From Caldilineales bacterium (lineage in GTDB: Bacteria > Chloroflexota > Anaerolineae > J102), in NCBI GenBank assembly GCA_019695115.1, contig JAIBAP010000002.1, positions 62,001 through 126,000 of the forward strand: 64,000 nucleotides of DNA. Direction: 5' to 3'. Both the position numbers and the translations under genes were made by a program. Shown one piece after another: positions 1 to 64,000 of this stretch. The notes under the pieces were generated by a model, which saw only the letters and a program-made list of their open reading frames with translations, was not told the origin of the DNA and did not search any database. Numbering within the stretch: position 1 is the first letter of the stretch; each line of letters opens with the position of its first letter.

Positions 1-2837
1 ATGCCGGCCGCCCGGCGCATCACAGCCAGACTGAATTGCTGCCACTGCCACGGCCAGAAGAGCCGATAGATCCTGTCGGCGGCTGGGGTGGCGGTCGCCA
101 TGGCGGTGGCAGTGGGGGTGGGCGTGAGGGTGGGGGTGGCGCCATCGTCGGCCAGCTCAGACGACGGTGTCGATACGGGCGTGGCAGATAGTGACTCTGA
201 CGTGGGCGAAGGCGTGGCCGTGGCTGTGGCCTCCAGTTCGGGTGTGGCCGTTACGGTGGGCGTGATCCCATCTGGCGTCTCCGGCGTGGCTGTTGGGGTG
301 AGGTCGCTCGCGGAGAGGTCGCTCGCGGAGAGGTCGCTCGCGGAGAGGTCGCTCGCGGATTGGCTGGTTGGGACGGCATCCTGCAGGCCAGCGACGACGC
401 GAGTGGGGGTGCGCGTGGGCCGGCGGGTGGGGGTGCGGGTGGGGGTGGGGGTTTTGGTCGGCCGGCGGGTGGGGGTGGCGGTGGCGCCGGGCGTGGCGGT
501 GGGCGTCTTGGTGGGTCGGCGGGTGGGGGTGACGGTCGAGGTGGCCCCGATGGCGCGGGTGGGTGTGGCGGTCGAGGTGGCGCCAATGGTGCGGGTGGGT
601 GTGGCGGTCGGGGTGACCAGGGTGAAGCGAACCGTGAGTATCGGGTGCTGGTCGGCAGGTGAGGCTTCGCGCGAGGCGAGGCTGTATTGCACCGCATCGG
701 CGCTGGTGGCGGCCAGCACCACGCCGAAATTCGCCGCCGGGTTGCTCTGCCAGCCGCGCGCAGCCGCGGTCACATCGAACGTCGTCCACCCAGTCGCAGC
801 CAGGGTGGCGGACGAAAGGGCCGTGCTCTCGCGGTCGCCCGCACCGGCAGCCAGCGGCGCCGACCACGGTTGACCCGTTTTGGCGATGTTGGCGGTCGCC
901 TGCGTCTCCTCCCAGGCGCGCAGCAGCCGATAGGCCGCGGCTGTCAACGAGTTGGCGTTGGTGCGGCCAGCCGTGAAGACTGCCAGTTCGGCCTGGGTGA
1001 TGGCGGCATTGGCCGGCAGGGCGCTGAGATCGAAGCGGAACAGAGCCGGCATCACGCCCGGACGTAAGGCGGCGATGGTGCTGCCGCCGTAGTTGGTATC
1101 GGGGTTCCAGGAACTGAGGTAGGTGTCGGCCACCGGCGCCACGACCAGGGTCCCCGAGGTGTTGGGCGTGGCTGTGCGGGTGGCGGTGGCCGTCACCGTC
1201 ACGGTTGGCGACGGCGTCGAGGTAGGCACGATGAGCGACACGCTGACCAGGCGCGGATCGGCGTCGATGGTGATGCTCACCGAAGCGTTGCGGCTTCCGT
1301 CCAGGTCGCCGGCCCCGCCATCGGCGATGTACTGCACCCCGCCGAGCTTGTCGACCACATTCAAAGCCCCGCCGGCCGCGGGCAGAGGAAAGGCTTGCTG
1401 TTTGGAGGTCTCGGTGGTCACCCAGATGACGGTCTTGATCTGCTCGTTGACAAGGAAGTCATAGCCCATGACATCGCTGGCATAGTCGCGGCGCACCGTG
1501 CGGAATTGGGCGCCGGCCAGGTGGGTCGTCATGGCTTGAAAAGCTGTGTAGCTGAGTTTGGGCGTCAGGTCTGCGCGCAGCAGACCGTGCGAGTAAGGGA
1601 GCCAGGCCTCATCCACGGCCTGCAGCCAGATGATGGGGTAAATGTCGGTGGACATGGACTGGACGTACAGCTCCCAGACCAGGCGGGCCGTGAGATTCTC
1701 GCTCAGCTTGGCGTCTTGCTCTGGGTCATCGGCGTCGGTGGGATGGCCAAGCTCGGTGATCAGGAGCGGCTTGCTGACGCCATAGGCGGCCGCTATCTGG
1801 CGCAGACGCTCGGCTTTGCGCACGACGCCGTTGTCGTAGCGGTCCGACGTCCTCCACGACCCCTTCCAGCCTTCGAAGTAGTGGAAGTTGATCATGTCGA
1901 AGTAGGGGCCGCCGCCCGCGGCCAGGATGTCATTGAGGAAGTTGGGGTCGAAGAGACCGATAGGGGTGAACCAATCGAACGCCAGCCCGGTGAGGAGCAC
2001 TTTCACCTGGGGGTTGGCAGCTTTCATGGCCGGGTAGACTTCCTTGAGCATGGCGGCATAGGCGGCGCCGCCGGCGCCGGCGGCGTGATTGGGATGGGTG
2101 GCTCCCCAACACCCACCCAGCCACGGATAGTTGACCGGGTCGCCGTTGTCGGCTTCGTTGTACAGTGACCAGTGCAATACATAGTAAGGCGCCACACTGT
2201 AACGAGCGACCGCCGCTTTGAGGAAGTTGGCCAGGCTGGTGCGGCCCGCTGGATAGAGCGGACCGCAGCGCAAGAGCGCAGTCCAGGAAGGGTTGCCGTT
2301 GACCGTGATCGTGACCCGGTATCCCAGGTTGACAAGATTGGTCAGACGGGCGTCGAGCCTCGACCAGTCGTACTGCCCCGGTTGTCGTTCGATCTCATCC
2401 CACTGGATGTGGATCTGCGCCCATTTGGCGCCGGCAGTCGCCAACTGCGGGCCGCCCACCGCTTGATCGCCGGCGAAGACGAAATAGGCGCCAAAGGGAC
2501 CGGCAGCGGAGGGCGGTGGGGGGGTGGGGGTGCGGGTGGCAGTGGCCTGTGGGGTGGGTGTGGCGGTGAGCTGGCGGGTGGGGGTGCGGGTGGCCGTAGC
2601 CCGGCGGGTGGGGGTGCGGGTAGGGGTGCGGGTGGCCGTGGGCCGCCTGGTGGGCGTGCGGGTGGGGGTGCTGGTGGCCTGGATCGCCGCCGGGGCGGAG
2701 GGATCACCTCCCCCAGATTGCCCGTTGCTGCGCGTGAATGCCCCAAAGGCCAGCCAGAGCACGAGCAGCAGGCCAACGCCAAGTAGCAGGCGGCGGATGC
2801 TCTGAAGAAATGTCGAACGATCGGGAGAGAGAAACAT
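1..2837 (-). CDS. Partial secreted/membrane-anchored clan GH-A-like glycoside hydrolase with DNRLRE/CBM96-like module
   Basis: The reading frame starts at ATG 2837 and is open to the left edge, so about 945 residues are visible and the C-terminus is missing. A basic N-terminus and a hydrophobic segment (about residues 18-35) suggest a signal anchor. A Thr-Pro-Arg linker follows (about 55-105), then a TIM-barrel-like domain with YNEAD near residue 226 and LLITELGHP near 361. These fit the acid/base and nucleophile glutamates of clan GH-A (seen motifs, inferred function). Residues about 565-735 read like a DNRLRE/CBM96 module (VVAPVADTYLSSWNP..., ALFRFDLSAL). A second Thr-Pro-rich region contains four tandem DLSAS units. 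It probably acts on polysaccharide outside the cell; the substrate is unknown. The start lies 23 bp downstream of a MITE-like repeat. Confidence 0.7.
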   Translation of the reverse strand, partial: MFLSPDRSTFLQSIRRLLLGVGLLLVLWLAFGAFTRSNGQSGGGDPSAPAAIQATSTPTRTPTRRPTATRTPTRTPTRRATATRTPTRQLTATPTPQATATRTPTPPPPSAAGPFGAYFVFAGDQAVGGPQLATAGAKWAQIHIQWDEIERQPGQYDWSRLDARLTNLVNLGYRVTITVNGNPSWTALLRCGPLYPAGRTSLANFLKAAVARYSVAPYYVLHWSLYNEADNGDPVNYPWLGGCWGATHPNHAAGAGGAAYAAMLKEVYPAMKAANPQVKVLLTGLAFDWFTPIGLFDPNFLNDILAAGGGPYFDMINFHYFEGWKGSWRTSDRYDNGVVRKAERLRQIAAAYGVSKPLLITELGHPTDADDPEQDAKLSENLTARLVWELYVQSMSTDIYPIIWLQAVDEAWLPYSHGLLRADLTPKLSYTAFQAMTTHLAGAQFRTVRRDYASDVMGYDFLVNEQIKTVIWVTTETSKQQAFPLPAAGGALNVVDKLGGVQYIADGGAGDLDGSRNASVSITIDADPRLVSVSLIVPTSTPSPTVTVTATATRTATPNTSGTLVVAPVADTYLSSWNPDTNYGGSTIAALRPGVMPALFRFDLSALPANAAITQAELAVFTAGRTNANSLTAAAYRLLRAWEETQATANIAKTGQPWSAPLAAGAGDRESTALSSATLAATGWTTFDVTAAARGWQSNPAANFGVVLAATSADAVQYSLASREASPADQHPILTVRFTLVTPTATPTRTIGATSTATPTRAIGATSTVTPTRRPTKTPTATPGATATPTRRPTKTPTPTRTPTRRPTRTPTRVVAGLQDAVPTSQSASDLSASDLSASDLSASDLTPTATPETPDGITPTVTATPELEATATATPSPTSESLSATPVSTPSSELADDGATPTLTPTPTATAMATATPAADRIYRLFWPWQWQQFSLAVMRRAAG
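301..360. repeat. Four tandem 15-bp coding repeats (SASDL units)
   Basis: Four consecutive copies of a 15-bp unit (aggtcgctcgcggag; the last copy differs in its final base) lie inside the Thr-Pro-rich C-terminal part of the partial glycoside-hydrolase-like gene. They encode repeated Ser-Ala-Ser-Asp-Leu in the minus-strand frame. The near identity of the copies suggests recent expansion by slippage. Confidence 0.9.
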
Positions 2838-2859
2838 CGGAAATGCCTCCGTTTGCAGC

Positions 2860-2993
2860 TATTGATCGCTAGGTTGATTTGTTATGAAGGTCGTGAACCG
2901 TGAAGCGTGAAACGTGAGAAAACGTCGGCGATTTTCACGCATCACGCATCACGTTTCAGGACCGAGTATCATTTCTTTATCTAGCCATCTATA
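2860..2993 (-). repeat. MITE-like 135-bp repeat, copy A (inverted relative to copy B)
   Basis: Read on the minus strand, this 134-bp stretch matches 20074-20208 with about seven differences. Its ends form an imperfect terminal inverted repeat (TATAGATGGCTAG at one end, TATTGATCGCTAG read inward from the other; 11 of 13 match). The interior holds 7-bp units of the cgtgatg/cgtgaaa type in opposed orientation, so a long hairpin can form. It lies between the glycerate kinase gene and the partial glycoside hydrolase gene, in the probable promoter region of the latter. Confidence 0.85.
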
Positions 2994-3056
2994 ATTGACC
3001 CAGCGTGAAAGAGAGCGAGGACTATAGCACCCGCGGCTGCGCCCGGCAAACCGGCG

Positions 3057-4439
3057 TCAGGTTGGGGTTTCGCCGAACTCGGCGGCGTGTGGGCTGCCTA
3101 CCAGCGCCAACACCAGGTCGTTGACGTTGGTGCGGGTGGGGCCGGTGCGCAGCAGGTCGCCGGCGGCGGCCAGAAAGGGGTAGGCGTCGTGACGGCGCAG
3201 GTGGTCGGTCGCATCCAATCCCACGGCCAGCCCACGAGCGACTGTGCCGCCATCGACGATGCCGCCGGCGGCGTCGGTGGGGCCGTCGCTGCCATCGCTG
3301 CCCAGGCTGACCACCGTGACGCCGTCGTTGCCAGCCAGGGCGAGGGCGGCGGCCAGGGCCAGCTCCTGGTTGCGCCCGCCACGGCCGGGATGGGGGCAGT
3401 CGGCGAGGGTGACGGTGGTCTCGCCACCCAGGATAAGGCAGGCGGGTGGGGCCAGGGGGCGATGGTGGGTCTGCACCTCGCGGGCCAGGGCGACGATGAA
3501 CTTGGCCGCTTCGCGCGCCTCGCCTTCGAGGAAGGTCGTCAGAATCAGGGCGTGATAGCCCTGCCGTTCGGCTTCGATCCGGGCTGCCTCGGCGGCGATG
3601 GCGTTGTCGGCCACGACGACGGTCTGGCTTTGGGCGAAGATGGGGTCGCCGGGTTTGGGCGTTTCGGGCAGGGCGCCGTCGCGCCCGGCCGCCAATCGCT
3701 GCCGAACGGCGGCGGGTAGGCGCCCGGCCAGGTTGTATCGTTCCACCACCGCCCAGGCCTCGGCCCAAGTGCTGGGGTCGGGCGATGTGGGGCCAGAGGC
3801 GATGGCGTCGAGCGGGCTGCCGACCACGTCCGAGAGCACGAGGGTAAGGCAGGTGGCCGGGGCGATGGCTCGCGCCAGTTGCCCGCCTTTGACCAGCGAC
3901 AGCCGTTTGCGCAGGGTGTTGATGGCGCGGATGCTGGCGCCAGAGGCCAGCAGCAGGTCGGTGGTGGCTTGCAGATCGGCCAGGGTCAGACCGGGGGCGA
4001 GGGCTTCCAGCAGGGCCGAGCCGCCGCCCGAAAGCAGGCAGATGACCAGGTCGTCCGGCCCAGCTTGCTCGGCCCGGCGCAACACCTCGGCCCCGACCTC
4101 CAACCCGGCCTGGTCGGGCGTGGGATGGCCGGCCTCGACCAGGCGCAGGGGCGCGGCCACCTGGCCGGAGGCAAGTGTGTGCTCATATTTGACGACCACA
4201 AAACCATCGTCGATATGGTCGCCGAGGACCTCCGCCACGGCCTGGGCCATTGGCGCGCCCGCCTTGCCGGCCCCGATGACGATGAGGCGCCGGAACGCAG
4301 CCAGGTCGTAGCTGCGGTCGCGGACGATGAGCGTTTCGCCCTGGCGGTGGAGCGCACGGCGTACGGCCGCCGCCGGATCGACGGCAGCGAGGGCGGCGGC
4401 GAGGATGGGTGGGATGGGGGAGTCAGGCCGGGGTGGCAT
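3057..4439 (-). CDS. Glycerate 2-kinase (MOFRL family)
   Basis: The 460-residue product has the full length of the GckA/TtuD/MOFRL glycerate 2-kinases, which phosphorylate D-glycerate to 2-phosphoglycerate in the cytoplasm. Visible family marks are the N-terminal VIGAGKAG loop (about residue 55), LLSGGGSALLE (about 140), NTLRKRLSLVKGG (about 175), LSDVVGSPLDAIASGPT (about 205) and the C-terminal GRGGRNQELAL plus SDGSDGPTDAAGG. The ATG at 4439 is preceded by a clear GGAGAAGG ribosome binding site. The gene follows the G5/3D gene by 17 bp on the same strand, so they are probably cotranscribed, although the functions are not obviously linked. Confidence 0.92.
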   Translation of the reverse strand: MPPRPDSPIPPILAAALAAVDPAAAVRRALHRQGETLIVRDRSYDLAAFRRLIVIGAGKAGAPMAQAVAEVLGDHIDDGFVVVKYEHTLASGQVAAPLRLVEAGHPTPDQAGLEVGAEVLRRAEQAGPDDLVICLLSGGGSALLEALAPGLTLADLQATTDLLLASGASIRAINTLRKRLSLVKGGQLARAIAPATCLTLVLSDVVGSPLDAIASGPTSPDPSTWAEAWAVVERYNLAGRLPAAVRQRLAAGRDGALPETPKPGDPIFAQSQTVVVADNAIAAEAARIEAERQGYHALILTTFLEGEAREAAKFIVALAREVQTHHRPLAPPACLILGGETTVTLADCPHPGRGGRNQELALAAALALAGNDGVTVVSLGSDGSDGPTDAAGGIVDGGTVARGLAVGLDATDHLRRHDAYPFLAAAGDLLRTGPTRTNVNDLVLALVGSPHAAEFGETPT

Positions 4440-4456
4440 GTCGCCTTCTCCACACC

Positions 4457-5989
4457 CTATCGCCGCCGATCAGGAAAGCGCGGGTAATTGGGCAAAAGGT
4501 AGGGGATGGTGTAGGCGGGCGGGGGCGGCCACAGCAGGTAGATGTCCGTCCACCAGTGCCAGGGCTGATAATTGGCGTCATTATAGCCCAGATCGATGAA
4601 GCGCCCGTTGACTCCTCCGCCGGTGTCGGCGGCCAGGCCGATGCCGTAGCCGGGGATGTACATCTGGCTGCGCATGGGAATGATGCTTGGATCGACGGCC
4701 ACCAGCCCCTTGTCCAGCGGCAAACCGATGCGGGTGCGACCGTACCACGGCGCCGAGGGCGACGTGCCCGAACGGGCAGGGCTGTAGGCGGTAGTGTACA
4801 CCCGCATCTTGCGCCAGTAGGTGATGGGGCCGTCGGGCGTTTCCAGGGTCAGCGGCTCGATCTTGCGGCCAAAGGCGATGACCTTGTTCTGGGGCGCGGA
4901 GGCCTGCCATTGGTCCTCCAGCCGGCGCTCCACCTCGGCCCCGTCTTCGTAGCGGATACGGTGCCGTTTGCGCAGCACGCCCTCGCTGCCGGGATGGACG
5001 AGGCGTTGTTGGTCGATGGCCAGGTTGTCATCACCGACATAGACGACCTGAAACGGCAGGTGCTGTTCTTCGTAGACCACATCCTCGCGCACCCGCGTCA
5101 CCCGGATCTGGGCATGGGGCCGCAGGCGGGCGTGCAGCGGCGGTGCCACGCGATCCAGCCCGACCAGGGCCACGCCCATCTCGGCCAGGGCATCGCCCAC
5201 CGTGTCCTGGCGGGTGCGCGTCGACAGCCTGCGCCCATCCACCTGCACTTCGACGGGCAGCGAGCGCCAGATCACCAGGCTTTGGCCGGCCTGCACGCGG
5301 CTGCCCAGGGCCGGGAAGACGACATCGCCCTCGTAGACAGGGATGCCGGCCGCCGCCAATGCCCCGCCAACCGTAGTCGCCAGCGTCTCGAAACGGATCG
5401 GGGCCTGATGGCCATCCAGCAGCAGCACCGGAACCGCCCGCTCGATGCTCAGCGACAGGGGCGGCGTTGTCTGCTGCCAGGTGGGATGGCGGCGACCGTC
5501 GGCTTCGCCCAGCCAGACGGCCGGGGGCAGGGCGGTCTCTCTCTCTGCCACCTGGCCCTGCAACCGCAGCCGGTCGTTGTCTCCCAGCAGGATGCCTTGC
5601 TCGGTCAGGAAGTCGCCGGCGGTGGCGGCGTGCGTCCATGCCTCAGCCGAATAGCCGTCGGCGGTCAACAGCACCGGCCTTGCCCGTTCGATGATCACCC
5701 CTGCCCCCGCCGCCATCTCGCCTGCCGGCAGCGTCAGCCGGTCTTCGGGGTGGGGATGATAGCCGATCTGCGCCCACAGTTGGCCGACGTCTCCGGCCCG
5801 GGTGCGCACAACCTGCTCCTGCCCATCGACGCTGATCGTGATCGGCTTCAGACTGCGCCAGTAGAGCCAGCCCGCAGCCGCAAGCGCAACCACTGCCAGC
5901 CCGATGACGGTCGCGCGCAGCCAGCCGGGCCGGTCGAGCCTGCGCCCGCCGGTCTTGGTCAGCGTGACGTCGGGGGAAGTCGTGGCCAT
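4457..5989 (-). CDS. G5/DUF348/3D-domain cell-wall protein (RpfB/YabE-like)
   Basis: The product is about 510 residues from ATG 5989. After a short basic N-terminus there is one membrane segment (about residues 27-45). Ubiquitin-like DUF348 repeats follow (ITISVDGQEQVVRTRAGD near the start and similar stretches later), then a G5-like region (VREDVVYEEQHLPFQVVY...GVLRKRHRIRYEDGAE) and a C-terminal 3D domain (VYTTAYSP..., GIGLAADTGGGVNGRFIDLG). The aspartates of the 3D fold (VAVDPSIIP, AADTGG, FIDLG) are present. This order is that of YabE/RpfB-type proteins that act on peptidoglycan outside the membrane. A longer in-frame extension to 6067 exists, but it translates the 7-bp repeat array, so the shorter start is preferred. 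Confidence 0.85.
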   Translation of the reverse strand: MATTSPDVTLTKTGGRRLDRPGWLRATVIGLAVVALAAAGWLYWRSLKPITISVDGQEQVVRTRAGDVGQLWAQIGYHPHPEDRLTLPAGEMAAGAGVIIERARPVLLTADGYSAEAWTHAATAGDFLTEQGILLGDNDRLRLQGQVAERETALPPAVWLGEADGRRHPTWQQTTPPLSLSIERAVPVLLLDGHQAPIRFETLATTVGGALAAAGIPVYEGDVVFPALGSRVQAGQSLVIWRSLPVEVQVDGRRLSTRTRQDTVGDALAEMGVALVGLDRVAPPLHARLRPHAQIRVTRVREDVVYEEQHLPFQVVYVGDDNLAIDQQRLVHPGSEGVLRKRHRIRYEDGAEVERRLEDQWQASAPQNKVIAFGRKIEPLTLETPDGPITYWRKMRVYTTAYSPARSGTSPSAPWYGRTRIGLPLDKGLVAVDPSIIPMRSQMYIPGYGIGLAADTGGGVNGRFIDLGYNDANYQPWHWWTDIYLLWPPPPAYTIPYLLPNYPRFPDRRR

Positions 5990-6004
5990 GTTTGGGAGTG
6001 GTTG

Positions 6005-6058
6005 CGTGGTGCGTGTTCCGTGTTCCGTATCGTTACGCAACACGCAACACGCAACACG
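6005..6058. repeat. Heptamer-array hairpin with TCGT loop, copy 1
   Basis: Two 25-bp arms (6005-6029 and 6034-6058), made of 7-bp units (cgtgttc on one side, acgcaac/cacgcaa on the other), pair with three mismatches around a TCGT tetraloop. A 32-bp part of it (6023-6054) is identical to 9802-9833. It lies between the M24 peptidase and the G5/3D gene. Confidence 0.85.
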
Positions 6059-6068
6059 CCCTACCATC

Positions 6069-7298
6069 TCAACTCATCGGAATTACCATCTCATAGCGGT
6101 AATTCGATAGATTGATGAGTTTGCCGTCTTCATCGAAAGCGATCGTGTCCTCGATGCGGATGCCCCAGCCTTCATCGGCGTCGTACACCCCCGGCTCGAC
6201 CGAGACGACATGGCCGGGCTGGAGGAGGGTGGTGTTGTCGGGCATGAGGTTGAGCGAGGGCGGCTCGTGGATGTCCAGGCCGACGCCGTGGCCCAGGCTG
6301 TGGGTGTAGCCCCGCTGTGTTTTTGGGTCCGAGCGGGTGGTGGGATAGCCCAGGTCCTCGAAGAAATCGCAGGTCAGGTCCTGGTAATCTCGGCACGGGG
6401 TTCCCACTTGCATCCGTTCCAGCACCAGGTCGAAGACGGTCTTGACCTGCCGCCAGCGTTGGGCCAGCGGTTCGGGCGCGTGGCCCAGGAAGAAAGTGCG
6501 GGTGAGGTCGTGGAAATAGCCGGTGGCGCGGTCGCGCGGGAAGATGTCGAAGACGATGCTCTCGCCCAGGCGCAGGGGCATGTCGTACCGGCCGGTGTTG
6601 TGCCCGATGGCGCCATCCCGGCCCGGACAGAAGATGTTTTCGTGGGCCTCGTCCAGGTTGCGGCGGGCCAGTTCCAGGCGGAGGTGAGCCTTGACATCGC
6701 CGACGGTGAAGGGCCGGCCATCCTGGCCAACCACCATGCCGTCGCGCACGGTCTGCGCCTGGATGAGGGCGATGACGCTATCCACCACTTCGCCTGTCTG
6801 TTGGCCCACGGCGGCCATGGCTGCCAGTTCGGCCTTGTCCTTGGTCTCGCGGGCGATGTGGAAGAGGCTGGGGTAGGTCTCGCCGACGATTTCCAGGTGG
6901 GGGTTGGCCGCGGCCAGGGCCTTGAGCAAGGTGTAGCTGTAGCCGATGTCGGCCGCGCCGTAGAATGCCACTCGCCCGCCCACGCCTTCATCGCGCATCA
7001 GGTCGGTCAGGCGGGCCACGGTGGCGGCAAAACGGTGATTGTTGTGCCTTTTGGTGTATTCGATGATGTCGTAGTCGGACCACATACGCACGCGATAGCC
7101 GGTGCTGGCGGCCAGTTCGCGCTCGATCACACTGGCAAAGAGCACCGGTTCGGCGTCGCGGCGGTGGAGGTAGAGGGCGCCTTCGAGCTTGACGCCGCCA
7201 GAGAGATAGGCCAGGTCGGTGCTGGTGTCGGTGTTGCCGAGGACGGCAATGGCATCGATCTGGCGTTCCTGCATGAGACGAGAAAGGTCTGATTTCAT
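6069..7298 (-). CDS. M24 family metallopeptidase (Xaa-Pro aminopeptidase-like)
   Basis: The 409-residue protein has a creatinase-type N-terminal domain and a C-terminal pita-bread domain. The five metal ligands of the M24 family can be placed: Asp in VFDIFPRD (about 249), Asp in YFHDLTRTFF, His in HSLGHGVGLDIHEPP (about 336), Glu in SVEPGVY (about 367) and Glu in RIEDT (about 380). It is expected to be a cytoplasmic di-metal aminopeptidase that removes N-terminal residues ahead of proline. The exact substrate cannot be told from sequence, and a dipeptidase is possible. The start ATG at 7298 is preceded by a repeat array and lacks a clear Shine-Dalgarno sequence. Confidence 0.9.
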   Translation of the reverse strand: MKSDLSRLMQERQIDAIAVLGNTDTSTDLAYLSGGVKLEGALYLHRRDAEPVLFASVIERELAASTGYRVRMWSDYDIIEYTKRHNNHRFAATVARLTDLMRDEGVGGRVAFYGAADIGYSYTLLKALAAANPHLEIVGETYPSLFHIARETKDKAELAAMAAVGQQTGEVVDSVIALIQAQTVRDGMVVGQDGRPFTVGDVKAHLRLELARRNLDEAHENIFCPGRDGAIGHNTGRYDMPLRLGESIVFDIFPRDRATGYFHDLTRTFFLGHAPEPLAQRWRQVKTVFDLVLERMQVGTPCRDYQDLTCDFFEDLGYPTTRSDPKTQRGYTHSLGHGVGLDIHEPPSLNLMPDNTTLLQPGHVVSVEPGVYDADEGWGIRIEDTIAFDEDGKLINLSNYRYEMVIPMS

Positions 7299-7302
7299 AG
7301 GG

Positions 7303-7470
7303 TGAATGGGAATTGCGGATTGCGGATCTGGCGTCAGTTATTGGTGATTGGTTATTGCATCTGTGACCTGCGACCTGCCACCTGCGACTTGCGATCCTTC
7401 GTTTCACTCAGGACAAGCTCTGCCACCTGCGATCCTTCGTTTCACTCAGGACAGGCTCTGCCACCTGCGA
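7303..7470. repeat. Compound heptamer array with a 38-bp tandem duplication
   Basis: The junction between the methyltransferase and peptidase genes is filled with 7-bp-period units (gaattgc/ggattgc, gttattg, ctgcgac/ctgccac/cttgcga). Inside it, 7391-7428 and 7429-7466 are two back-to-back 38-bp copies with one mismatch, each beginning gcgatccttcgtttcactca. No coding sequence is visible. Confidence 0.85.
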
Positions 7471-7471
7471 C

Positions 7472-8086
7472 TTACTCCCCTTTGCGCGCCAACAGCGACG
7501 AAGTGCAATCGCTTCGCCTCTGGCTATCGGGCGGCAGGCGACGATCTTCGTAGGCCAGGATCTGCCAGCCGGGGAACGTCGCCAGCAGTTCGCCGGGCTG
7601 GAGCAGGTAGGCGGGGTTGTCGTCGGGTTGGAGGCGCAACAGGTCGGTGTGGAAGGTGGTGTAGAGGATGAGACCGCCCGGTTTCAGCGCCTCCCGCAGC
7701 GCCGGCAACAGGCTGCGTTCCAGGTAGAGCGAGACGAGCGCCAGGTCATAGGTCTCCGGTTGGGGGCGCCAGCGGGTGAGGTCGGCGTGCAGGGGGCGGA
7801 TGTGCTGGCCCAGGCTGCGTTCGGCGGCGGCGGCGGCCAGCTTCGCCAAGGCCACGGCGCTGACGTCGACGGCATCCACCTCATAGCCCAGCCCTGCCAG
7901 CCACAGACTGTGCCGTCCGACCCCACAGGCGACATCCAGCGCCCGACCGCCCTGCAAATACGGTTGCTGTGCTGCGATCCAGGGCAGAATCTCATGCGAG
8001 GGGGGGCCGTGTCCGGCCAGATAGCGTTCGTCCCATCGTTGTTGATCGGCGTTGAGAACCACGCCCGCAGGAAGTTGAGAAGTCAT
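7472..8086 (-). CDS. Class I SAM-dependent methyltransferase (TehB/UbiE-like)
   Basis: A product of about 204 residues with a Rossmann-type methyltransferase core. Motif I is ALDVACGVGRHSLWLAGLG (about residue 50), followed by VDAVDVS (acidic residue of strand 2) and LALVSLYLERSLLPALREALKPGGLILYTTF (motifs around strands 4-5). It resembles small TehB/thiopurine-type methyltransferases; the substrate is unknown. ATG 8086 was chosen because a TAGAAT -10-like box ends 8 nt upstream, which would give a nearly leaderless mRNA. ATG 8104 in the same frame is an alternative. It is divergent from the aldehyde dehydrogenase gene. Confidence 0.82.
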   Translation of the reverse strand: MTSQLPAGVVLNADQQRWDERYLAGHGPPSHEILPWIAAQQPYLQGGRALDVACGVGRHSLWLAGLGYEVDAVDVSAVALAKLAAAAAERSLGQHIRPLHADLTRWRPQPETYDLALVSLYLERSLLPALREALKPGGLILYTTFHTDLLRLQPDDNPAYLLQPGELLATFPGWQILAYEDRRLPPDSQRRSDCTSSLLARKGE

Positions 8087-8199
8087 AGGTGCCGATTCTA
8101 GCATGGTTGCGGTAAAATAGGGAACCGGCCTGCGGGCCACAGCCCCGAATCATCCAGACTCAGCGTCGAGTCATCCATCCAACGCAGGAGTTCGCCTCC

Positions 8200-9771
8200 A
8201 TGTCCGCCCCGCACTTCAAGATCACCTACTCCACCCTTTCCGCCGACAACCCCGAACTGCACGCCGCTTTCGACGCCGCCGTGACCGCGGCCAAGAGCGG
8301 CTTCGGCCGCACATTCCCGCTCCTGATCGGCGGCCAGGAACGCCGCGCCGCCGAAACCTTCCGCAACACCAGCCCCATCGACACCGGCCTGCTGCTGGGC
8401 TATTTCCAGAAAGGCAGCCGCCAGGATGGCCTGGACGCCATCGCCGCCGCCCGCGCCGCCGCGTCGGCCTGGTCGCGCACACCCTGGCCCGATCGTCTGG
8501 CCATCCTCCGCCGCGCCGCCGCCCTGATGGACGAGCGCACCTTCGAGATCGCCGCCATCATGAGCATCGAGATCGGCAAGAACCGCCTCGAGGCCCTGGG
8601 CGACATCGCCGAGACCGCCGACCTGGTGCGCTACTATTGCGACGACCTGGAGAAAAACGACGGCTACAAGCGCCAACTGCTGAGCGAGACGCCCAAACAC
8701 CGCAATTACAGCCTGCTCAAGCCTTACGGCGTGTGGTGCGTGATCTCGCCCTTCAACTTCCCCGCCGCCCTGGCCGGAGGCCCCACCGGCGCCGCCCTGG
8801 TGGCGGGCAACACCGTCGTCCTCAAACCCGCCACCGACACCCCCTACACGGCCTGGAAACTGGTCGAATGCTTCCGCGACGCCGGCCTGCCCGACGGTGT
8901 GCTCAATTTCGTCACCGGCCCCGGTCGCACCATCGGCGAGGCCCTGACCACCAGCCTGGACATCGACGGCTACACCTTCACCGGCTCGTATGATGTGGGC
9001 ATGCACCTGTTGCGCACGGTGGCGCAAGGCCCCTACCCGCGGCCGGTGGTGGCCGAAATGGGCGGCAAGAACCCGGTCATCATCAGCCGCCGCGCCCAGG
9101 TGGATGACGCCGCCTACGGCGTCATGCGCGCCGCCTTCGGCTTGCAGGGCCAGAAATGCTCCGCCGCCTCGCGCGTCTATGTCGAGCGCCCGGTCTATGA
9201 CGACTTCCTCCACGGCCTGCTCAAGCACACCGAGAGTATCGTCATCGGCGACCCGACGCGGGCCGAGGTCTTCATGGGGCCGGTGGCCAACCGCAGCGCC
9301 TACGAGGATTACCAGCGCTATTGCAGCGACCTGGCCGCCAGCGGCGAAATCCTCTTTGGTGGACGCGTCCTCACCGACGGTGACTACGGCAAGGGCTACT
9401 TCGCCACCCCCACCATCGTCAGCGACCTGCCGCTCGACCACGCTCTCTGGAAGACGGAGATGTTCCTGCCCATCGTCGCCGTCCATGCCATCGACAGCCT
9501 GGAAGAAGGGATGCACCTGGCCAACGACCACACCTACGGCCTCACGGCCGGCTTCTATGGCGACCCGGACGAGACGCAATGGTTCTTCGACCACATCGAG
9601 ATCGGCGTCTCCTACGCCAACCGGCGCTCCAGCGCCACCACCGGCGCCTGGCCCGGCTACCAGGCCTTTGGCGGCTGGAAAGGTTCCGGCACCACCGGCA
9701 AGGCCGCCGGCTCCTTCTACTACCTGCCCTTCTACCTGCGCGAGCAGAGCCAAACGCTGGTCATTCCGTGA
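8200..9771 (+). CDS. L-glutamate gamma-semialdehyde (1-pyrroline-5-carboxylate) dehydrogenase-type aldehyde dehydrogenase
   Basis: The 523-residue product is an NAD(P)-dependent aldehyde dehydrogenase. The catalytic pair is visible: Glu in VVAEMGGKNPV (about residue 287) and Cys in GLQGQKCSAASRVY (about 321). The N-terminal part and the C-terminal ATTGAWPGYQAFGGWKGSG stretch are characteristic of the RocA/PruA-type P5C dehydrogenases that oxidise glutamate semialdehyde to glutamate in proline degradation. An AGGAG ribosome binding site precedes ATG 8200. No proline dehydrogenase gene lies beside it, so the physiological substrate is inferred. Confidence 0.87.
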   Translation: MSAPHFKITYSTLSADNPELHAAFDAAVTAAKSGFGRTFPLLIGGQERRAAETFRNTSPIDTGLLLGYFQKGSRQDGLDAIAAARAAASAWSRTPWPDRLAILRRAAALMDERTFEIAAIMSIEIGKNRLEALGDIAETADLVRYYCDDLEKNDGYKRQLLSETPKHRNYSLLKPYGVWCVISPFNFPAALAGGPTGAALVAGNTVVLKPATDTPYTAWKLVECFRDAGLPDGVLNFVTGPGRTIGEALTTSLDIDGYTFTGSYDVGMHLLRTVAQGPYPRPVVAEMGGKNPVIISRRAQVDDAAYGVMRAAFGLQGQKCSAASRVYVERPVYDDFLHGLLKHTESIVIGDPTRAEVFMGPVANRSAYEDYQRYCSDLAASGEILFGGRVLTDGDYGKGYFATPTIVSDLPLDHALWKTEMFLPIVAVHAIDSLEEGMHLANDHTYGLTAGFYGDPDETQWFFDHIEIGVSYANRRSSATTGAWPGYQAFGGWKGSGTTGKAAGSFYYLPFYLREQSQTLVIP

Positions 9772-9783
9772 TAGGAATAATTA

Positions 9784-9900
9784 CGTATTGCATGTTGCGT
9801 ATTCCGTATCGTTACGCAACACGCAACACGCAATACGCAATACGCAATACGTAATGCGCAATACGGAATAACCAATAACCAATAACCAATAACCAACCAA
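9784..9900. repeat. Heptamer-array hairpin with TCGT loop, copy 2, plus caataac array
   Basis: Arms 9784-9808 and 9813-9837 pair with three mismatches around the same TCGT loop as the element at 6005. Acgcaat units continue to about 9866, followed by four caataac units to about 9900. The array fills the junction upstream of tyrS, which has no visible Shine-Dalgarno sequence. Confidence 0.85.
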
Positions 9901-9923
9901 ACCCGCTGCCAACCCACTCCCTC

Positions 9924-11153
9924 ATGATCCCCGCCGAAGAACAACTCACCATCCTCATGCGCGGCGTCGATTTTGGCGACGCCCTGACCTACAAGAACAT
10001 GGAGGCCGAGCTGCGCCAACGCCTGAGCGAGAGCGTCGCCACCGGCCGGCCCTTGCGCGTCTACTGCGGCTATGACCCCACCTCGCCCGACCTGCACCTG
10101 GGCCACACGATTTCGATGCGCAAACTGCGCCAGTTCCAGGACTTAGGCCATCAGGTCGTCTTCCTCATCGGCACCTTCACCGGACTGATCGGCGACCCCA
10201 GTGACAAGGACAGCGCCCGGCGCCAGCAGACGGACGAAGAGGTGACGGCCAAGGCCCGCTCCTACGCCGAACAGGCCTTCCGCATCCTCGACCGGACCCG
10301 CACCGAGATCCGCTATAACGGCGATTGGCTGAGCAAGCTCACTTTCAAGGATGTCATCGGCCTGGCCAGTTACTTCACGGTGCAGCAGTTCCTGGCCCGC
10401 GAGAAATTCGCCCTGCGCTACGAAAAAGGCGAAGCCATCTGGCTACACGAGTTCTTCTACGCCCTCATGCAGGGTTACGACGCCGTCGCCCTCCACACCG
10501 ACGTGCAGTTGGGAGGCACCGAACAGCTCTTCAATTTGATTGCCGGGCGCAAGCTGATGGAAGTCCACGGCCTGCGCCCGCAGATCGCCCTCACCCTGCC
10601 CATCCTGGTGGGAACGGACGGGCATCTGCGCATGAGCAAGAGCACCGGCAATACCATTGGCATCGACGATGCGCCGGAGGAGATGTACGGCAAGGTCATG
10701 TCCATCCCCGATAGCGCCATGCGCAGTTACGCCGATCTGGCTACTTCCTGGAATCCCAGCTATATCGAGCAGACCTTTGGTGACTGGGCCGCCGGCCGGC
10801 TGCACCCGCGCGACCTGAAGATGGCCCTGGCGCGCGAGATCACCGGCCTCTTCCATCCTCCGGCGGCGGTGGAGGCGGCCGAACAGCACTTCATCCGCAC
10901 CATCCAGCAGAAAGAGCTGCCGGAGGACATGCCCACGCTGATTGTTGGCCCCGACGACACGGTGGTGGCCCTGCTGGAGCGCGCCGGGTTGGTGGCCAGC
11001 CGCGGCCAGGCCAAGCGCGACATCCAGGGCGGCGGCGTGCGGCTGGATGGCGAGACCGTGACCGACCCCCACCACCATCCCGTCCCCGGCCCCGAAGGCA
11101 GCGTATTGCAGAAGGGCAAGCGGCATTATGTGAGGCTGATGGCGGAACCATGA
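9924..11153 (+). CDS. tyrS: Tyrosyl-tRNA synthetase
   Basis: The 409-residue protein is a class I aminoacyl-tRNA synthetase. The HIGH signature appears as HLGHT (about residue 55) and the KMSKS loop as RMSKSTGN (about 236). An S4-like RNA-binding domain occupies the C-terminal 70 residues ([28 protein letters not shown]). The length and the TyrS-type tail fit the bacterial TyrZ/TyrS branch. It charges tRNA-Tyr in the cytoplasm. Its stop codon overlaps the ATG of the following fusion gene (ATGA), so that gene is probably translated from the same transcript. Confidence 0.95.
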
Positions 11154-12973
11154 GTACAGGTGTTGCTACTCTTCCGCGCCGATTCACAGCCGCGAAGCAA
11201 CAAGAGCTTATCAGCCGTAATCAGTTTGCCGAGAGGCTGATTCGATTCGGCTGGATGCCGCATGTGCCAGAAGACCTGGGTGAGGATTTCATCGTCCATG
11301 TTTACTTCGAAGGCCGAGCCACAGGTGTTGTCTTTCATGTCCAAATCAAGAGTGTCATCAACCTGGACCAGCGCAGACGGGGCGAGTATGTAGGGTATGA
11401 TGATATCAAGGTCAAGGATCTGAAACACTGGGAGAGCTTCAGTTACCCTGTTGTGCTTGTCATTTGGGACATAGGCCTGCGCGAGGGGCGCTGGATTCTG
11501 GTCGATGATGCCATCGCTTATCTGGATCAACGGCGTCCTAATTGGCGCGAGCAGGATGGCAAGATCACGGTTCATCTTCCCTGGGGGAATAGCTCGGATG
11601 AACAGGGTCTGCTCCATCTGCGGCGCACTTTGGCGCAAAGCCTCATGCCCTCATTGCTCGACGGCAAGCCATTGAAATTTACTCTGACCCTGAAAGGTGA
11701 CGTGTCGGCAGATCCCGCCCAATTGCAGCAAACACTCGGCGATTGGCTAGTTGCTGGAGGCGAACTTTCCAATAAGCACTTCAAGGAGGCTAAGCTGCGC
11801 TTTGATCCACCAGAATTTGGGCGTTGGATCGGGGACCTTGAGTTTGAGGACTTCCGCTTGACCGCGACTACGCCTGTTAGCAAACACCAGGTTCAACTCA
11901 CAGTACTCGATGGGCGCGGACAATCACTGATCAGGCGGCAGATCGAGGTGGAACGCCGGCTCAAGATCGAAGATGGACAACACACCATCGAGTTCGCCAA
12001 CGCAGAATCATCCCAACCTGTCGTCATCAGCTTGAGTGTGCCTATCATCCATCTCGATCCGATTGAGATGGGCCCCGGCGAGTTTTCATGGCATGTGCAA
12101 GACCGGGGTCAGGATGCAGTCGAAGCACTGGAGATAGCTCGTTTTTGGAGGGCATGCGATACTGGCAAATTGCTACGCCTGGATTTCGATGGCGAGGGCG
12201 GCCAACTAGAATTTACAATACCTGCTCACCCTGTGAGTGATGACAGCGAGCGGATTGAATCAAGCATGCAACAGCTTTGCCTGCTCCAGCAGCGTCTGGG
12301 CCAACGCTTCCAGGTTCCGGCCGAGGGGCCAAGCGCAACGGATCTGGAGACCATCGGCATGTTGGCGATGATCGTTGAGCAAGGGAAGTACGAACACACC
12401 GCCCCGAAGTTGGTCATTAGCATGGAAGGTTCGTTCGATCGGGCGGGCTTGGCAAAGCTGGTCGACCTTTACGAAACGCAAGAGGATGCCGATTTTCGCG
12501 TATCAGGTGTCTTTGGTGAGATCAACTTGCTTGGACGTAGCCTTGACCTGGGGCCAGCTACCCGACACATTCACGGCAGGATTGACTCGTTGCCAGAAGA
12601 CATCGGCGACCTCATCCGACGAGCGCCGGTTGAGGCAAGTCTCCGAATCGGATTGGTTGATGTCACGCTCATTGACATCTATCCAGATTGGTTCAAGCGT
12701 GAAGCTGAAAGATTGGCCCACTTGCTGATCGAAGAAATCGGATCTGACGCGGTGTATCTCTTTGGCTCAATTGCCTGGGGCGGAGAGTATGCACCTGATA
12801 CCGACATCGATCTAGCACTAAGAGGTCTGGATGGCCTCCGATTCCTTAACGCCATCCAGCTTGTCGAGCGAGAAAGCGATTTTCCGGTTGATCTTGTTGA
12901 TATCGATAAGGTTTCTGATCAATTGCGCGACCGTATTATCATTTCGGGAGTTATGTTGAATGGATCCAAATGA
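11150..12973 (+). CDS. DUF4365-like N-terminal domain fused to MNT-type nucleotidyltransferase (putative antitoxin)
   Basis: The 607-residue protein has three parts. Residues about 15-150 resemble DUF4365, a family often found in defence-type proteins ([12 protein letters not shown]..., VVFHVQIKS, then VVLVIWD). A middle region of about 330 residues, rich in beta strands, is not recognised. The last 115 residues are a minimal nucleotidyltransferase with [21 protein letters not shown], that is GS followed by two catalytic aspartates, with one residue more than the usual GSx10DxD spacing of MntA. MntA proteins are antitoxins that AMPylate HepT toxins. The stop overlaps the next gene by 14 nt. 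GC is lower than in the neighbours (33 of 60 bases in the line at 12781 against 41 of 60 at 10801), which suggests transfer. Confidence 0.72.
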
Positions 12974-13484
12974 GCTTTTGCGTTTGGCGGATGACTTGAC
13001 AGACGGTTTGGCGAGGTATTTGCAGCTTGAACGGGAGATCGAGGATGCCGGAAGCCGGCTGATCGACCAAAACCCCGATACCTTCGAACTCCGGGCGGTT
13101 GCAAGCATTCTGGAAGATGTGTACACCGGCGCCGAGAGCCTATGCCAACTCATCGTCAAGAGGCTGGACCGCGCCCAGCCAACCGGAAAGCGTTGGCACA
13201 AAGAACTATTGGAGCAGGTAAGTGTCGAAGCGCCAGGTATCAGACCAGCAGTATTGCAACCAATTACCGTCGAACGTATCGATCGTTATCGAAGTTTCAG
13301 ACACGTGGCGCGCAATATCTACGGAGCCGAGCTGGACTGGGAATTGTTGGCCGAGCTTCTGGCCAAATCCCCTACGACGATGGATCTGTTTTCTCAGGAC
13401 ATCAGGCAATTTGTGACCTTCCTGCAAATGATTACGGCTGATTTGTCTACTTCGCCATCAGACAAGGACAATCCTTCGCCATGA
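12960..13484 (+). CDS. HepT-like HEPN-domain protein (putative RNase toxin)
   Basis: The 174-residue all-helical product ends a two-gene unit with the nucleotidyltransferase fusion and overlaps it by 14 nt. The core pattern matches the HepT-like family in which the usual HEPN Rx4-6H motif appears as FRHxxRNxY: here SFRHVARNIYGAELDW at about residues 115-130, preceded by GKRWHKELLEQ and IRPAVL. HEPN toxins of this type cleave RNA or tRNA and are neutralised by AMPylation of a conserved tyrosine, which is present in the NIYG segment. The gene is clearly lower in GC than the surroundings (28 of 60 bases in the line at 13261). Its toxin role is inferred from family and context. Confidence 0.72.
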   Translation: MDPNELLRLADDLTDGLARYLQLEREIEDAGSRLIDQNPDTFELRAVASILEDVYTGAESLCQLIVKRLDRAQPTGKRWHKELLEQVSVEAPGIRPAVLQPITVERIDRYRSFRHVARNIYGAELDWELLAELLAKSPTTMDLFSQDIRQFVTFLQMITADLSTSPSDKDNPSP

Positions 13485-13512
13485 CCTTTGAGCGTCTTTT
13501 GCCTGCATCCCC

Positions 13513-14694
13513 TCAGAACTGCCCCTGCATCGACCCGGCATAGCCCGTCAGTTCCACATACCCATTGCCCGCAACCGCCTGGCCGCCGCTGGCGCCACTG
13601 ACGCGCACCGCTCCCTCCCAATAGGCATAGGAGACGTTTAGCTCCTGGTCGGCCAACCAGGGTTCCAGCTCGAGCTGCAAACCGAGGGAGGGGATGGTCA
13701 GGCGCCAGCGGCTGGGGTACTCGGCCTGGGTGCGGGGGCTGCGCCAGGCGTCTAGCACTTCGATCTGAAAGTCACCATGGCTCAGGCGGGTCACGTTGCC
13801 CTGGGGATCGACGACGCTGCCGGCCGAGAACGGGTCGACGCTGCCATCGTCCCGGCGCAGCTGAAAGACCTTGACCTCGGAACCATCGTCCAATTGCAGG
13901 GCGAACCAGTCCCACCCCACCTGATTGGCCGCCAGTGCGCTGGTGCTGTACTCGTGGTCCTTCCAGCTCAGACCGGCCACGGCATAGGTGCTGCCGCCCA
14001 CCGTCACCTGGCCCTCGCTGATCAACCGCGTCAGACTGTAATAGTAGGAGGCATTGCCAGGGTCAGGCCCTTTTTGGCTGTAGCCACGGTCGCCTTGCAG
14101 CACGGGGCCTTTGGCATCGGTCAGGGTCAGGTCGATGGCGACATCGTCCGCCCTTGCCTGCACGCGGGTGATGCCGGGCCGGCCGGGGACAGCCGCCACC
14201 TGCCAGTCCTCCAGCCAGACCTGGTACGGCTCGGCCCGCGCCCCCGCCAGACCCGCCGCGCCGCGGGCGAAACGCTCGAAGGCCCGGAAACGCCCGCCGG
14301 CCACATCGGTGAGGGCGAAGTGCCCCATGTAGATCTGTTCGGCGGCCCAGTTCGAGGCGCGCATCACCCGCTGGGCCGGCGGCAGCACGGCGCGGCGGAA
14401 GAGGGTGAACTGGTAGCCGAAATGACGGCCGTCGGCGGTCTCCAGATTGCCGGTGTAGTACCACCATTCGGTCTGGTAGTCATCGTGGGGGCCGTAGTCG
14501 GCCGGAAAATGGAGGGGGGCCGGGCCAGAGGCGCGAGCAAAACCGGCGACATCGGCGGCCGCCGCCAGCCCCTGCACCCGCGCCAGCCCCTGCGGCCTCT
14601 CTCTCTGGCTGAGCGCCGCCATCGCTGCCACGGCCAGCAGACCGGCCAGGAGGATGAACGCCAACCTTCGTCGCGGCGAGGGCTTTCTATTCAT
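13513..14694 (-). CDS. Lipocalin-like CrtC/AttH-family exported protein
   Basis: A 393-residue protein with an N-terminal signal or anchor segment (about residues 10-28). A double beta-barrel domain of the carotenoid 1,2-hydratase (CrtC)/AttH type follows: FPADYGPHDDYQTEWWYYTGNL (about 63-85), WKDHEYSTS (about 245), GWDWFALQL and a terminal YVELTGY. The family is often encoded beside FtsX-like permeases, as here. The start overlaps the permease stop by 8 nt, so the two are cotranscribed with the ATPase. A role as the substrate-binding or extracytoplasmic partner of the exporter is inferred; no carotenoid genes are nearby. Confidence 0.82.
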   Translation of the reverse strand: MNRKPSPRRRLAFILLAGLLAVAAMAALSQRERPQGLARVQGLAAAADVAGFARASGPAPLHFPADYGPHDDYQTEWWYYTGNLETADGRHFGYQFTLFRRAVLPPAQRVMRASNWAAEQIYMGHFALTDVAGGRFRAFERFARGAAGLAGARAEPYQVWLEDWQVAAVPGRPGITRVQARADDVAIDLTLTDAKGPVLQGDRGYSQKGPDPGNASYYYSLTRLISEGQVTVGGSTYAVAGLSWKDHEYSTSALAANQVGWDWFALQLDDGSEVKVFQLRRDDGSVDPFSAGSVVDPQGNVTRLSHGDFQIEVLDAWRSPRTQAEYPSRWRLTIPSLGLQLELEPWLADQELNVSYAYWEGAVRVSGASGGQAVAGNGYVELTGYAGSMQGQF

Positions 14695-17259
14695 AGCGGA
14701 TGGCCTCCGCCGCGGCCAGCTTGCTCATGCGGTGGGCCGGGTAAACGCCCGCCAGCAACGAGGCCGCCACAGCCACGATCAGCGCCTGAATGAAAGGCGC
14801 CGCTTCCAGTTGCAGTTGCAGCGTCCAGCCAAAACTGCGGCGATTGATGATGTAGATCAGGATCAGCGACAGGGCGAAGCCGGTGGGCATGGCCAGCAGC
14901 CCGGCCACCGCCCCCATCAGCCCCGTCTCCAGAGAGATCAACCCCCACATCTGGCGGGTGGTCACACCCACCGCCCGCAGGATGCCCAGGTCGCGTTGCT
15001 TGTCCAGGATCAGCGACAGCAGGGCGCTGAGCACACCGATGAAAGCCACGAGCGTGGTCAGGCCCTGCAGGGCGCCGGTGATGGCGAAGGTGCGGTCGAA
15101 GACGGCCAGCGCCTCGTCGCGCAAGGCCCGGTTGGGTCGCACCACCAGGCTTTGCACCGGGGTCAGGGCGTCTTGCAGCGCCGCTGTCACCTGGTCGGGG
15201 TCGAGACCGGCCTTCGGGTCGAGACGGAGAGCCAGGGCGTTGATGGCGTCATCCTGCCAGAGCCGGCGATAGAGCGGCAAAGCCATCAGCAACAGGCCCT
15301 GGCTGGAAGCATAGTCGTAGTAGACGCCCATCACCGGAAAAGTGCGCGGCCCCTGGGCCGTCAAAAGCGTGATCTCGGCCCCGCGGCGGGGCAGCCCCAA
15401 CCGGTTGGCCAGCGGCTCCGAGACCAGCACGCCGCCCTCTTGCATGGCCGGCCAGATGGCTTCCGCCGCCAGCTGGCGGTATTGGTACTGGCGCTCGTCG
15501 CCCACATCGGGGTTGTCCACCGCACCCACGGCGATCGGGCCAAAGGGCGAATCGACCGCCACCGAACGCAGGGCGTCCACCCGCGCCAGGCCGGGCCAGC
15601 CACGGACGATCTGCTCGGCGGCGGGGTCGATGGCGGCGCTGCTGGCGGTGGCGGTGGCGCCGGGCGTCGAGATGTAGATGTCGCCCTGCACGGTTTCGGC
15701 CAGCCACACTTCCACCGTGTGGCGGAAACTGCCCACCATCAGGCCGACGCCGATGCTGACCGAGACGGCCACCATCAGGGCGGCGATGGCGATGGCCGTG
15801 CGGCTGAGCGAATTGACCACGCTGCGCGGGCCAAAGCGCCCCAGCGCGCCCCATAGCCGGCCGCACACCGGCGCCGCCGCCCGCATGGCCAGCCCGGTGA
15901 CGAGGGGCGTCTGCATGCCGATGCCGATGACAATGGCGGCGGCGCCAGCGAAGGCGGTGGTCAGGCCCCGCGCCGGCGCCGCCAGCAGCGCCAGACCTGC
16001 GGCCATCAGGCCCAGGCTGGCCAGAGCCACCCATCGCACCGCCTGCCGCGCCTTGCCCTCCAGCTCGGAACGAGAGAGCGCCAGTCGCGGCGGCGTCGAA
16101 GCCGCTTCCCAGGCCGGAGGCGCGGCCGTGAGCAGGGTGGCGATCAGACCCAACAGCGCCCCCTTGACCAGGCTTTCGATCGGCGCCGCCACCCCTCGCA
16201 CCGTGACCACAAAATAGAGATCGTTGATGGTTTGGGTCACGGCCCGCACCGCCGCCTGGCCCATCAGCACGCCCACGGCCAGGCCCAGAGCCGACCCGAT
16301 CAACCCGATCACCAGCGCCTCACCGAGCACCAGGGCGAAGATCTCGCGGCGGGTGACGCCCAGGCAGCGCAAGGCGCCAAACAGCGGCCGGCGTTGCACG
16401 ACCGAGAAGGTCATGGTGTTGTAGATCAGGAACAGCCCCACCACCAGGGCCAGCAGGCTGAGCGCGGTCAGGTTGGTGCGGAAGGCGGCGGTCATCTGCT
16501 GGATGGCCCCGGCGCGGGCGGCCACGGCCAGCAGGTTGGCCTCGGTGGGCAGCAGGGCCTGCAGGCGCTCGGCGGCGGCAGGGTCATCGGTGGGCAGGAT
16601 GACATCGATGCGATCCAGCCGGCCGAGACGACCGGTCAACTCCTGGGCGGTGGCGATGTCGGTCAGGATCAGCCCGTCGAGGGCGCGGCGGCCCAGGCTG
16701 TCGCCCGGCTGCACCAGCCCGGCCAGGAAAACCGGCCGTTCGTAGCCGCCCACCATCAGCGTGAAGCCAGCCCCGACCGCCAGTCCATAACGCCCGGCCA
16801 CTTCTGCCGAGAGCAGCACCGCCCCAGGCCGGGTGAGGAAGGTCGACAATTCGGCCAGCGGCGCGCCCTGCTCCCCAGCCAGATAGCTGCGAAACGGCGC
16901 CTCGGCAAACAGGTCCGCGCCCAACAGCGTCAGCGGCCGGTCGCCCAGTTGGGGCGATGTCACCGTTTCGCTCAGCGCCGGCGCCAGCGGGATCCCGGCC
17001 GTGGCCGCGCCCTGGCGTCGCAGATTGACATAAACGCTCTCCTCCAGACCCTGTGGCCCGCCGACGATCTGATGGGTGGCGCGACCGGCCACGGCCTCGG
17101 TGCTGAGATCGAAGGCGCGGGCGGCGCTGGCATTGGCCAGGTCGATGGCCACCACCACCGCCACACCGAGCATGATGCCGATGACCATCAGCACCGATTG
17201 CCACGGGTGGCGGAGGAGATAGCGCCGGCCGATGGTGAAGAGGGGGTGGGAAGGCATCG

Positions 17260-17263
<4 letters not shown>
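14687..17263 (-). CDS. FtsX-like ABC transporter permease
   Basis: The 858-residue membrane protein has the layout of duplicated MacB/LolC/FtsX permeases. One N-terminal membrane segment (about 20-40) is followed by a large extracytoplasmic MacB-type domain. Next come three helices (about 265-375), a further helix pair near 410-470, a second extracytoplasmic domain, and three final helices including [32 protein letters not shown]. It should form the membrane part of an exporter with the ATPase that overlaps it by 4 nt upstream. These transporters usually move lipids, lipoproteins or hydrophobic compounds rather than importing solutes; the cargo is unknown. Confidence 0.9.
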
Positions 17264-17973
<710 letters not shown>

Positions 17974-18121
17974 GGGATCGTCGTTCGAGCGAGCTGGAGG
18001 GGGTCGCCGCTGCTGCCTGGGCGACGGCGATGAGGGAGCGCCGAACGGTGTTGGCGGAGCGGGGACTTGATGTTAGACTGCACGGCATCCGCACTTCGTA
18101 CCTTCGCCGGCTGAAATCGTC

Positions 18122-18847
18122 ATGACCCTCGCCCTCCTCGCCTCTTGCACTGCCACAGCCTTTCGCCCCGGTCTGACGGCCGCCATCCTCAAACTTGCCG
18201 GCGACCTCGGACTCGATCTCGCGATCCCCAAAGCACAAACCTGTTGCGGGCTGCCGGCCTGGAACGCCGGCCAATCGTCCGCCGCCCTGGCCGCCGCCCA
18301 ACACACCCTCAAGGTGTTTGGCGGCTACGAGACCATCGTCACCGCCTCGCCCGGTTGCTGGCAGATGCTGCGCCAGCACATCCCCGCCTTGCTTGCGGGC
18401 GGGCCGCAGGCAGCCGAGGCCCAGCACCTGGCCGGCCGCAGCCTGACCTGGCTCGATTTCCTGGCCCACAACGGCTATCTCGACCGGCTCGATCTCTCCT
18501 TCTCCGGCAAGATCGCCCTCTTCGTCCCCTGCTCTCAGGCCGATGACCGTCCCCTCCGCCAGATCCTGGCCCGCGTGCGCGGCGCCGCCATCCTGCCCGA
18601 CCCGGTGCGCCAGTGCTGCGGCTGGGGCGCCAACCTGACCTGGCGGCATCCCGACCTGGGCAGCGCTCTGGCCCGCCCGGTGACCTCGGCCCTGCGCCTC
18701 AGTCGCACCGACCTGGTCCTGACCAGCGATGTCGATTGTCTGCAACACCTGGCCCCGCTCCTGCGCGAGACGGGCGGCCCGGCCATCCTCCACCTGGCCG
18801 AGTTCCTGGCCGATCCCCGGGTCTGCCAGATCGTGAGGGCAGCCTAA
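18122..18847 (+). CDS. lutA: LutA-like (Fe-S)-binding oxidoreductase subunit
   Basis: The 241-residue product contains the two cysteine-rich CCG domains of the LutA/GlpC/HdrD family, visible as TCCGLPAWNAG (about residue 41) and QCCGWGANLTWRHPDLG (about 160). LutABC oxidises L-lactate to pyruvate through iron-sulfur clusters. The size matches LutA (about 240 residues). The stop codon TAA is followed directly by the next gene's GTG, so the pair is translationally coupled. LutC is not encoded here. Confidence 0.85.
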   Translation: MTLALLASCTATAFRPGLTAAILKLAGDLGLDLAIPKAQTCCGLPAWNAGQSSAALAAAQHTLKVFGGYETIVTASPGCWQMLRQHIPALLAGGPQAAEAQHLAGRSLTWLDFLAHNGYLDRLDLSFSGKIALFVPCSQADDRPLRQILARVRGAAILPDPVRQCCGWGANLTWRHPDLGSALARPVTSALRLSRTDLVLTSDVDCLQHLAPLLRETGGPAILHLAEFLADPRVCQIVRAA

Positions 18848-20086
18848 GTGCTCGCCGACCGCTACACCCGCATCGCCCTCGAACGCCTGCACCGCCTGGG
18901 CGCGCAGGCCAGCAGCCGGGCCTGGGCCGAAGTCGAAGACGCCGAGACCGAGCGCCAGGCGGCCGGCCGGGCCAGACAGCGCGTCCTCGACGACCTGCCC
19001 GCCTGGCTCGACCGGCTGGAGCAGCAGGCGACGGCCAACGGCGTGCGCGTCCATCGCGCTGCCGACTTCCAGGCCGCCAACCGCATCATCGTCGGCGCCC
19101 TGCAAGCCGCCAAGCAGACGGCCGCCGTCTGCAACCATTCGCCGCTGCACGATGAGATCGCCCTGAGCCGGGCGCTGGCCGCCAACGAGCTCGCGCTCAC
19201 GCGCCTCCACCCCGGCGACCATCTGCTGGAACTGGTGGGCGGGCAGGCGGGGCATCCGGCCTGGCCGGCGGCCCACCTGCGGGTCGAAGACATCAGCGCC
19301 GCCATGCAATCCCGGTGGCGGATCCCGGCCACGCTCGACCCCGACAACCTGGCGGCCACCACCTTCAACCGCACCCGGCCGGCGCTGCTGGGGGCCAAAG
19401 CCGCCATCCTGGGTCTGCACTTCGCCGACGCCTCCGCCGGCGCCCTCGTCTGCCTGGACAACGACGGCCACAACGCCAGCCTGGTGGCACTGGCCGACCA
19501 TCTCATCTGTGTGATGGGCATCGAGCAGGTGGCGGCCGAGGCGGCCGACCTGGATGTGCTGGTGCAGGTCTTTGCTCGCAGCGCCTGGGGCCGGCCCATG
19601 CCGGGTTACATCACCCCGGTTGTGCGCCCCGACCCGACCGCTGGCCCCAAGACCATCGACCTCATCCTCCTGGACAACGGCCGGGGCCGGGTGCTGGCGG
19701 CGGGGATGGCCGAGGCGCTGCGCTGCATCGGTTGCGGGGCCTGCCACACCATTTGCCCGGTCTACGCCCAGATCGGCGGCCAGGGGTACGGCGGTTTCGC
19801 CCACACCGGCCCCATCGGCGCCATCCTCAACCCGCTGCTGGCGCGACCGGGCCTGGCCGTGGAGCAGCCTTTCCTCAGCACTGGCTGTGGGGCCTGCCGG
19901 CCGGTGTGCCCGGTGGATATCGATTTGCCCGGCCTGCTGCACCAACAGCGTTGGCGCATAGCTCGATCAACCGTTTCGTGGCGAGAACGGACGGCCTTCT
20001 GGCTGTGGCAGCGCTTGCTTGGCCGCCCGGCTCTGTTCACAGCCTTTCTGCGCCTGGCCCGGCGTCTGGTTCTTATAGATGGCTAG
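18848..20086 (+). CDS. lutB: LutB-like iron-sulfur L-lactate oxidation protein
   Basis: The 412-residue protein starts with GTG directly after lutA. The N-terminal LUD-type domain is recognised by NHSPLHDEIALSRAL, LLELVGG...VEDIS and an AILGLHFADASAGALV stretch. Two ferredoxin-like cluster motifs follow: CIGCGACHTICPVY (about residue 296) and CGACRPVCPVDIDLP (about 348), with GYGGFAHTGPIGAIL between them as in LutB. The complex should pass electrons from lactate oxidation to the respiratory chain. The stop codon TAG lies inside a 135-bp repeat, so the original C-terminus may have been changed by that insertion. Confidence 0.87.
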   Translation: MLADRYTRIALERLHRLGAQASSRAWAEVEDAETERQAAGRARQRVLDDLPAWLDRLEQQATANGVRVHRAADFQAANRIIVGALQAAKQTAAVCNHSPLHDEIALSRALAANELALTRLHPGDHLLELVGGQAGHPAWPAAHLRVEDISAAMQSRWRIPATLDPDNLAATTFNRTRPALLGAKAAILGLHFADASAGALVCLDNDGHNASLVALADHLICVMGIEQVAAEAADLDVLVQVFARSAWGRPMPGYITPVVRPDPTAGPKTIDLILLDNGRGRVLAAGMAEALRCIGCGACHTICPVYAQIGGQGYGGFAHTGPIGAILNPLLARPGLAVEQPFLSTGCGACRPVCPVDIDLPGLLHQQRWRIARSTVSWRERTAFWLWQRLLGRPALFTAFLRLARRLVLIDG

Positions 20087-20208
20087 CCAAAGAAATGATA
20101 CTCGCTCCTGAAACGTGATGCGTGATGCGTGAAAATCGCCGACGTTTTCTCACGTTTCACGGTTCACGGTTTACGACCTTCGTAACAAATCAACCTAGCG
20201 GTCAATAA
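20074..20208 (+). repeat. MITE-like 135-bp repeat, copy B
   Basis: This copy matches the reverse complement of 2860-2993 with about seven differences. It fills the space between two convergent genes and supplies both stop codons: TAG of lutB at 20084-20086 and TGA of the dinB-like gene at 20204-20202. The terminal inverted repeats and the heptamer arms (cgtgatg units against cacgttt/cacggtt units) are retained. Confidence 0.85.
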
Positions 20209-20816
20209 TTCTTGATCTGAAGGCCCTCTCCTGGCGCCGCCCTGGCTTGGGCGACGATGTCGGCGATCTGGTCGAGGTGGTCGGAGTCGTGCATCAGCCC
20301 GGCCAGGACGCGGGCGATGCAGTTCTGCGGGCTTTTGTAGGGGGTGTAGGTCAGATCCAGGTGCGGGCGAGCCGGCCAGGCGTTCAGGTAGGCCAGGCGG
20401 ATGGCCCGGCTTTCGGCCAGGCGTGCGCGCACCTGCTCGGCGGTCTGCATCTGCTGCCAGGGGGTTTCGTAGCGCATACGGCCGTGCACCTCGACGCCGC
20501 GGGCCAGGTTGGAGGCCTGGGCGCAGCATTCTTCGCTGGAGGCGGTGCAATGGACGATGACATGGCCCAGCGTCCAGGCCAGCGAGCCGGCGTCCGGGTC
20601 GGCGGCGAAGGGGTCGTCGGCATTGGCATCGACGGGGGTGAAGACCACGTCCTCGTCGGTGACGCCCTCGATCAGGCGCAGCTGCCGGTCGAGCATCTCG
20701 TTGGTGAAGCGGATCAGGTCGTCGCGGCTGAAACTGGCGGCAAACTGGGCCAGGGTCAGGTCGCGGCGGCGGATGGGATCGAAGTCGAGCAGGGTGGTGG
20801 GGGGCTGGCTCAGCAT
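20202..20816 (-). CDS. DinB/YfiT-like putative metal-dependent protein
   Basis: A four-helix-bundle protein of about 204 residues from ATG 20816. Conserved His positions resemble the metal triad of the DinB fold: GHVIVH in the middle and [10 protein letters not shown] near the C-terminus. Many DinB proteins are thiol-dependent transferases or stress proteins; the precise reaction is unknown. The start overlaps the nrdJ stop by 7 nt, indicating cotranscription with nrdR-nrdJ. Its stop codon lies in the MITE-like repeat. Confidence 0.72.
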
Positions 20817-23311
20817 TCGCTGTAACCGCAGTTGTGGCACTTCTTGCAGCCCTCGATGTAGAGCATCGAGGCCTGGCCGCAGTCGGGGCAGAGGTCGCCG
20901 ATGTTGGCCAGGGGCAGTTCCATTTGTTCGGCAGCCGGTTGTGGGGTCTTGGTCAGGGCTTCGGTCTCGCTCTCGTTCAGGTATTCGCTCAACACCTGGG
21001 CGATGGCGTCGGGCAGGGAGCGGACGCGCTGGGGGCCGAAGCCCATCGGCCGGCCGCCGCCGATGCCGCCGAGCTGGTAGACGATCTGTTGCAGTCGTTC
21101 GCGGGCCTCGAGGGGGCTGGCCATGCGCAGGATGTAGCTCATCAGCCGGCCCAATGCTTCCGAGACGGCTGCCACATCCGACCCGGCTTTGCCGACGTTG
21201 AGGAAGACCTCGAACGGTTCGTCGTGCTCATCGTGGTTGACGGTGATGTAGGCGGTGCCGAGGGGGGTTGGCTGGCGATAGGTGTAGCCGTGCAGCCGGG
21301 TCGAGCGGCGCTTGCGGGTGGGGATGGGCGGGGCTTCGGGTTCACGCCCGGCCGGGGCGGGGCTGCCGGCTTGTTTCCCGCCCGTTTCGGTCTTCTTGGC
21401 CTCGGCCGTGGCTTTGGTCTCCAACACCACCTCCTGCCGGCTGCCTGTCACATAGACCGTGATCCCCTTGCAGCCCAGTTCCCAGGCCAGCCGGTAGGCC
21501 ATCTTGACATCCTCGACGCTGGCCTCGCTGGGGAAGTTGATCGTTTTCGAGATGCTGTTGTCGACGAAACGCTGCAAGGCGGCCTGCATCCGCACATGTT
21601 CGGTGGGGGTGATGTCCTGGCTGACGACGAAGGTGTGCAGGATGTTGGCGGGCAGCTCGCCGATGTTTTGGCAGGTGCCAGTGTGGAGGATCTCATCGAC
21701 GATGCGGCGGCGGTTTTCGCCGACGATGCCGGCTTCATCGAGCGCCCGCACGAACAGCGGGCTGATGTAGGTGAGGGTCACATCGCCGCTGGCTTCTTTG
21801 ACGTAGCGCGTGTAGGCCAGGGCAAAGACCGGTTCACAGCCGTAGCCCTCGCAGCCGGTGACGGTGCCGATGGTGCCGGTGGGGGCGATGGTGGTTTGGG
21901 CGCCGTTGCGGATACCGTGGGCCTTGATCCCGGCGACGATGGCATCCCAGTTCAAGTGTGGGCGTCCAAAATCGCGTCCATAGGGGCTGAGCGGGGTGGG
22001 GGGAGTCCAGCGCAGGTTGGCCGGGTCGTAGATCGAACCACGGATGGCGGTGAAGGGGCCGCGGGTGCGCGCCAGGTCGATCGAGGTGCGCATGCTGTGG
22101 TAGCGGACGAACTCCATGATCTGCCCGGCCAGGTCTTCGGCCTCGGTCGAGCCATAGCGGACGCCGAGCGCATACATCACATCTGCCAGGCCCATGATGC
22201 CCAGGCCGATGCGGCGGACGCGATGGGCGGCCTGGCGCAGTTGCGAGACGGCCGGCACATAGGCGTTGGCCTGCACCACGTTGTCGAGGAAGTGCGTGCA
22301 GTCGGCGACGGTTCGTTCCAGTCGATCCCAGTCGATGCCGCCCTCGTCGGTCAGGTGTTGGGCAAGGTTGATCGAACCCAGGCAGCAGTTTTCGTAAGGC
22401 CCTAGATACTGTTCGCCGCAGGGATTGGTCGCTTCCAACTCGTAGAGGTGTGGCACGGGGTTGGTGCGGTTCGCTTCGTCCAAGAAGAGGACGCCCGGCT
22501 CGCCGTTGTGGTGGGCAAAGGTGGCGATCTTGTCGAAGAGCTCGCGGGCGCGCACGGTGCGCCAGACTTTGTCGTTGCGCGGGTTGATGAGATCGAAATC
22601 GGCGTCGTCGGCCACGGCCCGCATGAAGGCGTCGGTGACGCCCACCGAGATGTTGAAATTGGCGATCTTGCCCTCTTCGGCCTTGCAAGTGACGAATTCC
22701 TCGATATCGGGGTGGCGCACTGGCAGCACGGCCATGTTGGCCCCGCGGCGGGTGCCGCCCTGGGCGATGACGCCGAAGGCCTTGTCGTAGGCTTCGAGAA
22801 AGCCGACCGGCCCCGTGGCTGCCCCGGCCGAGGTGAGCACTTTGTCCCCGCGCGGGCGCAAGCGGCCAAAGCCAAAGCCGTTGCCGCCGCCCGTCTGCTG
22901 GATCAAGGCGGCGTTGCGCAAGGTCTGGAAGATGCCGTCGGGGTGCTTGCCCATGTCGTCTTCGACGGGCAGAACGAAACACGCCGCCAACTGGCCCAGC
23001 GGCGTCCCGGCGCCGGTGAAGGTGGGCGAGTTGGGAAAGAAACGCAGGCTGGTCAGCAACTCGTAGAACGTGTGCGTTGCTTTCTCGACGCTGCCGCCAA
23101 ACTCGGCTTCGGCCGCGCCCAGGTGGCTGGCCACGCGATAGAACATCTGCGCCGGCGTCTCGGCCGTCTTGCCGTCCAGCGCCTTGCGCAGGTAGCGGCG
23201 GCGGAGCACCTCCAGGCTGTTGGGCGAGAGCCGGATGGCGTCGTCGCGCACGTAGTCGGGGTGAAGAGAAGCGGCGGGCGCAAGCGTTTTCACGCTGGTG
23301 AACTCAGTCAT
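20810..23311 (-). CDS. nrdJ: Class II adenosylcobalamin-dependent ribonucleotide reductase
   Basis: The 833-residue enzyme reduces ribonucleotides to deoxyribonucleotides using B12 as radical source. The N-terminal Cys region ([16 protein letters not shown]), the radical-site NPCGE followed by [10 protein letters not shown] (about residues 290-310) and the phosphate-binding APTGTIG segment (about 468) are present. A TSCPD-like domain lies near 665-735 ([19 protein letters not shown]). The C-terminus carries two CxxC pairs ([21 protein letters not shown]) that fit the zinc-ribbon tail for re-reduction. AAGGAGTGA precedes ATG 23311. It follows nrdR and is expected to be under NrdR control. Confidence 0.95.
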
Positions 23312-23399
23312 GGTGCTATCACTCCTTCAAGGTGGGATGACAAAATCGTGGGCGCAGTGGCGGCGAGAATCGCCCACCGGCGCTGATTTCCGGGCTGAC

Positions 23400-23846
23400 T
23401 CAGTTTCGCCCCATCAGCCGGTCGATCTCAGCCCGAACCGCTTCCAGGTCGGGCAGATCTAGATAGACGGTGGCGAAGCGGATATAGGCAACGGGGTCGA
23501 TGGTCTTCAGACGTTCAAGCACCATGTTCCCCACCACCTTGCTGGGGATCTCCGCCTTGCCGGTGCTGTGGACGTACTCCTCGATCTGGTCGGCGATGCC
23601 TTCTAGATCGGCCATAGCAATCGGGCGCTTGGCGCAGGCCATGCGGATGCCGTTGAGCAGCTTGGTGCGGTCGAACGGCTCGCGGCGGCCGTCGCTCTTC
23701 ACCAACTGCACCGCCGTGCTGACCTGTTCGTAGGTGGTGAAGCGCTCGCCGCAGCGCCCGCAAAGGCGGCGGCGGCGGATGCCATCGCCTGATTCACGCG
23801 TGTCGATGACGCGCGATTGATCGAAACTACAGTGAGGACACTTCAT
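23400..23846 (-). CDS. nrdR: Transcriptional repressor NrdR
   Basis: The 148-residue protein has the standard NrdR layout. A zinc ribbon is at residues 1-34 (MKCPHCSFDQSRVIDTR and CGRCGERFTTYE), and an ATP-cone follows (VKSDGRREPFDRTKLLNGI and later LERLKTIDPVAYIRFATVY). NrdR senses ATP/dATP and represses ribonucleotide reductase genes. It is the first gene of a minus-strand unit with nrdJ, 88 bp upstream of it. Two palindromic operators lie about 90-135 bp before its start, so it probably controls itself and nrdJ. Confidence 0.96.
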   Translation of the reverse strand: MKCPHCSFDQSRVIDTRESGDGIRRRRLCGRCGERFTTYEQVSTAVQLVKSDGRREPFDRTKLLNGIRMACAKRPIAMADLEGIADQIEEYVHSTGKAEIPSKVVGNMVLERLKTIDPVAYIRFATVYLDLPDLEAVRAEIDRLMGRN

Positions 23847-23933
23847 GATCGGGGCGGCACTTGCAGCGGGCCGCGGCGCAGCCCATGATCAGGCGGGCAT
23901 GGACCTGATGTTGGCAGTGAAAAAATAGTTCGT

Positions 23934-23979
23934 ACTACAAGATGTAGTAGTTGTCCCTTGCTTAACTACAAGCTGTAGC
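23934..23979. promoter_or_regulatory. Two NrdR-type operators 31 bp apart
   Basis: Two dyads of the form ACTACAAGATGTAGT (23934-23948) and ACTACAAGCTGTAGC (23965-23979) have centres 31 bp apart, about three helical turns. Paired sites with this spacing, upstream of nrd genes, are the known arrangement of NrdR boxes. They lie upstream of nrdR on the minus strand. Confidence 0.82.
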
Positions 23980-24207
23980 AACGATGGGAGGCGGAGTGTA
24001 GCACATCTGTTCCCGAACGCCAATCAGAGACGGCGGCCTGCACCAGACCCGATGGCGTCGAAATGGCGGGGATGAGACGCGCCGGCCCCCCAAAACTGTT
24101 CGACAGCGCCTCTTTCGCCGCGTTGGATCTAGCAGGAATTTTAAGGTCGAGTTGGCGAGGACGGGCCGCGGCTGACTCGTGTACGGCCCGGGCAAGCCCT
24201 GGCGATG

Positions 24208-24254
24208 GCGCAGCCATACCCGGCAGGTCGTCGACCTGCCGGGCATGGCTGCGC
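24208..24254. repeat. 47-bp near-perfect palindrome just after ftsZ
   Basis: Arms 24208-24230 and 24232-24254 pair with a single mismatch (24218 against 24244) around one central base; the inner arm is CCCGGCAGGTCG. It begins 13 bp past the ftsZ stop codon. There is no T-run, so it is either an mRNA 3'-end stabilising or terminating hairpin or a REP-like element. The rest of 23847-24266 holds the NrdR sites and no gene. Confidence 0.85.
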
Positions 24255-24266
24255 AAGCCGATGTCC

Positions 24267-25373
24267 TTATTGTTGCCCGCGGGCGCGGCGCAAGAACGGT
24301 GGGATGTCGTAGCCCTTCGGCGTCTCGCCGGTCGGCGCCGGGGCGACCGTTTGCGGCGTGGTCACCTGCGGCTGCGGTCGCGGCCAGACGACGGGGATGG
24401 CCTGCTGCGGACGGGCGTGGTCGAAGCCGGTGGCGATGACCGTGATCCGCAATTCGTCCTTGAGGTTGGGGTCGAGGACGGCGCCAAAGATGATGTTGGC
24501 CTCGGGATGGGCGGTGCGCCGGATGATCTCGGCCGCCTCGTTGACCTCGAACAGGCTCATATCCGTCCCGCCAGTGACGTTGAAGAGGATGCCCCGCGCC
24601 CCTTCGATGCTGATGTCGAGCAATTGCGAGTGGATGGCGGCTTCGGCGGCGTCCTGGGCCCGGTTTTCGCCCTTGCCGATGCCGATCGCCATCAACGCCG
24701 CCCCGCCTTCGCTCATGATCGTGCGCACATCGGCAAAATCCAGGTTGATCAGGCCAGGGATGGTGATCAGTTCGCTGATGCCCTGGATGCCCTGGCGGAG
24801 CACATCGTCGGCGGTGGCAAAGGCATGTTGCACGCTGGCCCGCTTGTCCACGATCTGCAACAGACGGTCATTGGGGATGACGATCAGCGTATCGACATGT
24901 TGGGCCAGGTTGGCGGCGCCATCTTCGGCCAATTGTCGGCGTTTGGTGCCCTCGAAAGTGAAGGGTTTTGTCACTACACCGATGGTCAGGGCGCCGGTCT
25001 CGCGCGCCAGGCGGGCGATGACGGGGGCGGCGCCGGTGCCGGTGCCGCCGCCCAAACCGGCGGTAACGAAGATCATGTCGGCGCCCTTGAGGATTTCTTT
25101 CAGTTCGTCGGCTGATTCCTCCGCCGCCTTCTGGCCGACGTCCGGGTGGCCGCCGGACCCCAACCCCTTCGTCAACTTGTCGCCAATGCGCACCCGCAAC
25201 GGCGCTTCGGCCAGCATCAGGGCCTGGCCATCGGTATTGACGATGACGAATTCGACACCCTGGATGCCCTCTTGGATCATGCGATTGACGGCATTGCCGC
25301 CGCCGCCGCCAACCCCGATCACCTTGATCTGGGCCAGGTTGTCAACATACTGCTTGGACGTTTTGCTGGTCAT
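24267..25373 (-). CDS. ftsZ: Cell division protein FtsZ
   Basis: The 368-residue tubulin-like GTPase begins at ATG 25373 behind a CAGGAGC ribosome binding site. The N-terminal [17 protein letters not shown] and the GTP signature [11 protein letters not shown] (about residue 108) are present, as is the T7 synergy segment [11 protein letters not shown] (about 206). A short linker leads to the conserved C-terminal peptide [13 protein letters not shown], which binds FtsA and other partners. It polymerises into the division ring. It is the last gene of the dcw cluster. Confidence 0.97.
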
Positions 25374-25442
25374 GGCTGTGCTCCTGGAAATAAAAGGTTC
25401 TTGAGGGGGAGTTGGAACCGGCACTTTCGTGCTTGGGGCGGA

Positions 25443-25471
25443 ATGTTAACGGTAGTTGAACGAGGCGCCAA
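25443..25471 (-). promoter_or_regulatory. Candidate ftsZ promoter
   Basis: On the minus strand TTGGCG (25471-25466) and TAACAT (25448-25443) are separated by 17 bp, about 70 bp upstream of the ftsZ ATG in the 180-bp ftsA-ftsZ gap. This would allow separate ftsZ expression. Confidence 0.4.
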
Positions 25472-25553
25472 ATCGACGCCAGAGGGCGGTGTGCCACGGT
25501 TGGGGCCGCAATTTGCGGGTGGGATGTGCGCCGAACCACAGTCTCGCCGCTGT

Positions 25554-26777
25554 TTAGCCGGGCAGCAGGTTGCGCAGCCACTCGCGCAGCCGCGGGGCAA
25601 AGGCGAAGGAGGATCGCGGGCTTTCGGTGGGGCCGTGCCGCTGCGCCCACATCAGCAGCCCCAGACCGGTGGCATGGGCAGGCGTCAGCCACTGGCGCTG
25701 GGCGTTGGCGATGCCGTTGGGCGCGCCGGTGCGCATCGGCATCTGCAATTGATGGCGGCCAAGCTCCTTCAGCCCTTGCATCTGGGCGGCGCCGCCCGTC
25801 AGCACCATCCCGGCCGGCAACAGACCATCGTAGCCAGAGCGTTTGACCTCGCGCAGCACATCCTGGAAGACTTCTTCCCCGCGCGCCTCCAGGATTTCGG
25901 CGATGTAGCGGCGGGGGATGGCCTGGGTCTGGGCGTCGCCGAAGGCGCGGGTGTTGATCATCTCATCCGCCGCCACCCAATCGGGCAGGACGTGCCCGTA
26001 CTTGATCTTGAGCGCCTCGGCGGCCTCGAACGGCGCCCGCAGGCCAAAGGCCAGGTCGCGGGTGAAGTTGTCGCCGCCCACCTCCAGCACGGCCGTGAAC
26101 CAAACCGAGCCGCCCAGGAAGACGGCGAGATCGGTCGTGCCACCGCCTACGTCCACAACCGCCACCCCCAGGTCGCGCTCCTCGTCGGTGAGGACGGCCT
26201 CGGCGCTGGCCAACGGCGCCAACACCAGCTCGTCGATGGTCACGCCGTTGCTTTGGATGCACTTGACAAGGTTGTGAATGGCGGTGGCGGCGCCGGTGAT
26301 GATGTGGGCATTGACTTCCAGGCGGTAGGCGTGCATCCCCACCGGCTCCATCACCCCCTCCTGCGCATCGACGGTGAAATTGCGCGCGATGGTGTGGATT
26401 ACCTCGCGGTCGCTGGGGATGGGGATGGCGCGCGCCGCATCGAGGGCGCGTTCGACATCCTGGTGGGTGATGCTGCGCCCGCGCGGGATGGCGACAGCCC
26501 CCACGCCGTTGTGCGAGCCGATGTGCCCGCCGACGATGCCGACATAGGCGCTGCGCACCGTGACGCCGGCGTCATGTTCGGCCTGCTCGATCGACTCGGT
26601 GATGGCCTGGGTGGCCGCCGGCACGTTGACGACCACGCCCTTGCGCAGGCCCTGGCTGCGCGCCAGGCCCGCGCCCACCAGCCGCAGGCCGCGCCCTTCG
26701 TCGGGCGTCACTTCGGCAATGAAGGTGCAGACTTTGGTTGTGCCTACATCGATGGCGGTGATGAATTCTGATGACAC
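25554..26777 (-). CDS. ftsA: Cell division protein FtsA
   Basis: The actin-like protein of about 407 residues tethers FtsZ to the membrane. Visible are the phosphate-1 motif AIDVGTTKVCTFIAE at the N-terminus, the 1C-domain region around GGHIGSHNGVGAVAIPRG, the phosphate-2 motif VVDVGGGTTDLAVF (about 205) and a late GMVLTGGAAQMQGL. The C-terminus LREWLRNLLPG is a short amphipathic membrane-targeting helix. The start is taken as GTG 26777, because upstream in-frame codons to 26864 only translate the 7-bp array (repeated Arg-Asn-Pro-Gln-Phe). No Shine-Dalgarno sequence is visible. Confidence 0.93.
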   Translation of the reverse strand: MSSEFITAIDVGTTKVCTFIAEVTPDEGRGLRLVGAGLARSQGLRKGVVVNVPAATQAITESIEQAEHDAGVTVRSAYVGIVGGHIGSHNGVGAVAIPRGRSITHQDVERALDAARAIPIPSDREVIHTIARNFTVDAQEGVMEPVGMHAYRLEVNAHIITGAATAIHNLVKCIQSNGVTIDELVLAPLASAEAVLTDEERDLGVAVVDVGGGTTDLAVFLGGSVWFTAVLEVGGDNFTRDLAFGLRAPFEAAEALKIKYGHVLPDWVAADEMINTRAFGDAQTQAIPRRYIAEILEARGEEVFQDVLREVKRSGYDGLLPAGMVLTGGAAQMQGLKELGRHQLQMPMRTGAPNGIANAQRQWLTPAHATGLGLLMWAQRHGPTESPRSSFAFAPRLREWLRNLLPG

Positions 26778-26779
26778 GG

Positions 26780-27050
26780 TTGGGGATTGGGGATTGGGGA
26801 TGGCGAATTGCGGATTGCGAAGTGCGAATTGCGGATTGCGAAATGGATCGATCACGAATGGCACGAATGGACGAATGGCGCGAATAGAGCCAGTAGTCAG
26901 TAATCAGTAGTCAGTAATCAGTAATCAGTAATCAGTAGTCAGTAATCGGTAATCAGTAATCGGTAATCAGTTACCAGTGACCACCTGCCACTTGCGACCT
27001 GCGACCTGCGACCTGCGACTTGCGACCTGCGACCTGCGACCTGCCGCCTT
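26780..27050. repeat. Large compound heptamer array between ftsA and ftsQ
   Basis: About 270 bp of successive 7-bp-period blocks fill this junction: ggattgg/ggggatt, gaattgc/ggattgc, a short cacgaatgg-type block, a run of about fourteen cagtaat/cagtagt/cggtaat units, then a run of ctgcgac/cttgcga units. All blocks are direct repeats. No gene is visible in this stretch. Confidence 0.9.
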
Positions 27051-27051
27051 C

Positions 27052-27963
27052 TCAGCGCCAATACGGGTGCTGGAACCGCAGATCGACTTCCTGGACGGCG
27101 GCCTTCTGCCGCAGGAGGTCTTGCCGTAGGGCCGCCCAGGCCAACAGTTTGGCGTCCATATTCTCGGCCTGGCCCAGGAGCACGCGCCAGCCTTCGGGGC
27201 TGAAGAAGTACATCCCGAACGGCTCCTGGTAGCGGAAGGTGTCGATCTGTGGCAGGTCGCGGGTGATCCGGCGAATGGCAAGCAGGAGGGCCGGATCGAT
27301 GTGTTGGGGGTCGAACTGGGCCGAGTTGGAATCGTCGATGAGCTTGACCAGGTCGCTGCGAGTGTCGGCGGCCGGCATGAGCGCTCCCTCGGCGTCGGCC
27401 CAGCGCGTCTCGCCCTGCACCTGGTAGAGCAGCACCGGCTCTCGTTCGACTACCGTGATCCGCACCCGGTTCGGCAGGCTCAGCCGCACGGTGGCCGAGC
27501 GAATGGTGGGCAACTGGCTCAATCGCTGGCTGATGGCTGCTGGCCGGAGGAAGAAGATGCTGAAGCGATCGATGCCGGCCTGCTGATAGAGGGCCGCGGG
27601 CGTGAGGTAGCGCGTCTTGGCGATCTCGGCCTGGTAGACATAAAAATCCAGACTGGTGAAGACGGCAATCAACCCGGCCACGCCCAGGGCCAGCATCAAC
27701 CCGGCCCCGGCATGGCTCAGGTTCCAGGCTCGTTCGGCCAGCCAACGCCGGATGCGCTGGCCGGCCCGCTGGCGTGGGGCCGGGCGCGCTGCGGCGGTGG
27801 GGGCGGCAGGACGGCGCCGGGAGCCGAGCAGGAGGCGTGGGTTGAGCACGGGCAGCGACGGCAAGCCAAAACGATGGCTCCGTGGGCGCGGCGCCGACGG
27901 GCGTCGTTTGGGCGGTGGCTGCGCCGGCCGGTGGTCGGGGCTGCTGCGGTAGTAACCGGGCAT
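27052..27963 (-). CDS. ftsQ: Cell division protein FtsQ
   Basis: The 303-residue protein has a long Pro/Arg-rich cytoplasmic N-terminus (about 1-85), one membrane segment (GAGLMLALGVAGLIAVF, about 86-103) and a POTRA domain. The POTRA domain is recognised by TRYLTPAALYQQAGI and LPTIRSATVRLSLPNRVRITVVEREPVLLYQ (about 150-185). This is the FtsQ/DivIB plan of the divisome linker between FtsA/FtsZ and septal synthases. It lies between ddl and ftsA, as in many dcw clusters. The unusually long basic proline-rich N-terminus is an oddity. Confidence 0.93.
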   Translation of the reverse strand: MPGYYRSSPDHRPAQPPPKRRPSAPRPRSHRFGLPSLPVLNPRLLLGSRRRPAAPTAAARPAPRQRAGQRIRRWLAERAWNLSHAGAGLMLALGVAGLIAVFTSLDFYVYQAEIAKTRYLTPAALYQQAGIDRFSIFFLRPAAISQRLSQLPTIRSATVRLSLPNRVRITVVEREPVLLYQVQGETRWADAEGALMPAADTRSDLVKLIDDSNSAQFDPQHIDPALLLAIRRITRDLPQIDTFRYQEPFGMYFFSPEGWRVLLGQAENMDAKLLAWAALRQDLLRQKAAVQEVDLRFQHPYWR

Positions 27964-27982
27964 GTCGGGGGAGGGGGGAATG

Positions 27983-29047
27983 TTAACGGCGGGTGCGATT
28001 ACGAGCGTGGTCGGCGTGGCGGGCCAGGGCCAGTTCGATCAAGCGGTCGAGCAGCTGGGGATAGGGCAGACCGCTGGCGGCCCACAGTTTGGGATACATG
28101 CTGATGCTGGTGAAACCGGGCATGGTGTTGATCTCGTTCAGGAACAACTCGCCGGTGTCGCCAGCCAGCAGGAAGTCCACACGGCTCAGCCCGCTGCCGT
28201 CCACGGCCCGAAAAGCCTGCACGGCCAGGCCGCGCACCTGTTCGGTCTGTTCGCGGCTGAGGCGGGCGGGGATGACCTCGCGGCTGGCGCCGTCCAGATA
28301 TTTGGCGGCATAGTCGTAGAATTCGTTGCTGGGCAGGATCTCGCCGGGAAGCGAGGCGATGGGGTCGTCGTTGCCCAGGACGGCCACCTCGATCTCTCTG
28401 GCCTGACTCACGCCCTGCTCGACGACGATTTTGCGGTCATAGGCGGCCGCCTCGGCCAGCCCGGCTGCCAGTTCGTCGCGGTCGTGGGCCTTGCTGATGC
28501 CCACGCTGGAGCCGAGGTTGGCGGGTTTGGTGAACAGTGGGTAGCGGAGGGCCGCCTCGAGGCGTTGGAGCACGGCGCCGGGGTCGGCCTGCCATTCGTC
28601 GCGCATCACCAGTTGCCAGGGGGTCTGGGGCAGGCCGTGGGCCGCAAAGACTTGTTTGGCCACGGCTTTGTCCATGGCCAGGGCCGAGCCGAGGACGCCG
28701 CAGCCGACATAGGGGATGCCTGCCAGGTCGAGCAGTCCTTGCAGGGTGCCATCTTCGCCGTAGGTGCCATGAAGCACGGGCAGGATGATGTCGATGCCGG
28801 CCAGGTCGCGAGGGCCGGGCCAGAGGGGGGCGTCTTCGGGGGCGCTGCCGCCGGTGACAAGCTGCTCCAGCGGGTCGCCATCGAACAGCCAACGCCCGGC
28901 CTTGTCGATGCCGATGGGGACGATGGTGTAGCGGTCTTTGTCGAGCGCAGCCAGCACCGATTGCACGCTCATCAGGCTGACGTCGTGCTCGCCAGAGCGG
29001 CCGCCAAAGAGGACGGCGATGCGGAGACGGGAGGAGGGGGGGGGCAT
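27983..29047 (-). CDS. ddl: D-alanine--D-alanine ligase
   Basis: The 354-residue ATP-grasp ligase joins two D-alanines for the peptidoglycan precursor. The N-terminal IAVLFGGRSGEHDVSLMS, the middle GILPVLHGTYGEDGTLQGL-type stretch (about 93-112), KPANLGSSVGISKAH (about 178) and the Mg-binding LSRVDFLL...FLNEINTMPGFTSISMYP (about 290-325) are all present. It is 19 bp upstream of ftsQ and is preceded by a 7-bp-unit array. The start at 29047 has a C-rich leader without a Shine-Dalgarno sequence. Confidence 0.96.
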   Translation of the reverse strand: MPPPSSRLRIAVLFGGRSGEHDVSLMSVQSVLAALDKDRYTIVPIGIDKAGRWLFDGDPLEQLVTGGSAPEDAPLWPGPRDLAGIDIILPVLHGTYGEDGTLQGLLDLAGIPYVGCGVLGSALAMDKAVAKQVFAAHGLPQTPWQLVMRDEWQADPGAVLQRLEAALRYPLFTKPANLGSSVGISKAHDRDELAAGLAEAAAYDRKIVVEQGVSQAREIEVAVLGNDDPIASLPGEILPSNEFYDYAAKYLDGASREVIPARLSREQTEQVRGLAVQAFRAVDGSGLSRVDFLLAGDTGELFLNEINTMPGFTSISMYPKLWAASGLPYPQLLDRLIELALARHADHARNRTRR

Positions 29048-29049
29048 GG

Positions 29050-29135
29050 GGGGTGTGAAACGGGAGGCGTGTTCCGTGTTCCGTGAAACGTGAAACGTGA
29101 GGCGTGAGGCGTGAGGCGTGAGGCGGTGCGAGTTG
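29050..29135. repeat. cgtgaaa/cgtgagg/cgtgttc heptamer array
   Basis: The murB-ddl junction carries about eleven tandem 7-bp units that all share cgtg (cgtgttc, cgtgaaa, cgtgagg). The same units occur at 35420-35515 and in the MITE-like copies. Confidence 0.9.
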
Positions 29136-29187
29136 CGGAGTGAGCACGCCCACGTGCGAACGGCTGCGCAGGACGACTTCGGTTCGG

Positions 29188-30144
29188 TCAGGTCTGGTCG
29201 TCTCTCGTCTCTCGTCCATCGTTGCCGATCAGCTGGATTTCCGGCTCCAGGAGGATGCCGAAGCGGTCGCGGACGGTCTGGCGGATGTGATCGATCAGGC
29301 GGAGGACGTCGGTGGCGGTGGCGCCGCCCTGGTTGACGATGAAGTTGCCGTGCAGGGCGCTGACGCTGGCGCCGCCGATGGTGTAGCCCTTCAGCCCGGC
29401 GGCCTCGATCAGGCGGCCGGCGTAGTCGCCCTCTGGGTTCTTGAAGATGGAGCCGGCGCTTTTGGCGGTCGGCTGGGTGCGACGGCGATGGGCGATGAAG
29501 CGTTTGGCAAGGAGGGCGTCGACGCCATCAGGGTCGGGCCAGAGGCGGAGGGTGGCGGTCAGGACGACGGGGCCAAGTCCGGGGCGGGCGACGAGTGGCT
29601 TCAGGCGGCTGCGTCGATAGGCGAAGCCCAGGTCGGCGGCGGCGACTTCGTGCACCCGGCCATTTTCCCACAACGTGGCGCTTTGCAGGTTATCGGCCAG
29701 GCAGCCGTTGTGGGCGCCCGCATTGCCCACCACGGCGCCGCCCACGGCGCCGGGGATGCTGACGGCCCAGGCCAGACCGCCCAACCTGCGCTTGAGGGCG
29801 CTGTGGGCCAGCCCGGCCAGCGGCGCGCCGCTCTCGGCCCGCAGGCAGGGGGCGGGGTCGTTGTCGGTGGGCCAGGCGATGCGGTGGCACTGGTTGAGGA
29901 TGATCAGCCCGGCCACGCCGGCATCGCTGACGAGGACGTTCGAACCTCCCCCCAGCAGCAGGAACGGCGCCTGCCAACGCCACAGCACATCCAGCGCCGC
30001 GGCCAGCTGTTCGAGACGCCGGACGATGAGCAGGGCTTCGGCGGGGCCGCCGATGCGAAAGCTGGTGAACGGCGCCAACGCTACCTGGCTCTGGATGCCA
30101 TAGCGGCCAAAGGAGGCGAGTTCGGCGAGGAGGGCGGGGGGCAT
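29188..30144 (-). CDS. murB: UDP-N-acetylenolpyruvoylglucosamine reductase MurB
   Basis: The 318-residue FAD enzyme reduces UDP-GlcNAc-enolpyruvate to UDP-MurNAc. The FAD-binding signature TSFRIGGPAE (about residue 27) and LLLGGGSNVLVSD (about 61) are clear. SIPGAVGGAVVGNAGAHNG (about 130), the active-site SAGSIFKNPEGDYAGRLIEAAGLKG (about 230-255) and the terminal VRDRFGILLEPEIQLIG follow. The length and the YRRSRLK segment fit type I/II bacterial MurB. It lies between murC and ddl. Confidence 0.96.
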   Translation of the reverse strand: MPPALLAELASFGRYGIQSQVALAPFTSFRIGGPAEALLIVRRLEQLAAALDVLWRWQAPFLLLGGGSNVLVSDAGVAGLIILNQCHRIAWPTDNDPAPCLRAESGAPLAGLAHSALKRRLGGLAWAVSIPGAVGGAVVGNAGAHNGCLADNLQSATLWENGRVHEVAAADLGFAYRRSRLKPLVARPGLGPVVLTATLRLWPDPDGVDALLAKRFIAHRRRTQPTAKSAGSIFKNPEGDYAGRLIEAAGLKGYTIGGASVSALHGNFIVNQGGATATDVLRLIDHIRQTVRDRFGILLEPEIQLIGNDGRETRDDQT

Positions 30145-30147
30145 GGG

Positions 30148-30350
30148 AGGGTAACAGTGGTCAGTAGTCAGTGGTCAGTAATCAGTGGTTAGTGATCAGT
30201 GATCAGAATCAGGTAACAATCAACAATCAACAATCAACAATCAACAATCAACGGCGCACATGCTACTGGACTACCAGTCTACCGATCTACTTGTCTACCT
30301 ATCTACCTATCTACCTGTCTACCTGTCTACTTGTCTACTTATCTACTTCC
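30148..30350. repeat. Compound array: cagtggt and caacaat heptamers, then an 8-bp ctac array
   Basis: The murC-murB gap holds about eight cagtggt/cagtaat/gatcagt units, five caacaat units (30216-30250) and then an 8-bp-period run of ctacctat/ctacctgt/ctacttgt units (about 30278-30346). The change from 7 to 8 bp is unique in this window. No gene is seen here. Confidence 0.88.
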
Positions 30351-31750
30351 CTCAACAAGGCTGGGGCAAGGTCGGTGGCGTTGCCGGCGCTGAGGATGAC
30401 GACGAGGCTGCCGGGGCCGGCGGACGCCTTCAGGGTCTGGAGGGTGGCGGCAAGGTCGCCGGTGGGCAGGGCCTGGGGATGGCGGCTGGCGGCGGCGATT
30501 TGGGCGGGGGTGATGCCGGGATCGACCGGCTCGCGGGCGGCGTAGATGTCGGTGATCAGAACGTGGTCGGCGGCGGCGAAGGCGCCGTCGAAGCGGTCGA
30601 GCAGGGCGCGGGTGCGGCTGTAGGTGTGGGGCTGGTAGACGGCCCAGAGTTCGCGGTGGGGATAGGCGGCGCGGGCCGCGGCCAGGGTGACGCGGATTTC
30701 GGTGGGGTGGTGGGCGTAGTCATCCACCACCAGCACGCCGTTGGCTTCGCCCCGGACTTCGAAGCGCCGTCCTGCCCCGCGGAAGTCGGCCAGCAGGGGG
30801 GCGGCCGTGGCGATGGGGAGGCCGGAGAGGGCGGCGGCGACCAGGGCGGCGGCGCTGTTGAGGGCGTTGTGCAGGCCGGGGACGGCCACGCGCACGGTGT
30901 GCAGGGTGCCATCGGGGCCGCACAGACCGTAGGTCGTCTGGTGTTGTTCGATCTCGATGTTGCGGACGGCCCAGGCCGCCCCAGAGCGATTGCCAAAGCC
31001 ATGCCAGTTCGAAGCGGGGTGTTCGGCGGCCAGGCGGCGCAGGGTGGGGTCGTCGTGGCAGTAGATGATGTGGCCGCCGGGCTGCAGGCGGGCGATGAAG
31101 CGACGGAACGAGTCCTCGTAGGCGTCGGCGGTGGGGAAGCAGTCGGGGTGGTCCCAGTCGATGTTGGTCAGGACGATGAGGTGGGGGGCCAGGCCGAGGA
31201 AGGCGTGGTCATACTCGTCGGCTTCGATCACGAAATAGGGGCCGGCGCCGAGTGCGCTTGCACCCAGATCGGGCAGGGTGCTGCCGATGATGTAGCCGGG
31301 CGAGCGACCGCTGCGGGTCAGTACATGGGTGATCATGCCGGTGGTCGTCGTTTTGCCATGCGTTCCGGCCACGGCGATGACCCTGCGCCCGCCGGTGAGG
31401 GGGCCGAGCAGGTCCTGGCGTTTGACCACCGGGATGCCGGCCGCCTGGGCGGCGAGGAGTTCGGGGTTCTGGGCCGGGACAGCCGACGAGATGAGGACCA
31501 GGTCGGGTAGGGCCGGGCCGGTGGGGCGGCGCAGGTGGGCGGCGTCATGGCCCAGGCTGACGCCGGCGCCCGCCTGCGCTAATGCCGCCATCCGGGCCGA
31601 GGCCGACTGATCGCTGCCGCTGACCTGAAAGCCCATCTCCAGCAGGACGGCGGCGATGGGCGCCAGACCGCTGCCGCCGATTCCGATCAGATGGAAGCGG
31701 TGGCGCCGGCGTTGGTCAGGCGGGAGGGCGAAGAGCGAGGGCCAGGACAT
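30335..31750 (-). CDS. murC: UDP-N-acetylmuramate--L-alanine ligase MurC
   Basis: The 471-residue Mur ligase adds L-Ala to UDP-MurNAc. The N-terminal nucleotide motif HLIGIGGSGLAPIA (about 20), the ATP-binding AVAGTHGKTTTTGMI (about 120), FVIEADEYDHAFL and ILTNIDWDHPD (about 180-205) and the C-terminal DDYAHHPTEIRVTLAAAR are diagnostic. ATG 31750 opens directly before a 45-bp palindrome. An in-frame extension upstream reads into the palindrome and a different gene, so it was not used. The last codons lie next to the 8-bp ctac array. Confidence 0.95.
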   Translation of the reverse strand: MSWPSLFALPPDQRRRHRFHLIGIGGSGLAPIAAVLLEMGFQVSGSDQSASARMAALAQAGAGVSLGHDAAHLRRPTGPALPDLVLISSAVPAQNPELLAAQAAGIPVVKRQDLLGPLTGGRRVIAVAGTHGKTTTTGMITHVLTRSGRSPGYIIGSTLPDLGASALGAGPYFVIEADEYDHAFLGLAPHLIVLTNIDWDHPDCFPTADAYEDSFRRFIARLQPGGHIIYCHDDPTLRRLAAEHPASNWHGFGNRSGAAWAVRNIEIEQHQTTYGLCGPDGTLHTVRVAVPGLHNALNSAAALVAAALSGLPIATAAPLLADFRGAGRRFEVRGEANGVLVVDDYAHHPTEIRVTLAAARAAYPHRELWAVYQPHTYSRTRALLDRFDGAFAAADHVLITDIYAAREPVDPGITPAQIAAASRHPQALPTGDLAATLQTLKASAGPGSLVVILSAGNATDLAPALLREVDK

Positions 31751-31768
31751 GGTGGGGATTGGAGATTG

Positions 31769-31813
31769 GAGATCGGAGATTGGAGATTGGTCCAATCTCC
31801 AATCTCCGATCTC
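31769..31813. repeat. 45-bp perfect palindrome made of gattgga heptamers
   Basis: Arms 31769-31790 and 31792-31813 are exact reverse complements around one base, each composed of 7-bp units (gattgga and relatives). The right arm ends one base before the stop codon of the upstream membrane protein gene, and the left arm ends 18 bp before the murC ATG. The central unpaired loop would be small, so in RNA the tip must open. Confidence 0.92.
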
Positions 31814-31814
31814 T

Positions 31815-32381
31815 TTACCTGCGAACGCGGGCAATGAGCATGAGCATGAGCAGCGCCCCCCAATAGATGGGGTCGATGACGACGGGGGGCAGCAGGCCGG
31901 TGAGTCGCTCGGCCAGAGGGGTGAGGGGGAGGGTGAGGAAGAGGGGGCTTCCGGTCGGGCCGCGGAAGTCGGCAATAGGGTAGTCGTACTTGTCCTGGAA
32001 ATACCACAAGGCCCCTGCCACCAGGATGCCGTTGAGCAGCCCCACCGAGAGGTTGATGAGGAAGCCTTCGCTCCCTTTGCGCAGGGCGCCTTCGAAGGCA
32101 AAGGTCTGGCCGGCGTAGGCTGAAAAGACGATGAGGAGAAAGATGATGCTGTAGGTGAAGGAATAGAGATGCTGTAGGCCGCGCGGGGATGGGTTCAGGT
32201 TGAGGGCATCGCTCAGGCGTTTGATCAGGCCCGGTAGGAAGCGGTCCAAGAAGAAGGTGATCAGGAAGAGAGCGGCAAAGATCAGCGTGGTGACGCCCAG
32301 TTCCTTGGGGTAGCCGCGCACAAGGGCGATGAAGATGAAGAAGATGGCCACTGCCGACCAGAGGATTTCGAGGGGGCCCAC
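31815..32381 (-). CDS. Predicted membrane protein in the dcw cluster
   Basis: The 188-residue protein has about five hydrophobic segments (residues about 5-22, 29-48, 70-92, 108-128 and 165-185). The first pair resembles the start of CvpA-type proteins (LEILWSAVAIFFIFIALVRGYPKELG). No catalytic motif is seen. It is placed between murG and murC together with another small membrane protein, in the same orientation, which suggests a role in envelope assembly or division; this is inferred from position only. Confidence 0.6.
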   Translation of the reverse strand: MGPLEILWSAVAIFFIFIALVRGYPKELGVTTLIFAALFLITFFLDRFLPGLIKRLSDALNLNPSPRGLQHLYSFTYSIIFLLIVFSAYAGQTFAFEGALRKGSEGFLINLSVGLLNGILVAGALWYFQDKYDYPIADFRGPTGSPLFLTLPLTPLAERLTGLLPPVVIDPIYWGALLMLMLIARVRR

Positions 32382-32414
32382 GGTGTGCTGACTCCAGGTA
32401 GAGGTTTTCCGCCG

Positions 32415-33080
32415 CTATTTCGACTTCCCGGCCGGGCGCAGATTGCGCAGGGCAACCAGCAGGACGATGATGATGAACAGCGGCACGATCCACTTATCGA
32501 CGGCGCCATAGAGCCAGTCTAGCGGGGTGAGCAGTGTGCCGAGGGTTGTCCTGATGATTTGGAAGATACCGCTCAACGGCGTTGTCTGGGCGGTGAGCGG
32601 CGGCAGGATGGGTGTGCCGGAGAGGTAGGGGTAGAAGATGTAGGCAAAGAGCAGGCCGTTGGCGATGCCCATGAACATGCCGGTCAGGTGGCTCGCCTTT
32701 TTCTTGATGCGGGCGGCGATGATGAAGGCGAGCAGGAATAAGACCACCATCAGCAGCAGTAGGAAGTCCTGAGCCTGGCTGTCGTTGATCAGATTGCCGA
32801 TTTTTTTGGCGGCGGCCACAGCCGGCTCGAGCTTGGCCAGGTCGAAGTCGCCGGAAAAGAGGGCGCTGACGCCGCCGTTGAGGGCGATCTGGAGCAGGAA
32901 CCAGACGGCATTGACGCCGCTGATGATCCTTCCACCCAGGTAGTCCTCTCGGCTGAACAGAAAGCCCAGGGCGATGAAGCCAAATTTTACCAGCTCGCCC
33001 ATGAAGCCGCGGCGATAGCCCACGACCGCAAAGGCGCCGAGCACCAACAGCATCAGGAGTACGCGTTCGATGTCGTTCAT
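32415..33080 (-). CDS. Predicted CvpA-like membrane protein in the dcw cluster
   Basis: The 221-residue protein starts in a CvpA-like way (LLMLLVLGAFAVVGYRRGFMGELVKFGFIALGF). Further hydrophobic helices lie near 50-70, 105-128, 138-158 and 195-213, and the tail is basic. CvpA-family proteins are inner-membrane proteins of uncertain role linked to envelope stress. The start overlaps the murG stop by 4 nt, so it is translationally coupled to murG. The function is unknown. Confidence 0.62.
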   Translation of the reverse strand: MNDIERVLLMLLVLGAFAVVGYRRGFMGELVKFGFIALGFLFSREDYLGGRIISGVNAVWFLLQIALNGGVSALFSGDFDLAKLEPAVAAAKKIGNLINDSQAQDFLLLLMVVLFLLAFIIAARIKKKASHLTGMFMGIANGLLFAYIFYPYLSGTPILPPLTAQTTPLSGIFQIIRTTLGTLLTPLDWLYGAVDKWIVPLFIIIVLLVALRNLRPAGKSK

Positions 33081-34303
33081 GGGGGGCGTGTCGTGGTTTT
33101 GGCCAGGGCGATGAGGGCATCGGCGAGGCGGTCGGCGGCGTCGGGTCGGGCCAGCGCGGCGCTGGCCTGGCCGAGGGCGTGCAGGCGGTCGGGGTGGTCG
33201 AAGAGCTCGCGCACGGTGGGGAGCAGTTGGCCGGGAAGGTCGGCGTCGTCGATGACGATGGCGGCGTCGCGGTCGGCCAGATAGCGGGCGTTGGGGAGTT
33301 GGTGTTGGCCGGAGATGGGCAAAGGGACGAGGATGGCCGGCAGGCCGAGGGCGGGGAATTCGCCCAGGGTGGAGGCGCCGGCGCGGGTGATGGCAAGGTC
33401 GGCGGCGCAGAGTGCGGCCGTCATCTCCTCGTGCAGGTAGGGGAAGCTACGGTAGCGGCGGCTCTGCTCGGAGCCAAGTCCGGCAACCCGCCTCTGTGCT
33501 GCTTCCCGATCGACTTCGCCCGTGATGTGGATCACTTGCGCCAGGGCCAGCAGGTCGGGCAAGACGCTGGCGGTAGCCTGGTTGATCGAACGCGAGCCGC
33601 GCGAGCCGCCGAAAATGAGCAGGGTGGGTTGGGTCGGGTCGAGGTCGAAACGCTGTCGGGCTTCTTCTTTGCTCAGGCTGCGCCGGCGCAGTTGGCGACG
33701 CACCGGGTAGCCGGTGACGATGGCCTTGCCGGGGAAGAAGGCCGTCGTCTCGGCGAAGCTGACCGCAATCTGGGTGGCGTATCCGGCCAGCCGCTGGACG
33801 GCCAGGCCAGGGGTGACATCGGGCAGGTAGATGAGGATGGGCAGGCGCTGGCGGTGGGCGGCCCAGACGAGCGGGGCGCAGACATAGCCGCCGGTGACAA
33901 AGACGACGTCGGGGCGCCAGTCGTGCAGGAGCCGCCGGGCCTGCCAGGCTCCGCGGGCCAGCCGCAAGCTGTTGCGGGCCAGTTGCAGGGGGTTGCGGAT
34001 GCGCAACTGGCCGGCCGAGATGGCCACGAAGTCGATGCCGGCGTTGGCCGCCATCGTCGCTTCGATGCCATCGGTGGTGCCGGCGTAACAGATGGCGAGT
34101 GGGGACTGGCCGGCTCTAGCGGCGGCTGCGGGCGTAGCCGGTTGTTCGGGGACGGGCGGATTACTGGGATGGACGGATAGGGATGTTTCAGCGGCGGCTG
34201 CGGGCGTAGCCGGTCGTTCGCAGGCCGCGTGCAGAGCCTCCACCGTGGTCAGGATCGGATAGACGTGGCCGCCGGTTCCGCCGCCAGAGACGATCAAGCG
34301 CAT
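33077..34303 (-). CDS. murG: MurG N-acetylglucosaminyltransferase with a repeat-derived insertion
   Basis: MurG transfers GlcNAc to lipid I to give lipid II at the inner membrane. RLIVSGGGTGGHVYPIL opens the protein at ATG 34303 behind a GGAGG ribosome binding site. ISAGQLRIRN, VFVTGGYVCAP (about 150), LLIFGGSRGSRSINQA (about 240) and LAITRAGASTLGEFPALGLPAILVPLP (about 320-345) are family marks. The length (408) exceeds the usual 350-360 because of a Pro/Ala-rich insert at about residues 27-65. The insert carries two copies of the PATPAAAA stretch encoded by 25-bp repeats. The insert replaces the loop right after the GGTGGH motif. The gene overlaps ftsW by 116 bp. Confidence 0.94.
   Translation of the reverse strand: MRLIVSGGGTGGHVYPILTTVEALHAACERPATPAAAAETSLSVHPSNPPVPEQPATPAAAARAGQSPLAICYAGTTDGIEATMAANAGIDFVAISAGQLRIRNPLQLARNSLRLARGAWQARRLLHDWRPDVVFVTGGYVCAPLVWAAHRQRLPILIYLPDVTPGLAVQRLAGYATQIAVSFAETTAFFPGKAIVTGYPVRRQLRRRSLSKEEARQRFDLDPTQPTLLIFGGSRGSRSINQATASVLPDLLALAQVIHITGEVDREAAQRRVAGLGSEQSRRYRSFPYLHEEMTAALCAADLAITRAGASTLGEFPALGLPAILVPLPISGQHQLPNARYLADRDAAIVIDDADLPGQLLPTVRELFDHPDRLHALGQASAALARPDAADRLADALIALAKTTTRPP
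34118..34214. repeat. Two direct 25-bp repeats within murG, the second also in ftsW
   Basis: Identical 25-bp copies lie at 34118-34142 and 34190-34214, 72 bp apart (24 codons). On the minus strand the murG frame reads PATPAAAA. In the ftsW frame the second copy encodes TGYARSRR and leads straight into the TGA stop at 34190-34188. The DNA between the copies resembles the ggatggg heptamer array found upstream of mraY. Confidence 0.9.
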
Positions 34304-35414
34304 CGAAGCGAATGCCTCCTCCCCCGCGTGAGATGTTGAGCAAGATGCCGACGGCGCCCAGGTTGATGACCGTGCTGGAGCCGCCATAGCTGAAAAACGG
34401 CAGGGGTAAGCCAGAGAGAGGGAAGGTGGCCGTGATCACGGCCATGTTGATGAAGGCTTGTGCTACGAGCCAGGTGGTGATGCCAAATGCAAGCAGGGCG
34501 CCAAAGCTATCCCTTGCAGCCATGGCGATGCGGGTGCCGCGGTAGGCGAAGAAGAGGAACAGCGCCAGGACCAGGAGCGTGCCCACCAGCCCCAGTTCTT
34601 CGCCCACGACGGCGAAGATGCTGTCGGAATGGACTGCCGGCAGGCCGCCGGGCAACTTGTGGACGCTGTTGGCCAGCCCCTGACCGAAGACGCCGCCTTC
34701 GACCAGGGCATACAGAGCCTCGCGCAGATGGAAGTTCTGCGTCTGGATGGGGTTGCCGATCGAGGAGATGAAGATGGTCATCCGCTCGTGAGCGTGCGGC
34801 GACAGGATGATGACGGCGGCAAAGGTGACGGCCCCCAGCGCCGTGAGGATGACCATCTGGACGAGGTTGGCGCCGGCAATGAAGAACATCGCTACCGCCG
34901 TCACGCTGATCATCATGGCTGTGTCGATGTCGGGCTGGGCCAGGATCAGTCCGACCAGCAGGCCCAAGAGGACGGCGAAGGGCACCAGGCTGATGCTGAC
35001 GTTGCGCGCCATCGAGCCTTTGGAACTGAGCCAGGCGGCGATGTAGATGATGATGGCGAGTTTGGCGATTTCGGACGGTTGCACCGAACCGTCGAAGAAC
35101 TGGCGCCGGGCGCCGAATTTGGCCGCGCCAAATACCAACACCAGCAGCAGCAGCAAGAGGGTGATGGCCATGATCGGCAAGGCCCACTTCTGCCAGAGGC
35201 GATAGTCGATGTTGAGGGCCACGACCAACGCCCCCGCCCCAATGCCTGTCCAGATCAGCTGCCGTATGAAGAAATAGAGCGGGTTTTCGGTGTTGACATA
35301 GGCGAAGGCATAGGAGGCGCTGAAGACCATCACCAGGCCGAATCCAACCAGCGCCGCCATCAGCACCAGCAAGGGATAATCGAAGGTGGGGAGGAGGGGT
35401 TTGTTGCGGGTCAT
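34188..35414 (-). CDS. ftsW: Lipid II polymerase / flippase-family protein FtsW
   Basis: A SEDS-family membrane glycosyltransferase of about 408 residues, from ATG 35414 (ribosome binding site AGGAGA). About ten membrane helices are visible. Motifs include FSASYAFAY near the start, LAQPDIDTAMM (about 190; the Asp aligns with the catalytic region of SEDS proteins), GGLPAVHSDSIFAVVGEELGLVG (about 260-283) and LPFFSYGGSSTVINLGAVGILLNIS (about 348-372). It acts with the septal PBP encoded by ftsI. The C-terminal 40 residues run into murG in another frame and end in a repeat-derived TGYARSRR. Confidence 0.94.
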   Translation of the reverse strand: MTRNKPLLPTFDYPLLVLMAALVGFGLVMVFSASYAFAYVNTENPLYFFIRQLIWTGIGAGALVVALNIDYRLWQKWALPIMAITLLLLLLVLVFGAAKFGARRQFFDGSVQPSEIAKLAIIIYIAAWLSSKGSMARNVSISLVPFAVLLGLLVGLILAQPDIDTAMMISVTAVAMFFIAGANLVQMVILTALGAVTFAAVIILSPHAHERMTIFISSIGNPIQTQNFHLREALYALVEGGVFGQGLANSVHKLPGGLPAVHSDSIFAVVGEELGLVGTLLVLALFLFFAYRGTRIAMAARDSFGALLAFGITTWLVAQAFINMAVITATFPLSGLPLPFFSYGGSSTVINLGAVGILLNISRGGGGIRFDALDRLWRRNRRPRLSDPDHGGGSARGLRTTGYARSRR

Positions 35415-35419
35415 GGGTT

Positions 35420-35515
35420 CTCCTGGGGTGTGATGCGTGGTGCGTGGTGCGTGTTCCGTGAGGCGTGAAACGTGAGGCGTGAAACGTGAGGCGTGGGGTG
35501 TGAGGCGTGGGGTGT
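35420..35515. repeat. cgtg-type heptamer array upstream of ftsW
   Basis: Some 90 bp of 7-bp units (cgtggtg, cgtgttc, cgtgagg, cgtgaaa, cgtgggg) fill the murD-ftsW junction. They are the same unit family as at 29050-29135. Confidence 0.9.
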
Positions 35516-37050
35516 CAGGGTTCTGGCAGGGCGAGGACGAGGTCGCGGAAGTGGCGGCCGCGGGCGGTGAAATCACGGTAGGCATCGAAGCTCGTCCCGC
35601 CCGGTGACAGGAGGACGACATCGCCCGGCCGGGCAAGGGCGTCGGCCAGGCTGACGACGGTGGCCAGGTCGGCGGCTGTGTGTACGGCCTGCACCCGGCT
35701 GTCCGCGGGCAGGGGCAGCAGGGCCGACTTGATCAGCCCGGCCGCTTCGCCAAAGACGATCACGTGCCGCGCCCGCTCATGGACGGTCGCGGCCCATGCC
35801 GCCCAGGGCAGGTGTTTGTCGCGACCGCCAGCCAGCAAGATGATCGGCTCGTCGAAACTGCGCAGCGCCGCCATCGCTCGTTCGGGCGAGGTGGCGATGC
35901 TGTCGTCGATCCACCACACGCCGCGGCGATGGCGCACGATCTGCAGGCGATGCTCGACGCCGGCGAAGGCGCTGGCCGTCTCGCACAGCGCCGTCGGCGA
36001 TGCGTCTGCGGCTGCGGCCAGGCAACAGGCGGCCAACACGTTGGCCAGGTTGTGCTCGCCCCGCAATTTGATCGCACGGCGATGGACGATGGCTTGCGCC
36101 TGGCCCTGCCAGCGCAGCCACACCCACCCATCCTCGCTCAACCAGGCGCCATCGTCCTCCGGTTGCGCGCGCAAACTGAAGCTGAGCACGCGCCCGGCCA
36201 GGGGGAAATCGACCGCCTCCTGCCCTGACCCGGCTTCGATCCGAACCCGGCGGGTGGCAGCCCAGGCCGCAGTCAGGGGATCGTCGCCGTTCAGCACGGC
36301 CACATCGCTCGCCGACTGCGAGGCCAGGATGTTGGCTTTGGCCGCCGCATAATGCGCCAGCGAGGGATGGCGGTCGAGATGGTTCGGCGTCAGGTTGAGG
36401 ACGCCCGCCACCTGCGGACTGATCCCGCCCTCCCCACCTCCCCCCCTCGTAGTGGCGACTTCAGTCGCCCTTCCCATCGTTTTCCCCGTAGTGGCGACTT
36501 CAGTCGCCCTTCCCCCCGTCCTCCCCCCCCAATACAGAAGCTGAAAACTGGACAGCTCAAGCGCCACCCTGTCCCCCGCCCCCACCTCGGCCACGCGTCC
36601 CAGCAGCGGCTCACCGATATTGCCACCCAACCAGGTGCGGTAGCCCGAGGCCTCGAGCATCTTCGCCGTTAGGGTCGTCGTCGTCGTCTTGCCGCTGGAG
36701 CCGGTGACGCCGACGATCTTGGCCGGGCAGAGCTGGGCGAATAGCCGCGTCTCGGTTGTGATCGGCAGGCCGGCCGCCTGGGCGGCCAGGAACAGCGGCA
36801 GGTCTTGGGGGACGCCGGGGCTGGCCACGACGACATCGACGCCGGCCAGGAGGTCGGGCGTCTGTGGGCCGATCCGCAGCTCCACCCCCAACCCATCCAT
36901 CTCGCCGGCGCCGGCCGTGGCCTGCAGGTCGCTGGCGATCACCCGCGCCCCCTGCCCGACCAGCCAGCGCGCCGCCACCATCCCCTCGCGCGCCAGGCCG
37001 ACGACGAGAACGGTTCTTCCGGCAAAGGTGAATTCGGTGGAGGACTTCAT
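35515..37050 (-). CDS. murD: UDP-N-acetylmuramoylalanine--D-glutamate ligase MurD with palindromic insert
   Basis: MurD adds D-Glu to UDP-MurNAc-L-Ala. Marks are VLVVGLAREGMVAARWL at the start, ATP-binding VGVTGSSGKTTTTTLTAKML (about 113-132), NIGEPL, LELSSFQLLY (about 165), VLNLTPNHLDRHPSL (about 213-227) and WWIDDSIATSPE...ILLAGGRDKHLPW. The protein is 511 residues against about 450 for most MurD. The excess includes a Gly/Thr-rich insert of about 36 residues between SSFQL and the NLTPNHLDRH motif, containing GRATEVATT twice. The insert is encoded by two copies of a palindromic DNA repeat, in frame. Confidence 0.95.
   Translation of the reverse strand: MKSSTEFTFAGRTVLVVGLAREGMVAARWLVGQGARVIASDLQATAGAGEMDGLGVELRIGPQTPDLLAGVDVVVASPGVPQDLPLFLAAQAAGLPITTETRLFAQLCPAKIVGVTGSSGKTTTTTLTAKMLEASGYRTWLGGNIGEPLLGRVAEVGAGDRVALELSSFQLLYWGGRTGGRATEVATTGKTMGRATEVATTRGGGGEGGISPQVAGVLNLTPNHLDRHPSLAHYAAAKANILASQSASDVAVLNGDDPLTAAWAATRRVRIEAGSGQEAVDFPLAGRVLSFSLRAQPEDDGAWLSEDGWVWLRWQGQAQAIVHRRAIKLRGEHNLANVLAACCLAAAADASPTALCETASAFAGVEHRLQIVRHRRGVWWIDDSIATSPERAMAALRSFDEPIILLAGGRDKHLPWAAWAATVHERARHVIVFGEAAGLIKSALLPLPADSRVQAVHTAADLATVVSLADALARPGDVVLLSPGGTSFDAYRDFTARGRHFRDLVLALPEP
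36448..36514. repeat. Two palindromic repeats inserted in frame in murD
   Basis: A 28-bp sequence occurs at 36448-36475 and again at 36487-36514 (39-bp period, 13 codons). Each contains the dyad GGCGACT-TC-AGTCGCC. In the murD frame each copy reads GRATEVATT. The flanks are C-rich on the plus strand and add glycines. Confidence 0.92.
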
Positions 37051-37100
37051 TGAAATAACTCAATCCGTGTTCATCCGCGCCAATCCGCGTACCAAATCGA

Positions 37101-38102
37101 TCAAAGCAGCGCCAGGGCGATGCCGAACATGGCCGATAGCAGGCCGATCAGAAAAAAGCGCTGGGTGACGTGTGTTTCCGACCAGCCGAGCAACTCGAAA
37201 TGATGGTGCAGGGGACTCATCTTGAAAGGCCGCAGGTCGCGGCCCAGAAAACGGCGGCTGAGCTTGGCCGAAAGCACCTGGATGATCACCGACAGCGTTT
37301 CGGCCACGAAGGGAAAGCCGATGATCGGCAACAGCAGCCATTGCCCGGTCATCAGGGCCACCACGGCCAGGGTGGCGCCCAGGGCCATGGCGCCGATGTC
37401 GCCCATGAACATTTGGGCGGGGTAGGCGTTGAACCACAAAAAAGCGAAGGTGGCGCCAACGATGGTGAAACAGAGCGCCGCCAGCCACACCTGGCCCTGG
37501 AGGAAGGCAATGACGCCATAAGCCACATAGCACACGGCCGCAATCGAACCGGCCAGCCCATCCAGCCCGTCGGTGATGTTTACGGCGTTGGCCATGGCGG
37601 TGATGATGAAGATGGCAATGGGGATCCACATGCCGTCGATATCGATCCGTTCGGGCACGGTGGGCAGGGCGATGCTGTGCAAATCCAGGCCGAAATACAT
37701 GATCAGGGCCAGGATGGCGGCCAGCGCCACCTGGGCGGGGAACTTCGACCGTGCCAGCAGGCCCTGGGCGTCGCCGCGCCGCCGCCTGATGCCGGCCAGG
37801 TCGTCCAGCATCCCCAAGCCGCCGAAACTGACCAGCGCCAACACCGGCACCAGCACCGAGGCGCCGATGACGGTGAGACCGAAGAGATTGGCCAGGTTGA
37901 GGCCGAGGGTGATGAACACGACCGGGAGGATGATGAGGATGCCGCCCATCGTCGGCGTGCCTGCCTTGACCTGATGCGACTGGGGGCCTTCCATGCGGAT
38001 ACGCTTGCCCAACTGTTGGCGTTTGAGCAAGCGGATCAGCGGTGTGCCCCAGATCACGGCCAGGAGGAAGGCCAGGGCGCCGAGGGTGAGCGAGTAGGAC
38101 AT
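37101..38102 (-). CDS. mraY: Phospho-N-acetylmuramoyl-pentapeptide-transferase MraY
   Basis: The membrane enzyme of about 333 residues makes lipid I from UDP-MurNAc-pentapeptide and undecaprenyl phosphate. HQVKAGTPTMGGILIILPVV (about residues 42-61), LGMLDDLAGIRRRR (about 100; the DD pair), NAVNITDGLDGLAGSIA (about 180-196), MFMGDIGAMALGA (about 238) and the cytoplasmic HHHFELLGWSETHVTQRF (about 297-315) are present, with about ten helices. ATG 38102 directly follows the ggatggg heptamer array, and no Shine-Dalgarno sequence is visible. Confidence 0.97.
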   Translation of the reverse strand: MSYSLTLGALAFLLAVIWGTPLIRLLKRQQLGKRIRMEGPQSHQVKAGTPTMGGILIILPVVFITLGLNLANLFGLTVIGASVLVPVLALVSFGGLGMLDDLAGIRRRRGDAQGLLARSKFPAQVALAAILALIMYFGLDLHSIALPTVPERIDIDGMWIPIAIFIITAMANAVNITDGLDGLAGSIAAVCYVAYGVIAFLQGQVWLAALCFTIVGATFAFLWFNAYPAQMFMGDIGAMALGATLAVVALMTGQWLLLPIIGFPFVAETLSVIIQVLSAKLSRRFLGRDLRPFKMSPLHHHFELLGWSETHVTQRFFLIGLLSAMFGIALALL

Positions 38103-38180
38103 GGGTGGATGGGGATGGGCGGATGGGGATGGGCGGATGAGGGTGGGCGGATGGCTGGGATGGGCGGATGGGGATGGGGC
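38103..38180. repeat. ggatggg/gatgggc heptamer array between murF and mraY
   Basis: This 78-bp stretch alternates ggatggg and gatgggc units (14-bp double period) with a few variants. It forms the complete leader between the murF stop and the mraY start. Confidence 0.88.
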
Positions 38181-38182
38181 GG

Positions 38183-39625
38183 TTATGCCTTGACGCTCAA
38201 CCCGGCCGCTAGTTCTTCCATGCCCATCGCTCGTGAACCCTTGATCAGCACGTGATCGCCGGCCTGGACGAGTGAGCGCACGAGCGACAGCGCCTCGGCG
38301 GCGGTGGCGACATGATGAACACGGGCTGCCGGCAAGCCGCTGGCCAGGGCTTCTTGCTCGATCCAGGTCGAGAGCGGGCCGACCGTGACCAGGGTGTGAA
38401 CCACCGCTGCCGCCCGCGCTCCTACCAGCCGGTGCCCGCTTTCGGCCTCGCTGCCCAGTTCCAGCATGTCGCCCAGGACGGCCACACGCCGGCCGCCGAG
38501 ATCGGCCAGCAGATTGAGCGCAGCCAGAGTGGAAGGCGGGCTGGCGTTGTAGGTGTCGTCGATCAGCGTGCTGCCGTTCCAGCCCGGTGTGACCTCGATG
38601 CGAAGCTGGGCGCTGACATCGCGCAGGCCGCGGATGATGTCTTCCCAGCCCAGGCCGCACACCAGCCCCACCGCCGCCGCCCGCAAGGCCGTGTGGACGG
38701 CATGACGGCCCAGCAGCGGCAGATGGACGTACAACGACTCCTCCTTGCCTCCCTGCGGGCGGCGCCGAAAACGGAAGCGGATGCCCTCCAGCCCCTCACT
38801 TTCGATCTGGTCGGCCCACAGATCGGCCTCGGGCGTCAGCCCATACCGAAACACCGGCGCCGGGCTGAACTCGGCCATCTGCCGCACCCGCTCATCATCC
38901 CAGTTGAGGATGGCGCAGCCGCTGGCCGGCAGCGCCCGCACCAGCTCCGACTTGCCGCGGAAGATGGCCTCCATGCTCCCTGCCCGCTCCAGGTGAATCG
39001 GCCCGATATTGGTGACCACCCCGATGCTGGGCCGGGCCAGTTCGCACAACTGGGCGATCTCGCCCTCGACGTAGAAACCCATCTCCAGCACGGCAAAACG
39101 ATGCGATGCTTCCAGCCGTAGCAGCGTCAGGGGCAGACCGATCTCGTTGTTCAGATTACCCGCGCTCCACAGCGTGGGATAGCGCTGGCGCAAAACGGCG
39201 GCGACCAGTTCCTTAGTCGACGTCTTGCCCACGCTGCCCGTGATCCCGATCACCTTCGGCTGATGCCGCGCCCGCCAGCGCCCGGCCACACGTTGCAGAC
39301 CGACCAGGCTGCTTTCGACCAGGAAAACCACGGGTTGATCGACCACGGCCGGCGATGGATCACGGGCGGGGTGCAGCGCCAGCGCCCGGATGCCATCTGG
39401 GGCCGCGTCCCACCGCTCGGCGATGACGGCGATGGCCCCGCGCTCGATGGCATCGCGCACAAAACGATGGCCGTCGGTGTGCTCGCCCACCAGCGCCACA
39501 AAGCAGCTTCCCGGCGTGGCTTGCCGGGAATCGATGACGAAGTTGGAGATCGAGACGCTCGCCAGACTGGGATGCAGAAGCTTGCCGCCCAGCCCCAGGT
39601 AGACGTCGGCCAGGGTGATGGTCAT
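38183..39625 (-). CDS. murF: UDP-N-acetylmuramoyl-tripeptide--D-alanyl-D-alanine ligase MurF
   Basis: A Mur ligase of about 480 residues. FVIDSRQATPGSCFVALVGEHTDGHRFV (about 28-55), VIGITGSVGKTSTKELVAAVL (about 120-140), TLWSAGNLNNEIGLPLTLLRL (about 145-165), IGVVTNIGPIHLERAGSMEAI (about 198-218) and LIDDTYNASPPSTLAALNLL (about 352-371) are typical. It adds D-Ala-D-Ala to the tripeptide precursor. ATG 39625 overlaps the ftsI stop (ATGA), so the genes are coupled. In most clusters murE precedes murF; it is absent here. Confidence 0.96.
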   Translation of the reverse strand: MTITLADVYLGLGGKLLHPSLASVSISNFVIDSRQATPGSCFVALVGEHTDGHRFVRDAIERGAIAVIAERWDAAPDGIRALALHPARDPSPAVVDQPVVFLVESSLVGLQRVAGRWRARHQPKVIGITGSVGKTSTKELVAAVLRQRYPTLWSAGNLNNEIGLPLTLLRLEASHRFAVLEMGFYVEGEIAQLCELARPSIGVVTNIGPIHLERAGSMEAIFRGKSELVRALPASGCAILNWDDERVRQMAEFSPAPVFRYGLTPEADLWADQIESEGLEGIRFRFRRRPQGGKEESLYVHLPLLGRHAVHTALRAAAVGLVCGLGWEDIIRGLRDVSAQLRIEVTPGWNGSTLIDDTYNASPPSTLAALNLLADLGGRRVAVLGDMLELGSEAESGHRLVGARAAAVVHTLVTVGPLSTWIEQEALASGLPAARVHHVATAAEALSLVRSLVQAGDHVLIKGSRAMGMEELAAGLSVKA

Positions 39626-41481
39626 GGCGGTGATGATGACGAGCGTTTCTCGGCCGCCTGGCGTCGAACCGCGTCCGGTGGAATGGAGTACATCTGGATC
39701 AGATTGGCGATGATCGAGCGGAAGACCGGCGCCGCCGTGTAAGTGGCCCACTTGGAGGTTTTCGGCCGGTCGAGCTTGACCAGGATCACAAACTGCGGGT
39801 CATCGGCCGGGAAGAAACCGGCGAAGGAGGCGATGGTATATTGGTCGACATAACCACTCGGCAAGGGGATCTCAGCCGTGCCCGACTTGCCAGCGATGCT
39901 GTAACCCTCGATCGGCACATCGGGCGTGCGCTTCACCGTGTCCACCATCATCCGGGTCAGGGTGTGGGCTGTGGCTGGCGAGATCACCCGGTTCAGGGCC
40001 TGCGGCTCGATCGCCACCACCCGCTCGCCATCCACAACCTGGCCGACGACGTGCGCCCGGTAGAGCACGCCATCCGAGGCAATGGCGGCGACGGCGTTGG
40101 CCATCTGCAGTGGCGTCACGCTGATGCCCTGGCCAAAGGAGTTGATGGCCAGGTCGGCCGGATACCAGCCCTCCTTGCCGGGGATCTTCACCCACCCGCG
40201 GTGCTCGCCCGCCAGTTCGACGCCGGTGAACTGGCCGAAACCAAACCGCTCCACCGCCCGGTAGAATTCAACCTTGCCCAATTTGACGGCGATCTTGGCC
40301 GTAGTCACGTTCAGCGACTCGGCCAACGCTTCGGCTGCCGTCACCTGGCCATGACCTGTGCGATCCCAGTTGTGGATCTCGCGTTCGCCGTATTCGAACG
40401 TCGGGGTGTCGAGGAACTTGCTTTGGGGGGTGATGGCGCCCTTTTCGAGCGCGGCCGCATAGGTGACCAGTTTGAACACCGAACCCGGCTCGTAGGGATC
40501 GTTCACAGCCGGGTTGCGGTAGGCATTGGCATCGCCAACCGCGGTGAAGTTGTTCGGGTCGAAATCCGGCCACGAAGCCATGGCCAGGATGGCGCTGCCA
40601 TGGGGCGTCAGGACGATGACCGAACCGCCTTCGGCCCGGTGCAGTTGGATGGCCTTGCGCAACTCCTCTTCGGCCATGGCCTGGATGCTGCGATCCAGGG
40701 TCAGAACCAGGTCGCGTTGCACATACGAGGGCGTGAACGGGCTGTCGGGGAGCCGGTCGTCGTGGGTGGCGGTCGCCTGTCCGCGCAGGATGGCGTTGTT
40801 GGCGCGCAAAAAGGTGTCATAGTAGCCCTCCAGCCCGTAGTAGCCGCGACGATCGCCGGCCACGAAGCCGAGCACATGGGCAGCCATGCGGCCTTCGGGA
40901 TAATAGCGTTTGGGCAGAGGCTGAGCGGTGACGGTGAAAACATCCATCGCCATGATCTCCTCGCCCACGGCCGGCCCCACCAGGCCCAGCGGCAGGTAGG
41001 CGGCGTCGGCATTCTCCGCCAGCATGTGTTCGAGGGCGAGGGGGTCCATCCCCACCCATGGCGCCACGGTGGCGGCGTAGAGACGGGCATCCTTGATGAT
41101 GTTGGGCGTAGCCGCCACCTGATAATAGTAACTGTCGAGGGCGAGGGGATGCCCCAGGCGATCGACGATCGTCCCCCGCGGCTGTTCCGGGTCCACATAG
41201 GCTTTTTCATCCGCCGTCCATCCCTGGCCGGCCTGACCGACGTTGTTGGACTGCGACGGGAGCGACCGCGCTGCAAACACCTGATAGCGCACCAACTGCA
41301 CTGCCAGGATTAAACCAAAGGCCACCAACATGCCCAGCACCGCTTGGAAGCGCACAAGCGAGCGCGGCTCATCCGGGGGCAAGTCCCGCAAATTGGCGTT
41401 GCTCGGCTCTCCCTCCAGATAGCCGGCCGTCTGGCGCAGCCGATAGAGGCCGCCGCCCAGATCGCCTGTGGCGTTAGTCAT
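39622..41481 (-). CDS. ftsI: Septal penicillin-binding protein FtsI (class B PBP)
   Basis: The 619-residue transpeptidase has a cytoplasmic N-terminus, one membrane segment (about 46-66), a pedestal domain beginning near PRGTIVDRLGHPLALDSYYY and a transpeptidase domain. The active-site triads are SVFK in YEPGSVFKLVTYA (about 328), SLN in ALAESLNVTTAKIA (about 378) and KSGTAE in SIAGKSGTAEIPL (about 530). It cross-links septal peptidoglycan together with FtsW. A ribosome binding site AGGAGG precedes ATG 41481, which lies inside the end of the ftsL-like gene. Confidence 0.96.
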   Translation of the reverse strand: MTNATGDLGGGLYRLRQTAGYLEGEPSNANLRDLPPDEPRSLVRFQAVLGMLVAFGLILAVQLVRYQVFAARSLPSQSNNVGQAGQGWTADEKAYVDPEQPRGTIVDRLGHPLALDSYYYQVAATPNIIKDARLYAATVAPWVGMDPLALEHMLAENADAAYLPLGLVGPAVGEEIMAMDVFTVTAQPLPKRYYPEGRMAAHVLGFVAGDRRGYYGLEGYYDTFLRANNAILRGQATATHDDRLPDSPFTPSYVQRDLVLTLDRSIQAMAEEELRKAIQLHRAEGGSVIVLTPHGSAILAMASWPDFDPNNFTAVGDANAYRNPAVNDPYEPGSVFKLVTYAAALEKGAITPQSKFLDTPTFEYGEREIHNWDRTGHGQVTAAEALAESLNVTTAKIAVKLGKVEFYRAVERFGFGQFTGVELAGEHRGWVKIPGKEGWYPADLAINSFGQGISVTPLQMANAVAAIASDGVLYRAHVVGQVVDGERVVAIEPQALNRVISPATAHTLTRMMVDTVKRTPDVPIEGYSIAGKSGTAEIPLPSGYVDQYTIASFAGFFPADDPQFVILVKLDRPKTSKWATYTAAPVFRSIIANLIQMYSIPPDAVRRQAAEKRSSSSPP

Positions 41482-41876
41482 GGGGCCTCCTGGGGCGGCG
41501 AAGTCTGCGAACTCTCCCCCGCGGGCGCCGCCCTCACCGCCACATAGTCCAACTCGGCCACCGGTCCGAAACCGGCCGCAAGCGCGCGCTTCTTCATCTC
41601 TGCCAGGCTCTGCTCATACGCATAGCGGGCCAGCAGGTTGCTATTCTCGCGCTGCAAGCGCGCATAGTCCCGCTGCAAATGAGTGATGCCATAGGTGGTC
41701 ACCGTGATCCGCGAAGCCTGGAACAGATAAAGACAGAGCACCGCCGTCACCCCAGCCAACAGCAGGATGGCCAGCAGGGCCTGTTGCGGCCGCGTGCGCA
41801 GGGCGCGATCCGTCACCCTGGCGCCGATCGGCCGCAGGCTAGAGAAGGTTGGGCGGTTGGATTGAGCTTGGATCAT
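41478..41876 (-). CDS. ftsL: FtsL-like divisome protein
   Basis: The 132-residue bitopic protein has a basic cytoplasmic N-terminus, one membrane helix (about 33-52, LLAILLLAGVTAVLCLYLFQ) and a short coiled coil (about 63-95, HLQRDYARLQRENSNLLARYAYEQ split across heptads). It ends in a Pro-rich tail. Size, topology and position between rsmH and ftsI match FtsL/DivIC-type proteins; sequence identity in this family is always low. It overlaps ftsI by 4 nt. Confidence 0.8.
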   Translation of the reverse strand: MIQAQSNRPTFSSLRPIGARVTDRALRTRPQQALLAILLLAGVTAVLCLYLFQASRITVTTYGITHLQRDYARLQRENSNLLARYAYEQSLAEMKKRALAAGFGPVAELDYVAVRAAPAGESSQTSPPQEAP

Positions 41877-41894
41877 GGCTGTGACCTCTGTGGA

Positions 41895-42842
41895 TCAAGG
41901 CAGACGGCGGGCGCAGCGCAAACGGGCGCTGCGGCTGCGGGGATTGCGAGCGATCTCGGCTGCGCCGGGCGTCACGCCCTTGCGTTCGATGGTGACGATC
42001 TGAGCGCGATGCCCGCACTGGCAAACCGGCGTGCGCGGGGGGCAGATGCAGTCGCTACTCTCGCGGCGCAGAAAGTGCTTGACGATGCGATCCTCCAGGC
42101 TGTGGAAGGAGATGACGGCCAGCACGCCGCCGGGACGAAGCAGGGCCAGCGTCTGCGGCAGCGCCGCTTCCAGATTCTGCAACTCGGCGTTGACATAGAT
42201 GCGCAGGGCCTGGAAGGTGCGGGTGGCCGGGTGCAGCCGGGCGCCTTTGCGTCCTCCCACCGCTTCCTCGATCACCTCGGCCAGTTCGGTGGTGGACTGA
42301 AACGGCCGTCGGGCAACGATGCGGCGGGCGATGCGGCGGGCGTGGCGTTCTTCGCCATAGCGAAAGATGATCCCGGCCAGTTCCTCTTCGTCCAGCGTGT
42401 TCACGGCCTCGGCGGCGCTCTGGCCCGCCGTTGGGTCCAGCCGCAGGTCGAGCGGCCCATGCAGACGAAAACTGAAACCCTGTTCGGGGTCGTCCAACTG
42501 GAAAGAGGAGACGCCCAGATCGAGCAGGATGCCGTCGACAGCGGCAAAACCATGCTCCTGCGCCACCTCGGCCAGATGGCGGAAATTAGCATGGACGAGC
42601 GTCGCCCGCCCGCCAAACTCGGCCAGCCGCTGCGCCGACCGTGCGACCGCCCGTGGGTCGGCGTCCAGCCCCAGCAGCCGTCCGTCCGGCGCCGTGGCCC
42701 GCAGGATGGCTTCGGCATGGCCGCCGCCGCCAAGCGTGGCGTCGATGAAGCTGCCGCCGGGTCGCGGGTCGAGGAGGGTCAGAACTTCTTGGTAAAGGAC
42801 TGGGATGTGAGCTGGGTCGGGGACGGCGGCCTGTGTCTTCAT
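41895..42842 (-). CDS. rsmH: 16S rRNA (cytosine1402-N4)-methyltransferase RsmH
   Basis: A SAM methyltransferase of about 315 residues that modifies C1402 of 16S r[38 protein letters not shown] (motif I, split here across about residues 13-47), [24 protein letters not shown] (about 103-126), [10 protein letters not shown] and [17 protein letters not shown] (about 252-268) are diagnostic. ATG 42842 was chosen, 9 bp after mraZ; an upstream ATG at 42872 would overlap mraZ by 22 bp. It is the second gene of the cluster, as is usual. Confidence 0.95.
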
Positions 42843-42850
42843 GGCAGCGG

Positions 42851-43324
42851 CTAGAGGTCGACTTCGTTCCACCAGGCAGAGTCATCGCCGCTGGCCTCGG
42901 CCTGGGCGCTCATCTCGGCCCAGCGTTTGGCGTTCCAGATCTCGATGTGCGTATCCACGCCGGCCACCACCACCATGTCCTCGATCCCGGCGTAGTGGCG
43001 CAGAAACGGCGGCAGGGTGATGCGGCCTTGTGCATCGGGCGTGCCGTCGCCGGCCTCGGCAAAGAGATGCCGGCGCAAGGAGCGGGCGCGCTGGTCGGCC
43101 AACTTCATCGCCCGCACCCGCTGGCGCCAAAGCTCGAACTGGCCGGCGGGCGCCAGGAACAGACAACGATCCAACCCACGCGTGATCACGGCTCTCTCGC
43201 TTCCCAGCGCATCACGAAATGGAGCCGGTAGCGTAATCCGACCCTTATTGTCCAGAGGCCGATCATAACGGCCATAGAACATCTGTTCTAGATTTCGTGC
43301 ATTGGGAAATTCATCGTCAGACAT
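42851..43324 (-). CDS. mraZ: Transcriptional regulator MraZ
   Basis: A product of about 157 residues with the two tandem SpoVT/AbrB-like repeats of MraZ. They are marked by [17 protein letters not shown] (first) and [17 protein letters not shown] (second). MraZ represses the dcw operon by binding direct repeats at the operon start. Four GTGG boxes with 10-bp spacing lie just upstream. ATG 43324 is used; ATG 43282 (MFYGRYD, the common MraZ start) is an equally reasonable choice, and ATG 43345 would fall inside the operator. Confidence 0.95.
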
Positions 43325-43335
43325 GGTCGTTGCCA

Positions 43336-43369
43336 CCACAATCATCCACTGTCAACCACTTTTCTCCAC
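43336..43369 (-). promoter_or_regulatory. Four MraZ-type GTGG boxes at 10-bp spacing
   Basis: On the minus strand GTGG occurs at 43369, 43359, 43349 and 43339 (first base), exactly one helical turn apart, between the mraZ -10 box and the start codon. MraZ is known to bind direct repeats of this kind with 10-bp periodicity, so autoregulation of the dcw operon is likely. Confidence 0.8.
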
Positions 43370-43370
43370 C

Positions 43371-43399
43371 AGTATATCGTAACTCGATCCCGGCTGCAA
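43371..43399 (-). promoter_or_regulatory. mraZ/dcw operon promoter
   Basis: TTGCAG (43399-43394) and TATACT (43376-43371) are separated by 17 bp on the minus strand. Transcription would begin near 43364, inside the GTGG box array. Confidence 0.72.
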
Positions 43400-43432
43400 A
43401 TCCTGCACTTGCCCCTACAACCTTCAACCGGA

Positions 43433-43461
43433 TTGCACATTGGGCCAGAAACAAGTATCAT
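43433..43461 (+). promoter_or_regulatory. Divergent promoter for the gene at 43501
   Basis: TTGCAC (43433-43438), a 17-bp spacer and TATCAT (43456-43461) precede the GGAGG ribosome binding site and ATG 43501. It diverges from the mraZ promoter. Confidence 0.6.
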
Positions 43462-43500
43462 TCGGCAATCGTTTATCTTTGGCAGCACATGGAGGTCAAC

Positions 43501-44154
43501 ATGACCAACGAAACAAGACCCTGTATCGCCATTACCAAGTCGGGTGCGCCGTGCAAACGCAGCGCCCTGGCCGGCTCCGATTTTTGCGCCATCCACGCGC
43601 GCTCGTCGGCTGCGGCTGCACCGGCAGCGCCCGCGTCCGATCTCGTCCTGGTCGACCGGGCGGAACTCCAGCAGTTGGCGACGGAACTGAACTCGCTGGC
43701 CGACGAGTTGCGGCGGTTTTCGCCCGACTTCACCCCGCCGGCCTATTCGCCCCAGGCCCTGCGCCGGCTGCTCGGCCAGGTGCTCGAACGGCTGGCCCCA
43801 GGCGAACGCCTGGAAGTCCTCAACAACATCCGCGCCACCATCGAAGGCGTCACCATCGACGACCTCAAGGATGTCGAGACCTGGAAAGGGCTGTGGTTCA
43901 CCCTCAACTACCTGGTCTCGACCGAGGCCAGCAAGCGCAAGGACTGGGTGATGGAGAAGCTCAGCCACATGCCGGGCCTGAGCCTTGCCACCGGCCTCAA
44001 AGAAGCCATCGCCAGCACCCCGCCCGAGGAATTCCTCAACCCAGAGACCTGGAAGGGCATCTGGTTTGTCGTCAATTACGAACTGCAGACCCAGGCTTCC
44101 ACACTCAAGAAACGCCTGTTGGGGAGCACAGAAGACGAGGAAACGCCATCCTAG
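43501..44154 (+). CDS. Small zinc-knuckle (CxC..CxxH-type) protein with duplicated helical region
   Basis: The 217-residue protein starts at ATG 43501 behind GGAGG. The N-terminal CIAITKSGAPCKRSAL..FCAIH (about residues 8-33) has the Cys/Cys/Cys/His spacing of a small zinc module of the DUF5763 kind. After an Ala-rich linker comes a helical part in which VETWKGLWFTLNYLVSTEAS (about 121-140) and PETWKGIWFVVNYELQTQAS (about 181-200) are clear internal repeats. No enzyme motif is visible and the function is unknown. It is divergent from the dcw operon and shares its intergenic region. Confidence 0.62.
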   Translation: MTNETRPCIAITKSGAPCKRSALAGSDFCAIHARSSAAAAPAAPASDLVLVDRAELQQLATELNSLADELRRFSPDFTPPAYSPQALRRLLGQVLERLAPGERLEVLNNIRATIEGVTIDDLKDVETWKGLWFTLNYLVSTEASKRKDWVMEKLSHMPGLSLATGLKEAIASTPPEEFLNPETWKGIWFVVNYELQTQASTLKKRLLGSTEDEETPS

Positions 44155-44193
44155 GCCGCGACCACCCGCCCGGTTTGCCCGTTTCCACTACCA

Positions 44194-44226
44194 CGCTCCC
44201 GCTCCTGCACCGGCCGGGAGCGTTTT
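44194..44226 (+). terminator. Intrinsic terminator
   Basis: CGCTCCCG (44194-44201) pairs with CGGGAGCG (44215-44222), and TTTTCTTT follows at once. It lies 40 bp after the stop of the gene at 43501 and before the CCA-adding-type gene. Confidence 0.8.
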
Positions 44227-44253
44227 CTTTGCGCCTCCTGCCCGCCTCCCACC

Positions 44254-45966
44254 ATGCCTGCCCCACGCCCGCTCGATCTCAACCTGCGCCCCTACGCCGG
44301 CCGCTTCGTCGCCCTGGTCGAGGGCGCCATCGTGGCCGTGGGCGAGACCGCCGCCGACGTCCTCGCCCGCGCCCATGCCGCCCAACCCCAGCGCCGCGCT
44401 GTCGTGCTCCGTATCGCTCTCCCGGCCGATCCTGCCCCTGGCCTGCCCATGACCTCCACCCCCTTCGTTTCCGACACCGCCCGTCGCGCCCACCAGACCA
44501 CCCTTGCCCTTGCCCCCGACGCCTGTCTGGTGGGTGGGGCCGTGCGCGACCTGCTGCTCGCCATCCCGCCCAAGGACCTCGACTACATCCTGGCCGGCAA
44601 TGCCCTGAACACCGCCCGCCGTGTGGCCGACCAGTTGGGCGCCGCCTACTACCCGCTGGACGAGCGCCGGGGCCTGGGCCGCGTGGTCTGGAAGCAGCAA
44701 ACCGGCCAGGGAGACGAGATCCTGGTCATCGACTATGCCACCCTGGCCGAGAAGACGCCGGCCGACGACCTGAACGAGCGCGACTTCACCCTCAACGCCA
44801 TCCTCCTGCAGCCGGACGGAACCATCTTCGACCCCCTGGGCGGCGCCGAGGACTTGCACACCCGCCGGCTGCGACCCTGCCGCCACGACAGCCTCCCCAA
44901 CGACCCCGTCCGCATCCTGCGCGCCGCCCGCTTCCTCTTCACCTTCCACCTCCATCCCGACCCCAGCCTGGAGGCGCAGGTGCGCGCGGCCGCGCCCCTC
45001 CTGGGCACGATCAGCCCCGAACGCCGCCGCGACGAACTGTTCAAACTCCTGCTGCTGCCCGAACCCCACCAACCCCTCACCCAGTTGGATGCCTGGGGCG
45101 TGTTGAAAGCCGTCTTCCCCGACCTCACCGCCGCCAAGAATATCGAACAATCACCGCCGCACGTCTATGATGTTTACGACCATTCGCTCGTGACCCTGCG
45201 CTGGCTGGCCCGACTCGACCGCCTGCTGCGGGCCGAAACCCTCCCCAGTGACGAAATCGAGGTCGCCACCTTCGCCACCCTCGCGCCCCACCAGACCGAA
45301 TTGCGCCGCTATCTCGAACACGAACTGGTTCCGGGGCGACCCCGTTGGCTGTGGCTGCGTCTGGCTGCCCTTGCCCATGACTGGGGCAAGCCTGCCGCTC
45401 GTTCCGAAGACGCCGACGGGCGCATCCGCTTCTTCGGCCATGAGGACATCAGCGCCCGTCTGGTCGTCGCCTGGGCCGAGGCCTACCGCTGTGGCGCCGG
45501 CGAAACCGCCCTGGCCCGCCAACTCTGCCTCCACCACATGCGCCCACACTACCTCAGCGAACACGAAGGCGCTATCCCCAGCCGCCGCAGCCTCTACCGG
45601 CTGTACCGCGACCTGGGCGACGACACCCCCGGCCTCCTCCTCCTCAACCTGGCCGATTTCCTGGCCACGCATGGCCCCGACGTCGCCCTCGCCAGCCTGC
45701 GCCGCCATCTGGCGGCGGTCGGTCACATGCTGGCCCCCGCTTTTGCCGGCGCACAGCCGGCCGCCGCCGCTTCTCTCCTCTCCGCCCCCCTGCTCGACGG
45801 CAACGAGATCATGTCCCTCACCGGTCTGCGCCCCAGCCCCCGCATCGGCGTCTTGCTGGAACAACTGCGCGAGGCCCAGGCCATGGGCGAGGTGAACGAT
45901 CGGGAGCAGGCGGAAGCCTTCATCCGCCAGCGGGCCGGGCCATCCGCCGCCGCCAACACGACATAA
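44254..45966 (+). CDS. tRNA nucleotidyltransferase/poly(A) polymerase family protein with HD domain and N-terminal DUF5678-like segment
   Basis: The 570-residue protein contains a class II nucleotidyltransferase head: LVGGAVRDLLLAIPPKDLDYIL (about 90-111; GG and DxD), LNERDFTLNAILL (about 172) and the RILRAARFLF segment (about 208). A helical neck follows, then an HD phosphohydrolase-type domain (AALAHDWGKPAARS, FFGHEDISA at about 375-410). This fits CCA-adding or poly(A) polymerase enzymes. The first 60 residues (NLRPYAGRFVALVEGAIVAVG) look like DUF5678 and are an unusual addition; internal ATG 44449 would omit them. Confidence 0.85.
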   Translation: MPAPRPLDLNLRPYAGRFVALVEGAIVAVGETAADVLARAHAAQPQRRAVVLRIALPADPAPGLPMTSTPFVSDTARRAHQTTLALAPDACLVGGAVRDLLLAIPPKDLDYILAGNALNTARRVADQLGAAYYPLDERRGLGRVVWKQQTGQGDEILVIDYATLAEKTPADDLNERDFTLNAILLQPDGTIFDPLGGAEDLHTRRLRPCRHDSLPNDPVRILRAARFLFTFHLHPDPSLEAQVRAAAPLLGTISPERRRDELFKLLLLPEPHQPLTQLDAWGVLKAVFPDLTAAKNIEQSPPHVYDVYDHSLVTLRWLARLDRLLRAETLPSDEIEVATFATLAPHQTELRRYLEHELVPGRPRWLWLRLAALAHDWGKPAARSEDADGRIRFFGHEDISARLVVAWAEAYRCGAGETALARQLCLHHMRPHYLSEHEGAIPSRRSLYRLYRDLGDDTPGLLLLNLADFLATHGPDVALASLRRHLAAVGHMLAPAFAGAQPAAAASLLSAPLLDGNEIMSLTGLRPSPRIGVLLEQLREAQAMGEVNDREQAEAFIRQRAGPSAAANTT

Positions 45967-45977
45967 ACAACCCCTGC

Positions 45978-46007
45978 TTGGGTCTCACCCCCTGCCTGTT
46001 CTATAAT
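45978..46007 (+). promoter_or_regulatory. Promoter giving a probably leaderless mRNA for the gene at 46015
   Basis: TTGGGT (45978-45983) and TATAAT (46002-46007) are separated by 18 bp. The expected transcription start is about 46014, and the start codon is at 46015. Confidence 0.6.
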
Positions 46008-46014
46008 CCTCCCC

Positions 46015-47520
46015 ATGGCTGCCACCGTGTGCCCCTACCTCGGCCTGCTCGAAAACCCCGAGGCGCACCTCAACTATCCGAGCTTCGAAAATCGTTGCTA
46101 TGCCACGGTGGCGCGCGAGGCGATCCCGCTGTCCGAACAGGCGGTGTTCTGTTTGGGGGGGCAGAGCCGGAGCTGCCCGCGTTACATGGCCGTTCATGGC
46201 GCGCCGGCCACGGCCGCCATCGACGCCCCCCTGCCACCGCCCTATACCCCTGCCGCGCCCACGCCCGAACCTGTCCCGGTCTACGTCCCCGGCCCCTACG
46301 CCAGTCCGGCGCCCTATGGCCGGCGTGAGCGCGACTGGTCGCTGGCCATCATCCTGGGCGGCCTGCTGTTGGGCGTCTTCTTGTGCACGGGCGGGCTGGC
46401 GGCCTATTTTAGCCTGCGCGCCCTCTTCACCACCGCCCTGCCCGCCACACCCACGCCCTTCCCGGTCGTCATCCTGGCCACCCCCACGCCTGCCCTCATC
46501 GCCAGCCCCACGCCCGTCCCCATCATCCTCCTCACCGCCACCCCCACCCCCCTGCCGGCGGCGCCGCCCACCGATCTGCCCCCGGTCGAACCTCCTGCCC
46601 CCACCCCCACCCCCGTACTCGATTTCAGCACCCCCACCCCCGACATCGACTCCGTCGCCACGCCGACGCCCTTCCCCTTCGACACCCCCACCCCACGGCC
46701 ATCGCCCACCCAGTCGCCGCAAGCCACCTTCACCCCCACGGTCTTCGCCACGACCGGGCCAACCTTGACCCCCCTGGCCGTCGTCATCACCTTCACCGCC
46801 TCCAAACTGGTCATCTTCCCTGCCGAATGCGTCACCCTGACCTGGAGCGTACAAAACGCCCGCGAAGTCCGTTTTGGCGACACCGCCGTCGCCGGCACAG
46901 GCAGCCGTCAGGACTGTCCGACCAAGACCACCGTCTATGAACTGAACGTGACCGACAACAACGGCGTGGTGAGCAAGCGCACCCTGACGATTACCGTCAC
47001 CGCCGGCACCCCTTCGGTGACGCCCACGGCCACGATCAGCCCCACCCCCTGGCCGACAGCCACCCCCACCCCCACCCTGACCGAGACCCCCACCAAGACC
47101 GCCACCCCCACCCCCACCCTCACCCCCACCCATACGGCTACGCCCACCCGCCTGCCCACCGCCACACCGACGGTCGTCCTGGTGGACTGGAACGCGCATC
47201 CCGACAACTACTTTGGCGGCAGCTCGGACGTGGGCATCACCCTCACCAACCGCGGGAATCAGGTCGACTCGCTCAACCTGACACTATTCGCCACCAATCT
47301 GCCATCTGACTGGCAGGTGGTGGTGTGCAACAGTGTCGGCGCCTGCAGCCCGACGAACACCAGCAGCTCGCAGGTGGGGGCGAACGGCGGCCAGGATGCC
47401 GTGACGGTGCGTTTCACCATTCCCACCGGCAGTTCAGGCGCCGCTTCGGTGATCCTGCGCGCCACCTCCGTCCGCGATGGCAGCTACAGCTTCGGCATCA
47501 ACATCACCGTGACGCGTTAG
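46015..47520 (+). CDS. CPYLGL-type membrane protein with Thr-Pro linkers and extracellular beta domains
   Basis: The 501-residue protein starts with a Cys-rich module (CPYLGLLENPEAHLNYPS at about 6-23, then a Cys at about 28, CLGG and SRSCPRY by about 57). I recall this module as common in Anaerolineae proteins, and it probably binds a metal. A cytoplasmic Pro-rich stretch leads to one membrane helix (about 110-135), then very Thr-Pro-rich linkers around two beta domains (about 258-325 and 385-500). The second resembles a bacterial alpha-2-macroglobulin/NPCBM-like adhesion fold only in general. The likely topology is N-in, C-out. It heads a plus-strand unit with a PP2C phosphatase (14 bp) and a P-loop protein, hinting at signalling across the membrane. 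Confidence 0.6.
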   Translation: MAATVCPYLGLLENPEAHLNYPSFENRCYATVAREAIPLSEQAVFCLGGQSRSCPRYMAVHGAPATAAIDAPLPPPYTPAAPTPEPVPVYVPGPYASPAPYGRRERDWSLAIILGGLLLGVFLCTGGLAAYFSLRALFTTALPATPTPFPVVILATPTPALIASPTPVPIILLTATPTPLPAAPPTDLPPVEPPAPTPTPVLDFSTPTPDIDSVATPTPFPFDTPTPRPSPTQSPQATFTPTVFATTGPTLTPLAVVITFTASKLVIFPAECVTLTWSVQNAREVRFGDTAVAGTGSRQDCPTKTTVYELNVTDNNGVVSKRTLTITVTAGTPSVTPTATISPTPWPTATPTPTLTETPTKTATPTPTLTPTHTATPTRLPTATPTVVLVDWNAHPDNYFGGSSDVGITLTNRGNQVDSLNLTLFATNLPSDWQVVVCNSVGACSPTNTSSSQVGANGGQDAVTVRFTIPTGSSGAASVILRATSVRDGSYSFGINITVTR

Positions 47521-47534
47521 GGGGAGCCGGGCGG

Positions 47535-48272
47535 ATGGAATTGCAGATCGCTGTCGCCAAAATCGAAAAATACGCGGTGGGGGAATCGGGCGACACGGTG
47601 GAGGTGGTCGAACGGCCACACGGCGGCTACTCGGCGGTGTTGGTCGACGGTCAGCGCAGCGGTGAATCGGCCAAAGCGATCAGCAACCTGGTGGCGCGCA
47701 AGGCCATCTCGCTGCTGGCCGAGGGCGTGCGCGACGGCGCCGCCGCTCGCGCCGCCCACGACTATCTGCGCACCCATCGTCGCGGCAAGGTCAGCGCCGA
47801 GATGATCATCCTCTCCGCCGATCTGGAGACGGGCACCCTGGTGATCTCGCGCAACAGCCGTGTACCCGTCCTGGTCTGCGATGAAGGCTGCTGGCGCTTG
47901 CTCGACCTCCCTGCCGAGGCGGTGGGCATCCAGGCTCGCACCCGCCCGCAGATCGAAGAACTCCTGCTCCGTCCGGGCGTCATCGCCATCGCTGCCAGCG
48001 ACGGCGTCTGGTCGGCGGGGGAACGGGTGCGAGAACAGAACGACGCTCCGGTGGATCTGCTGGGCCTTGTCCAGAGGCTGGCGCCCGACCTCAGCGCCAA
48101 AGACCTTGCCGACACCCTTCTCGCCCACGCCCTTCTGTCCGAGCAAGGCCGACCACAGGATGACTTGACGGTGGTCGCCCTCCGGGTGGGCAAGAAGGAG
48201 GGGGATGACGTGCGTCGTTTGAGCATGTCCCTGCCTATCCCCTCGCGCATCCACGGCGCCTGGGACCGTTGA
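47535..48272 (+). CDS. SpoIIE/PP2C-type serine phosphatase
   Basis: The 245-residue product resembles the short PP2C/SpoIIE phosphatases. GGYSAVLVDGQRSGESAKAISNLV (about residues 33-56) holds the first acidic metal site (VDG) and is followed by a long helix. MIILSADLETGTLVISRNSRVPVLV and GVIAIAASDGVWSAGE (about 152-167; SDG) hold the later ones, with DDLTVVALRV near the C-terminus as in SpoIIE proteins. It should dephosphorylate Ser/Thr on a partner protein. The gap to the CPYLGL protein gene is only 14 bp, so the two are probably linked. Confidence 0.75.
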   Translation: MELQIAVAKIEKYAVGESGDTVEVVERPHGGYSAVLVDGQRSGESAKAISNLVARKAISLLAEGVRDGAAARAAHDYLRTHRRGKVSAEMIILSADLETGTLVISRNSRVPVLVCDEGCWRLLDLPAEAVGIQARTRPQIEELLLRPGVIAIAASDGVWSAGERVREQNDAPVDLLGLVQRLAPDLSAKDLADTLLAHALLSEQGRPQDDLTVVALRVGKKEGDDVRRLSMSLPIPSRIHGAWDR

Positions 48273-48278
48273 GCCGCG

Positions 48279-48656
48279 ATGACCAGGATCAAACTCGTCG
48301 GCGTCTGCGGCAGCGGCAAGAGCACCCTGGCCAGGGCCTTGCAGTCGTTGGGCTACGACGCCCGCCAGGTCTCGCAAGAACATTCGGGCGTGCCCGACCT
48401 CTGGCAACGTCGCCATCCGGCCGATGTCCTCATCTATCTGGATGCCGGCGGCGAGGCGGTGCGTCAGCGATACCCTCATCTCGACCTGAACGACGCCTAT
48501 CTCGACGAGCAGCGCCGCCGGCTGGCCCATGCCCGCAGCCATGCCGACTGCTATGTGCTGACCGATGGCCTCACCCCGGCCGAGGTGCTAAGCCGGGCCC
48601 TCGCCTACCTCAGCGCCCGCGGTCACGCACCCGCCTGGCCAGGCAACCCTGAGTGA
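48279..48656 (+). CDS. Small P-loop NTPase
   Basis: The 125-residue protein begins with a Walker A motif (IKLVGVCGSGKSTLARAL, residues 4-21) and continues with DVLIYLDAGGEAVRQRYP (about 49-66) and a C-terminal helix. It resembles a very small kinase, such as a shortened adenylate or nucleotide kinase, but lid and substrate motifs are not recognisable. It lies 6 bp after the phosphatase stop codon. The function is unknown. Confidence 0.6.
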   Translation: MTRIKLVGVCGSGKSTLARALQSLGYDARQVSQEHSGVPDLWQRRHPADVLIYLDAGGEAVRQRYPHLDLNDAYLDEQRRRLAHARSHADCYVLTDGLTPAEVLSRALAYLSARGHAPAWPGNPE

Positions 48657-48705
48657 ACGAGGTAGAGGTCGTCGCCTGCTGACCTCTTGAACAGCGATCG
48701 CTTTT

Positions 48706-48734
48706 TTGACACACCCGCGCTGCCTTCCTATAAT
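48706..48734 (+). promoter_or_regulatory. Consensus sigma-70 promoter for secDF
   Basis: TTGACA (48706-48711), exactly 17 bp, TATAAT (48729-48734). This is a perfect consensus, about 95 bp upstream of the secD ATG. Confidence 0.9.
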
Positions 48735-48767
48735 CGTTTGGTTTTGCACCCATCACCCCAATCTGGT

Positions 48768-48808
48768 CGCGGCCGAGAAGGCATCGCCTCGGGCCGCGCT
48801 TCTTTGTT
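48768..48808 (+). promoter_or_regulatory. Terminator-like hairpin in the secD leader
   Basis: CGCGGCC-GAG (48768-48777) pairs with CTC-GGGCCGCG (48788-48798) with one bulged G, followed by TTCTTTGTT. It sits between the promoter and the secD start, so it may attenuate secDF. Confidence 0.5.
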
Positions 48809-48829
48809 CAGGACTCGTCGCAACCTTCC

Positions 48830-50179
48830 ATGCCGACTCGCAACCTCATCGTCCTTGTCCTCATCCTCCTGATGGCGGCTCTGGCCGTCTACATCGCCCT
48901 GCCGGCCCCCAAACCCGCCTGGGTGCGCAATCTCATCGCCTCGCACCAGCCCGACGAGAGCGCACTCGAACTCAAGCTCGGCCTCGACTTGCGCGGCGGC
49001 ACGCGCGTCATCCTCGAAGCTGCGCCGCAATCCGGGCAAACGGCCACCGCTGACAACATGGAAACGGCGCGCGCCATCATCGAACGTCGCGTCAACGGCC
49101 TTGGCGTCGCCGAACCCGAAGTCCAGGTCAGCGGCAGTCGCATCATCGTCGCCCTGCCAGGCATCGAAGACCCCGACGCTGCCATTGCCACCCTGGCTGG
49201 CACTGGCCAGCTCGAATTCGTGGACATGGGCGACAGCCCGGCCGCCGTTGGCAGCAAGGTTGTCACCTCACTCAACGCCAGCGATGTGACAACCGACACC
49301 GTCGTCTACCGCACTGTCGTCACCGGCGACAAGTTGGACTCGGCCGACGTCGGTCGCAGCTCGACCACGCAGCAGATCTTCATCAATTTTGCCTTCAAAC
49401 CGGAGGGCGCCAAGCTCTTTGGCGAGTACACCGCCAGCAACATCGGCAAATACCTGGGCATCGTCCTCGATAAGACCGTCCTCTCGGCCCCGGTCGTGCG
49501 CGCGGCCATCAGCGATAGCGGTGTCATCGAGGGCAGCTTCACCCTCGACGAAGCCCGCAACCTGGCTGTGCAGATGCGCTACGGCGCCCTGCCGGTGCCC
49601 CTGAACATCGCCGCCGTCAACACCATCGGCCCCACCCTGGGCGCCGATTCGGTGCGGTCGAGCATCACGGCCGGGATCGTTGGCGTCGTCATCGTCCTGC
49701 TGTTCATGATCACCTACTACCGTCTGCCCGGCGTGCTGGCGGCCCTGGCCTTGATCATCTATGCCGCCCTCAACATCGTCATTTACAAGCTGGTGCCGGT
49801 GGTGCTCACGCTGCCCGGCATCGCCGGCTTCCTGCTTTCCACAGGCATGGCGGTGGACGCCAACATCCTCATCTTCGAACGCATGAAGGAAGAATTGCGG
49901 GGTGGGCGCTCGTTGGAGAACGCCGTCGAGGCCGGCTTCTCGCGGGCCTGGACCTCTATCCTCGACTCCAACCTCTCCACCCTCATCACCTGCGTCATCC
50001 TCTACTACTTCGGCTCCAGCTTTGGCGCCTCCGTCGTCCAGGGCTTTGCCATCACCCTCGGCATCGGCGTCCTGGTCTCGATGTTCACGGCCGTCATCGT
50101 CACCCGAACCTTCATGCGCACTGTCGTTGGTCTGTTCGCCAGCCGCTTGCAGCGCCATCTCGTCCTCTTTGCCGCCTGA
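48830..50179 (+). CDS. secD: Protein translocase subunit SecD
   Basis: The 449-residue membrane protein aids Sec-dependent export using the proton motive force. One N-terminal helix (about 5-23) is followed by LKLGLDLRGGTRVILEA (the D1 signature, about 46-62), an extracytoplasmic P1 domain including NLAVQMRYGALPVPL (about 243), then five helices. GIAGFLLSTGMAVDANILIFERMKEEL (about 330-356) carries the conserved Asp of the transport helices. It is followed by secF after 29 bp. Confidence 0.97.
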   Translation: MPTRNLIVLVLILLMAALAVYIALPAPKPAWVRNLIASHQPDESALELKLGLDLRGGTRVILEAAPQSGQTATADNMETARAIIERRVNGLGVAEPEVQVSGSRIIVALPGIEDPDAAIATLAGTGQLEFVDMGDSPAAVGSKVVTSLNASDVTTDTVVYRTVVTGDKLDSADVGRSSTTQQIFINFAFKPEGAKLFGEYTASNIGKYLGIVLDKTVLSAPVVRAAISDSGVIEGSFTLDEARNLAVQMRYGALPVPLNIAAVNTIGPTLGADSVRSSITAGIVGVVIVLLFMITYYRLPGVLAALALIIYAALNIVIYKLVPVVLTLPGIAGFLLSTGMAVDANILIFERMKEELRGGRSLENAVEAGFSRAWTSILDSNLSTLITCVILYYFGSSFGASVVQGFAITLGIGVLVSMFTAVIVTRTFMRTVVGLFASRLQRHLVLFAA

Positions 50180-50208
50180 GCATCCCCTCCCTCGCCCTTC
50201 ACTGAATC

Positions 50209-51162
50209 ATGAACATCATCAAACACCGGCGTTGGTACTATCTCCTTTCGGCCCTGGTCATCCTGCCTGGCGTGATCTCGATGATCGCCTCGACCATCGT
50301 CTTTGGCTCGCCCGTGCGTCTTTCCGTCGACTTCACTGGCGGCGCCCTCTGGGAAGTGCGCTTTGCCGACGCTGTGGCCCCCGCCCAAATGGTGCAACTC
50401 TTCCAGGCCAACGGCTTTGCCGATGTCGATGTCAACACGGTCGGTGATGATCGCACTCTCGAAATCCGCACCGACGATATCACAGCCGAACAGAAGACCA
50501 CCTTGTTGGCGGCGATGGAGGCGAAATTTGGCAAGGCGCCCGAAGAACTGCAATTCACACTCGTCGGCCCCAGCATCGGCCAGGAGGTGACGCGTGCCGC
50601 TTTCGTTGCCGTCTTCTTTGCCTCGATTGCCATCCTTCTCTTCATCATCTGGGCCTTTCGCAACATCCCCCACTCTGTGCGCTATGGCGTCAGCGCCATC
50701 GTCGCCATGTTGCACGATGTCCTGGTCACGCTGGGCTTCATCAGCATTATGGGCTGGGTGGCCGGCTGGGAGGCCGACGCACTGACCCTCACCGCCCTCC
50801 TCACCATCATCGGCTTCTCGGTTCAGGACACCATCGTTGTCTTCGACCGCATCCGCGAGAACACGCGCCGGCGCCGGGGTGAGGACTACGAGACCATCGT
50901 CAACCGCTCCTTACTCGAAACCATCCATCGTTCGCTGGCCACACAGATCAACGCCATGTTCGTCATGGTGGCCCTCTTGCTGTTCGGCGGCGTCACCATC
51001 CGGCCCTTCATCGCCACCCTGCTGGTCGGCCTGCTCAGCGGCACCTATTCCTCCATCTTCAACGCCACGCCGTTGGTGGTATCATGGGAGAAAGGTGAGC
51101 TGACCTTCTGGCGTCGTGACCGCCAGAAGAACGGCGGCAAGCGCACCCCCGCCCCCGCCTGA
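50209..51162 (+). CDS. secF: Protein translocase subunit SecF
   Basis: The 317-residue partner of SecD. It has a first helix (about 10-30), the SVDFTGGALWEVRF signature (about 39-52), an extracytoplasmic domain, GPSIGQEVTRAAFVAVFFASIAILLFI (start of the helix bundle, about 120-146), ALLTIIGFSVQDTIVVFDRIREN (about 197-220; the conserved D) and LLFGGVTIRPFIATLLVG near the end. The charged tail follows the last helix. The secDF pair is complete and separate, not fused. Confidence 0.97.
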   Translation: MNIIKHRRWYYLLSALVILPGVISMIASTIVFGSPVRLSVDFTGGALWEVRFADAVAPAQMVQLFQANGFADVDVNTVGDDRTLEIRTDDITAEQKTTLLAAMEAKFGKAPEELQFTLVGPSIGQEVTRAAFVAVFFASIAILLFIIWAFRNIPHSVRYGVSAIVAMLHDVLVTLGFISIMGWVAGWEADALTLTALLTIIGFSVQDTIVVFDRIRENTRRRRGEDYETIVNRSLLETIHRSLATQINAMFVMVALLLFGGVTIRPFIATLLVGLLSGTYSSIFNATPLVVSWEKGELTFWRRDRQKNGGKRTPAPA

Positions 51163-51210
51163 CCTCGCCATCCCGTTCCGTCCCCATCTGGTCACCTGAC
51201 CATCCCCTCC

Positions 51211-51236
51211 AAGACCGGGCCACTGCGCCCGGTCTT
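51211..51236. terminator. Hairpin after secF
   Basis: AAGACCGGGC (51211-51220) is an exact partner of GCCCGGTCTT (51227-51236) around a 6-nt loop, 48 bp past the secF stop. It has no T-run, so termination strength is uncertain. Confidence 0.6.
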
Positions 51237-51247
51237 GCGCGTCAGCG

Positions 51248-51256
51248 TGCTATAAT
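51248..51256 (+). promoter_or_regulatory. Extended -10 promoter upstream of the secreted protein gene
   Basis: TGCTATAAT at 51248-51256 is an extended -10 element. No good -35 hexamer is seen at the right distance. The leader to ATG 51393 is about 130 nt and ends with an AAGGAG ribosome binding site. Confidence 0.55.
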
Positions 51257-51392
51257 CCGCCGCCGATCTCATCCCGCCCTGACTTTCCGCGCCGCGCCGG
51301 GAACCTGAACCCCGCCGGCGGCGTCATGCAATGGTTCGGCGACCCTCAAGTGAGATCACGCATCCCCCTCAAAACTAAGGAGAAAACCAACC

Positions 51393-53723
51393 ATGCGTCT
51401 ATTCACCCGCTCGCTCTTGCTACTCCTGAGCCTGGCCCTCGCCCTGGCCGGCTTTGCCGCCGCGCCTTCCGTCGCGCCCACGGTTCTGGCCCAGCAACCC
51501 ACCCCCGACGATGAAATCGCCTTCATCAACGCCGCCACCAATGTGCAGATCGTCGATCCGTTTACGGCTGCCGGCAAACAGCCCTTCGTCTGGACCTCGC
51601 CGACGAGTGGTTACAGCGATATGGCGGTGCTGGATGCCAATGCCGACGGCATCAAAGAGATCGTCGCCATCGGCGGCAACACCGCTCGCATCCTCAACCC
51701 CCTGCTCGGCGCTGTCGCCAGCGCCCCTGCCTTCGAGAGCGTCATCACCGCCGGTTTCACCTACGTCGCCGTGGCCGCGGGCGATGTCGTCCCCAACGAT
51801 GGCGGGCGCGACGAGATCATCCTCCAGCGCACCGACAACCGCGGCGGCAATGGCTACAGCGTCCAAATCTGGGATGGCGACAGCACCGGCCGCGTCTGGC
51901 AGATCGTCTATGACGAGACCTTTGGCGTGCCCTGGCTCCGCCTCGATACCGGCGACTACAACGGCCTGGCCGGCGACGAGCTGGTGATGGTGCGCAAAGG
52001 CTTGCCGCCCGACCGCCTGGACTACCGCATCAAGATCCTCTCCATCACCAGCACCGGCATCTTCCAAACCTTCGCCGAGCAATCCTACACCTTCCCCTGG
52101 ATCGATCTCGCCGTTGGCAACACCCACATCAACAACGGCAACCTGGCCGAGATGGTGTTGACCCGCGATGACGTTCTCGGCGTCTTTCCTTCCTATCTCG
52201 TCTTTCAATATGCACCGCCCAACCTCATCGCCAATGCGCCCGGCGGCCAGAAGACAGCCTTCCCGCCCTTCTTCGATATCGCCGTCGGCGACACCAATGC
52301 CAGCGGCGACGACGAAGTCTTCTTGATCCGCGACCCGCTTGAGGGCGGCTCCGGCATCTCGATGATCGGCCTCAACTACGGCTCCGACCCCTTCCCCGCC
52401 GCCTGGGAGAGCGGCCTCCAGTTGGGGCGCAACCTGAAGGCCGTGACCATGGGCGATGTGGATGGCGATGGCCGGGCCGAGGTGGTGGTCGCCCAAACCA
52501 ACTCCTACCGCATCTGGTTGGACCCGGCCACCAGTCTCACCTCCGCGACCGACTGGATCAGCGCCACCTTCCGCGACCCTTACATCCTCCGCACCGGCAA
52601 CTTCGATGGCGATGGCGTCAGCCAGGCCCCGCCCAAGCTGGCCGTTGACAAGACCCAACTTCAGTTCTCGATGCTGCGCGGCGGCGCCAACCCATCTGCT
52701 CAAACCTTCCAGGTTCTGAACCAGGGCGGCGGCGCCCTGGCCTATACCCTGACCAAAGAGCACGGCAGCGCCTGGTTCAGCGTCACGCCCTTCGAGGGCA
52801 CGGCCCCCGGCACCCACACCGTCACCATCGACGGCGCCAACCTGGCCCCGGGCGAATACAACGATGCCATCATCGTCACCGCCACCACCCCCAACACCGA
52901 AAACTCACCCCAGCGCGTCAACATCAAGCTCACGGTCACACCCACCGGCCCCGAACTGGGGGTTAGCCCGGCCAGCTTCACCTTCAACTTCAACTATGGC
53001 GGCGTCACCCCGCCGGCCCAGAACCTGACCATCCGCAACATCGGCGATGGCGGCCCCCGCTCCTACAGCCTCACCATCACCACCACCGATGGCGGCGCCT
53101 GGCTGCGGGCCAACAAGACCAGCGGCCAGACCGACGACACCGTCTCGGTCTTCGTCAACCCGGTCAACATGCGCCCCGGCGACTACAGCGGCAAGATCAA
53201 GGTCGATGCTGGCGCCATTCGCGGCAGCCCCGTCGAATTGCCGGTCACGCTCAAGATCGTCGCCACCGGCATGGTCGTCACCCCCAACAACCTCTTGCTG
53301 CTCGCTCCTCCTGGCTTACCCTCGCCGCGCGGCAATATCAAGATCGACCAGGCCGCGCCCGGCCAGGGCGCCATCCATTGGTATGCCTACGCCGTGCCTT
53401 CGGGCGACTGGTGGGGCCTGCAGGCGGCCCTGGCCGCGGAGACAGTCAAGGTGGAGAAGACCGAGAGCGGTTTCAGCTTCAGTGGGCCTGATGGCGAGAC
53501 CAAGACGCTGGCCACGCTGGATTGGGTCATTCTGACGCCCAACAACGGCTTCACCCCCGGCGATCTCCAGGTCACGGTCGATACGCCCAACGCGCCCCGT
53601 GGCAATAACCGCGTCACCATCCTCGTCGATGGCGGCCCCGGCGCTCCCAACCGTTTCCAGGGCGTCGATGCTGTGATCGCCGTCAACAACGGCGGCGCCT
53701 GGCTGCCCATGCTCGTCCGCTGA
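51393..53723 (+). CDS. Large secreted FG-GAP/VCBS-like and BACON-like repeat protein
   Basis: The 776-residue protein has a classical signal peptide (LLLLLSLALALAGFAAAPSV, about residues 9-28, cleavage likely near VLAQQ). Residues about 70-420 contain repeats with DxNxDG-type calcium loops (LDANADGIKEIV, GDVDGDGRAEVVVA, NFDGDGVSQ), as in FG-GAP/VCBS propellers. Two or three BACON/immunoglobulin-like domains follow (LSVDKTQLQFSMLRGG-like openings at about 425 and 530). The protein ends in GGAWLPMLVR. It is a cell-surface or extracellular protein; ligands are unknown. A strong hairpin terminator follows the gene. Confidence 0.75.
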   Translation: MRLFTRSLLLLLSLALALAGFAAAPSVAPTVLAQQPTPDDEIAFINAATNVQIVDPFTAAGKQPFVWTSPTSGYSDMAVLDANADGIKEIVAIGGNTARILNPLLGAVASAPAFESVITAGFTYVAVAAGDVVPNDGGRDEIILQRTDNRGGNGYSVQIWDGDSTGRVWQIVYDETFGVPWLRLDTGDYNGLAGDELVMVRKGLPPDRLDYRIKILSITSTGIFQTFAEQSYTFPWIDLAVGNTHINNGNLAEMVLTRDDVLGVFPSYLVFQYAPPNLIANAPGGQKTAFPPFFDIAVGDTNASGDDEVFLIRDPLEGGSGISMIGLNYGSDPFPAAWESGLQLGRNLKAVTMGDVDGDGRAEVVVAQTNSYRIWLDPATSLTSATDWISATFRDPYILRTGNFDGDGVSQAPPKLAVDKTQLQFSMLRGGANPSAQTFQVLNQGGGALAYTLTKEHGSAWFSVTPFEGTAPGTHTVTIDGANLAPGEYNDAIIVTATTPNTENSPQRVNIKLTVTPTGPELGVSPASFTFNFNYGGVTPPAQNLTIRNIGDGGPRSYSLTITTTDGGAWLRANKTSGQTDDTVSVFVNPVNMRPGDYSGKIKVDAGAIRGSPVELPVTLKIVATGMVVTPNNLLLLAPPGLPSPRGNIKIDQAAPGQGAIHWYAYAVPSGDWWGLQAALAAETVKVEKTESGFSFSGPDGETKTLATLDWVILTPNNGFTPGDLQVTVDTPNAPRGNNRVTILVDGGPGAPNRFQGVDAVIAVNNGGAWLPMLVR

Positions 53724-53768
53724 CCTGGCCCGCTCCCACCTCGCCGGACGAACACGCTTCTGCAATGG

Positions 53769-53804
53769 CCCGGCCGGACGGCAACGTCCGGCCGGGTTTG
53801 TTTT
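53769..53804 (+). terminator. Strong intrinsic terminator
   Basis: CCCGGCCGGACG (53769-53780) and CGTCCGGCCGGG (53785-53796) form a perfect 12-bp stem with a GCAA tetraloop, followed by TTTGTTTT. It lies between convergent genes, after the secreted repeat protein gene. Confidence 0.92.
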
Positions 53805-53813
53805 GTGCGCTTT

Positions 53814-54665
53814 TCAGGCGGCGTCGGCGCCCTGGGCCGCCTGTTTCACCAGTTCCGGCAGCACCTGGGCCACATCACCCTTCAACACCACATCGGCCAG
53901 GTGGTCGTAGGGGGTGACGCCCAGGTTGACGATGATCAGCCGCGCCCCACGCCGCACAGCCAGCGGCGGCAGGTCGGCGGCAGGCATCACCTCCAACGAC
54001 GAACCCACGACCAGCATCAGGTCGCAGTGCAACGCTTCTTCTTGCGCGGCCAGGAGGGTGGCTTCGGGCAGCGGCTCGCCGAACAGAACCACGTCTGGTT
54101 TGAGGATGGCGCCGCAGTTGGGGCAAACGGGCGCCGCCCCGGTATTGAGGAAACGGTGGAGATAGGTTTCGGCTGCATCCTGAAACCGGCAGCGCAGACA
54201 GGTGAGTGTGCGCAGATGGCCGTGCAACTCCAACACCCGGCTCGACCCCACCTTCTGGTGCAGATGGTCGATGTTCTGGGTGATGAGGCTGCCCAGCTTG
54301 CCCATCCGCTCCAGTTCGGCCAGGGCGTGATGGGCGGCGTTGGGCCGCGCTGCCATGATGTCGCGGGTCAGGGGGCGAAACCAGTCGTAGAAGCGTTGCG
54401 GTTTGTCCCTGAAACCCCAGATCGAACCGATCTCGAGCGGGTCGGCCAGGCTCCAAAGCCCGATGCCAGGCGAACGGAAGTCCGGGATGCCGGAGGGCGT
54501 GGAAATCCCCGCGCCGGTCAGGGCAGTTACACGGCGGGCCTCTTGCAGCAGCCCCACCGCCTGCCGGAAAAGCGAAGAATCGATACGAGAGCGACGCAAC
54601 ACGACTCGAGGAGGAAGGCAATGATCGGTTAGTGCTTTGACACACGACTTTGCGCCATTGTACAC
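53814..54665 (-). CDS. SIR2-family NAD-dependent protein deacylase
   Basis: The sirtuin fold is clear: TALTGAGISTPSGIPDFRSP (about 46-65), LITQNIDHLHQKVGS (about 128-142; catalytic HG in ELHGHL at about 150), zinc CLRC and CPNC (about 157 and 181) and LMLVVGSSLEVMPAA (about 215). It removes acyl groups from lysines using NAD. The annotated start ATG 54665 yields 283 residues, with about 30 residues before the fold; a later GTG near 54602 would fit the family better. The divergent TTGACA/TACACT promoter overlaps this start region. Confidence 0.87.
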   Translation of the reverse strand: MYNGAKSCVKALTDHCLPPRVVLRRSRIDSSLFRQAVGLLQEARRVTALTGAGISTPSGIPDFRSPGIGLWSLADPLEIGSIWGFRDKPQRFYDWFRPLTRDIMAARPNAAHHALAELERMGKLGSLITQNIDHLHQKVGSSRVLELHGHLRTLTCLRCRFQDAAETYLHRFLNTGAAPVCPNCGAILKPDVVLFGEPLPEATLLAAQEEALHCDLMLVVGSSLEVMPAADLPPLAVRRGARLIIVNLGVTPYDHLADVVLKGDVAQVLPELVKQAAQGADAA

Positions 54666-54666
54666 T
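54637..54666 (+). promoter_or_regulatory. Promoter upstream of the CDP-alcohol phosphatidyltransferase gene
   Basis: TTGACA (54637-54642) and TACACT (54661-54666) with an 18-bp spacer, about 110 bp before ATG 54775. Confidence 0.6.
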
Positions 54667-54774
54667 AAGCGATGCCAATCCGCGACATGGCTGCGGCCTT
54701 GATTGTAAGGCGGTAGGCGCCACAGCGAAAGACGAAAGCCAGCGCTGCCACTATTTTCTCAGGGAAAACCACTC

Positions 54775-55359
54775 ATGCTCACCGAATGGGGCCGACGTAG
54801 CTTCAGAGGTTTGTTCGAAGCCGTCGCTCAGGTCTTCAAGACGCTGCACATCACGCCCAATATGATCACGCTGTCGGGTTTGCTGCTGAACTGCGTGGTC
54901 GCCTATCTCATCATCGTCGGGCGCATTCAGGCTGGGGGCGTTCTCTATATCTTCGCCGCCGGTCTCGATGCCATCGACGGCACCCTGGCGCGCATGGTCG
55001 GCGTCCGCTCTCGCTTTGGCGCTTTCTGGGATAGCACCCTCGACCGCATGGGCGAGGCCATCGTCATTTCGGCAGTGGGGGTGTGGGCGGCCTTGCAGGG
55101 CGATGCCCTCGGCGTCGGCCTGGCGTTTGCGGCCCTCAGCACCAGTTATCTTGTCAGCTACACGCGCGCCCGCGCCGAGGGCCTGGGCCTCGACACCAAG
55201 GTCGGCTTTGGCACCCGCGTCGAACGCTATCTCGTCATGGTCCTTGCCCTGATCACCGGCTATGCCATCATCGGTCTCGCCGTCATCGCCGTCATCGCCG
55301 GCGTCACCGTCCTCCAGCGCATCTACGATGTCTGGCGGCAAGCGAATAAGCCATCTTGA
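54775..55359 (+). CDS. CDP-alcohol phosphatidyltransferase family protein
   Basis: The 194-residue membrane protein carries the complete signature D-G-x2-A-R-x8-G-x3-D-x3-D in DGTLARMVGVRSRFGAFWDS followed by TLDR (about residues 65-88). About five helices are visible. The family joins a CDP-linked lipid with an alcohol such as glycerol phosphate or inositol phosphate at the membrane. TRARAEGLGLDTKVGFGTRVERY (about 138-160) is reminiscent of phosphatidylinositol-phosphate synthases, but the alcohol cannot be decided. It is followed by an ECF sigma factor after 47 bp. Confidence 0.88.
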   Translation: MLTEWGRRSFRGLFEAVAQVFKTLHITPNMITLSGLLLNCVVAYLIIVGRIQAGGVLYIFAAGLDAIDGTLARMVGVRSRFGAFWDSTLDRMGEAIVISAVGVWAALQGDALGVGLAFAALSTSYLVSYTRARAEGLGLDTKVGFGTRVERYLVMVLALITGYAIIGLAVIAVIAGVTVLQRIYDVWRQANKPS

Positions 55360-55406
55360 CTCTCCTTTCTCCGACAAGACCGTAGCCAAATTGTCACCGC
55401 CTCGTC

Positions 55407-55988
55407 TTGACTGGTAAGCCCCCGGTGTCACAGATTCCCCCAGATGAGGTGACAGTGGTCGAACGGGCAGCTCTCAGCGACCCTGAAGCCATTGCCTCCC
55501 TGTACGACCGCTACGCACCACGCATCTATAGCTACATCTACCACCGTTTGAGCGACCCGATCACTGCCGAAGATCTCACCGGTCAGACTTTTCTAAGGAT
55601 GATCGAAGCGTTGAGGTCGGACAGGGGGTGGCGGACGTCGTTTTCCGGCTGGCTTTTCCGTATTGCCCACAATCTTGTCATCGATCATTACCGGCGCCGC
55701 AGCCAGGCCGATTTCTCCGACCTCGACGACTTCCCCAACATCCCTGCCCACGACGCCGAGGCTGACCCCTACAAGGCCGCCGCTGCCATTCTGGATAGCG
55801 ATGCCCTTGTGCGCGCCATCAACGAACTGACCGAAGAACAAGCTCAGGTTATCACGCTCCGCTTTCTCGAGGGCTACAGCATCACCGAGGTGGCCGTCCT
55901 GATGGACAAAACCGAAGGTGCGATCAAGGCACTGCAATATCGCGCTGTCGCCAGTCTCCGCCGACTCATGCTTGGCGATCTTGTATGA
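55407..55988 (+). CDS. ECF-type RNA polymerase sigma factor
   Basis: The 193-residue protein has region 2 (LYDRYAPRIYSYIYHRLSDPITAEDLTGQTFLRM, split around about residues 32-65, and FSGWLFRIAHNLVIDHYRRR at about 79-98). Region 4 is at the C-terminus (LTEEQAQVITLRFLEGYSITEVAVLMDKTEGAIKALQYRA, about 140-180). The start is uncertain: TTG 55407 or GTG 55425. The stop overlaps the ATG of the next gene (ATGA), as expected for a sigma and anti-sigma pair. Confidence 0.9.
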   Translation: MTGKPPVSQIPPDEVTVVERAALSDPEAIASLYDRYAPRIYSYIYHRLSDPITAEDLTGQTFLRMIEALRSDRGWRTSFSGWLFRIAHNLVIDHYRRRSQADFSDLDDFPNIPAHDAEADPYKAAAAILDSDALVRAINELTEEQAQVITLRFLEGYSITEVAVLMDKTEGAIKALQYRAVASLRRLMLGDLV

Positions 55989-57775
55989 CCAGCCCGCAAG
56001 CTCTCTCCGAAGACCTATTCCAGCACATGCTGGAAAGCCTGGATGCAGGCGCTGACCGCCAGGCGGTTGCGGCGCGTCTGGCTGCCGCTCCGGCCGAGCT
56101 GCGGACACTGGTCGAGATGGCGCAGCAGCTGCGGGCGGCGGCATCGCCGCCGCCCGATCCCGGCCCGGCCCTGGCGCGGGCGCGGCAGCGCCTCCTGGCT
56201 TCGCTGCCCGCGCCGCTGCCCGCGCCGCTGCCGGCGCCGCTGCCGGCGCCCGAACCTGCCCCGGCGAAGGCCCCGCGCCCGGCCCCGTCCCGACCCCGTC
56301 CGCCGGCGCCTTCCTGGTGGGAATGGCTGCAGGGCGCCTTGCGGTTGCCGCCGGCGCCGGCATGGGCGACGGTTGCCGCCATCCTCCTGCTGGTGCTGGG
56401 GCTGACGGCCTTCACCACCGTGCGCGTCTCGGCAGCGGCGCTGCCGGGTCAACCCTTGTATGTGGTCAAGCGCGCCGCCGAGAATGTCACCCTGTTCCTG
56501 ACTCGCGACCCCAAGACGAGGGAACAGCTGGTCGAGAGCCTCGAAGACCGGCGCCGCGACGAGGTCAACACCTTGCTCGGTCGCGGCCTGGAAGAAGAGA
56601 TCGAGGTCACGGGTGAGCTGATCGGCCGCGAGGGTTCGGGCTGGCGCGTGGGCGAGTGGTTGGTGGTGGGCAGCCAGGAAGCCTTCGCCGGTCTGCCGGC
56701 GGGGGCCGTCGTCCGCATCAGCGGTATGACCACCATCGATGGCCGCATCCGGGCGGATTCTGTGTGGATCGTCAGCCTGCCCACGCCTTCGCCCACCCCC
56801 GTCCCCACCGCTACACCCGCACCGCGCCCCCGACCCACGCGACAGCCGGCCCCCAACATCCAGCCGACGCTCCGACCGCCCACCCTTTCGCCTCGCCCCA
56901 CCCGCACCCCCCGCCCCACCGCCACCACACAGCCCAGCCCCACGCCGGCGCCGGCCACCCTCGTCCTGGTGGGCGTTTTCCGCCAGCACAGCGGCGGGCT
57001 GATCACCATCGATGACCAGGTCTTCCGTCTGGCGCCGGCGCTCGACGTGAGCGATCTGAAGATCGGCAGCCAGGTGCGCGTCTACTATCGGCTGCTGGCC
57101 GGCGGCGATAAGCTCGCCCTTGCCATCGACCTCCTCGCCACCGCCACCACCACGCCGCTCCCCGCCCCCATCACCATCAACGGCGAAATCACCGGGCTGG
57201 ACGGCGGGCGCATCGTCGTCGGTGGCTACAGCTTCCGCCTCACCGCTCAGACGAGCATCGATGGCGACCCGGCCGTGGGCAAGCAGGCCACCGTCAGCGG
57301 GCACTACGACGCCGATGGCGACCTGATCGCCGATGCGATCACCGTGCGCGAGTGGCCGTCGATCGACTTCGGCGGCGTCATCACCTCGATCCAGGGCGGT
57401 CACCTCACCATCGATGGGCCTTATGGCGTCTGGATCGTTGACATCGGCGGGGCCGTGGTCACTGGTGCACCCGTCGTTGGCGCCACGGTGGAGGGGCATG
57501 GCCGCCAACGACCTGACGGCCTCATCATCGCCGAATCGCTGATCGTCGTCTCCTCGCCCGCCACCCCCACCTCCCCGCCCACAGCCACCCCAAGCGCCAC
57601 GCCGCCGCCTGCCGCCACCCCCACCCCCACCGAACCGGTCCCGACGGACACCCCCGTTCCACCCACCGACACCCCGATCCCGCCCACCGATACCCCCATC
57701 CCGCCGACCGACACCCCCATCCCGCCCACCGAGCCGCCGCCCCCTACGACCGAACCTACCCAAGAGGCCGGCTAG
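55985..57775 (+). CDS. Putative anti-sigma factor with DUF5667-like and DUF5666-like domains
   Basis: The 596-residue protein begins with a cytoplasmic helical part (about 1-55), then a Pro-Ala-Leu repeat linker, a membrane helix (about 125-150) and a DUF5667-like stretch (LPGQPLYVVKRAAENVTLFL, about 156-175). Several small beta domains of the DUF5666 type (about 195-260, 320-375, 395-455, 460-515) are separated by Thr-Pro linkers. The C-terminus has tandem TDTPIPP units. It overlaps the sigma gene by 4 nt, so the cytoplasmic end probably binds the sigma factor. The anti-sigma role is inferred from context and layout. Confidence 0.7.
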   Translation: MTSPQALSEDLFQHMLESLDAGADRQAVAARLAAAPAELRTLVEMAQQLRAAASPPPDPGPALARARQRLLASLPAPLPAPLPAPLPAPEPAPAKAPRPAPSRPRPPAPSWWEWLQGALRLPPAPAWATVAAILLLVLGLTAFTTVRVSAAALPGQPLYVVKRAAENVTLFLTRDPKTREQLVESLEDRRRDEVNTLLGRGLEEEIEVTGELIGREGSGWRVGEWLVVGSQEAFAGLPAGAVVRISGMTTIDGRIRADSVWIVSLPTPSPTPVPTATPAPRPRPTRQPAPNIQPTLRPPTLSPRPTRTPRPTATTQPSPTPAPATLVLVGVFRQHSGGLITIDDQVFRLAPALDVSDLKIGSQVRVYYRLLAGGDKLALAIDLLATATTTPLPAPITINGEITGLDGGRIVVGGYSFRLTAQTSIDGDPAVGKQATVSGHYDADGDLIADAITVREWPSIDFGGVITSIQGGHLTIDGPYGVWIVDIGGAVVTGAPVVGATVEGHGRQRPDGLIIAESLIVVSSPATPTSPPTATPSATPPPAATPTPTEPVPTDTPVPPTDTPIPPTDTPIPPTDTPIPPTEPPPPTTEPTQEAG

Positions 57776-57802
57776 CTGCTGACCTGACAGGAGCCTTCCC
57801 CC

Positions 57803-58867
57803 ATGGCATCACCACAAGCGCATCCGACTCAACTCTCTCCGGCCTGGGCTGCTATCGCCAGCGTGGGCCAGGGCCTTCGCCTTCGCCACCCTATCCTGAC
57901 GGTCACGCCGGCCGGCCGGCCGAGCGCGGTCTGGGAGGCTGACAAGTCGATCCTGGTCAGCCATTGCCTCAACCAGGTCTGGCAGCCGCCCCTGCGTTTG
58001 TTGGGCGGTATGCAACCGGTCATCACCCATGCCGGCGGCGAGTCGCTGTTTGTGGCCTTTGCCAACAACTACTCAGGGCGTTTCGAGATTTACTTCACAG
58101 CCTGGGAGGGGGGGCGCTGGTCGTTGCCGGTCAATGTCTCTTATACCGCCGGCGATTCGGTGCAGCCGGTGCTCGTCGCTGCGGCCGATGGCGCTCGTCG
58201 CATCGTCTGGGAAGATCGCAGCCCCGGTTACCCGGTCATCTACCACGCCTGGCGCCGCTCGGACTGGCGCTGGGAGACCCGGCCTGTGCCCAACAGCGCC
58301 GGGCGCCGGCCGGCCGCTTGTCTGGATGCCGATGGCCGCCTGCACGTGGCCTTCCAGACCGGCGATGATAACCTCAGCAGCGGCAATGTGCTCTACACCG
58401 CTCTCCAGAATGGTGTGTGGACGCCGCCGCAGCTGATCTCCTCTGGCAGCAGTCCGGCGGCAGGGGTGGCGATCGGGGTCGATCCGGGGGGGATGGTGCA
58501 TGCGGCCTGGCGGGAGCGCCGCCCGGAGGCCGATGTGATCTGCTATGCGGTCGGCCGGCCTGGCGTGTGGTCGACCGCCCAGGTGATCAGCCCGCTGCTC
58601 GACCGTGGCGCATTTCCCGACCTGGTGGTGGCCGGGGATGGGCGGGTGCATGTGGCCTGGGATCACACCGAAGTGTTGGAACACGCCCTGCGTCCGGTTG
58701 GCGGCGCCAGCTGGGCGCCGATCGAGATGGCGGCGGCCGAGTTCTATCGCCTGGGCCGGCCGTCGCTGGCGTTGGACGCCGCCGGGAAGTTGCACAGCCT
58801 TTGGGTGCTGCAAAAACCTGAGGGGCAGGGCGAGTTGCGGTATACGGTGCGGCAGGCGGTAAGTTGA
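57803..58867 (+). CDS. Beta-propeller-like (sialidase-fold) protein
   Basis: The 354-residue protein has five or six repeats of a pattern such as GGWSLPVNVSYTAGDSVQP or GVWSTAQVISPLLDRGAFPDLVV followed by GRVHVAWDHTE, typical of six-bladed sialidase/BNR-like propellers. Asp-box-like VHAAWRER and LHVAFQTGDDN are visible. No signal peptide or membrane segment is seen, which is unusual for this fold. It follows the anti-sigma gene after 27 bp with its own AGGAG ribosome binding site and may be cotranscribed. The function is unknown. Confidence 0.62.
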   Translation: MASPQAHPTQLSPAWAAIASVGQGLRLRHPILTVTPAGRPSAVWEADKSILVSHCLNQVWQPPLRLLGGMQPVITHAGGESLFVAFANNYSGRFEIYFTAWEGGRWSLPVNVSYTAGDSVQPVLVAAADGARRIVWEDRSPGYPVIYHAWRRSDWRWETRPVPNSAGRRPAACLDADGRLHVAFQTGDDNLSSGNVLYTALQNGVWTPPQLISSGSSPAAGVAIGVDPGGMVHAAWRERRPEADVICYAVGRPGVWSTAQVISPLLDRGAFPDLVVAGDGRVHVAWDHTEVLEHALRPVGGASWAPIEMAAAEFYRLGRPSLALDAAGKLHSLWVLQKPEGQGELRYTVRQAVS

Positions 58868-59117
58868 TCCGACCTGGCACAAGCTGTCAGTTTGCGCGAT
58901 AGCCTCATTCAGGTGGCTCCATAAGATGAATCCAGAGTATCTTGACTGCGTTTGGTTTTTCGGTGGTTTCCTGGCATTGGTCGGCTGATAATGGGGAGTA
59001 CGGTGCAACGCGTACTGAGTGTGACAGCGGCCGCATTCGACCAAACAACGGTGATGGCAGGCGTGGTCGTGGTCGAAACAGGGGAGGGCTGGCTGGTGAA
59101 AGTAATGTGGAACGAGT
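58868..59117. other. Non-coding gap before the pseudogene
   Basis: No convincing gene, repeat or RNA is seen in this 250-bp stretch between the propeller gene and the DUF4143 remnant. Confidence 0.6.
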
Positions 59118-59283
59118 GACGCCTATTGCTGGGCCTCCCACGGCGGGGCTGAGTTGGACTCGCTGGTGCGCATCGGCGGCAAGCACTATGGTTTCGAGAT
59201 CAAATAGGTCGACGCGCCTGGCATCAGTCGATCGATGCGCTCGGCCCAACAAGACCTGGAATTCGCGCACCTTGAATCCGGGC
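59118..59283 (+). pseudogene. Remnant of a DUF4143/AAA ATPase C-terminus
   Basis: Reading from 59124, the frame gives YCWASHGGAELDSLVRIGG, then KHYGFEIK, a TAG stop at 59205-59207, then VDAPGISRSMRSAQQDLEF and AHLE. This closely follows the C-terminal signature of ATP-binding proteins with a DUF4143 domain (FWxTHGGAELDLL..GFEFKxxDAP..T.SM). The stop, the missing N-terminal 350 or so residues and the lack of a start show decay. It is adjacent to the rpmH promoter. Confidence 0.75.
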
Positions 59284-59306
59284 CGCCACCCATCCCGCCC
59301 GCGATT

Positions 59307-59335
59307 TTGACGCCCGCCCCGCGCCCGGCTATAAT
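59307..59335 (+). promoter_or_regulatory. rpmH operon promoter
   Basis: TTGACG (59307-59312), 17 bp, TATAAT (59330-59335). The leader to ATG 59446 is about 105 nt and contains a terminator-like hairpin. Confidence 0.85.
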
Positions 59336-59350
59336 TTCTGGTCGCGTTGG

Positions 59351-59384
59351 TGGGAGGCCCAAACGCCTCCCATCATCTTTTTTT
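59351..59384 (+). promoter_or_regulatory. Terminator-like attenuator in the rpmH leader
   Basis: TGGGAGGC (59351-59358) pairs perfectly with GCCTCCCA (59365-59372) around a 6-nt loop and is followed by a run of seven T (59378-59384). It lies downstream of the promoter and upstream of rpmH, so it could terminate transcription early. Confidence 0.7.
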
Positions 59385-59445
59385 GTCCACTTCACGGCCG
59401 CTCTTGCCGGCGACCGTCTCACCCTATCCGAAGGAAACACCCGCA

Positions 59446-59580
59446 ATGAAACGCACCTGGCAACCCAAAGTCCGCCGCCGCTTCCGCACGCATGGCTTCC
59501 GCGAGCGCATGACCACTCGCGGCGGTCGCAATGTCCTCAAGCGCCGCCACCTGCGCGGCCGCCGACAACTGACCGTCTGA
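59446..59580 (+). CDS. rpmH: 50S ribosomal protein L34
   Basis: The 44-residue basic protein [18 protein letters not shown]... ending in [12 protein letters not shown] is L34 at full length. It is part of the large ribosomal subunit. AAGGAAA precedes ATG 59446. rnpA follows after 12 bp, the conserved order rpmH-rnpA-yidD-yidC-jag. Confidence 0.97.
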
Positions 59581-59592
59581 GCTGGGGCCGCG

Positions 59593-59982
59593 GTGCATCG
59601 TCGCCATCGGCTGACTGCAAATGAACGCTTCCAGCAGGTGCGCCGGCAGGGCCAGAGCCGTGAAGAACGCCTCGTCGTCCTCATCTACCTGCCCAACGAC
59701 TTGCCCTACAGCCGCTTTGGCTTTGCCGCCAGCCGGCGCGTGGGCAAGGCCGTCCGCCGCAACCGCGCCCGGCGCCTGCTGCGCGAATCGGTCAGGTTGC
59801 AGTTCGAGACCCTCGCCGCCGGTTGGGATATGATCTTCATCGCCCGTACGGGAACGGCTACGGCCACGTTCCAGCAAGTCGACAGCGACTGCCGCAAAGC
59901 CCTGCGCCGCGCTGGCCTGCTGCGCTTGCCGGACCCTCCACTACTGCCGGAGCCGCCGCTACCCGTGGAGCCGACCTCGTGA
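59593..59982 (+). CDS. rnpA: Ribonuclease P protein component
   Basis: The 129-residue protein starts with GTG 59593. The family core is visible as [15 protein letters not shown] (about 6-20), [27 protein letters not shown] (about 39-65) and [17 protein letters not shown] (about 76-92). It binds the RNase P RNA and helps process tRNA 5' ends. The Pro-rich tail ([17 protein letters not shown]) is longer than usual. Its stop codon overlaps the yidD start (GTGA). Confidence 0.95.
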
Positions 59983-60188
59983 AAAGCATCTTCCTCGCCC
60001 TCATCCGCGGCTACCAGCGTTTCCTTTCGCCGGCCTTGGGCGCCAACTGCATCTACCAGCCCAGTTGCTCGCACTACACCTACCAGGCGATCGAGAAATA
60101 CGGGGTGCTGCGCGGCGGCTGGCTGGGCGCCAAACGCATCGCCCGCTGCCACCCCTTCCACGCCGGCGGCTATGACCCTGTTCCCTGA
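59979..60188 (+). CDS. yidD: Membrane protein insertion efficiency factor YidD
   Basis: The 69-residue protein starts with GTG 59979, overlapping rnpA by 4 nt. [35 protein letters not shown] with the two conserved Cys, and [19 protein letters not shown] at the end, define YidD. It is a small membrane-associated protein assisting YidC-dependent insertion. Confidence 0.95.
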
Positions 60189-60230
60189 CCTTACCCGCCG
60201 GGATGATACCCCCGGCTCTGGAGCTACTAC

Positions 60231-61286
60231 GTGAAACGTTTTACCCGATACCTGCCGCTCATCCTCCTCCTGGTATTGGCGGCGATCCTGCTTAGCGGCT
60301 GTGGTCGCGTCACCACCGACGCGGCAACCGGCGAGCAGGTGTACCAACCGGGGGCCTTGGAGATCATCGCCGGGCCGATGCGCTCGGTCATGATTTTCTT
60401 CCACGGCTTGCTGGATAACATCAGTACCTTTGCCTGGGGCTGGTCCATCATTCTGGTGGCCGTAATGATCCGCCTATTGCTGCTGCCCCTTGGCATCCGG
60501 CAGATGCGGTCGATGCGCGTCGCTCAGGCCAAGATGCAGGCCGTCCAACCCGAACTGGATGCGTTGAAGAAGAAGTACGCCAAGGACAAGCAGAAGCTGC
60601 AAGAAGAACAGATGAAGCTGTATCAGAAGCATGGGATCATGCAGGCGCAGATGGCCGGCTGTCTGCCCACCCTCTTGCAAATGCCGATCCTGATCGCCTT
60701 CTATTATGCCCTGCTGGGTCTGATCGTGCAGAGCAGCTTCAAAGGCGCCCGCTTCTATCTCATCCCCAACCTGGCCTATCCTACGTACTATGGCGGCTTG
60801 AAATGGCTGACACAAGATTTCAGCCTGCAGAAACTCCTCCAATTAGATGTCTGGCCATACCTGGTGCTCCCCGTCATCCTGGCCGTCACCCAATATGCGA
60901 TGACCAAGATGAGCCAGGCCAACCAGCCCGCCCCCGACCCCGATAACCCCAGCGCGGCCATGATGGGACAGATGACCATCCTCATGACCGGGATGTTCGT
61001 CTTCTTCTCGTTGCAGGTGCCTTCGGGCGTCAGCCTCTATTGGGCCGTAGGCAACCTCCTGGCGATAGCGCAGCAATACTACGTCAACCGGCAGAAGCTG
61101 CACTGGGCCGCCGAACCCGCCGCCGCCCCGGCCCCCGCCATCGCCGCCGGCGACGACTCTGAAGACGATGAGGCGCCGCCGGCTTCGTCCAACGGCAGAA
61201 ACAAATACACCTCTGACACCGCCGCCAGCGCCGAACTGCCCGAAACCGCCGCTTCCCCCCGCCGCAAACGCCGCCGGCGGCGATAG
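60231..61286 (+). CDS. yidC: Membrane protein insertase YidC
   Basis: The 351-residue insertase starts with GTG 60231. A lipoprotein-like N-terminus (LLLVLAAILLSGCG, lipobox at about residue 24) is followed by the first core helix. A cytoplasmic coiled-coil pair (RQMRSMRVAQAKMQAVQPEL...KLQEEQMKLYQKHG, about 84-130) and GCLPTLLQMPILIAFYYAL (about 143-161) come next, then two later helices including MTGMFVFFSLQVPSGVSLYWAVGNLL (about 251-276). The size and lack of a large periplasmic domain fit the Gram-positive/Chloroflexota type. The C-terminus is acidic, then Arg-rich. Confidence 0.96.
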   Translation: MKRFTRYLPLILLLVLAAILLSGCGRVTTDAATGEQVYQPGALEIIAGPMRSVMIFFHGLLDNISTFAWGWSIILVAVMIRLLLLPLGIRQMRSMRVAQAKMQAVQPELDALKKKYAKDKQKLQEEQMKLYQKHGIMQAQMAGCLPTLLQMPILIAFYYALLGLIVQSSFKGARFYLIPNLAYPTYYGGLKWLTQDFSLQKLLQLDVWPYLVLPVILAVTQYAMTKMSQANQPAPDPDNPSAAMMGQMTILMTGMFVFFSLQVPSGVSLYWAVGNLLAIAQQYYVNRQKLHWAAEPAAAPAPAIAAGDDSEDDEAPPASSNGRNKYTSDTAASAELPETAASPRRKRRRRR

Positions 61287-61287
61287 G

Positions 61288-61425
61288 TGGAGATTGGAGA
61301 TTGGAGATTGGTTATTGGTTATTGGAGATTTCGCTCGATAGCCAATAACCAATAACCAATAACCACGACCTATCACGCAACACGCAATACGCAACACACA
61401 CTACGCACCACGCAAACACCGAATA
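61288..61425. repeat. Compound heptamer array with 16-bp stem hairpin
   Basis: Units gattgga, then gttattg; 61310-61325 pairs perfectly with 61342-61357 (caataac units) around a 16-nt loop. Acgcaac/acgcaat and acgcacc units follow. It lies between yidC and jag, far from the other arrays (all within 2.8-38 kb). Confidence 0.9.
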
Positions 61426-61453
61426 AATCACAATTGTACGCTTTGGAGATGTC

Positions 61454-62203
61454 ATGACAGAATTTAGCGGTCGCACCGTCACCGAGGCCATCGAAACGGG
61501 CTTGCAGGACCTGGGCCTGGCGCCTGACCAGGTCGAGGTCGAAGTCCTGGAAGAGGGGCGAGGGGGAGTCTTTGGCATGGGCGCCAAACTGGCCCGCGTG
61601 CGCCTGATCCCCCGCGGGCAGGACGCCGTCATCGCCCCCGCCGCCGACCAGCCAGAAGCCGAGGCGGCGCCGACCCACAGCCAACCTGAACCCGCCCCTG
61701 TCGCCAGCGAAGCCGAGGCATCACCCCTTGCCCCCGACCCCCTCCTGGAGACGGCGCGCGACTTTCTGCAAGGGCTGCTCGACCACATGGAACTCCCGGC
61801 CACCGTCGAGGCCAACAAAGAGCCGCCCGCCGACGGCGAAGACGAGGAAACCTACTACCTCAACATCGCCGGCGACGACCTCAGCCTGCTCATCGGTCGC
61901 CGCGGCGAGACGCTGGACGCCCTCCAATACCTGGTGCGGCTGGTGGTCAACCAGCGCACACACAAATGGCCGCACATCGAAATCGACGTCGAGCACTACA
62001 AGAAACGCCGCCAACACGGCTTGCAGCGTCTGGCCGAACAGATGGCCGCCCAGGCCGTCAGCGAGCATCGCACCATGGTGCTCGAGGCCATGGCCCCGCG
62101 CGACCGTCGCATCATCCACATGACCCTGCGCGACCGCAGCGATGTCACGACCAAGAGCATCGGCGAGGGCGAAAACCGCAAAGTGACCATCGTCCCCACC
62201 TGA
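61454..62203 (+). CDS. jag: RNA-binding protein Jag/KhpB
   Basis: The 249-residue protein has an N-terminal Jag_N domain (SGRTVTEAIETGLQDLGL...EGRGGVFGMGAKLARVRL, about 5-55), an acidic Pro/Ala linker, a KH domain (YYLNIAGDDLSLLIGRRGETLDALQYLVRLVVN, about 134-166; GRRG loop) and an R3H domain (ALEAMAPRDRRIIHMTL-like stretch, about 212-230; here MVLEAMAPRDRRIIHMTL). It binds RNA and is linked to cell-elongation control. It closes the rpmH operon and is followed by a good terminator. Confidence 0.95.
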   Translation: MTEFSGRTVTEAIETGLQDLGLAPDQVEVEVLEEGRGGVFGMGAKLARVRLIPRGQDAVIAPAADQPEAEAAPTHSQPEPAPVASEAEASPLAPDPLLETARDFLQGLLDHMELPATVEANKEPPADGEDEETYYLNIAGDDLSLLIGRRGETLDALQYLVRLVVNQRTHKWPHIEIDVEHYKKRRQHGLQRLAEQMAAQAVSEHRTMVLEAMAPRDRRIIHMTLRDRSDVTTKSIGEGENRKVTIVPT

Positions 62204-62240
62204 TCCTCTCTGGCAGCCTCCGTCGCGGCGACGACTGAAC

Positions 62241-62271
62241 CGGCCTCCGTGCGTGCGGAGGCCGTTTTTTT
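62241..62271 (+). terminator. Intrinsic terminator after jag
   Basis: CGGCCTCCG (62241-62249) pairs with CGGAGGCCG (62256-62264) around a 6-nt loop, followed by seven T. It closes the rpmH-jag unit. Confidence 0.93.
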
Positions 62272-62288
62272 GTCCGTCCGCTCTGGCA

Positions 62289-62294
62289 TATAAT
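62289..62294 (+). promoter_or_regulatory. -10 box of the glycosyltransferase gene
   Basis: TATAAT at 62289-62294 lies 17 nt upstream of GTG 62312. The -35 region at the expected place is the T-run of the preceding terminator. The leader would be about 10 nt. Confidence 0.6.
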
Positions 62295-62311
62295 GAGACC
62301 GGTCTCCTCCC

Positions 62312-63478
62312 GTGTCTGCCATCCCCCCCGCAAGCGGCCGGCCCCGCCTGGGCCTTGTCGCCACCCTGCTTTCCACTGCGGCCAGCTACCGCGGCGCCGG
62401 CATCCACACCTACAGCCGCCAGCTGCTGCAACACCTCCCCGGCCAGCAACCCGCGCTCGCTTACCACGCTTTCGTCAACGACCCCGCCTACCAGCCTCCC
62501 CCCGGCATCGACCTGCACCGGGCGCCCGCGGCCAGCCAGCGCCCCTTGCTCCGCATCCTCTGGGAGCAGATAGCCCTCCCCCTCGCCGCCCGCCGCCGCC
62601 AGATCGACCTGTTCCACGGCCTGGCCTACGCCCTCCCCCTTGCCGCCGGTCTCCCCGGCGTCGTCACCGTCCACGACCTCAGCTTCCTTCTTTTCCCCCA
62701 CTCTTTTGGGCCGGGCAACCGCCTTTACCTTTCCCGCATCACCGCCCTCAGTTGCCGGCGGGCGCGCAAAGTCATCGCCGTCTCGCAGGCCACCGCCCGC
62801 GATGTCCAGCGGCTGTTAGGGGTCCCGGCCGACCGCATCGAAGTCATCTACAACGGCGTAGACGAGGCCTACTTTCCCCGCCCTGCGGCAGAAATCGAGG
62901 AGACCCGGCTGCGCGCCGGCTGGCCCGACCGTTTTCTGCTCAGCGTCGGCACCCTTGAGCCGCGCAAGAACCACCTCATGCTCATCGAAGCCTACGCCAT
63001 CTACCGCCGTCTGGCTGTGGCGCCCTTGCCGCTGTTGATTGCCGGCGGTCGGGGCTGGCAGTACGACGCCATCTTCGCCCGCGTGTCGGCCCTCGGCCTC
63101 GATCAGCATGTCCACTTCCTCGGCTTCGCCCCGGCTTCGCTGCTACCCTGGCTCTATAACGCCGCCACCGTCTTCGTCTACCCCTCGCGCTACGAAGGCT
63201 TCGGCCTGCCGGTGGCCGAGGCCCTGGCCTGCGGCCTCCCGGCCATCACCTCCACCGCCAGCAGTCTGCCCGAGGTGGCCGGCGAGGCGGCGCACACGGT
63301 GGACCCTGACGATACCGAAACCCTGGCCGTCGCCCTGGCCGCAATCACCGGCGACGCCGAACGCCGGGCGATGATGCGGGCGGCCGGGCTGGCGCAGGCA
63401 GAGCGTTTTCGTTGGACACTCACCGCGGCCAAGACGGCTGCCCTGTATGCCTCGATCACCGAGGATCGACATGGCTAA
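62312..63478 (+). CDS. GT4-family glycosyltransferase
   Basis: The 388-residue enzyme has the GT-B fold with an N-terminal acceptor domain (YRGAGIHTYSRQLLQHL, about 27-43; VVTVHDLSFL, about 118) and the C-terminal donor domain: LSVGTLEPRKNHLMLIEAYAI (about 211-231), VHFLGFAPASLLPWLYNAATVFVYPSRYEGFGLPVAEALACGLPAI (about 268-315). The EX7E motif is EGFGLPVAE. It probably adds a sugar to a lipid-linked exopolysaccharide chain. The start is GTG 62312. The next gene overlaps it by 8 nt. Confidence 0.92.
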   Translation: MSAIPPASGRPRLGLVATLLSTAASYRGAGIHTYSRQLLQHLPGQQPALAYHAFVNDPAYQPPPGIDLHRAPAASQRPLLRILWEQIALPLAARRRQIDLFHGLAYALPLAAGLPGVVTVHDLSFLLFPHSFGPGNRLYLSRITALSCRRARKVIAVSQATARDVQRLLGVPADRIEVIYNGVDEAYFPRPAAEIEETRLRAGWPDRFLLSVGTLEPRKNHLMLIEAYAIYRRLAVAPLPLLIAGGRGWQYDAIFARVSALGLDQHVHFLGFAPASLLPWLYNAATVFVYPSRYEGFGLPVAEALACGLPAITSTASSLPEVAGEAAHTVDPDDTETLAVALAAITGDAERRAMMRAAGLAQAERFRWTLTAAKTAALYASITEDRHG

Positions 63479-64000
63479 ACTGTTCGTGCGTTTTCACAAA
63501 CAGTTCCTCATCGCCACGGACGTCGTCCTGGTCATCCTTTCGTTCTACCTGGCCTGGTACGTTCGCTACCAGTTGCAGTGGTATCGCAGCGTCGATCCGG
63601 CCTCCTACACCAGCTTTGACTTCTATTTGCGGGTTTCGGCGCTGGCGGCGGCGCTCATCTTCGTGGCCTTCAACATCGAGGGGGCCTACAACCTGCCGCC
63701 GGGGACGGGGTTTCTGGACGAATTCTATCGCCTGTTCAACGGCACGACCACCGTCACCATCATCCTCATGGTCGGCAACTACATGTTCCAGCCGGCCTAT
63801 CATTCGCGCCTGGTGTACGGCATCGGCGGCGTGCTGATCCTGATCTTCACCACCCTCAGCCGCCTGTTCGACCGCGACCTCTTGGCGCGCTTGCGGCGTC
63901 GGGGCATCGGCGCCAAACGCGTCCTCCTTGTCGGCGCCGGCGAGACCAGCCGCCACATCATGCGCGTGCTGCTGGCCAACCGCAACCTGGGCTATGATGT
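63471..64000 (+). CDS. Partial polyprenyl glycosylphosphotransferase-type membrane protein
   Basis: The gene starts at ATG 63471, overlapping the glycosyltransferase by 8 nt, and runs off the right edge; about 176 residues are visible. Four hydrophobic segments (about 12-32, 50-70, 85-105, 110-128) are followed by a nucleotide-binding-like RVLLVGAGETSRHIMRVLL (about 148-166). This is the N-terminal half of WcaJ/EpsE-type sugar-phosphate transferases (CoA-binding-like domain), which start exopolysaccharide synthesis. The catalytic C-terminal part is outside the window. Confidence 0.82.
   Translation, partial: MAKLFVRFHKQFLIATDVVLVILSFYLAWYVRYQLQWYRSVDPASYTSFDFYLRVSALAAALIFVAFNIEGAYNLPPGTGFLDEFYRLFNGTTTVTIILMVGNYMFQPAYHSRLVYGIGGVLILIFTTLSRLFDRDLLARLRRRGIGAKRVLLVGAGETSRHIMRVLLANRNLGYD

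What the first reader, a model, noticed from the sequence alone, without database searches (positions are those of the whole stretch)
26780..27050. Family of 7-bp-period intergenic arrays at about a dozen gene junctions
Arrays at 2889-2960, 6001-6060, 7303-7470, 9779-9900, 20104-20175, 26780-27050, 29050-29135, 30148-30250, 31755-31813, 35420-35515, 38103-38180 and 61288-61425 have different unit sequences (cagtaat, acgcaac, ctgcgac, cgtgaaa, caataac, caacaat, gattgga, ggatggg) but nearly all the same 7-bp period. They avoid genes and reach directly up to start or stop codons. Heptanucleotide short tandemly repeated repetitive (STRR) sequences are known from filamentous cyanobacteria; a shared period with many unit sequences points to a slippage or copying process that prefers 7 bp, or to a protein that reads every 7 bp. 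From 43 to 61 kb there is none.
Basis: seen in the sequence. Interest (0 to 1): 0.66.

Follow-up and report, generated by a model that had tools for sequence, protein, structure and literature searches.

The report
Polar seven-base repeat arrays between genes
The gaps between genes in this Chloroflexota bacterium are filled with about a thousand short arrays of seven-base repeats, and whatever their sequence their G/T-rich strand points away from the nearest gene, a rule also reported for different heptamer repeats in Xanthomonas and Nostoc, which suggests one unexplained DNA-copying process working in several phyla.

Summary
Eleven of the twelve claimed sites show a 7-bp period; the twelfth (38103-38180) is a 14-bp (6+8) array. 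The genome (5.99 Mb, nearest named relatives Caldilineae MAGs, Chloroflexota) carries 221 exact lag-7 runs per Mb, against 15 at lag 8 and about 1 or none at lags 4, 5, 10 and 11. Of 78 arrays in 400 kb, 76 are intergenic; about 1,050 are extrapolated genome-wide. The array-free 43-61 kb is not significant (P=0.07).

New here is a polarity rule. The G/T (keto) strand leaves the nearest gene 5'->3' at both start-side (42:1) and stop-side (44:9) edges. In gaps holding both orientations, keto precedes amino in 32 of 35. Non-array gaps lack this skew. Rehm 2015 reported the same geometry for G-quadruplex heptamers in Xanthomonas and Nostoc, but only 10 of 220 arrays here carry a G4 motif. Units form a discrete vocabulary, duplicate locally and recur genome-wide. 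A same-genus relative lacks them; other Chloroflexota have them patchily.

Reverse transcriptase, Ku, MutL loss and Y1 transposase do not track the trait. Best reading: STRR-like heptamer arrays laid by a polar copying process that prefers 7 bp. The enzyme is unknown.

The parts
2860..2994 (+). 135-bp dispersed hairpin element built on CGTGAAN heptamers; inverted copy at 20073-20207; >=12 copies genome-wide
   Evidence: 95% inverted pair; 12 matches to its 51-bp core, control 0; fold z -6.6
20073..20207 (-). second copy of the 135-bp hairpin element
5997..6065 (+). convergent pair: keto array (GCGTGGT/CCGTGTT) 6001-6030 then amino array (ACGCAAC) 6031-6064
   Evidence: RNA fold z -5.1
7303..7470 (+). 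ATTGCGG / ATTGGTG stretch, then CTGCGAC array, with two embedded 38-bp units carrying a REP-like module TCCTTCGTTTCACTCAGGACARGCTCTG
9775..9900 (+). convergent composite: GCGTATT (keto) then ACGCAAT/ACGCAAC and AATAACC (amino)
26778..26845 (+). keto array starting at the edge of the minus-strand gene whose start side is at 26777: TTGGGGA (Nostoc-type GGGGATT) then TTGCGGA/TTGCGAA
26888..26971 (+). CAGTAAT/CAGTAGT array (weak keto/amino bias)
26981..27051 (-). amino array ACCTGCG reaching the stop-side edge of the FtsQ-type gene (27052)
29050..29128 (+). keto array CGTGTTC -> CGTGAAA -> CGTGAGG in blocks with phase kept; start side of ddl
30151..30252 (+). CAGTGGT array followed by CAACAAT array; start side of murB
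30263..30346 (-). period-8 array; on the sense strand ACAAGTAG/ACAGGTAG, overlapping the stop codon of the gene at 30335-31750 (MurC by position)
31752..31814 (+). convergent pair TTGGAGA / TCTCCAA forming a near-perfect hairpin
   Evidence: z -6.0
35428..35513 (+). keto array GCGTGGT / CGTGAGG / CGTGAAA, start side of the minus-strand gene at 34188-35414
38101..38178 (+). 14-bp-period array GGATGGGCGGATGGG (6+8), not a true 7-bp array; purely keto on +
61287..61415 (+). convergent composite: keto TTGGAGA/TTGGTTA (61287-61330), amino ATAACCA (61335-61370), amino CACGCAA (61374-61415), between yidC and jag genes
   Evidence: z -6.7

Best explanation
What it is: a lineage-specific, genome-wide population of heptanucleotide tandem arrays of the STRR kind (about 1,050 per genome by extrapolation), confined to gene junctions and made of a few unit superfamilies (CGTGNNN, ATTGNNN, CAGTNNT, CARGTSG). 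How it most likely works (inferred): arrays are laid down and extended by a DNA-level copying process with polarity. A 3' end carrying the G/T-rich strand is extended away from the gene edge into the gap, re-aligning by 7 nt (sometimes 8) on a 3-5 nt core. Units then duplicate locally. Blocks spread between arrays that share a core. Fold-back of the G/T strand, or extension from both sides of a gap, gives the convergent keto-then-amino pairs. Arrays survive between genes because insertions of 7n bp inside genes would usually destroy them. Shown: period preference, confinement to gaps, polarity at both gene ends and in all gene orientations, local duplication, shared vocabulary, near-absence from a same-genus relative. 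Inferred: 3'-end extension, block copying, fold-back, near-neutrality. Unknown: the enzyme.
For: Period. Confinement. Polarity, counted for arrays within 20 bp of one gene edge and more than 40 bp from the other: start side 42:1, stop side 44:9, convergent gaps 11:1, divergent gaps 7:0; over all arrays the keto 5' side is nearer a gene in 154 of 203. Order keto-then-amino: 19 of 19 mixed gaps in the first 800 kb (P about 10^-7 by permuting order) and 32 of 35 in 1.17 Mb. The skew is absent in array-free gaps and in the same-genus genome G001. Adjacent units differ by 1.71 bases against 2.6 for distant units, so duplication is local; CGTG arrays use nine suffixes for nearly all units. Insertion: gene order is kept in five relatives while most of the array-bearing junctions are longer here, e.g. 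ftsQ to next gene 274 bp against 30-43 bp. G001 has 3.2 lag-7 runs per Mb. Same geometry in Xanthomonas and Nostoc for other units (PMC4692102).
Against: No enzyme was found: reverse transcriptase (8 of 13 array-bearing genomes against 6 of 11 array-poor), Ku (1 of 24), MutL (24 of 24) and Y1 transposase (9 of 13 against 6 of 11) do not separate the two groups. There is no supporting age gradient along arrays: gene-proximal halves are slightly more uniform (0.159 against 0.176, p 0.02), which distal growth does not predict. Polarity is unclear in G205 (4:5) and the sample in G103 is small (12:3). Keto/amino labels are weak for CAGTAAT. Selection on transcripts is not excluded.
Confidence: 0.42

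Rival explanations
1. Ordinary replication slippage with selection on the transcript. Arrays arise anywhere between genes in either orientation; those kept have an A/C-rich (G-poor, unstructured) strand as 5' leader and a G/U-rich strand after the stop codon, so the polarity is selective, not mechanistic.
For: Start-side polarity is the cleanest (42:1). Array-bearing leaders are C/A-rich (C 0.41, G 0.18). Arrays are somewhat commoner between co-directional genes. MacGregor 2015 proposed a translational role for TAACTGA repeats just upstream of starts (PMC4679880).
Against: Stop-side polarity is as strong in convergent gaps (11:1), where no downstream gene needs protection from premature termination, as in co-directional gaps (33:8). 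Array-free 3' flanks are C-rich, not G/T-rich. It does not explain why 7 bp, nor the shared vocabulary.
Confidence: 0.25
2. Structural RNA or DNA function: convergent arrays form hairpins (terminators, mRNA-end protection or cruciforms), kept in register by selection.
For: Convergent window arrays fold far better than shuffles (z -6.6, -5.1, -4.8, -6.0, -6.7). By my count from the listing, 12 of 19 mixed gaps pair the same superfamily, against about 6 expected.
Against: Several single-orientation arrays do not fold better than shuffles (26778-26880 z -0.4, 26976-27051 z -1.1, 29048-29140 z -1.2, 38101-38182 z +2.0), yet obey the polarity. A hairpin needs no keto-first order. No Rfam match.
Confidence: 0.15
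3. A sequence-reading protein (DNA- or RNA-binding, one module per 7 bases) selects for the arrays.
For: Discrete vocabulary with conserved 3-5 nt cores.
Against: Several unrelated cores share the same period; dialects differ between genomes (CGTG suffixes ATA, GGT, AGT elsewhere); the same-genus relative has almost none while keeping the same genes.
Confidence: 0.08
4. G-quadruplex elements as proposed for Xanthomonas and Nostoc GGGNATC / GGGGANT repeats.
For: Same period, same polarity, same convergent pairs (PMC4692102); the GGGGATT unit is present at 26780-26800.
Against: Only 10 of 220 arrays here contain four G-runs of three; the polarity holds for CGTGTTC, CAGTGGT and other units without G-runs.
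Confidence: 0.04
5. Telomerase-like reverse transcriptase (DRT10-type tandem-repeat synthesis) writes the arrays.
For: DRT10 makes tandem-repeat DNA on an RNA template (PMC12632851); G/T-rich strand running outward resembles telomere polarity; G000 encodes two RVT_1 proteins.
Against: Array-bearing genomes without any RVT_1 match exist (G085, G318, G330, G181, G288) and array-poor genomes have them. The described DRT10 repeat is 9 nt and protein-primed. Many unit families would need many templates.
Confidence: 0.04

Closest known systems
Cyanobacterial STRR heptanucleotide repeats (Calothrix/Nostoc)
   Same: 7-bp tandem units, intergenic, dispersed in many copies, several unit sequences in one genome
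   Different: Here a Chloroflexota genome with many more unit families, composite arrays and a measured strand polarity; cyanobacterial chromosomes were not reanalysed here
GGGNATC / GGGGA(C/T)T repeats of Xanthomonas and Nostoc (Rehm 2015, PMC4692102)
   Same: Heptamer; intergenic; G-rich strand with its 5' side nearest an ORF whatever the ORF direction; convergent pairs in Xanthomonas; under-represented between divergent genes; GGGGATT occurs in this window
   Different: Most units here carry no G4 motif; many unrelated unit families follow the same rule
TAACTGA repeats of Beggiatoaceae, cyanobacteria, Bacteroidetes (MacGregor 2015, PMC4679880)
   Same: Heptamer arrays just upstream of start codons, amino-type strand in sense; TAACTGA is a member of the CAGTNNT family (CAGTTAT) seen here and in G103
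   Different: In Maribeggiatoa related heptamers are rarely repeated; here dozens of related units are
DRT10 reverse transcriptase / telomerase
   Same: Tandem-repeat DNA; outward G/T-rich polarity by analogy with telomeres
   Different: 9-nt protein-primed cDNA, not chromosomal arrays; RT presence does not track arrays

Membership tests
STRR-type heptanucleotide repeats | tandem units of 7 bp, preferred over other periods | tested here: met
STRR-type heptanucleotide repeats | intergenic and dispersed over the genome | tested here: met
   76 of 78 intergenic; CAACAAT doublet 70 times genome-wide, reversed control 0; GGAACACGGAACACG 183 times, control 0
STRR-type heptanucleotide repeats | shares unit sequences with cyanobacterial repeats | tested here: inconclusive
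   GGGGATT present at 26780-26800, compared with the unit printed in PMC4692102; no cyanobacterial genome was scanned
Xanthomonas/Nostoc G4 heptamers | G-rich strand's 5' side nearest an ORF irrespective of ORF direction | tested here: met
   154:49 for the keto strand; isolated edges 86:10
Xanthomonas/Nostoc G4 heptamers | able to form G-quadruplex, preference for four units | tested here: not met
   10 of 220 arrays have a G4 motif; unit-number preference not tested
Contingency (phase-variation) SSRs | unit number varies between strains and switches expression | not testable with these tools
   only one genome of the species is held
DRT10 / telomerase-like repeat synthesis | dedicated reverse transcriptase present wherever arrays are present | tested here: not met
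   no RVT_1 match in 5 of 13 array-bearing genomes
NHEJ-mediated end joining as the source of convergent pairs | Ku present | tested here: not met
   Ku absent from G000 and from all but one genome tested
Slippage from mismatch-repair loss | MutL absent | tested here: not met
   MutL in all 24 genomes

The most novel reading that the evidence does not exclude
Bacteria of several phyla share an undescribed, polar DNA end-extension process with a 7-nt (sometimes 8-nt) step, telomere-like in polarity but not reverse-transcriptase dependent, that writes G/T-rich repeats outward from gene edges; STRR, Xanthomonas G4 repeats, TAACTGA repeats and the arrays here are all its products.
Probability: 0.15. 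Interest if true: 0.85.

Novelty: new variant of a known kind. Interest (0 to 1): 0.52.

Why it matters
Heptamer repeats have been described one unit at a time, each with its own explanation (G-quadruplex, translational regulator, typing marker). This genome carries many unrelated unit families that obey one period and one strand rule, and the rule matches the published Xanthomonas/Nostoc geometry. That moves the question from 'what does this unit do' to 'what process steps by seven and knows which way the nearest gene lies', and the array-rich/array-free pair within one genus gives a direct way to look for the responsible gene.

Tried and rejected
Reverse transcriptase, Ku, MutL loss and Y1/RAYT transposase as the cause: presence does not separate array-bearing from array-poor genomes. 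G4 as a general cause: 10 of 220 arrays. Distal-growth age gradient: not seen; the gene-proximal half is marginally more uniform. Native strand bias at gene edges as the source of the polarity: absent in array-free gaps and in G001. Array-free 43-61 kb as a special domain: P=0.067. Known structured RNA: no Rfam match in the window. Nostoc plasmids as an outside test: records not held, and the BLAST of a G-rich heptamer found nothing in plasmids (low-complexity filter). Selection against Rho-type termination as the source of the stop-side rule: convergent gaps show the same rule.

Full report
The window is G000:C2:62001-126000 of a 5.99-Mb, 135-contig assembly. The closest named matches to its D-Ala-D-Ala ligase are Chloroflexota MAGs, 77% to an unclassified one and 72-75% to others including Caldilineae and Caldilineales bacteria. 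Much of the finding lies in the cell-wall (dcw) gene cluster: FtsQ-type POTRA protein, Ddl, MurB and Mur ligases; the far array at 61.3 kb lies between yidC and jag.

Observation. Eleven of the twelve listed intervals have a clear lag-7 signal (z 4.7 to 17) and essentially no coding overlap; 38103-38180 is a 14-bp (6+8) array. In 400 kb, exact lag-7 runs number 38 against 9 at lag 8, 0-1 at lags 4, 5, 6, 10 and 11, and none in shuffled sequence. In 1.17 Mb the density is 221.5 per Mb at lag 7, 15.3 at lag 8 and at most 1 at lags 4, 5, 10 and 11. Lags 6, 9 and 12 come largely from coding sequence: all 4 looser lag-6 arrays and all 3 lag-9 arrays lie in genes, and 13 of 20 lag-12 arrays, against 2 of 78 lag-7 arrays. 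Of 349 intergenic gaps of at least 60 bp in 800 kb, 59 are more than half period-7 sequence, against 0 in simulated gaps. 206 arrays in 1.17 Mb extrapolate to about 1,050 in the genome.

Unit vocabulary. Phased on their cores the units are discrete. CGTG is followed by TTC (93), AGG (88), AAA (86), GTG (56), TTG (49), ATG (37), AAG (32), GGG (17) or TTT (12), and hardly anything else. ATTG takes mainly GAG and GTT; CAGT takes mainly GGT, AAT, GTT and ATT; CAGGT/CAAGT takes CG and GG. Within arrays blocks switch with phase kept, for example CGTGTTC to CGTGAAA to CGTGAGG at 29068-29125. Adjacent units differ by 1.71 bases, units six apart by 2.63, as expected from local unit duplication. The same units recur in unrelated gaps: GGAACACGGAACACG 183 times, CAACAATCAACAAT 70 times, reversed controls 0.

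Polarity. For arrays within 20 bp of one gene edge and more than 40 bp from the other, the G/T-rich strand runs 5'->3' out of the gene at start sides 42:1 and at stop sides 44:9. Stop sides of convergent pairs give 11:1 and start sides of divergent pairs 7:0. In gaps holding both orientations the keto arrays come first: 19 of 19 in 800 kb (permutation P about 10^-7) and 32 of 35 in 1.17 Mb. The 19-gap listing shows 12 whose two arms belong to the same superfamily, against about 6 expected (my count), so inverted same-family pairs are common and fold as strong hairpins (z -4.8 to -6.7 for five convergent window sites). Several single-orientation arrays do not fold better than shuffles but obey the polarity. 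Array-free gaps and the same-genus genome G001 lack the outward G/T skew; array-bearing edges often start with a G run (24% of start sides, against 9% without arrays and 1% in G001).

Comparison. Gene order around ddl is the same in five relatives, but junctions are mostly shorter there (e.g. 30-43 bp against 274 bp after ftsQ) and mostly without arrays. One relative in another genus (L025) has a few heptamer stretches of the same families at some of these junctions. G001, in the same genus, has 3.2 lag-7 runs per Mb. In 301 Chloroflexota genomes a generic period-7 pattern hits 65, very unevenly, with G000 highest. A complete single-contig genome (G205, 5,801,598 bp; by size probably Roseiflexus sp. 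RS-1, from memory) has 111.9 lag-7 runs per Mb against 0-2.4 at lags 4-6 and 8-11, which removes assembly artefact as a general explanation. G103 has 55 per Mb at lag 7 and 45 at lag 8. Arrays of related units also occur in single loci of Blastocatellia and Anaerolineales records. Polarity in G103 is 12:3, in G205 4:5, so its generality within the phylum is open.

Known counterparts. Rehm et al. (PMC4692102) describe GGGNATC heptamers in Xanthomonas and GGGGA(C/T)T in Nostoc that lie almost always nearer the ORF on their 5' side irrespective of ORF direction. They found 70-75 convergent pairs in each Xanthomonas genome, and discuss function in terms of G-quadruplexes. The same geometry here applies to units without G runs; only 10 of 220 arrays have a G4 motif. 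MacGregor (PMC4679880) describes TAACTGA arrays just upstream of starts in Beggiatoaceae; that unit is CAGTTAT on the other strand, a member of the CAGTNNT family. The orientation she reports (TAACTGA in sense before starts) is the one predicted by the rule, though her Microcystis sample is mixed.

Mechanism. The symmetry of the rule at 5' and 3' gene ends, and in all gene contexts, is most simply read as a polarity of synthesis: the G/T strand is extended outward from gene edges, with re-alignment by 7 nt, local duplication, copying of blocks between arrays, and fold-back or two-sided extension giving convergent pairs. This step is inferred. Selection on leaders and trailers is the main rival; it explains the start side well and the stop side poorly. 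No candidate enzyme was found: RVT_1, Ku, MutL and Y1_Tnp fail to track the trait.

Limits. Gene calls come from a home-made codon-usage caller, so start positions are approximate; stop-side results do not depend on them. Keto/amino labels are nearly neutral for CAGTAAT-type units. Only 1.17 Mb of the genome could be read. Array-age gradients did not support simple distal growth. The grouping of genomes as array-bearing or array-poor rests on one generic pattern.

Noticed in passing
window 30263-30346; also G000 C1:4556-4612, C1:5734-5782, C3:56754-56795, C4:82248-82335, C6:137792-137860: Period-8 arrays of ACAAGTAG/ACAGGTAG sit on gene 3' ends and overlap the stop codon, which appears to be the TAG of the repeat itself.
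   Followed up: partly
window 2860-2994 and 20073-20207: A 135-bp palindromic element with heptamers in its stem, present in at least 12 places; its ends resemble inverted termini (GATNGCTAG), so it may be a MITE-like or terminator element.
   Followed up: partly
window 7395-7422 and 7433-7460: REP-like module TCCTTCGTTTCACTCAGGACARGCTCTG embedded in heptamer arrays; related copies in other gaps of this genome.
   Followed up: no
window 29125-29170; G000 C2:131434-131670, C3:82319-82576: Module GTGAGCACGCCCACGTGCGAACGG recurs between heptamer arrays in several gaps.
   Followed up: no
G000 C3:72330-72464, C6:137547-137632, C7:46492-46541: A second octamer family, GGGACGGA/GGGACGCA, forms long G-rich arrays in gaps.
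   Followed up: no
G000:C71:4154-4771 and C92:18284-18925: Two reverse transcriptase domains in the array-rich genome and none in its congener G001; no association across the wider sample.
   Followed up: partly
window 403-615, 2522-2679, 47060-47131, 57552-57753: Long G- or C-rich low-complexity tandem stretches with periods that are multiples of 3 or 6, probably coding.
   Followed up: no
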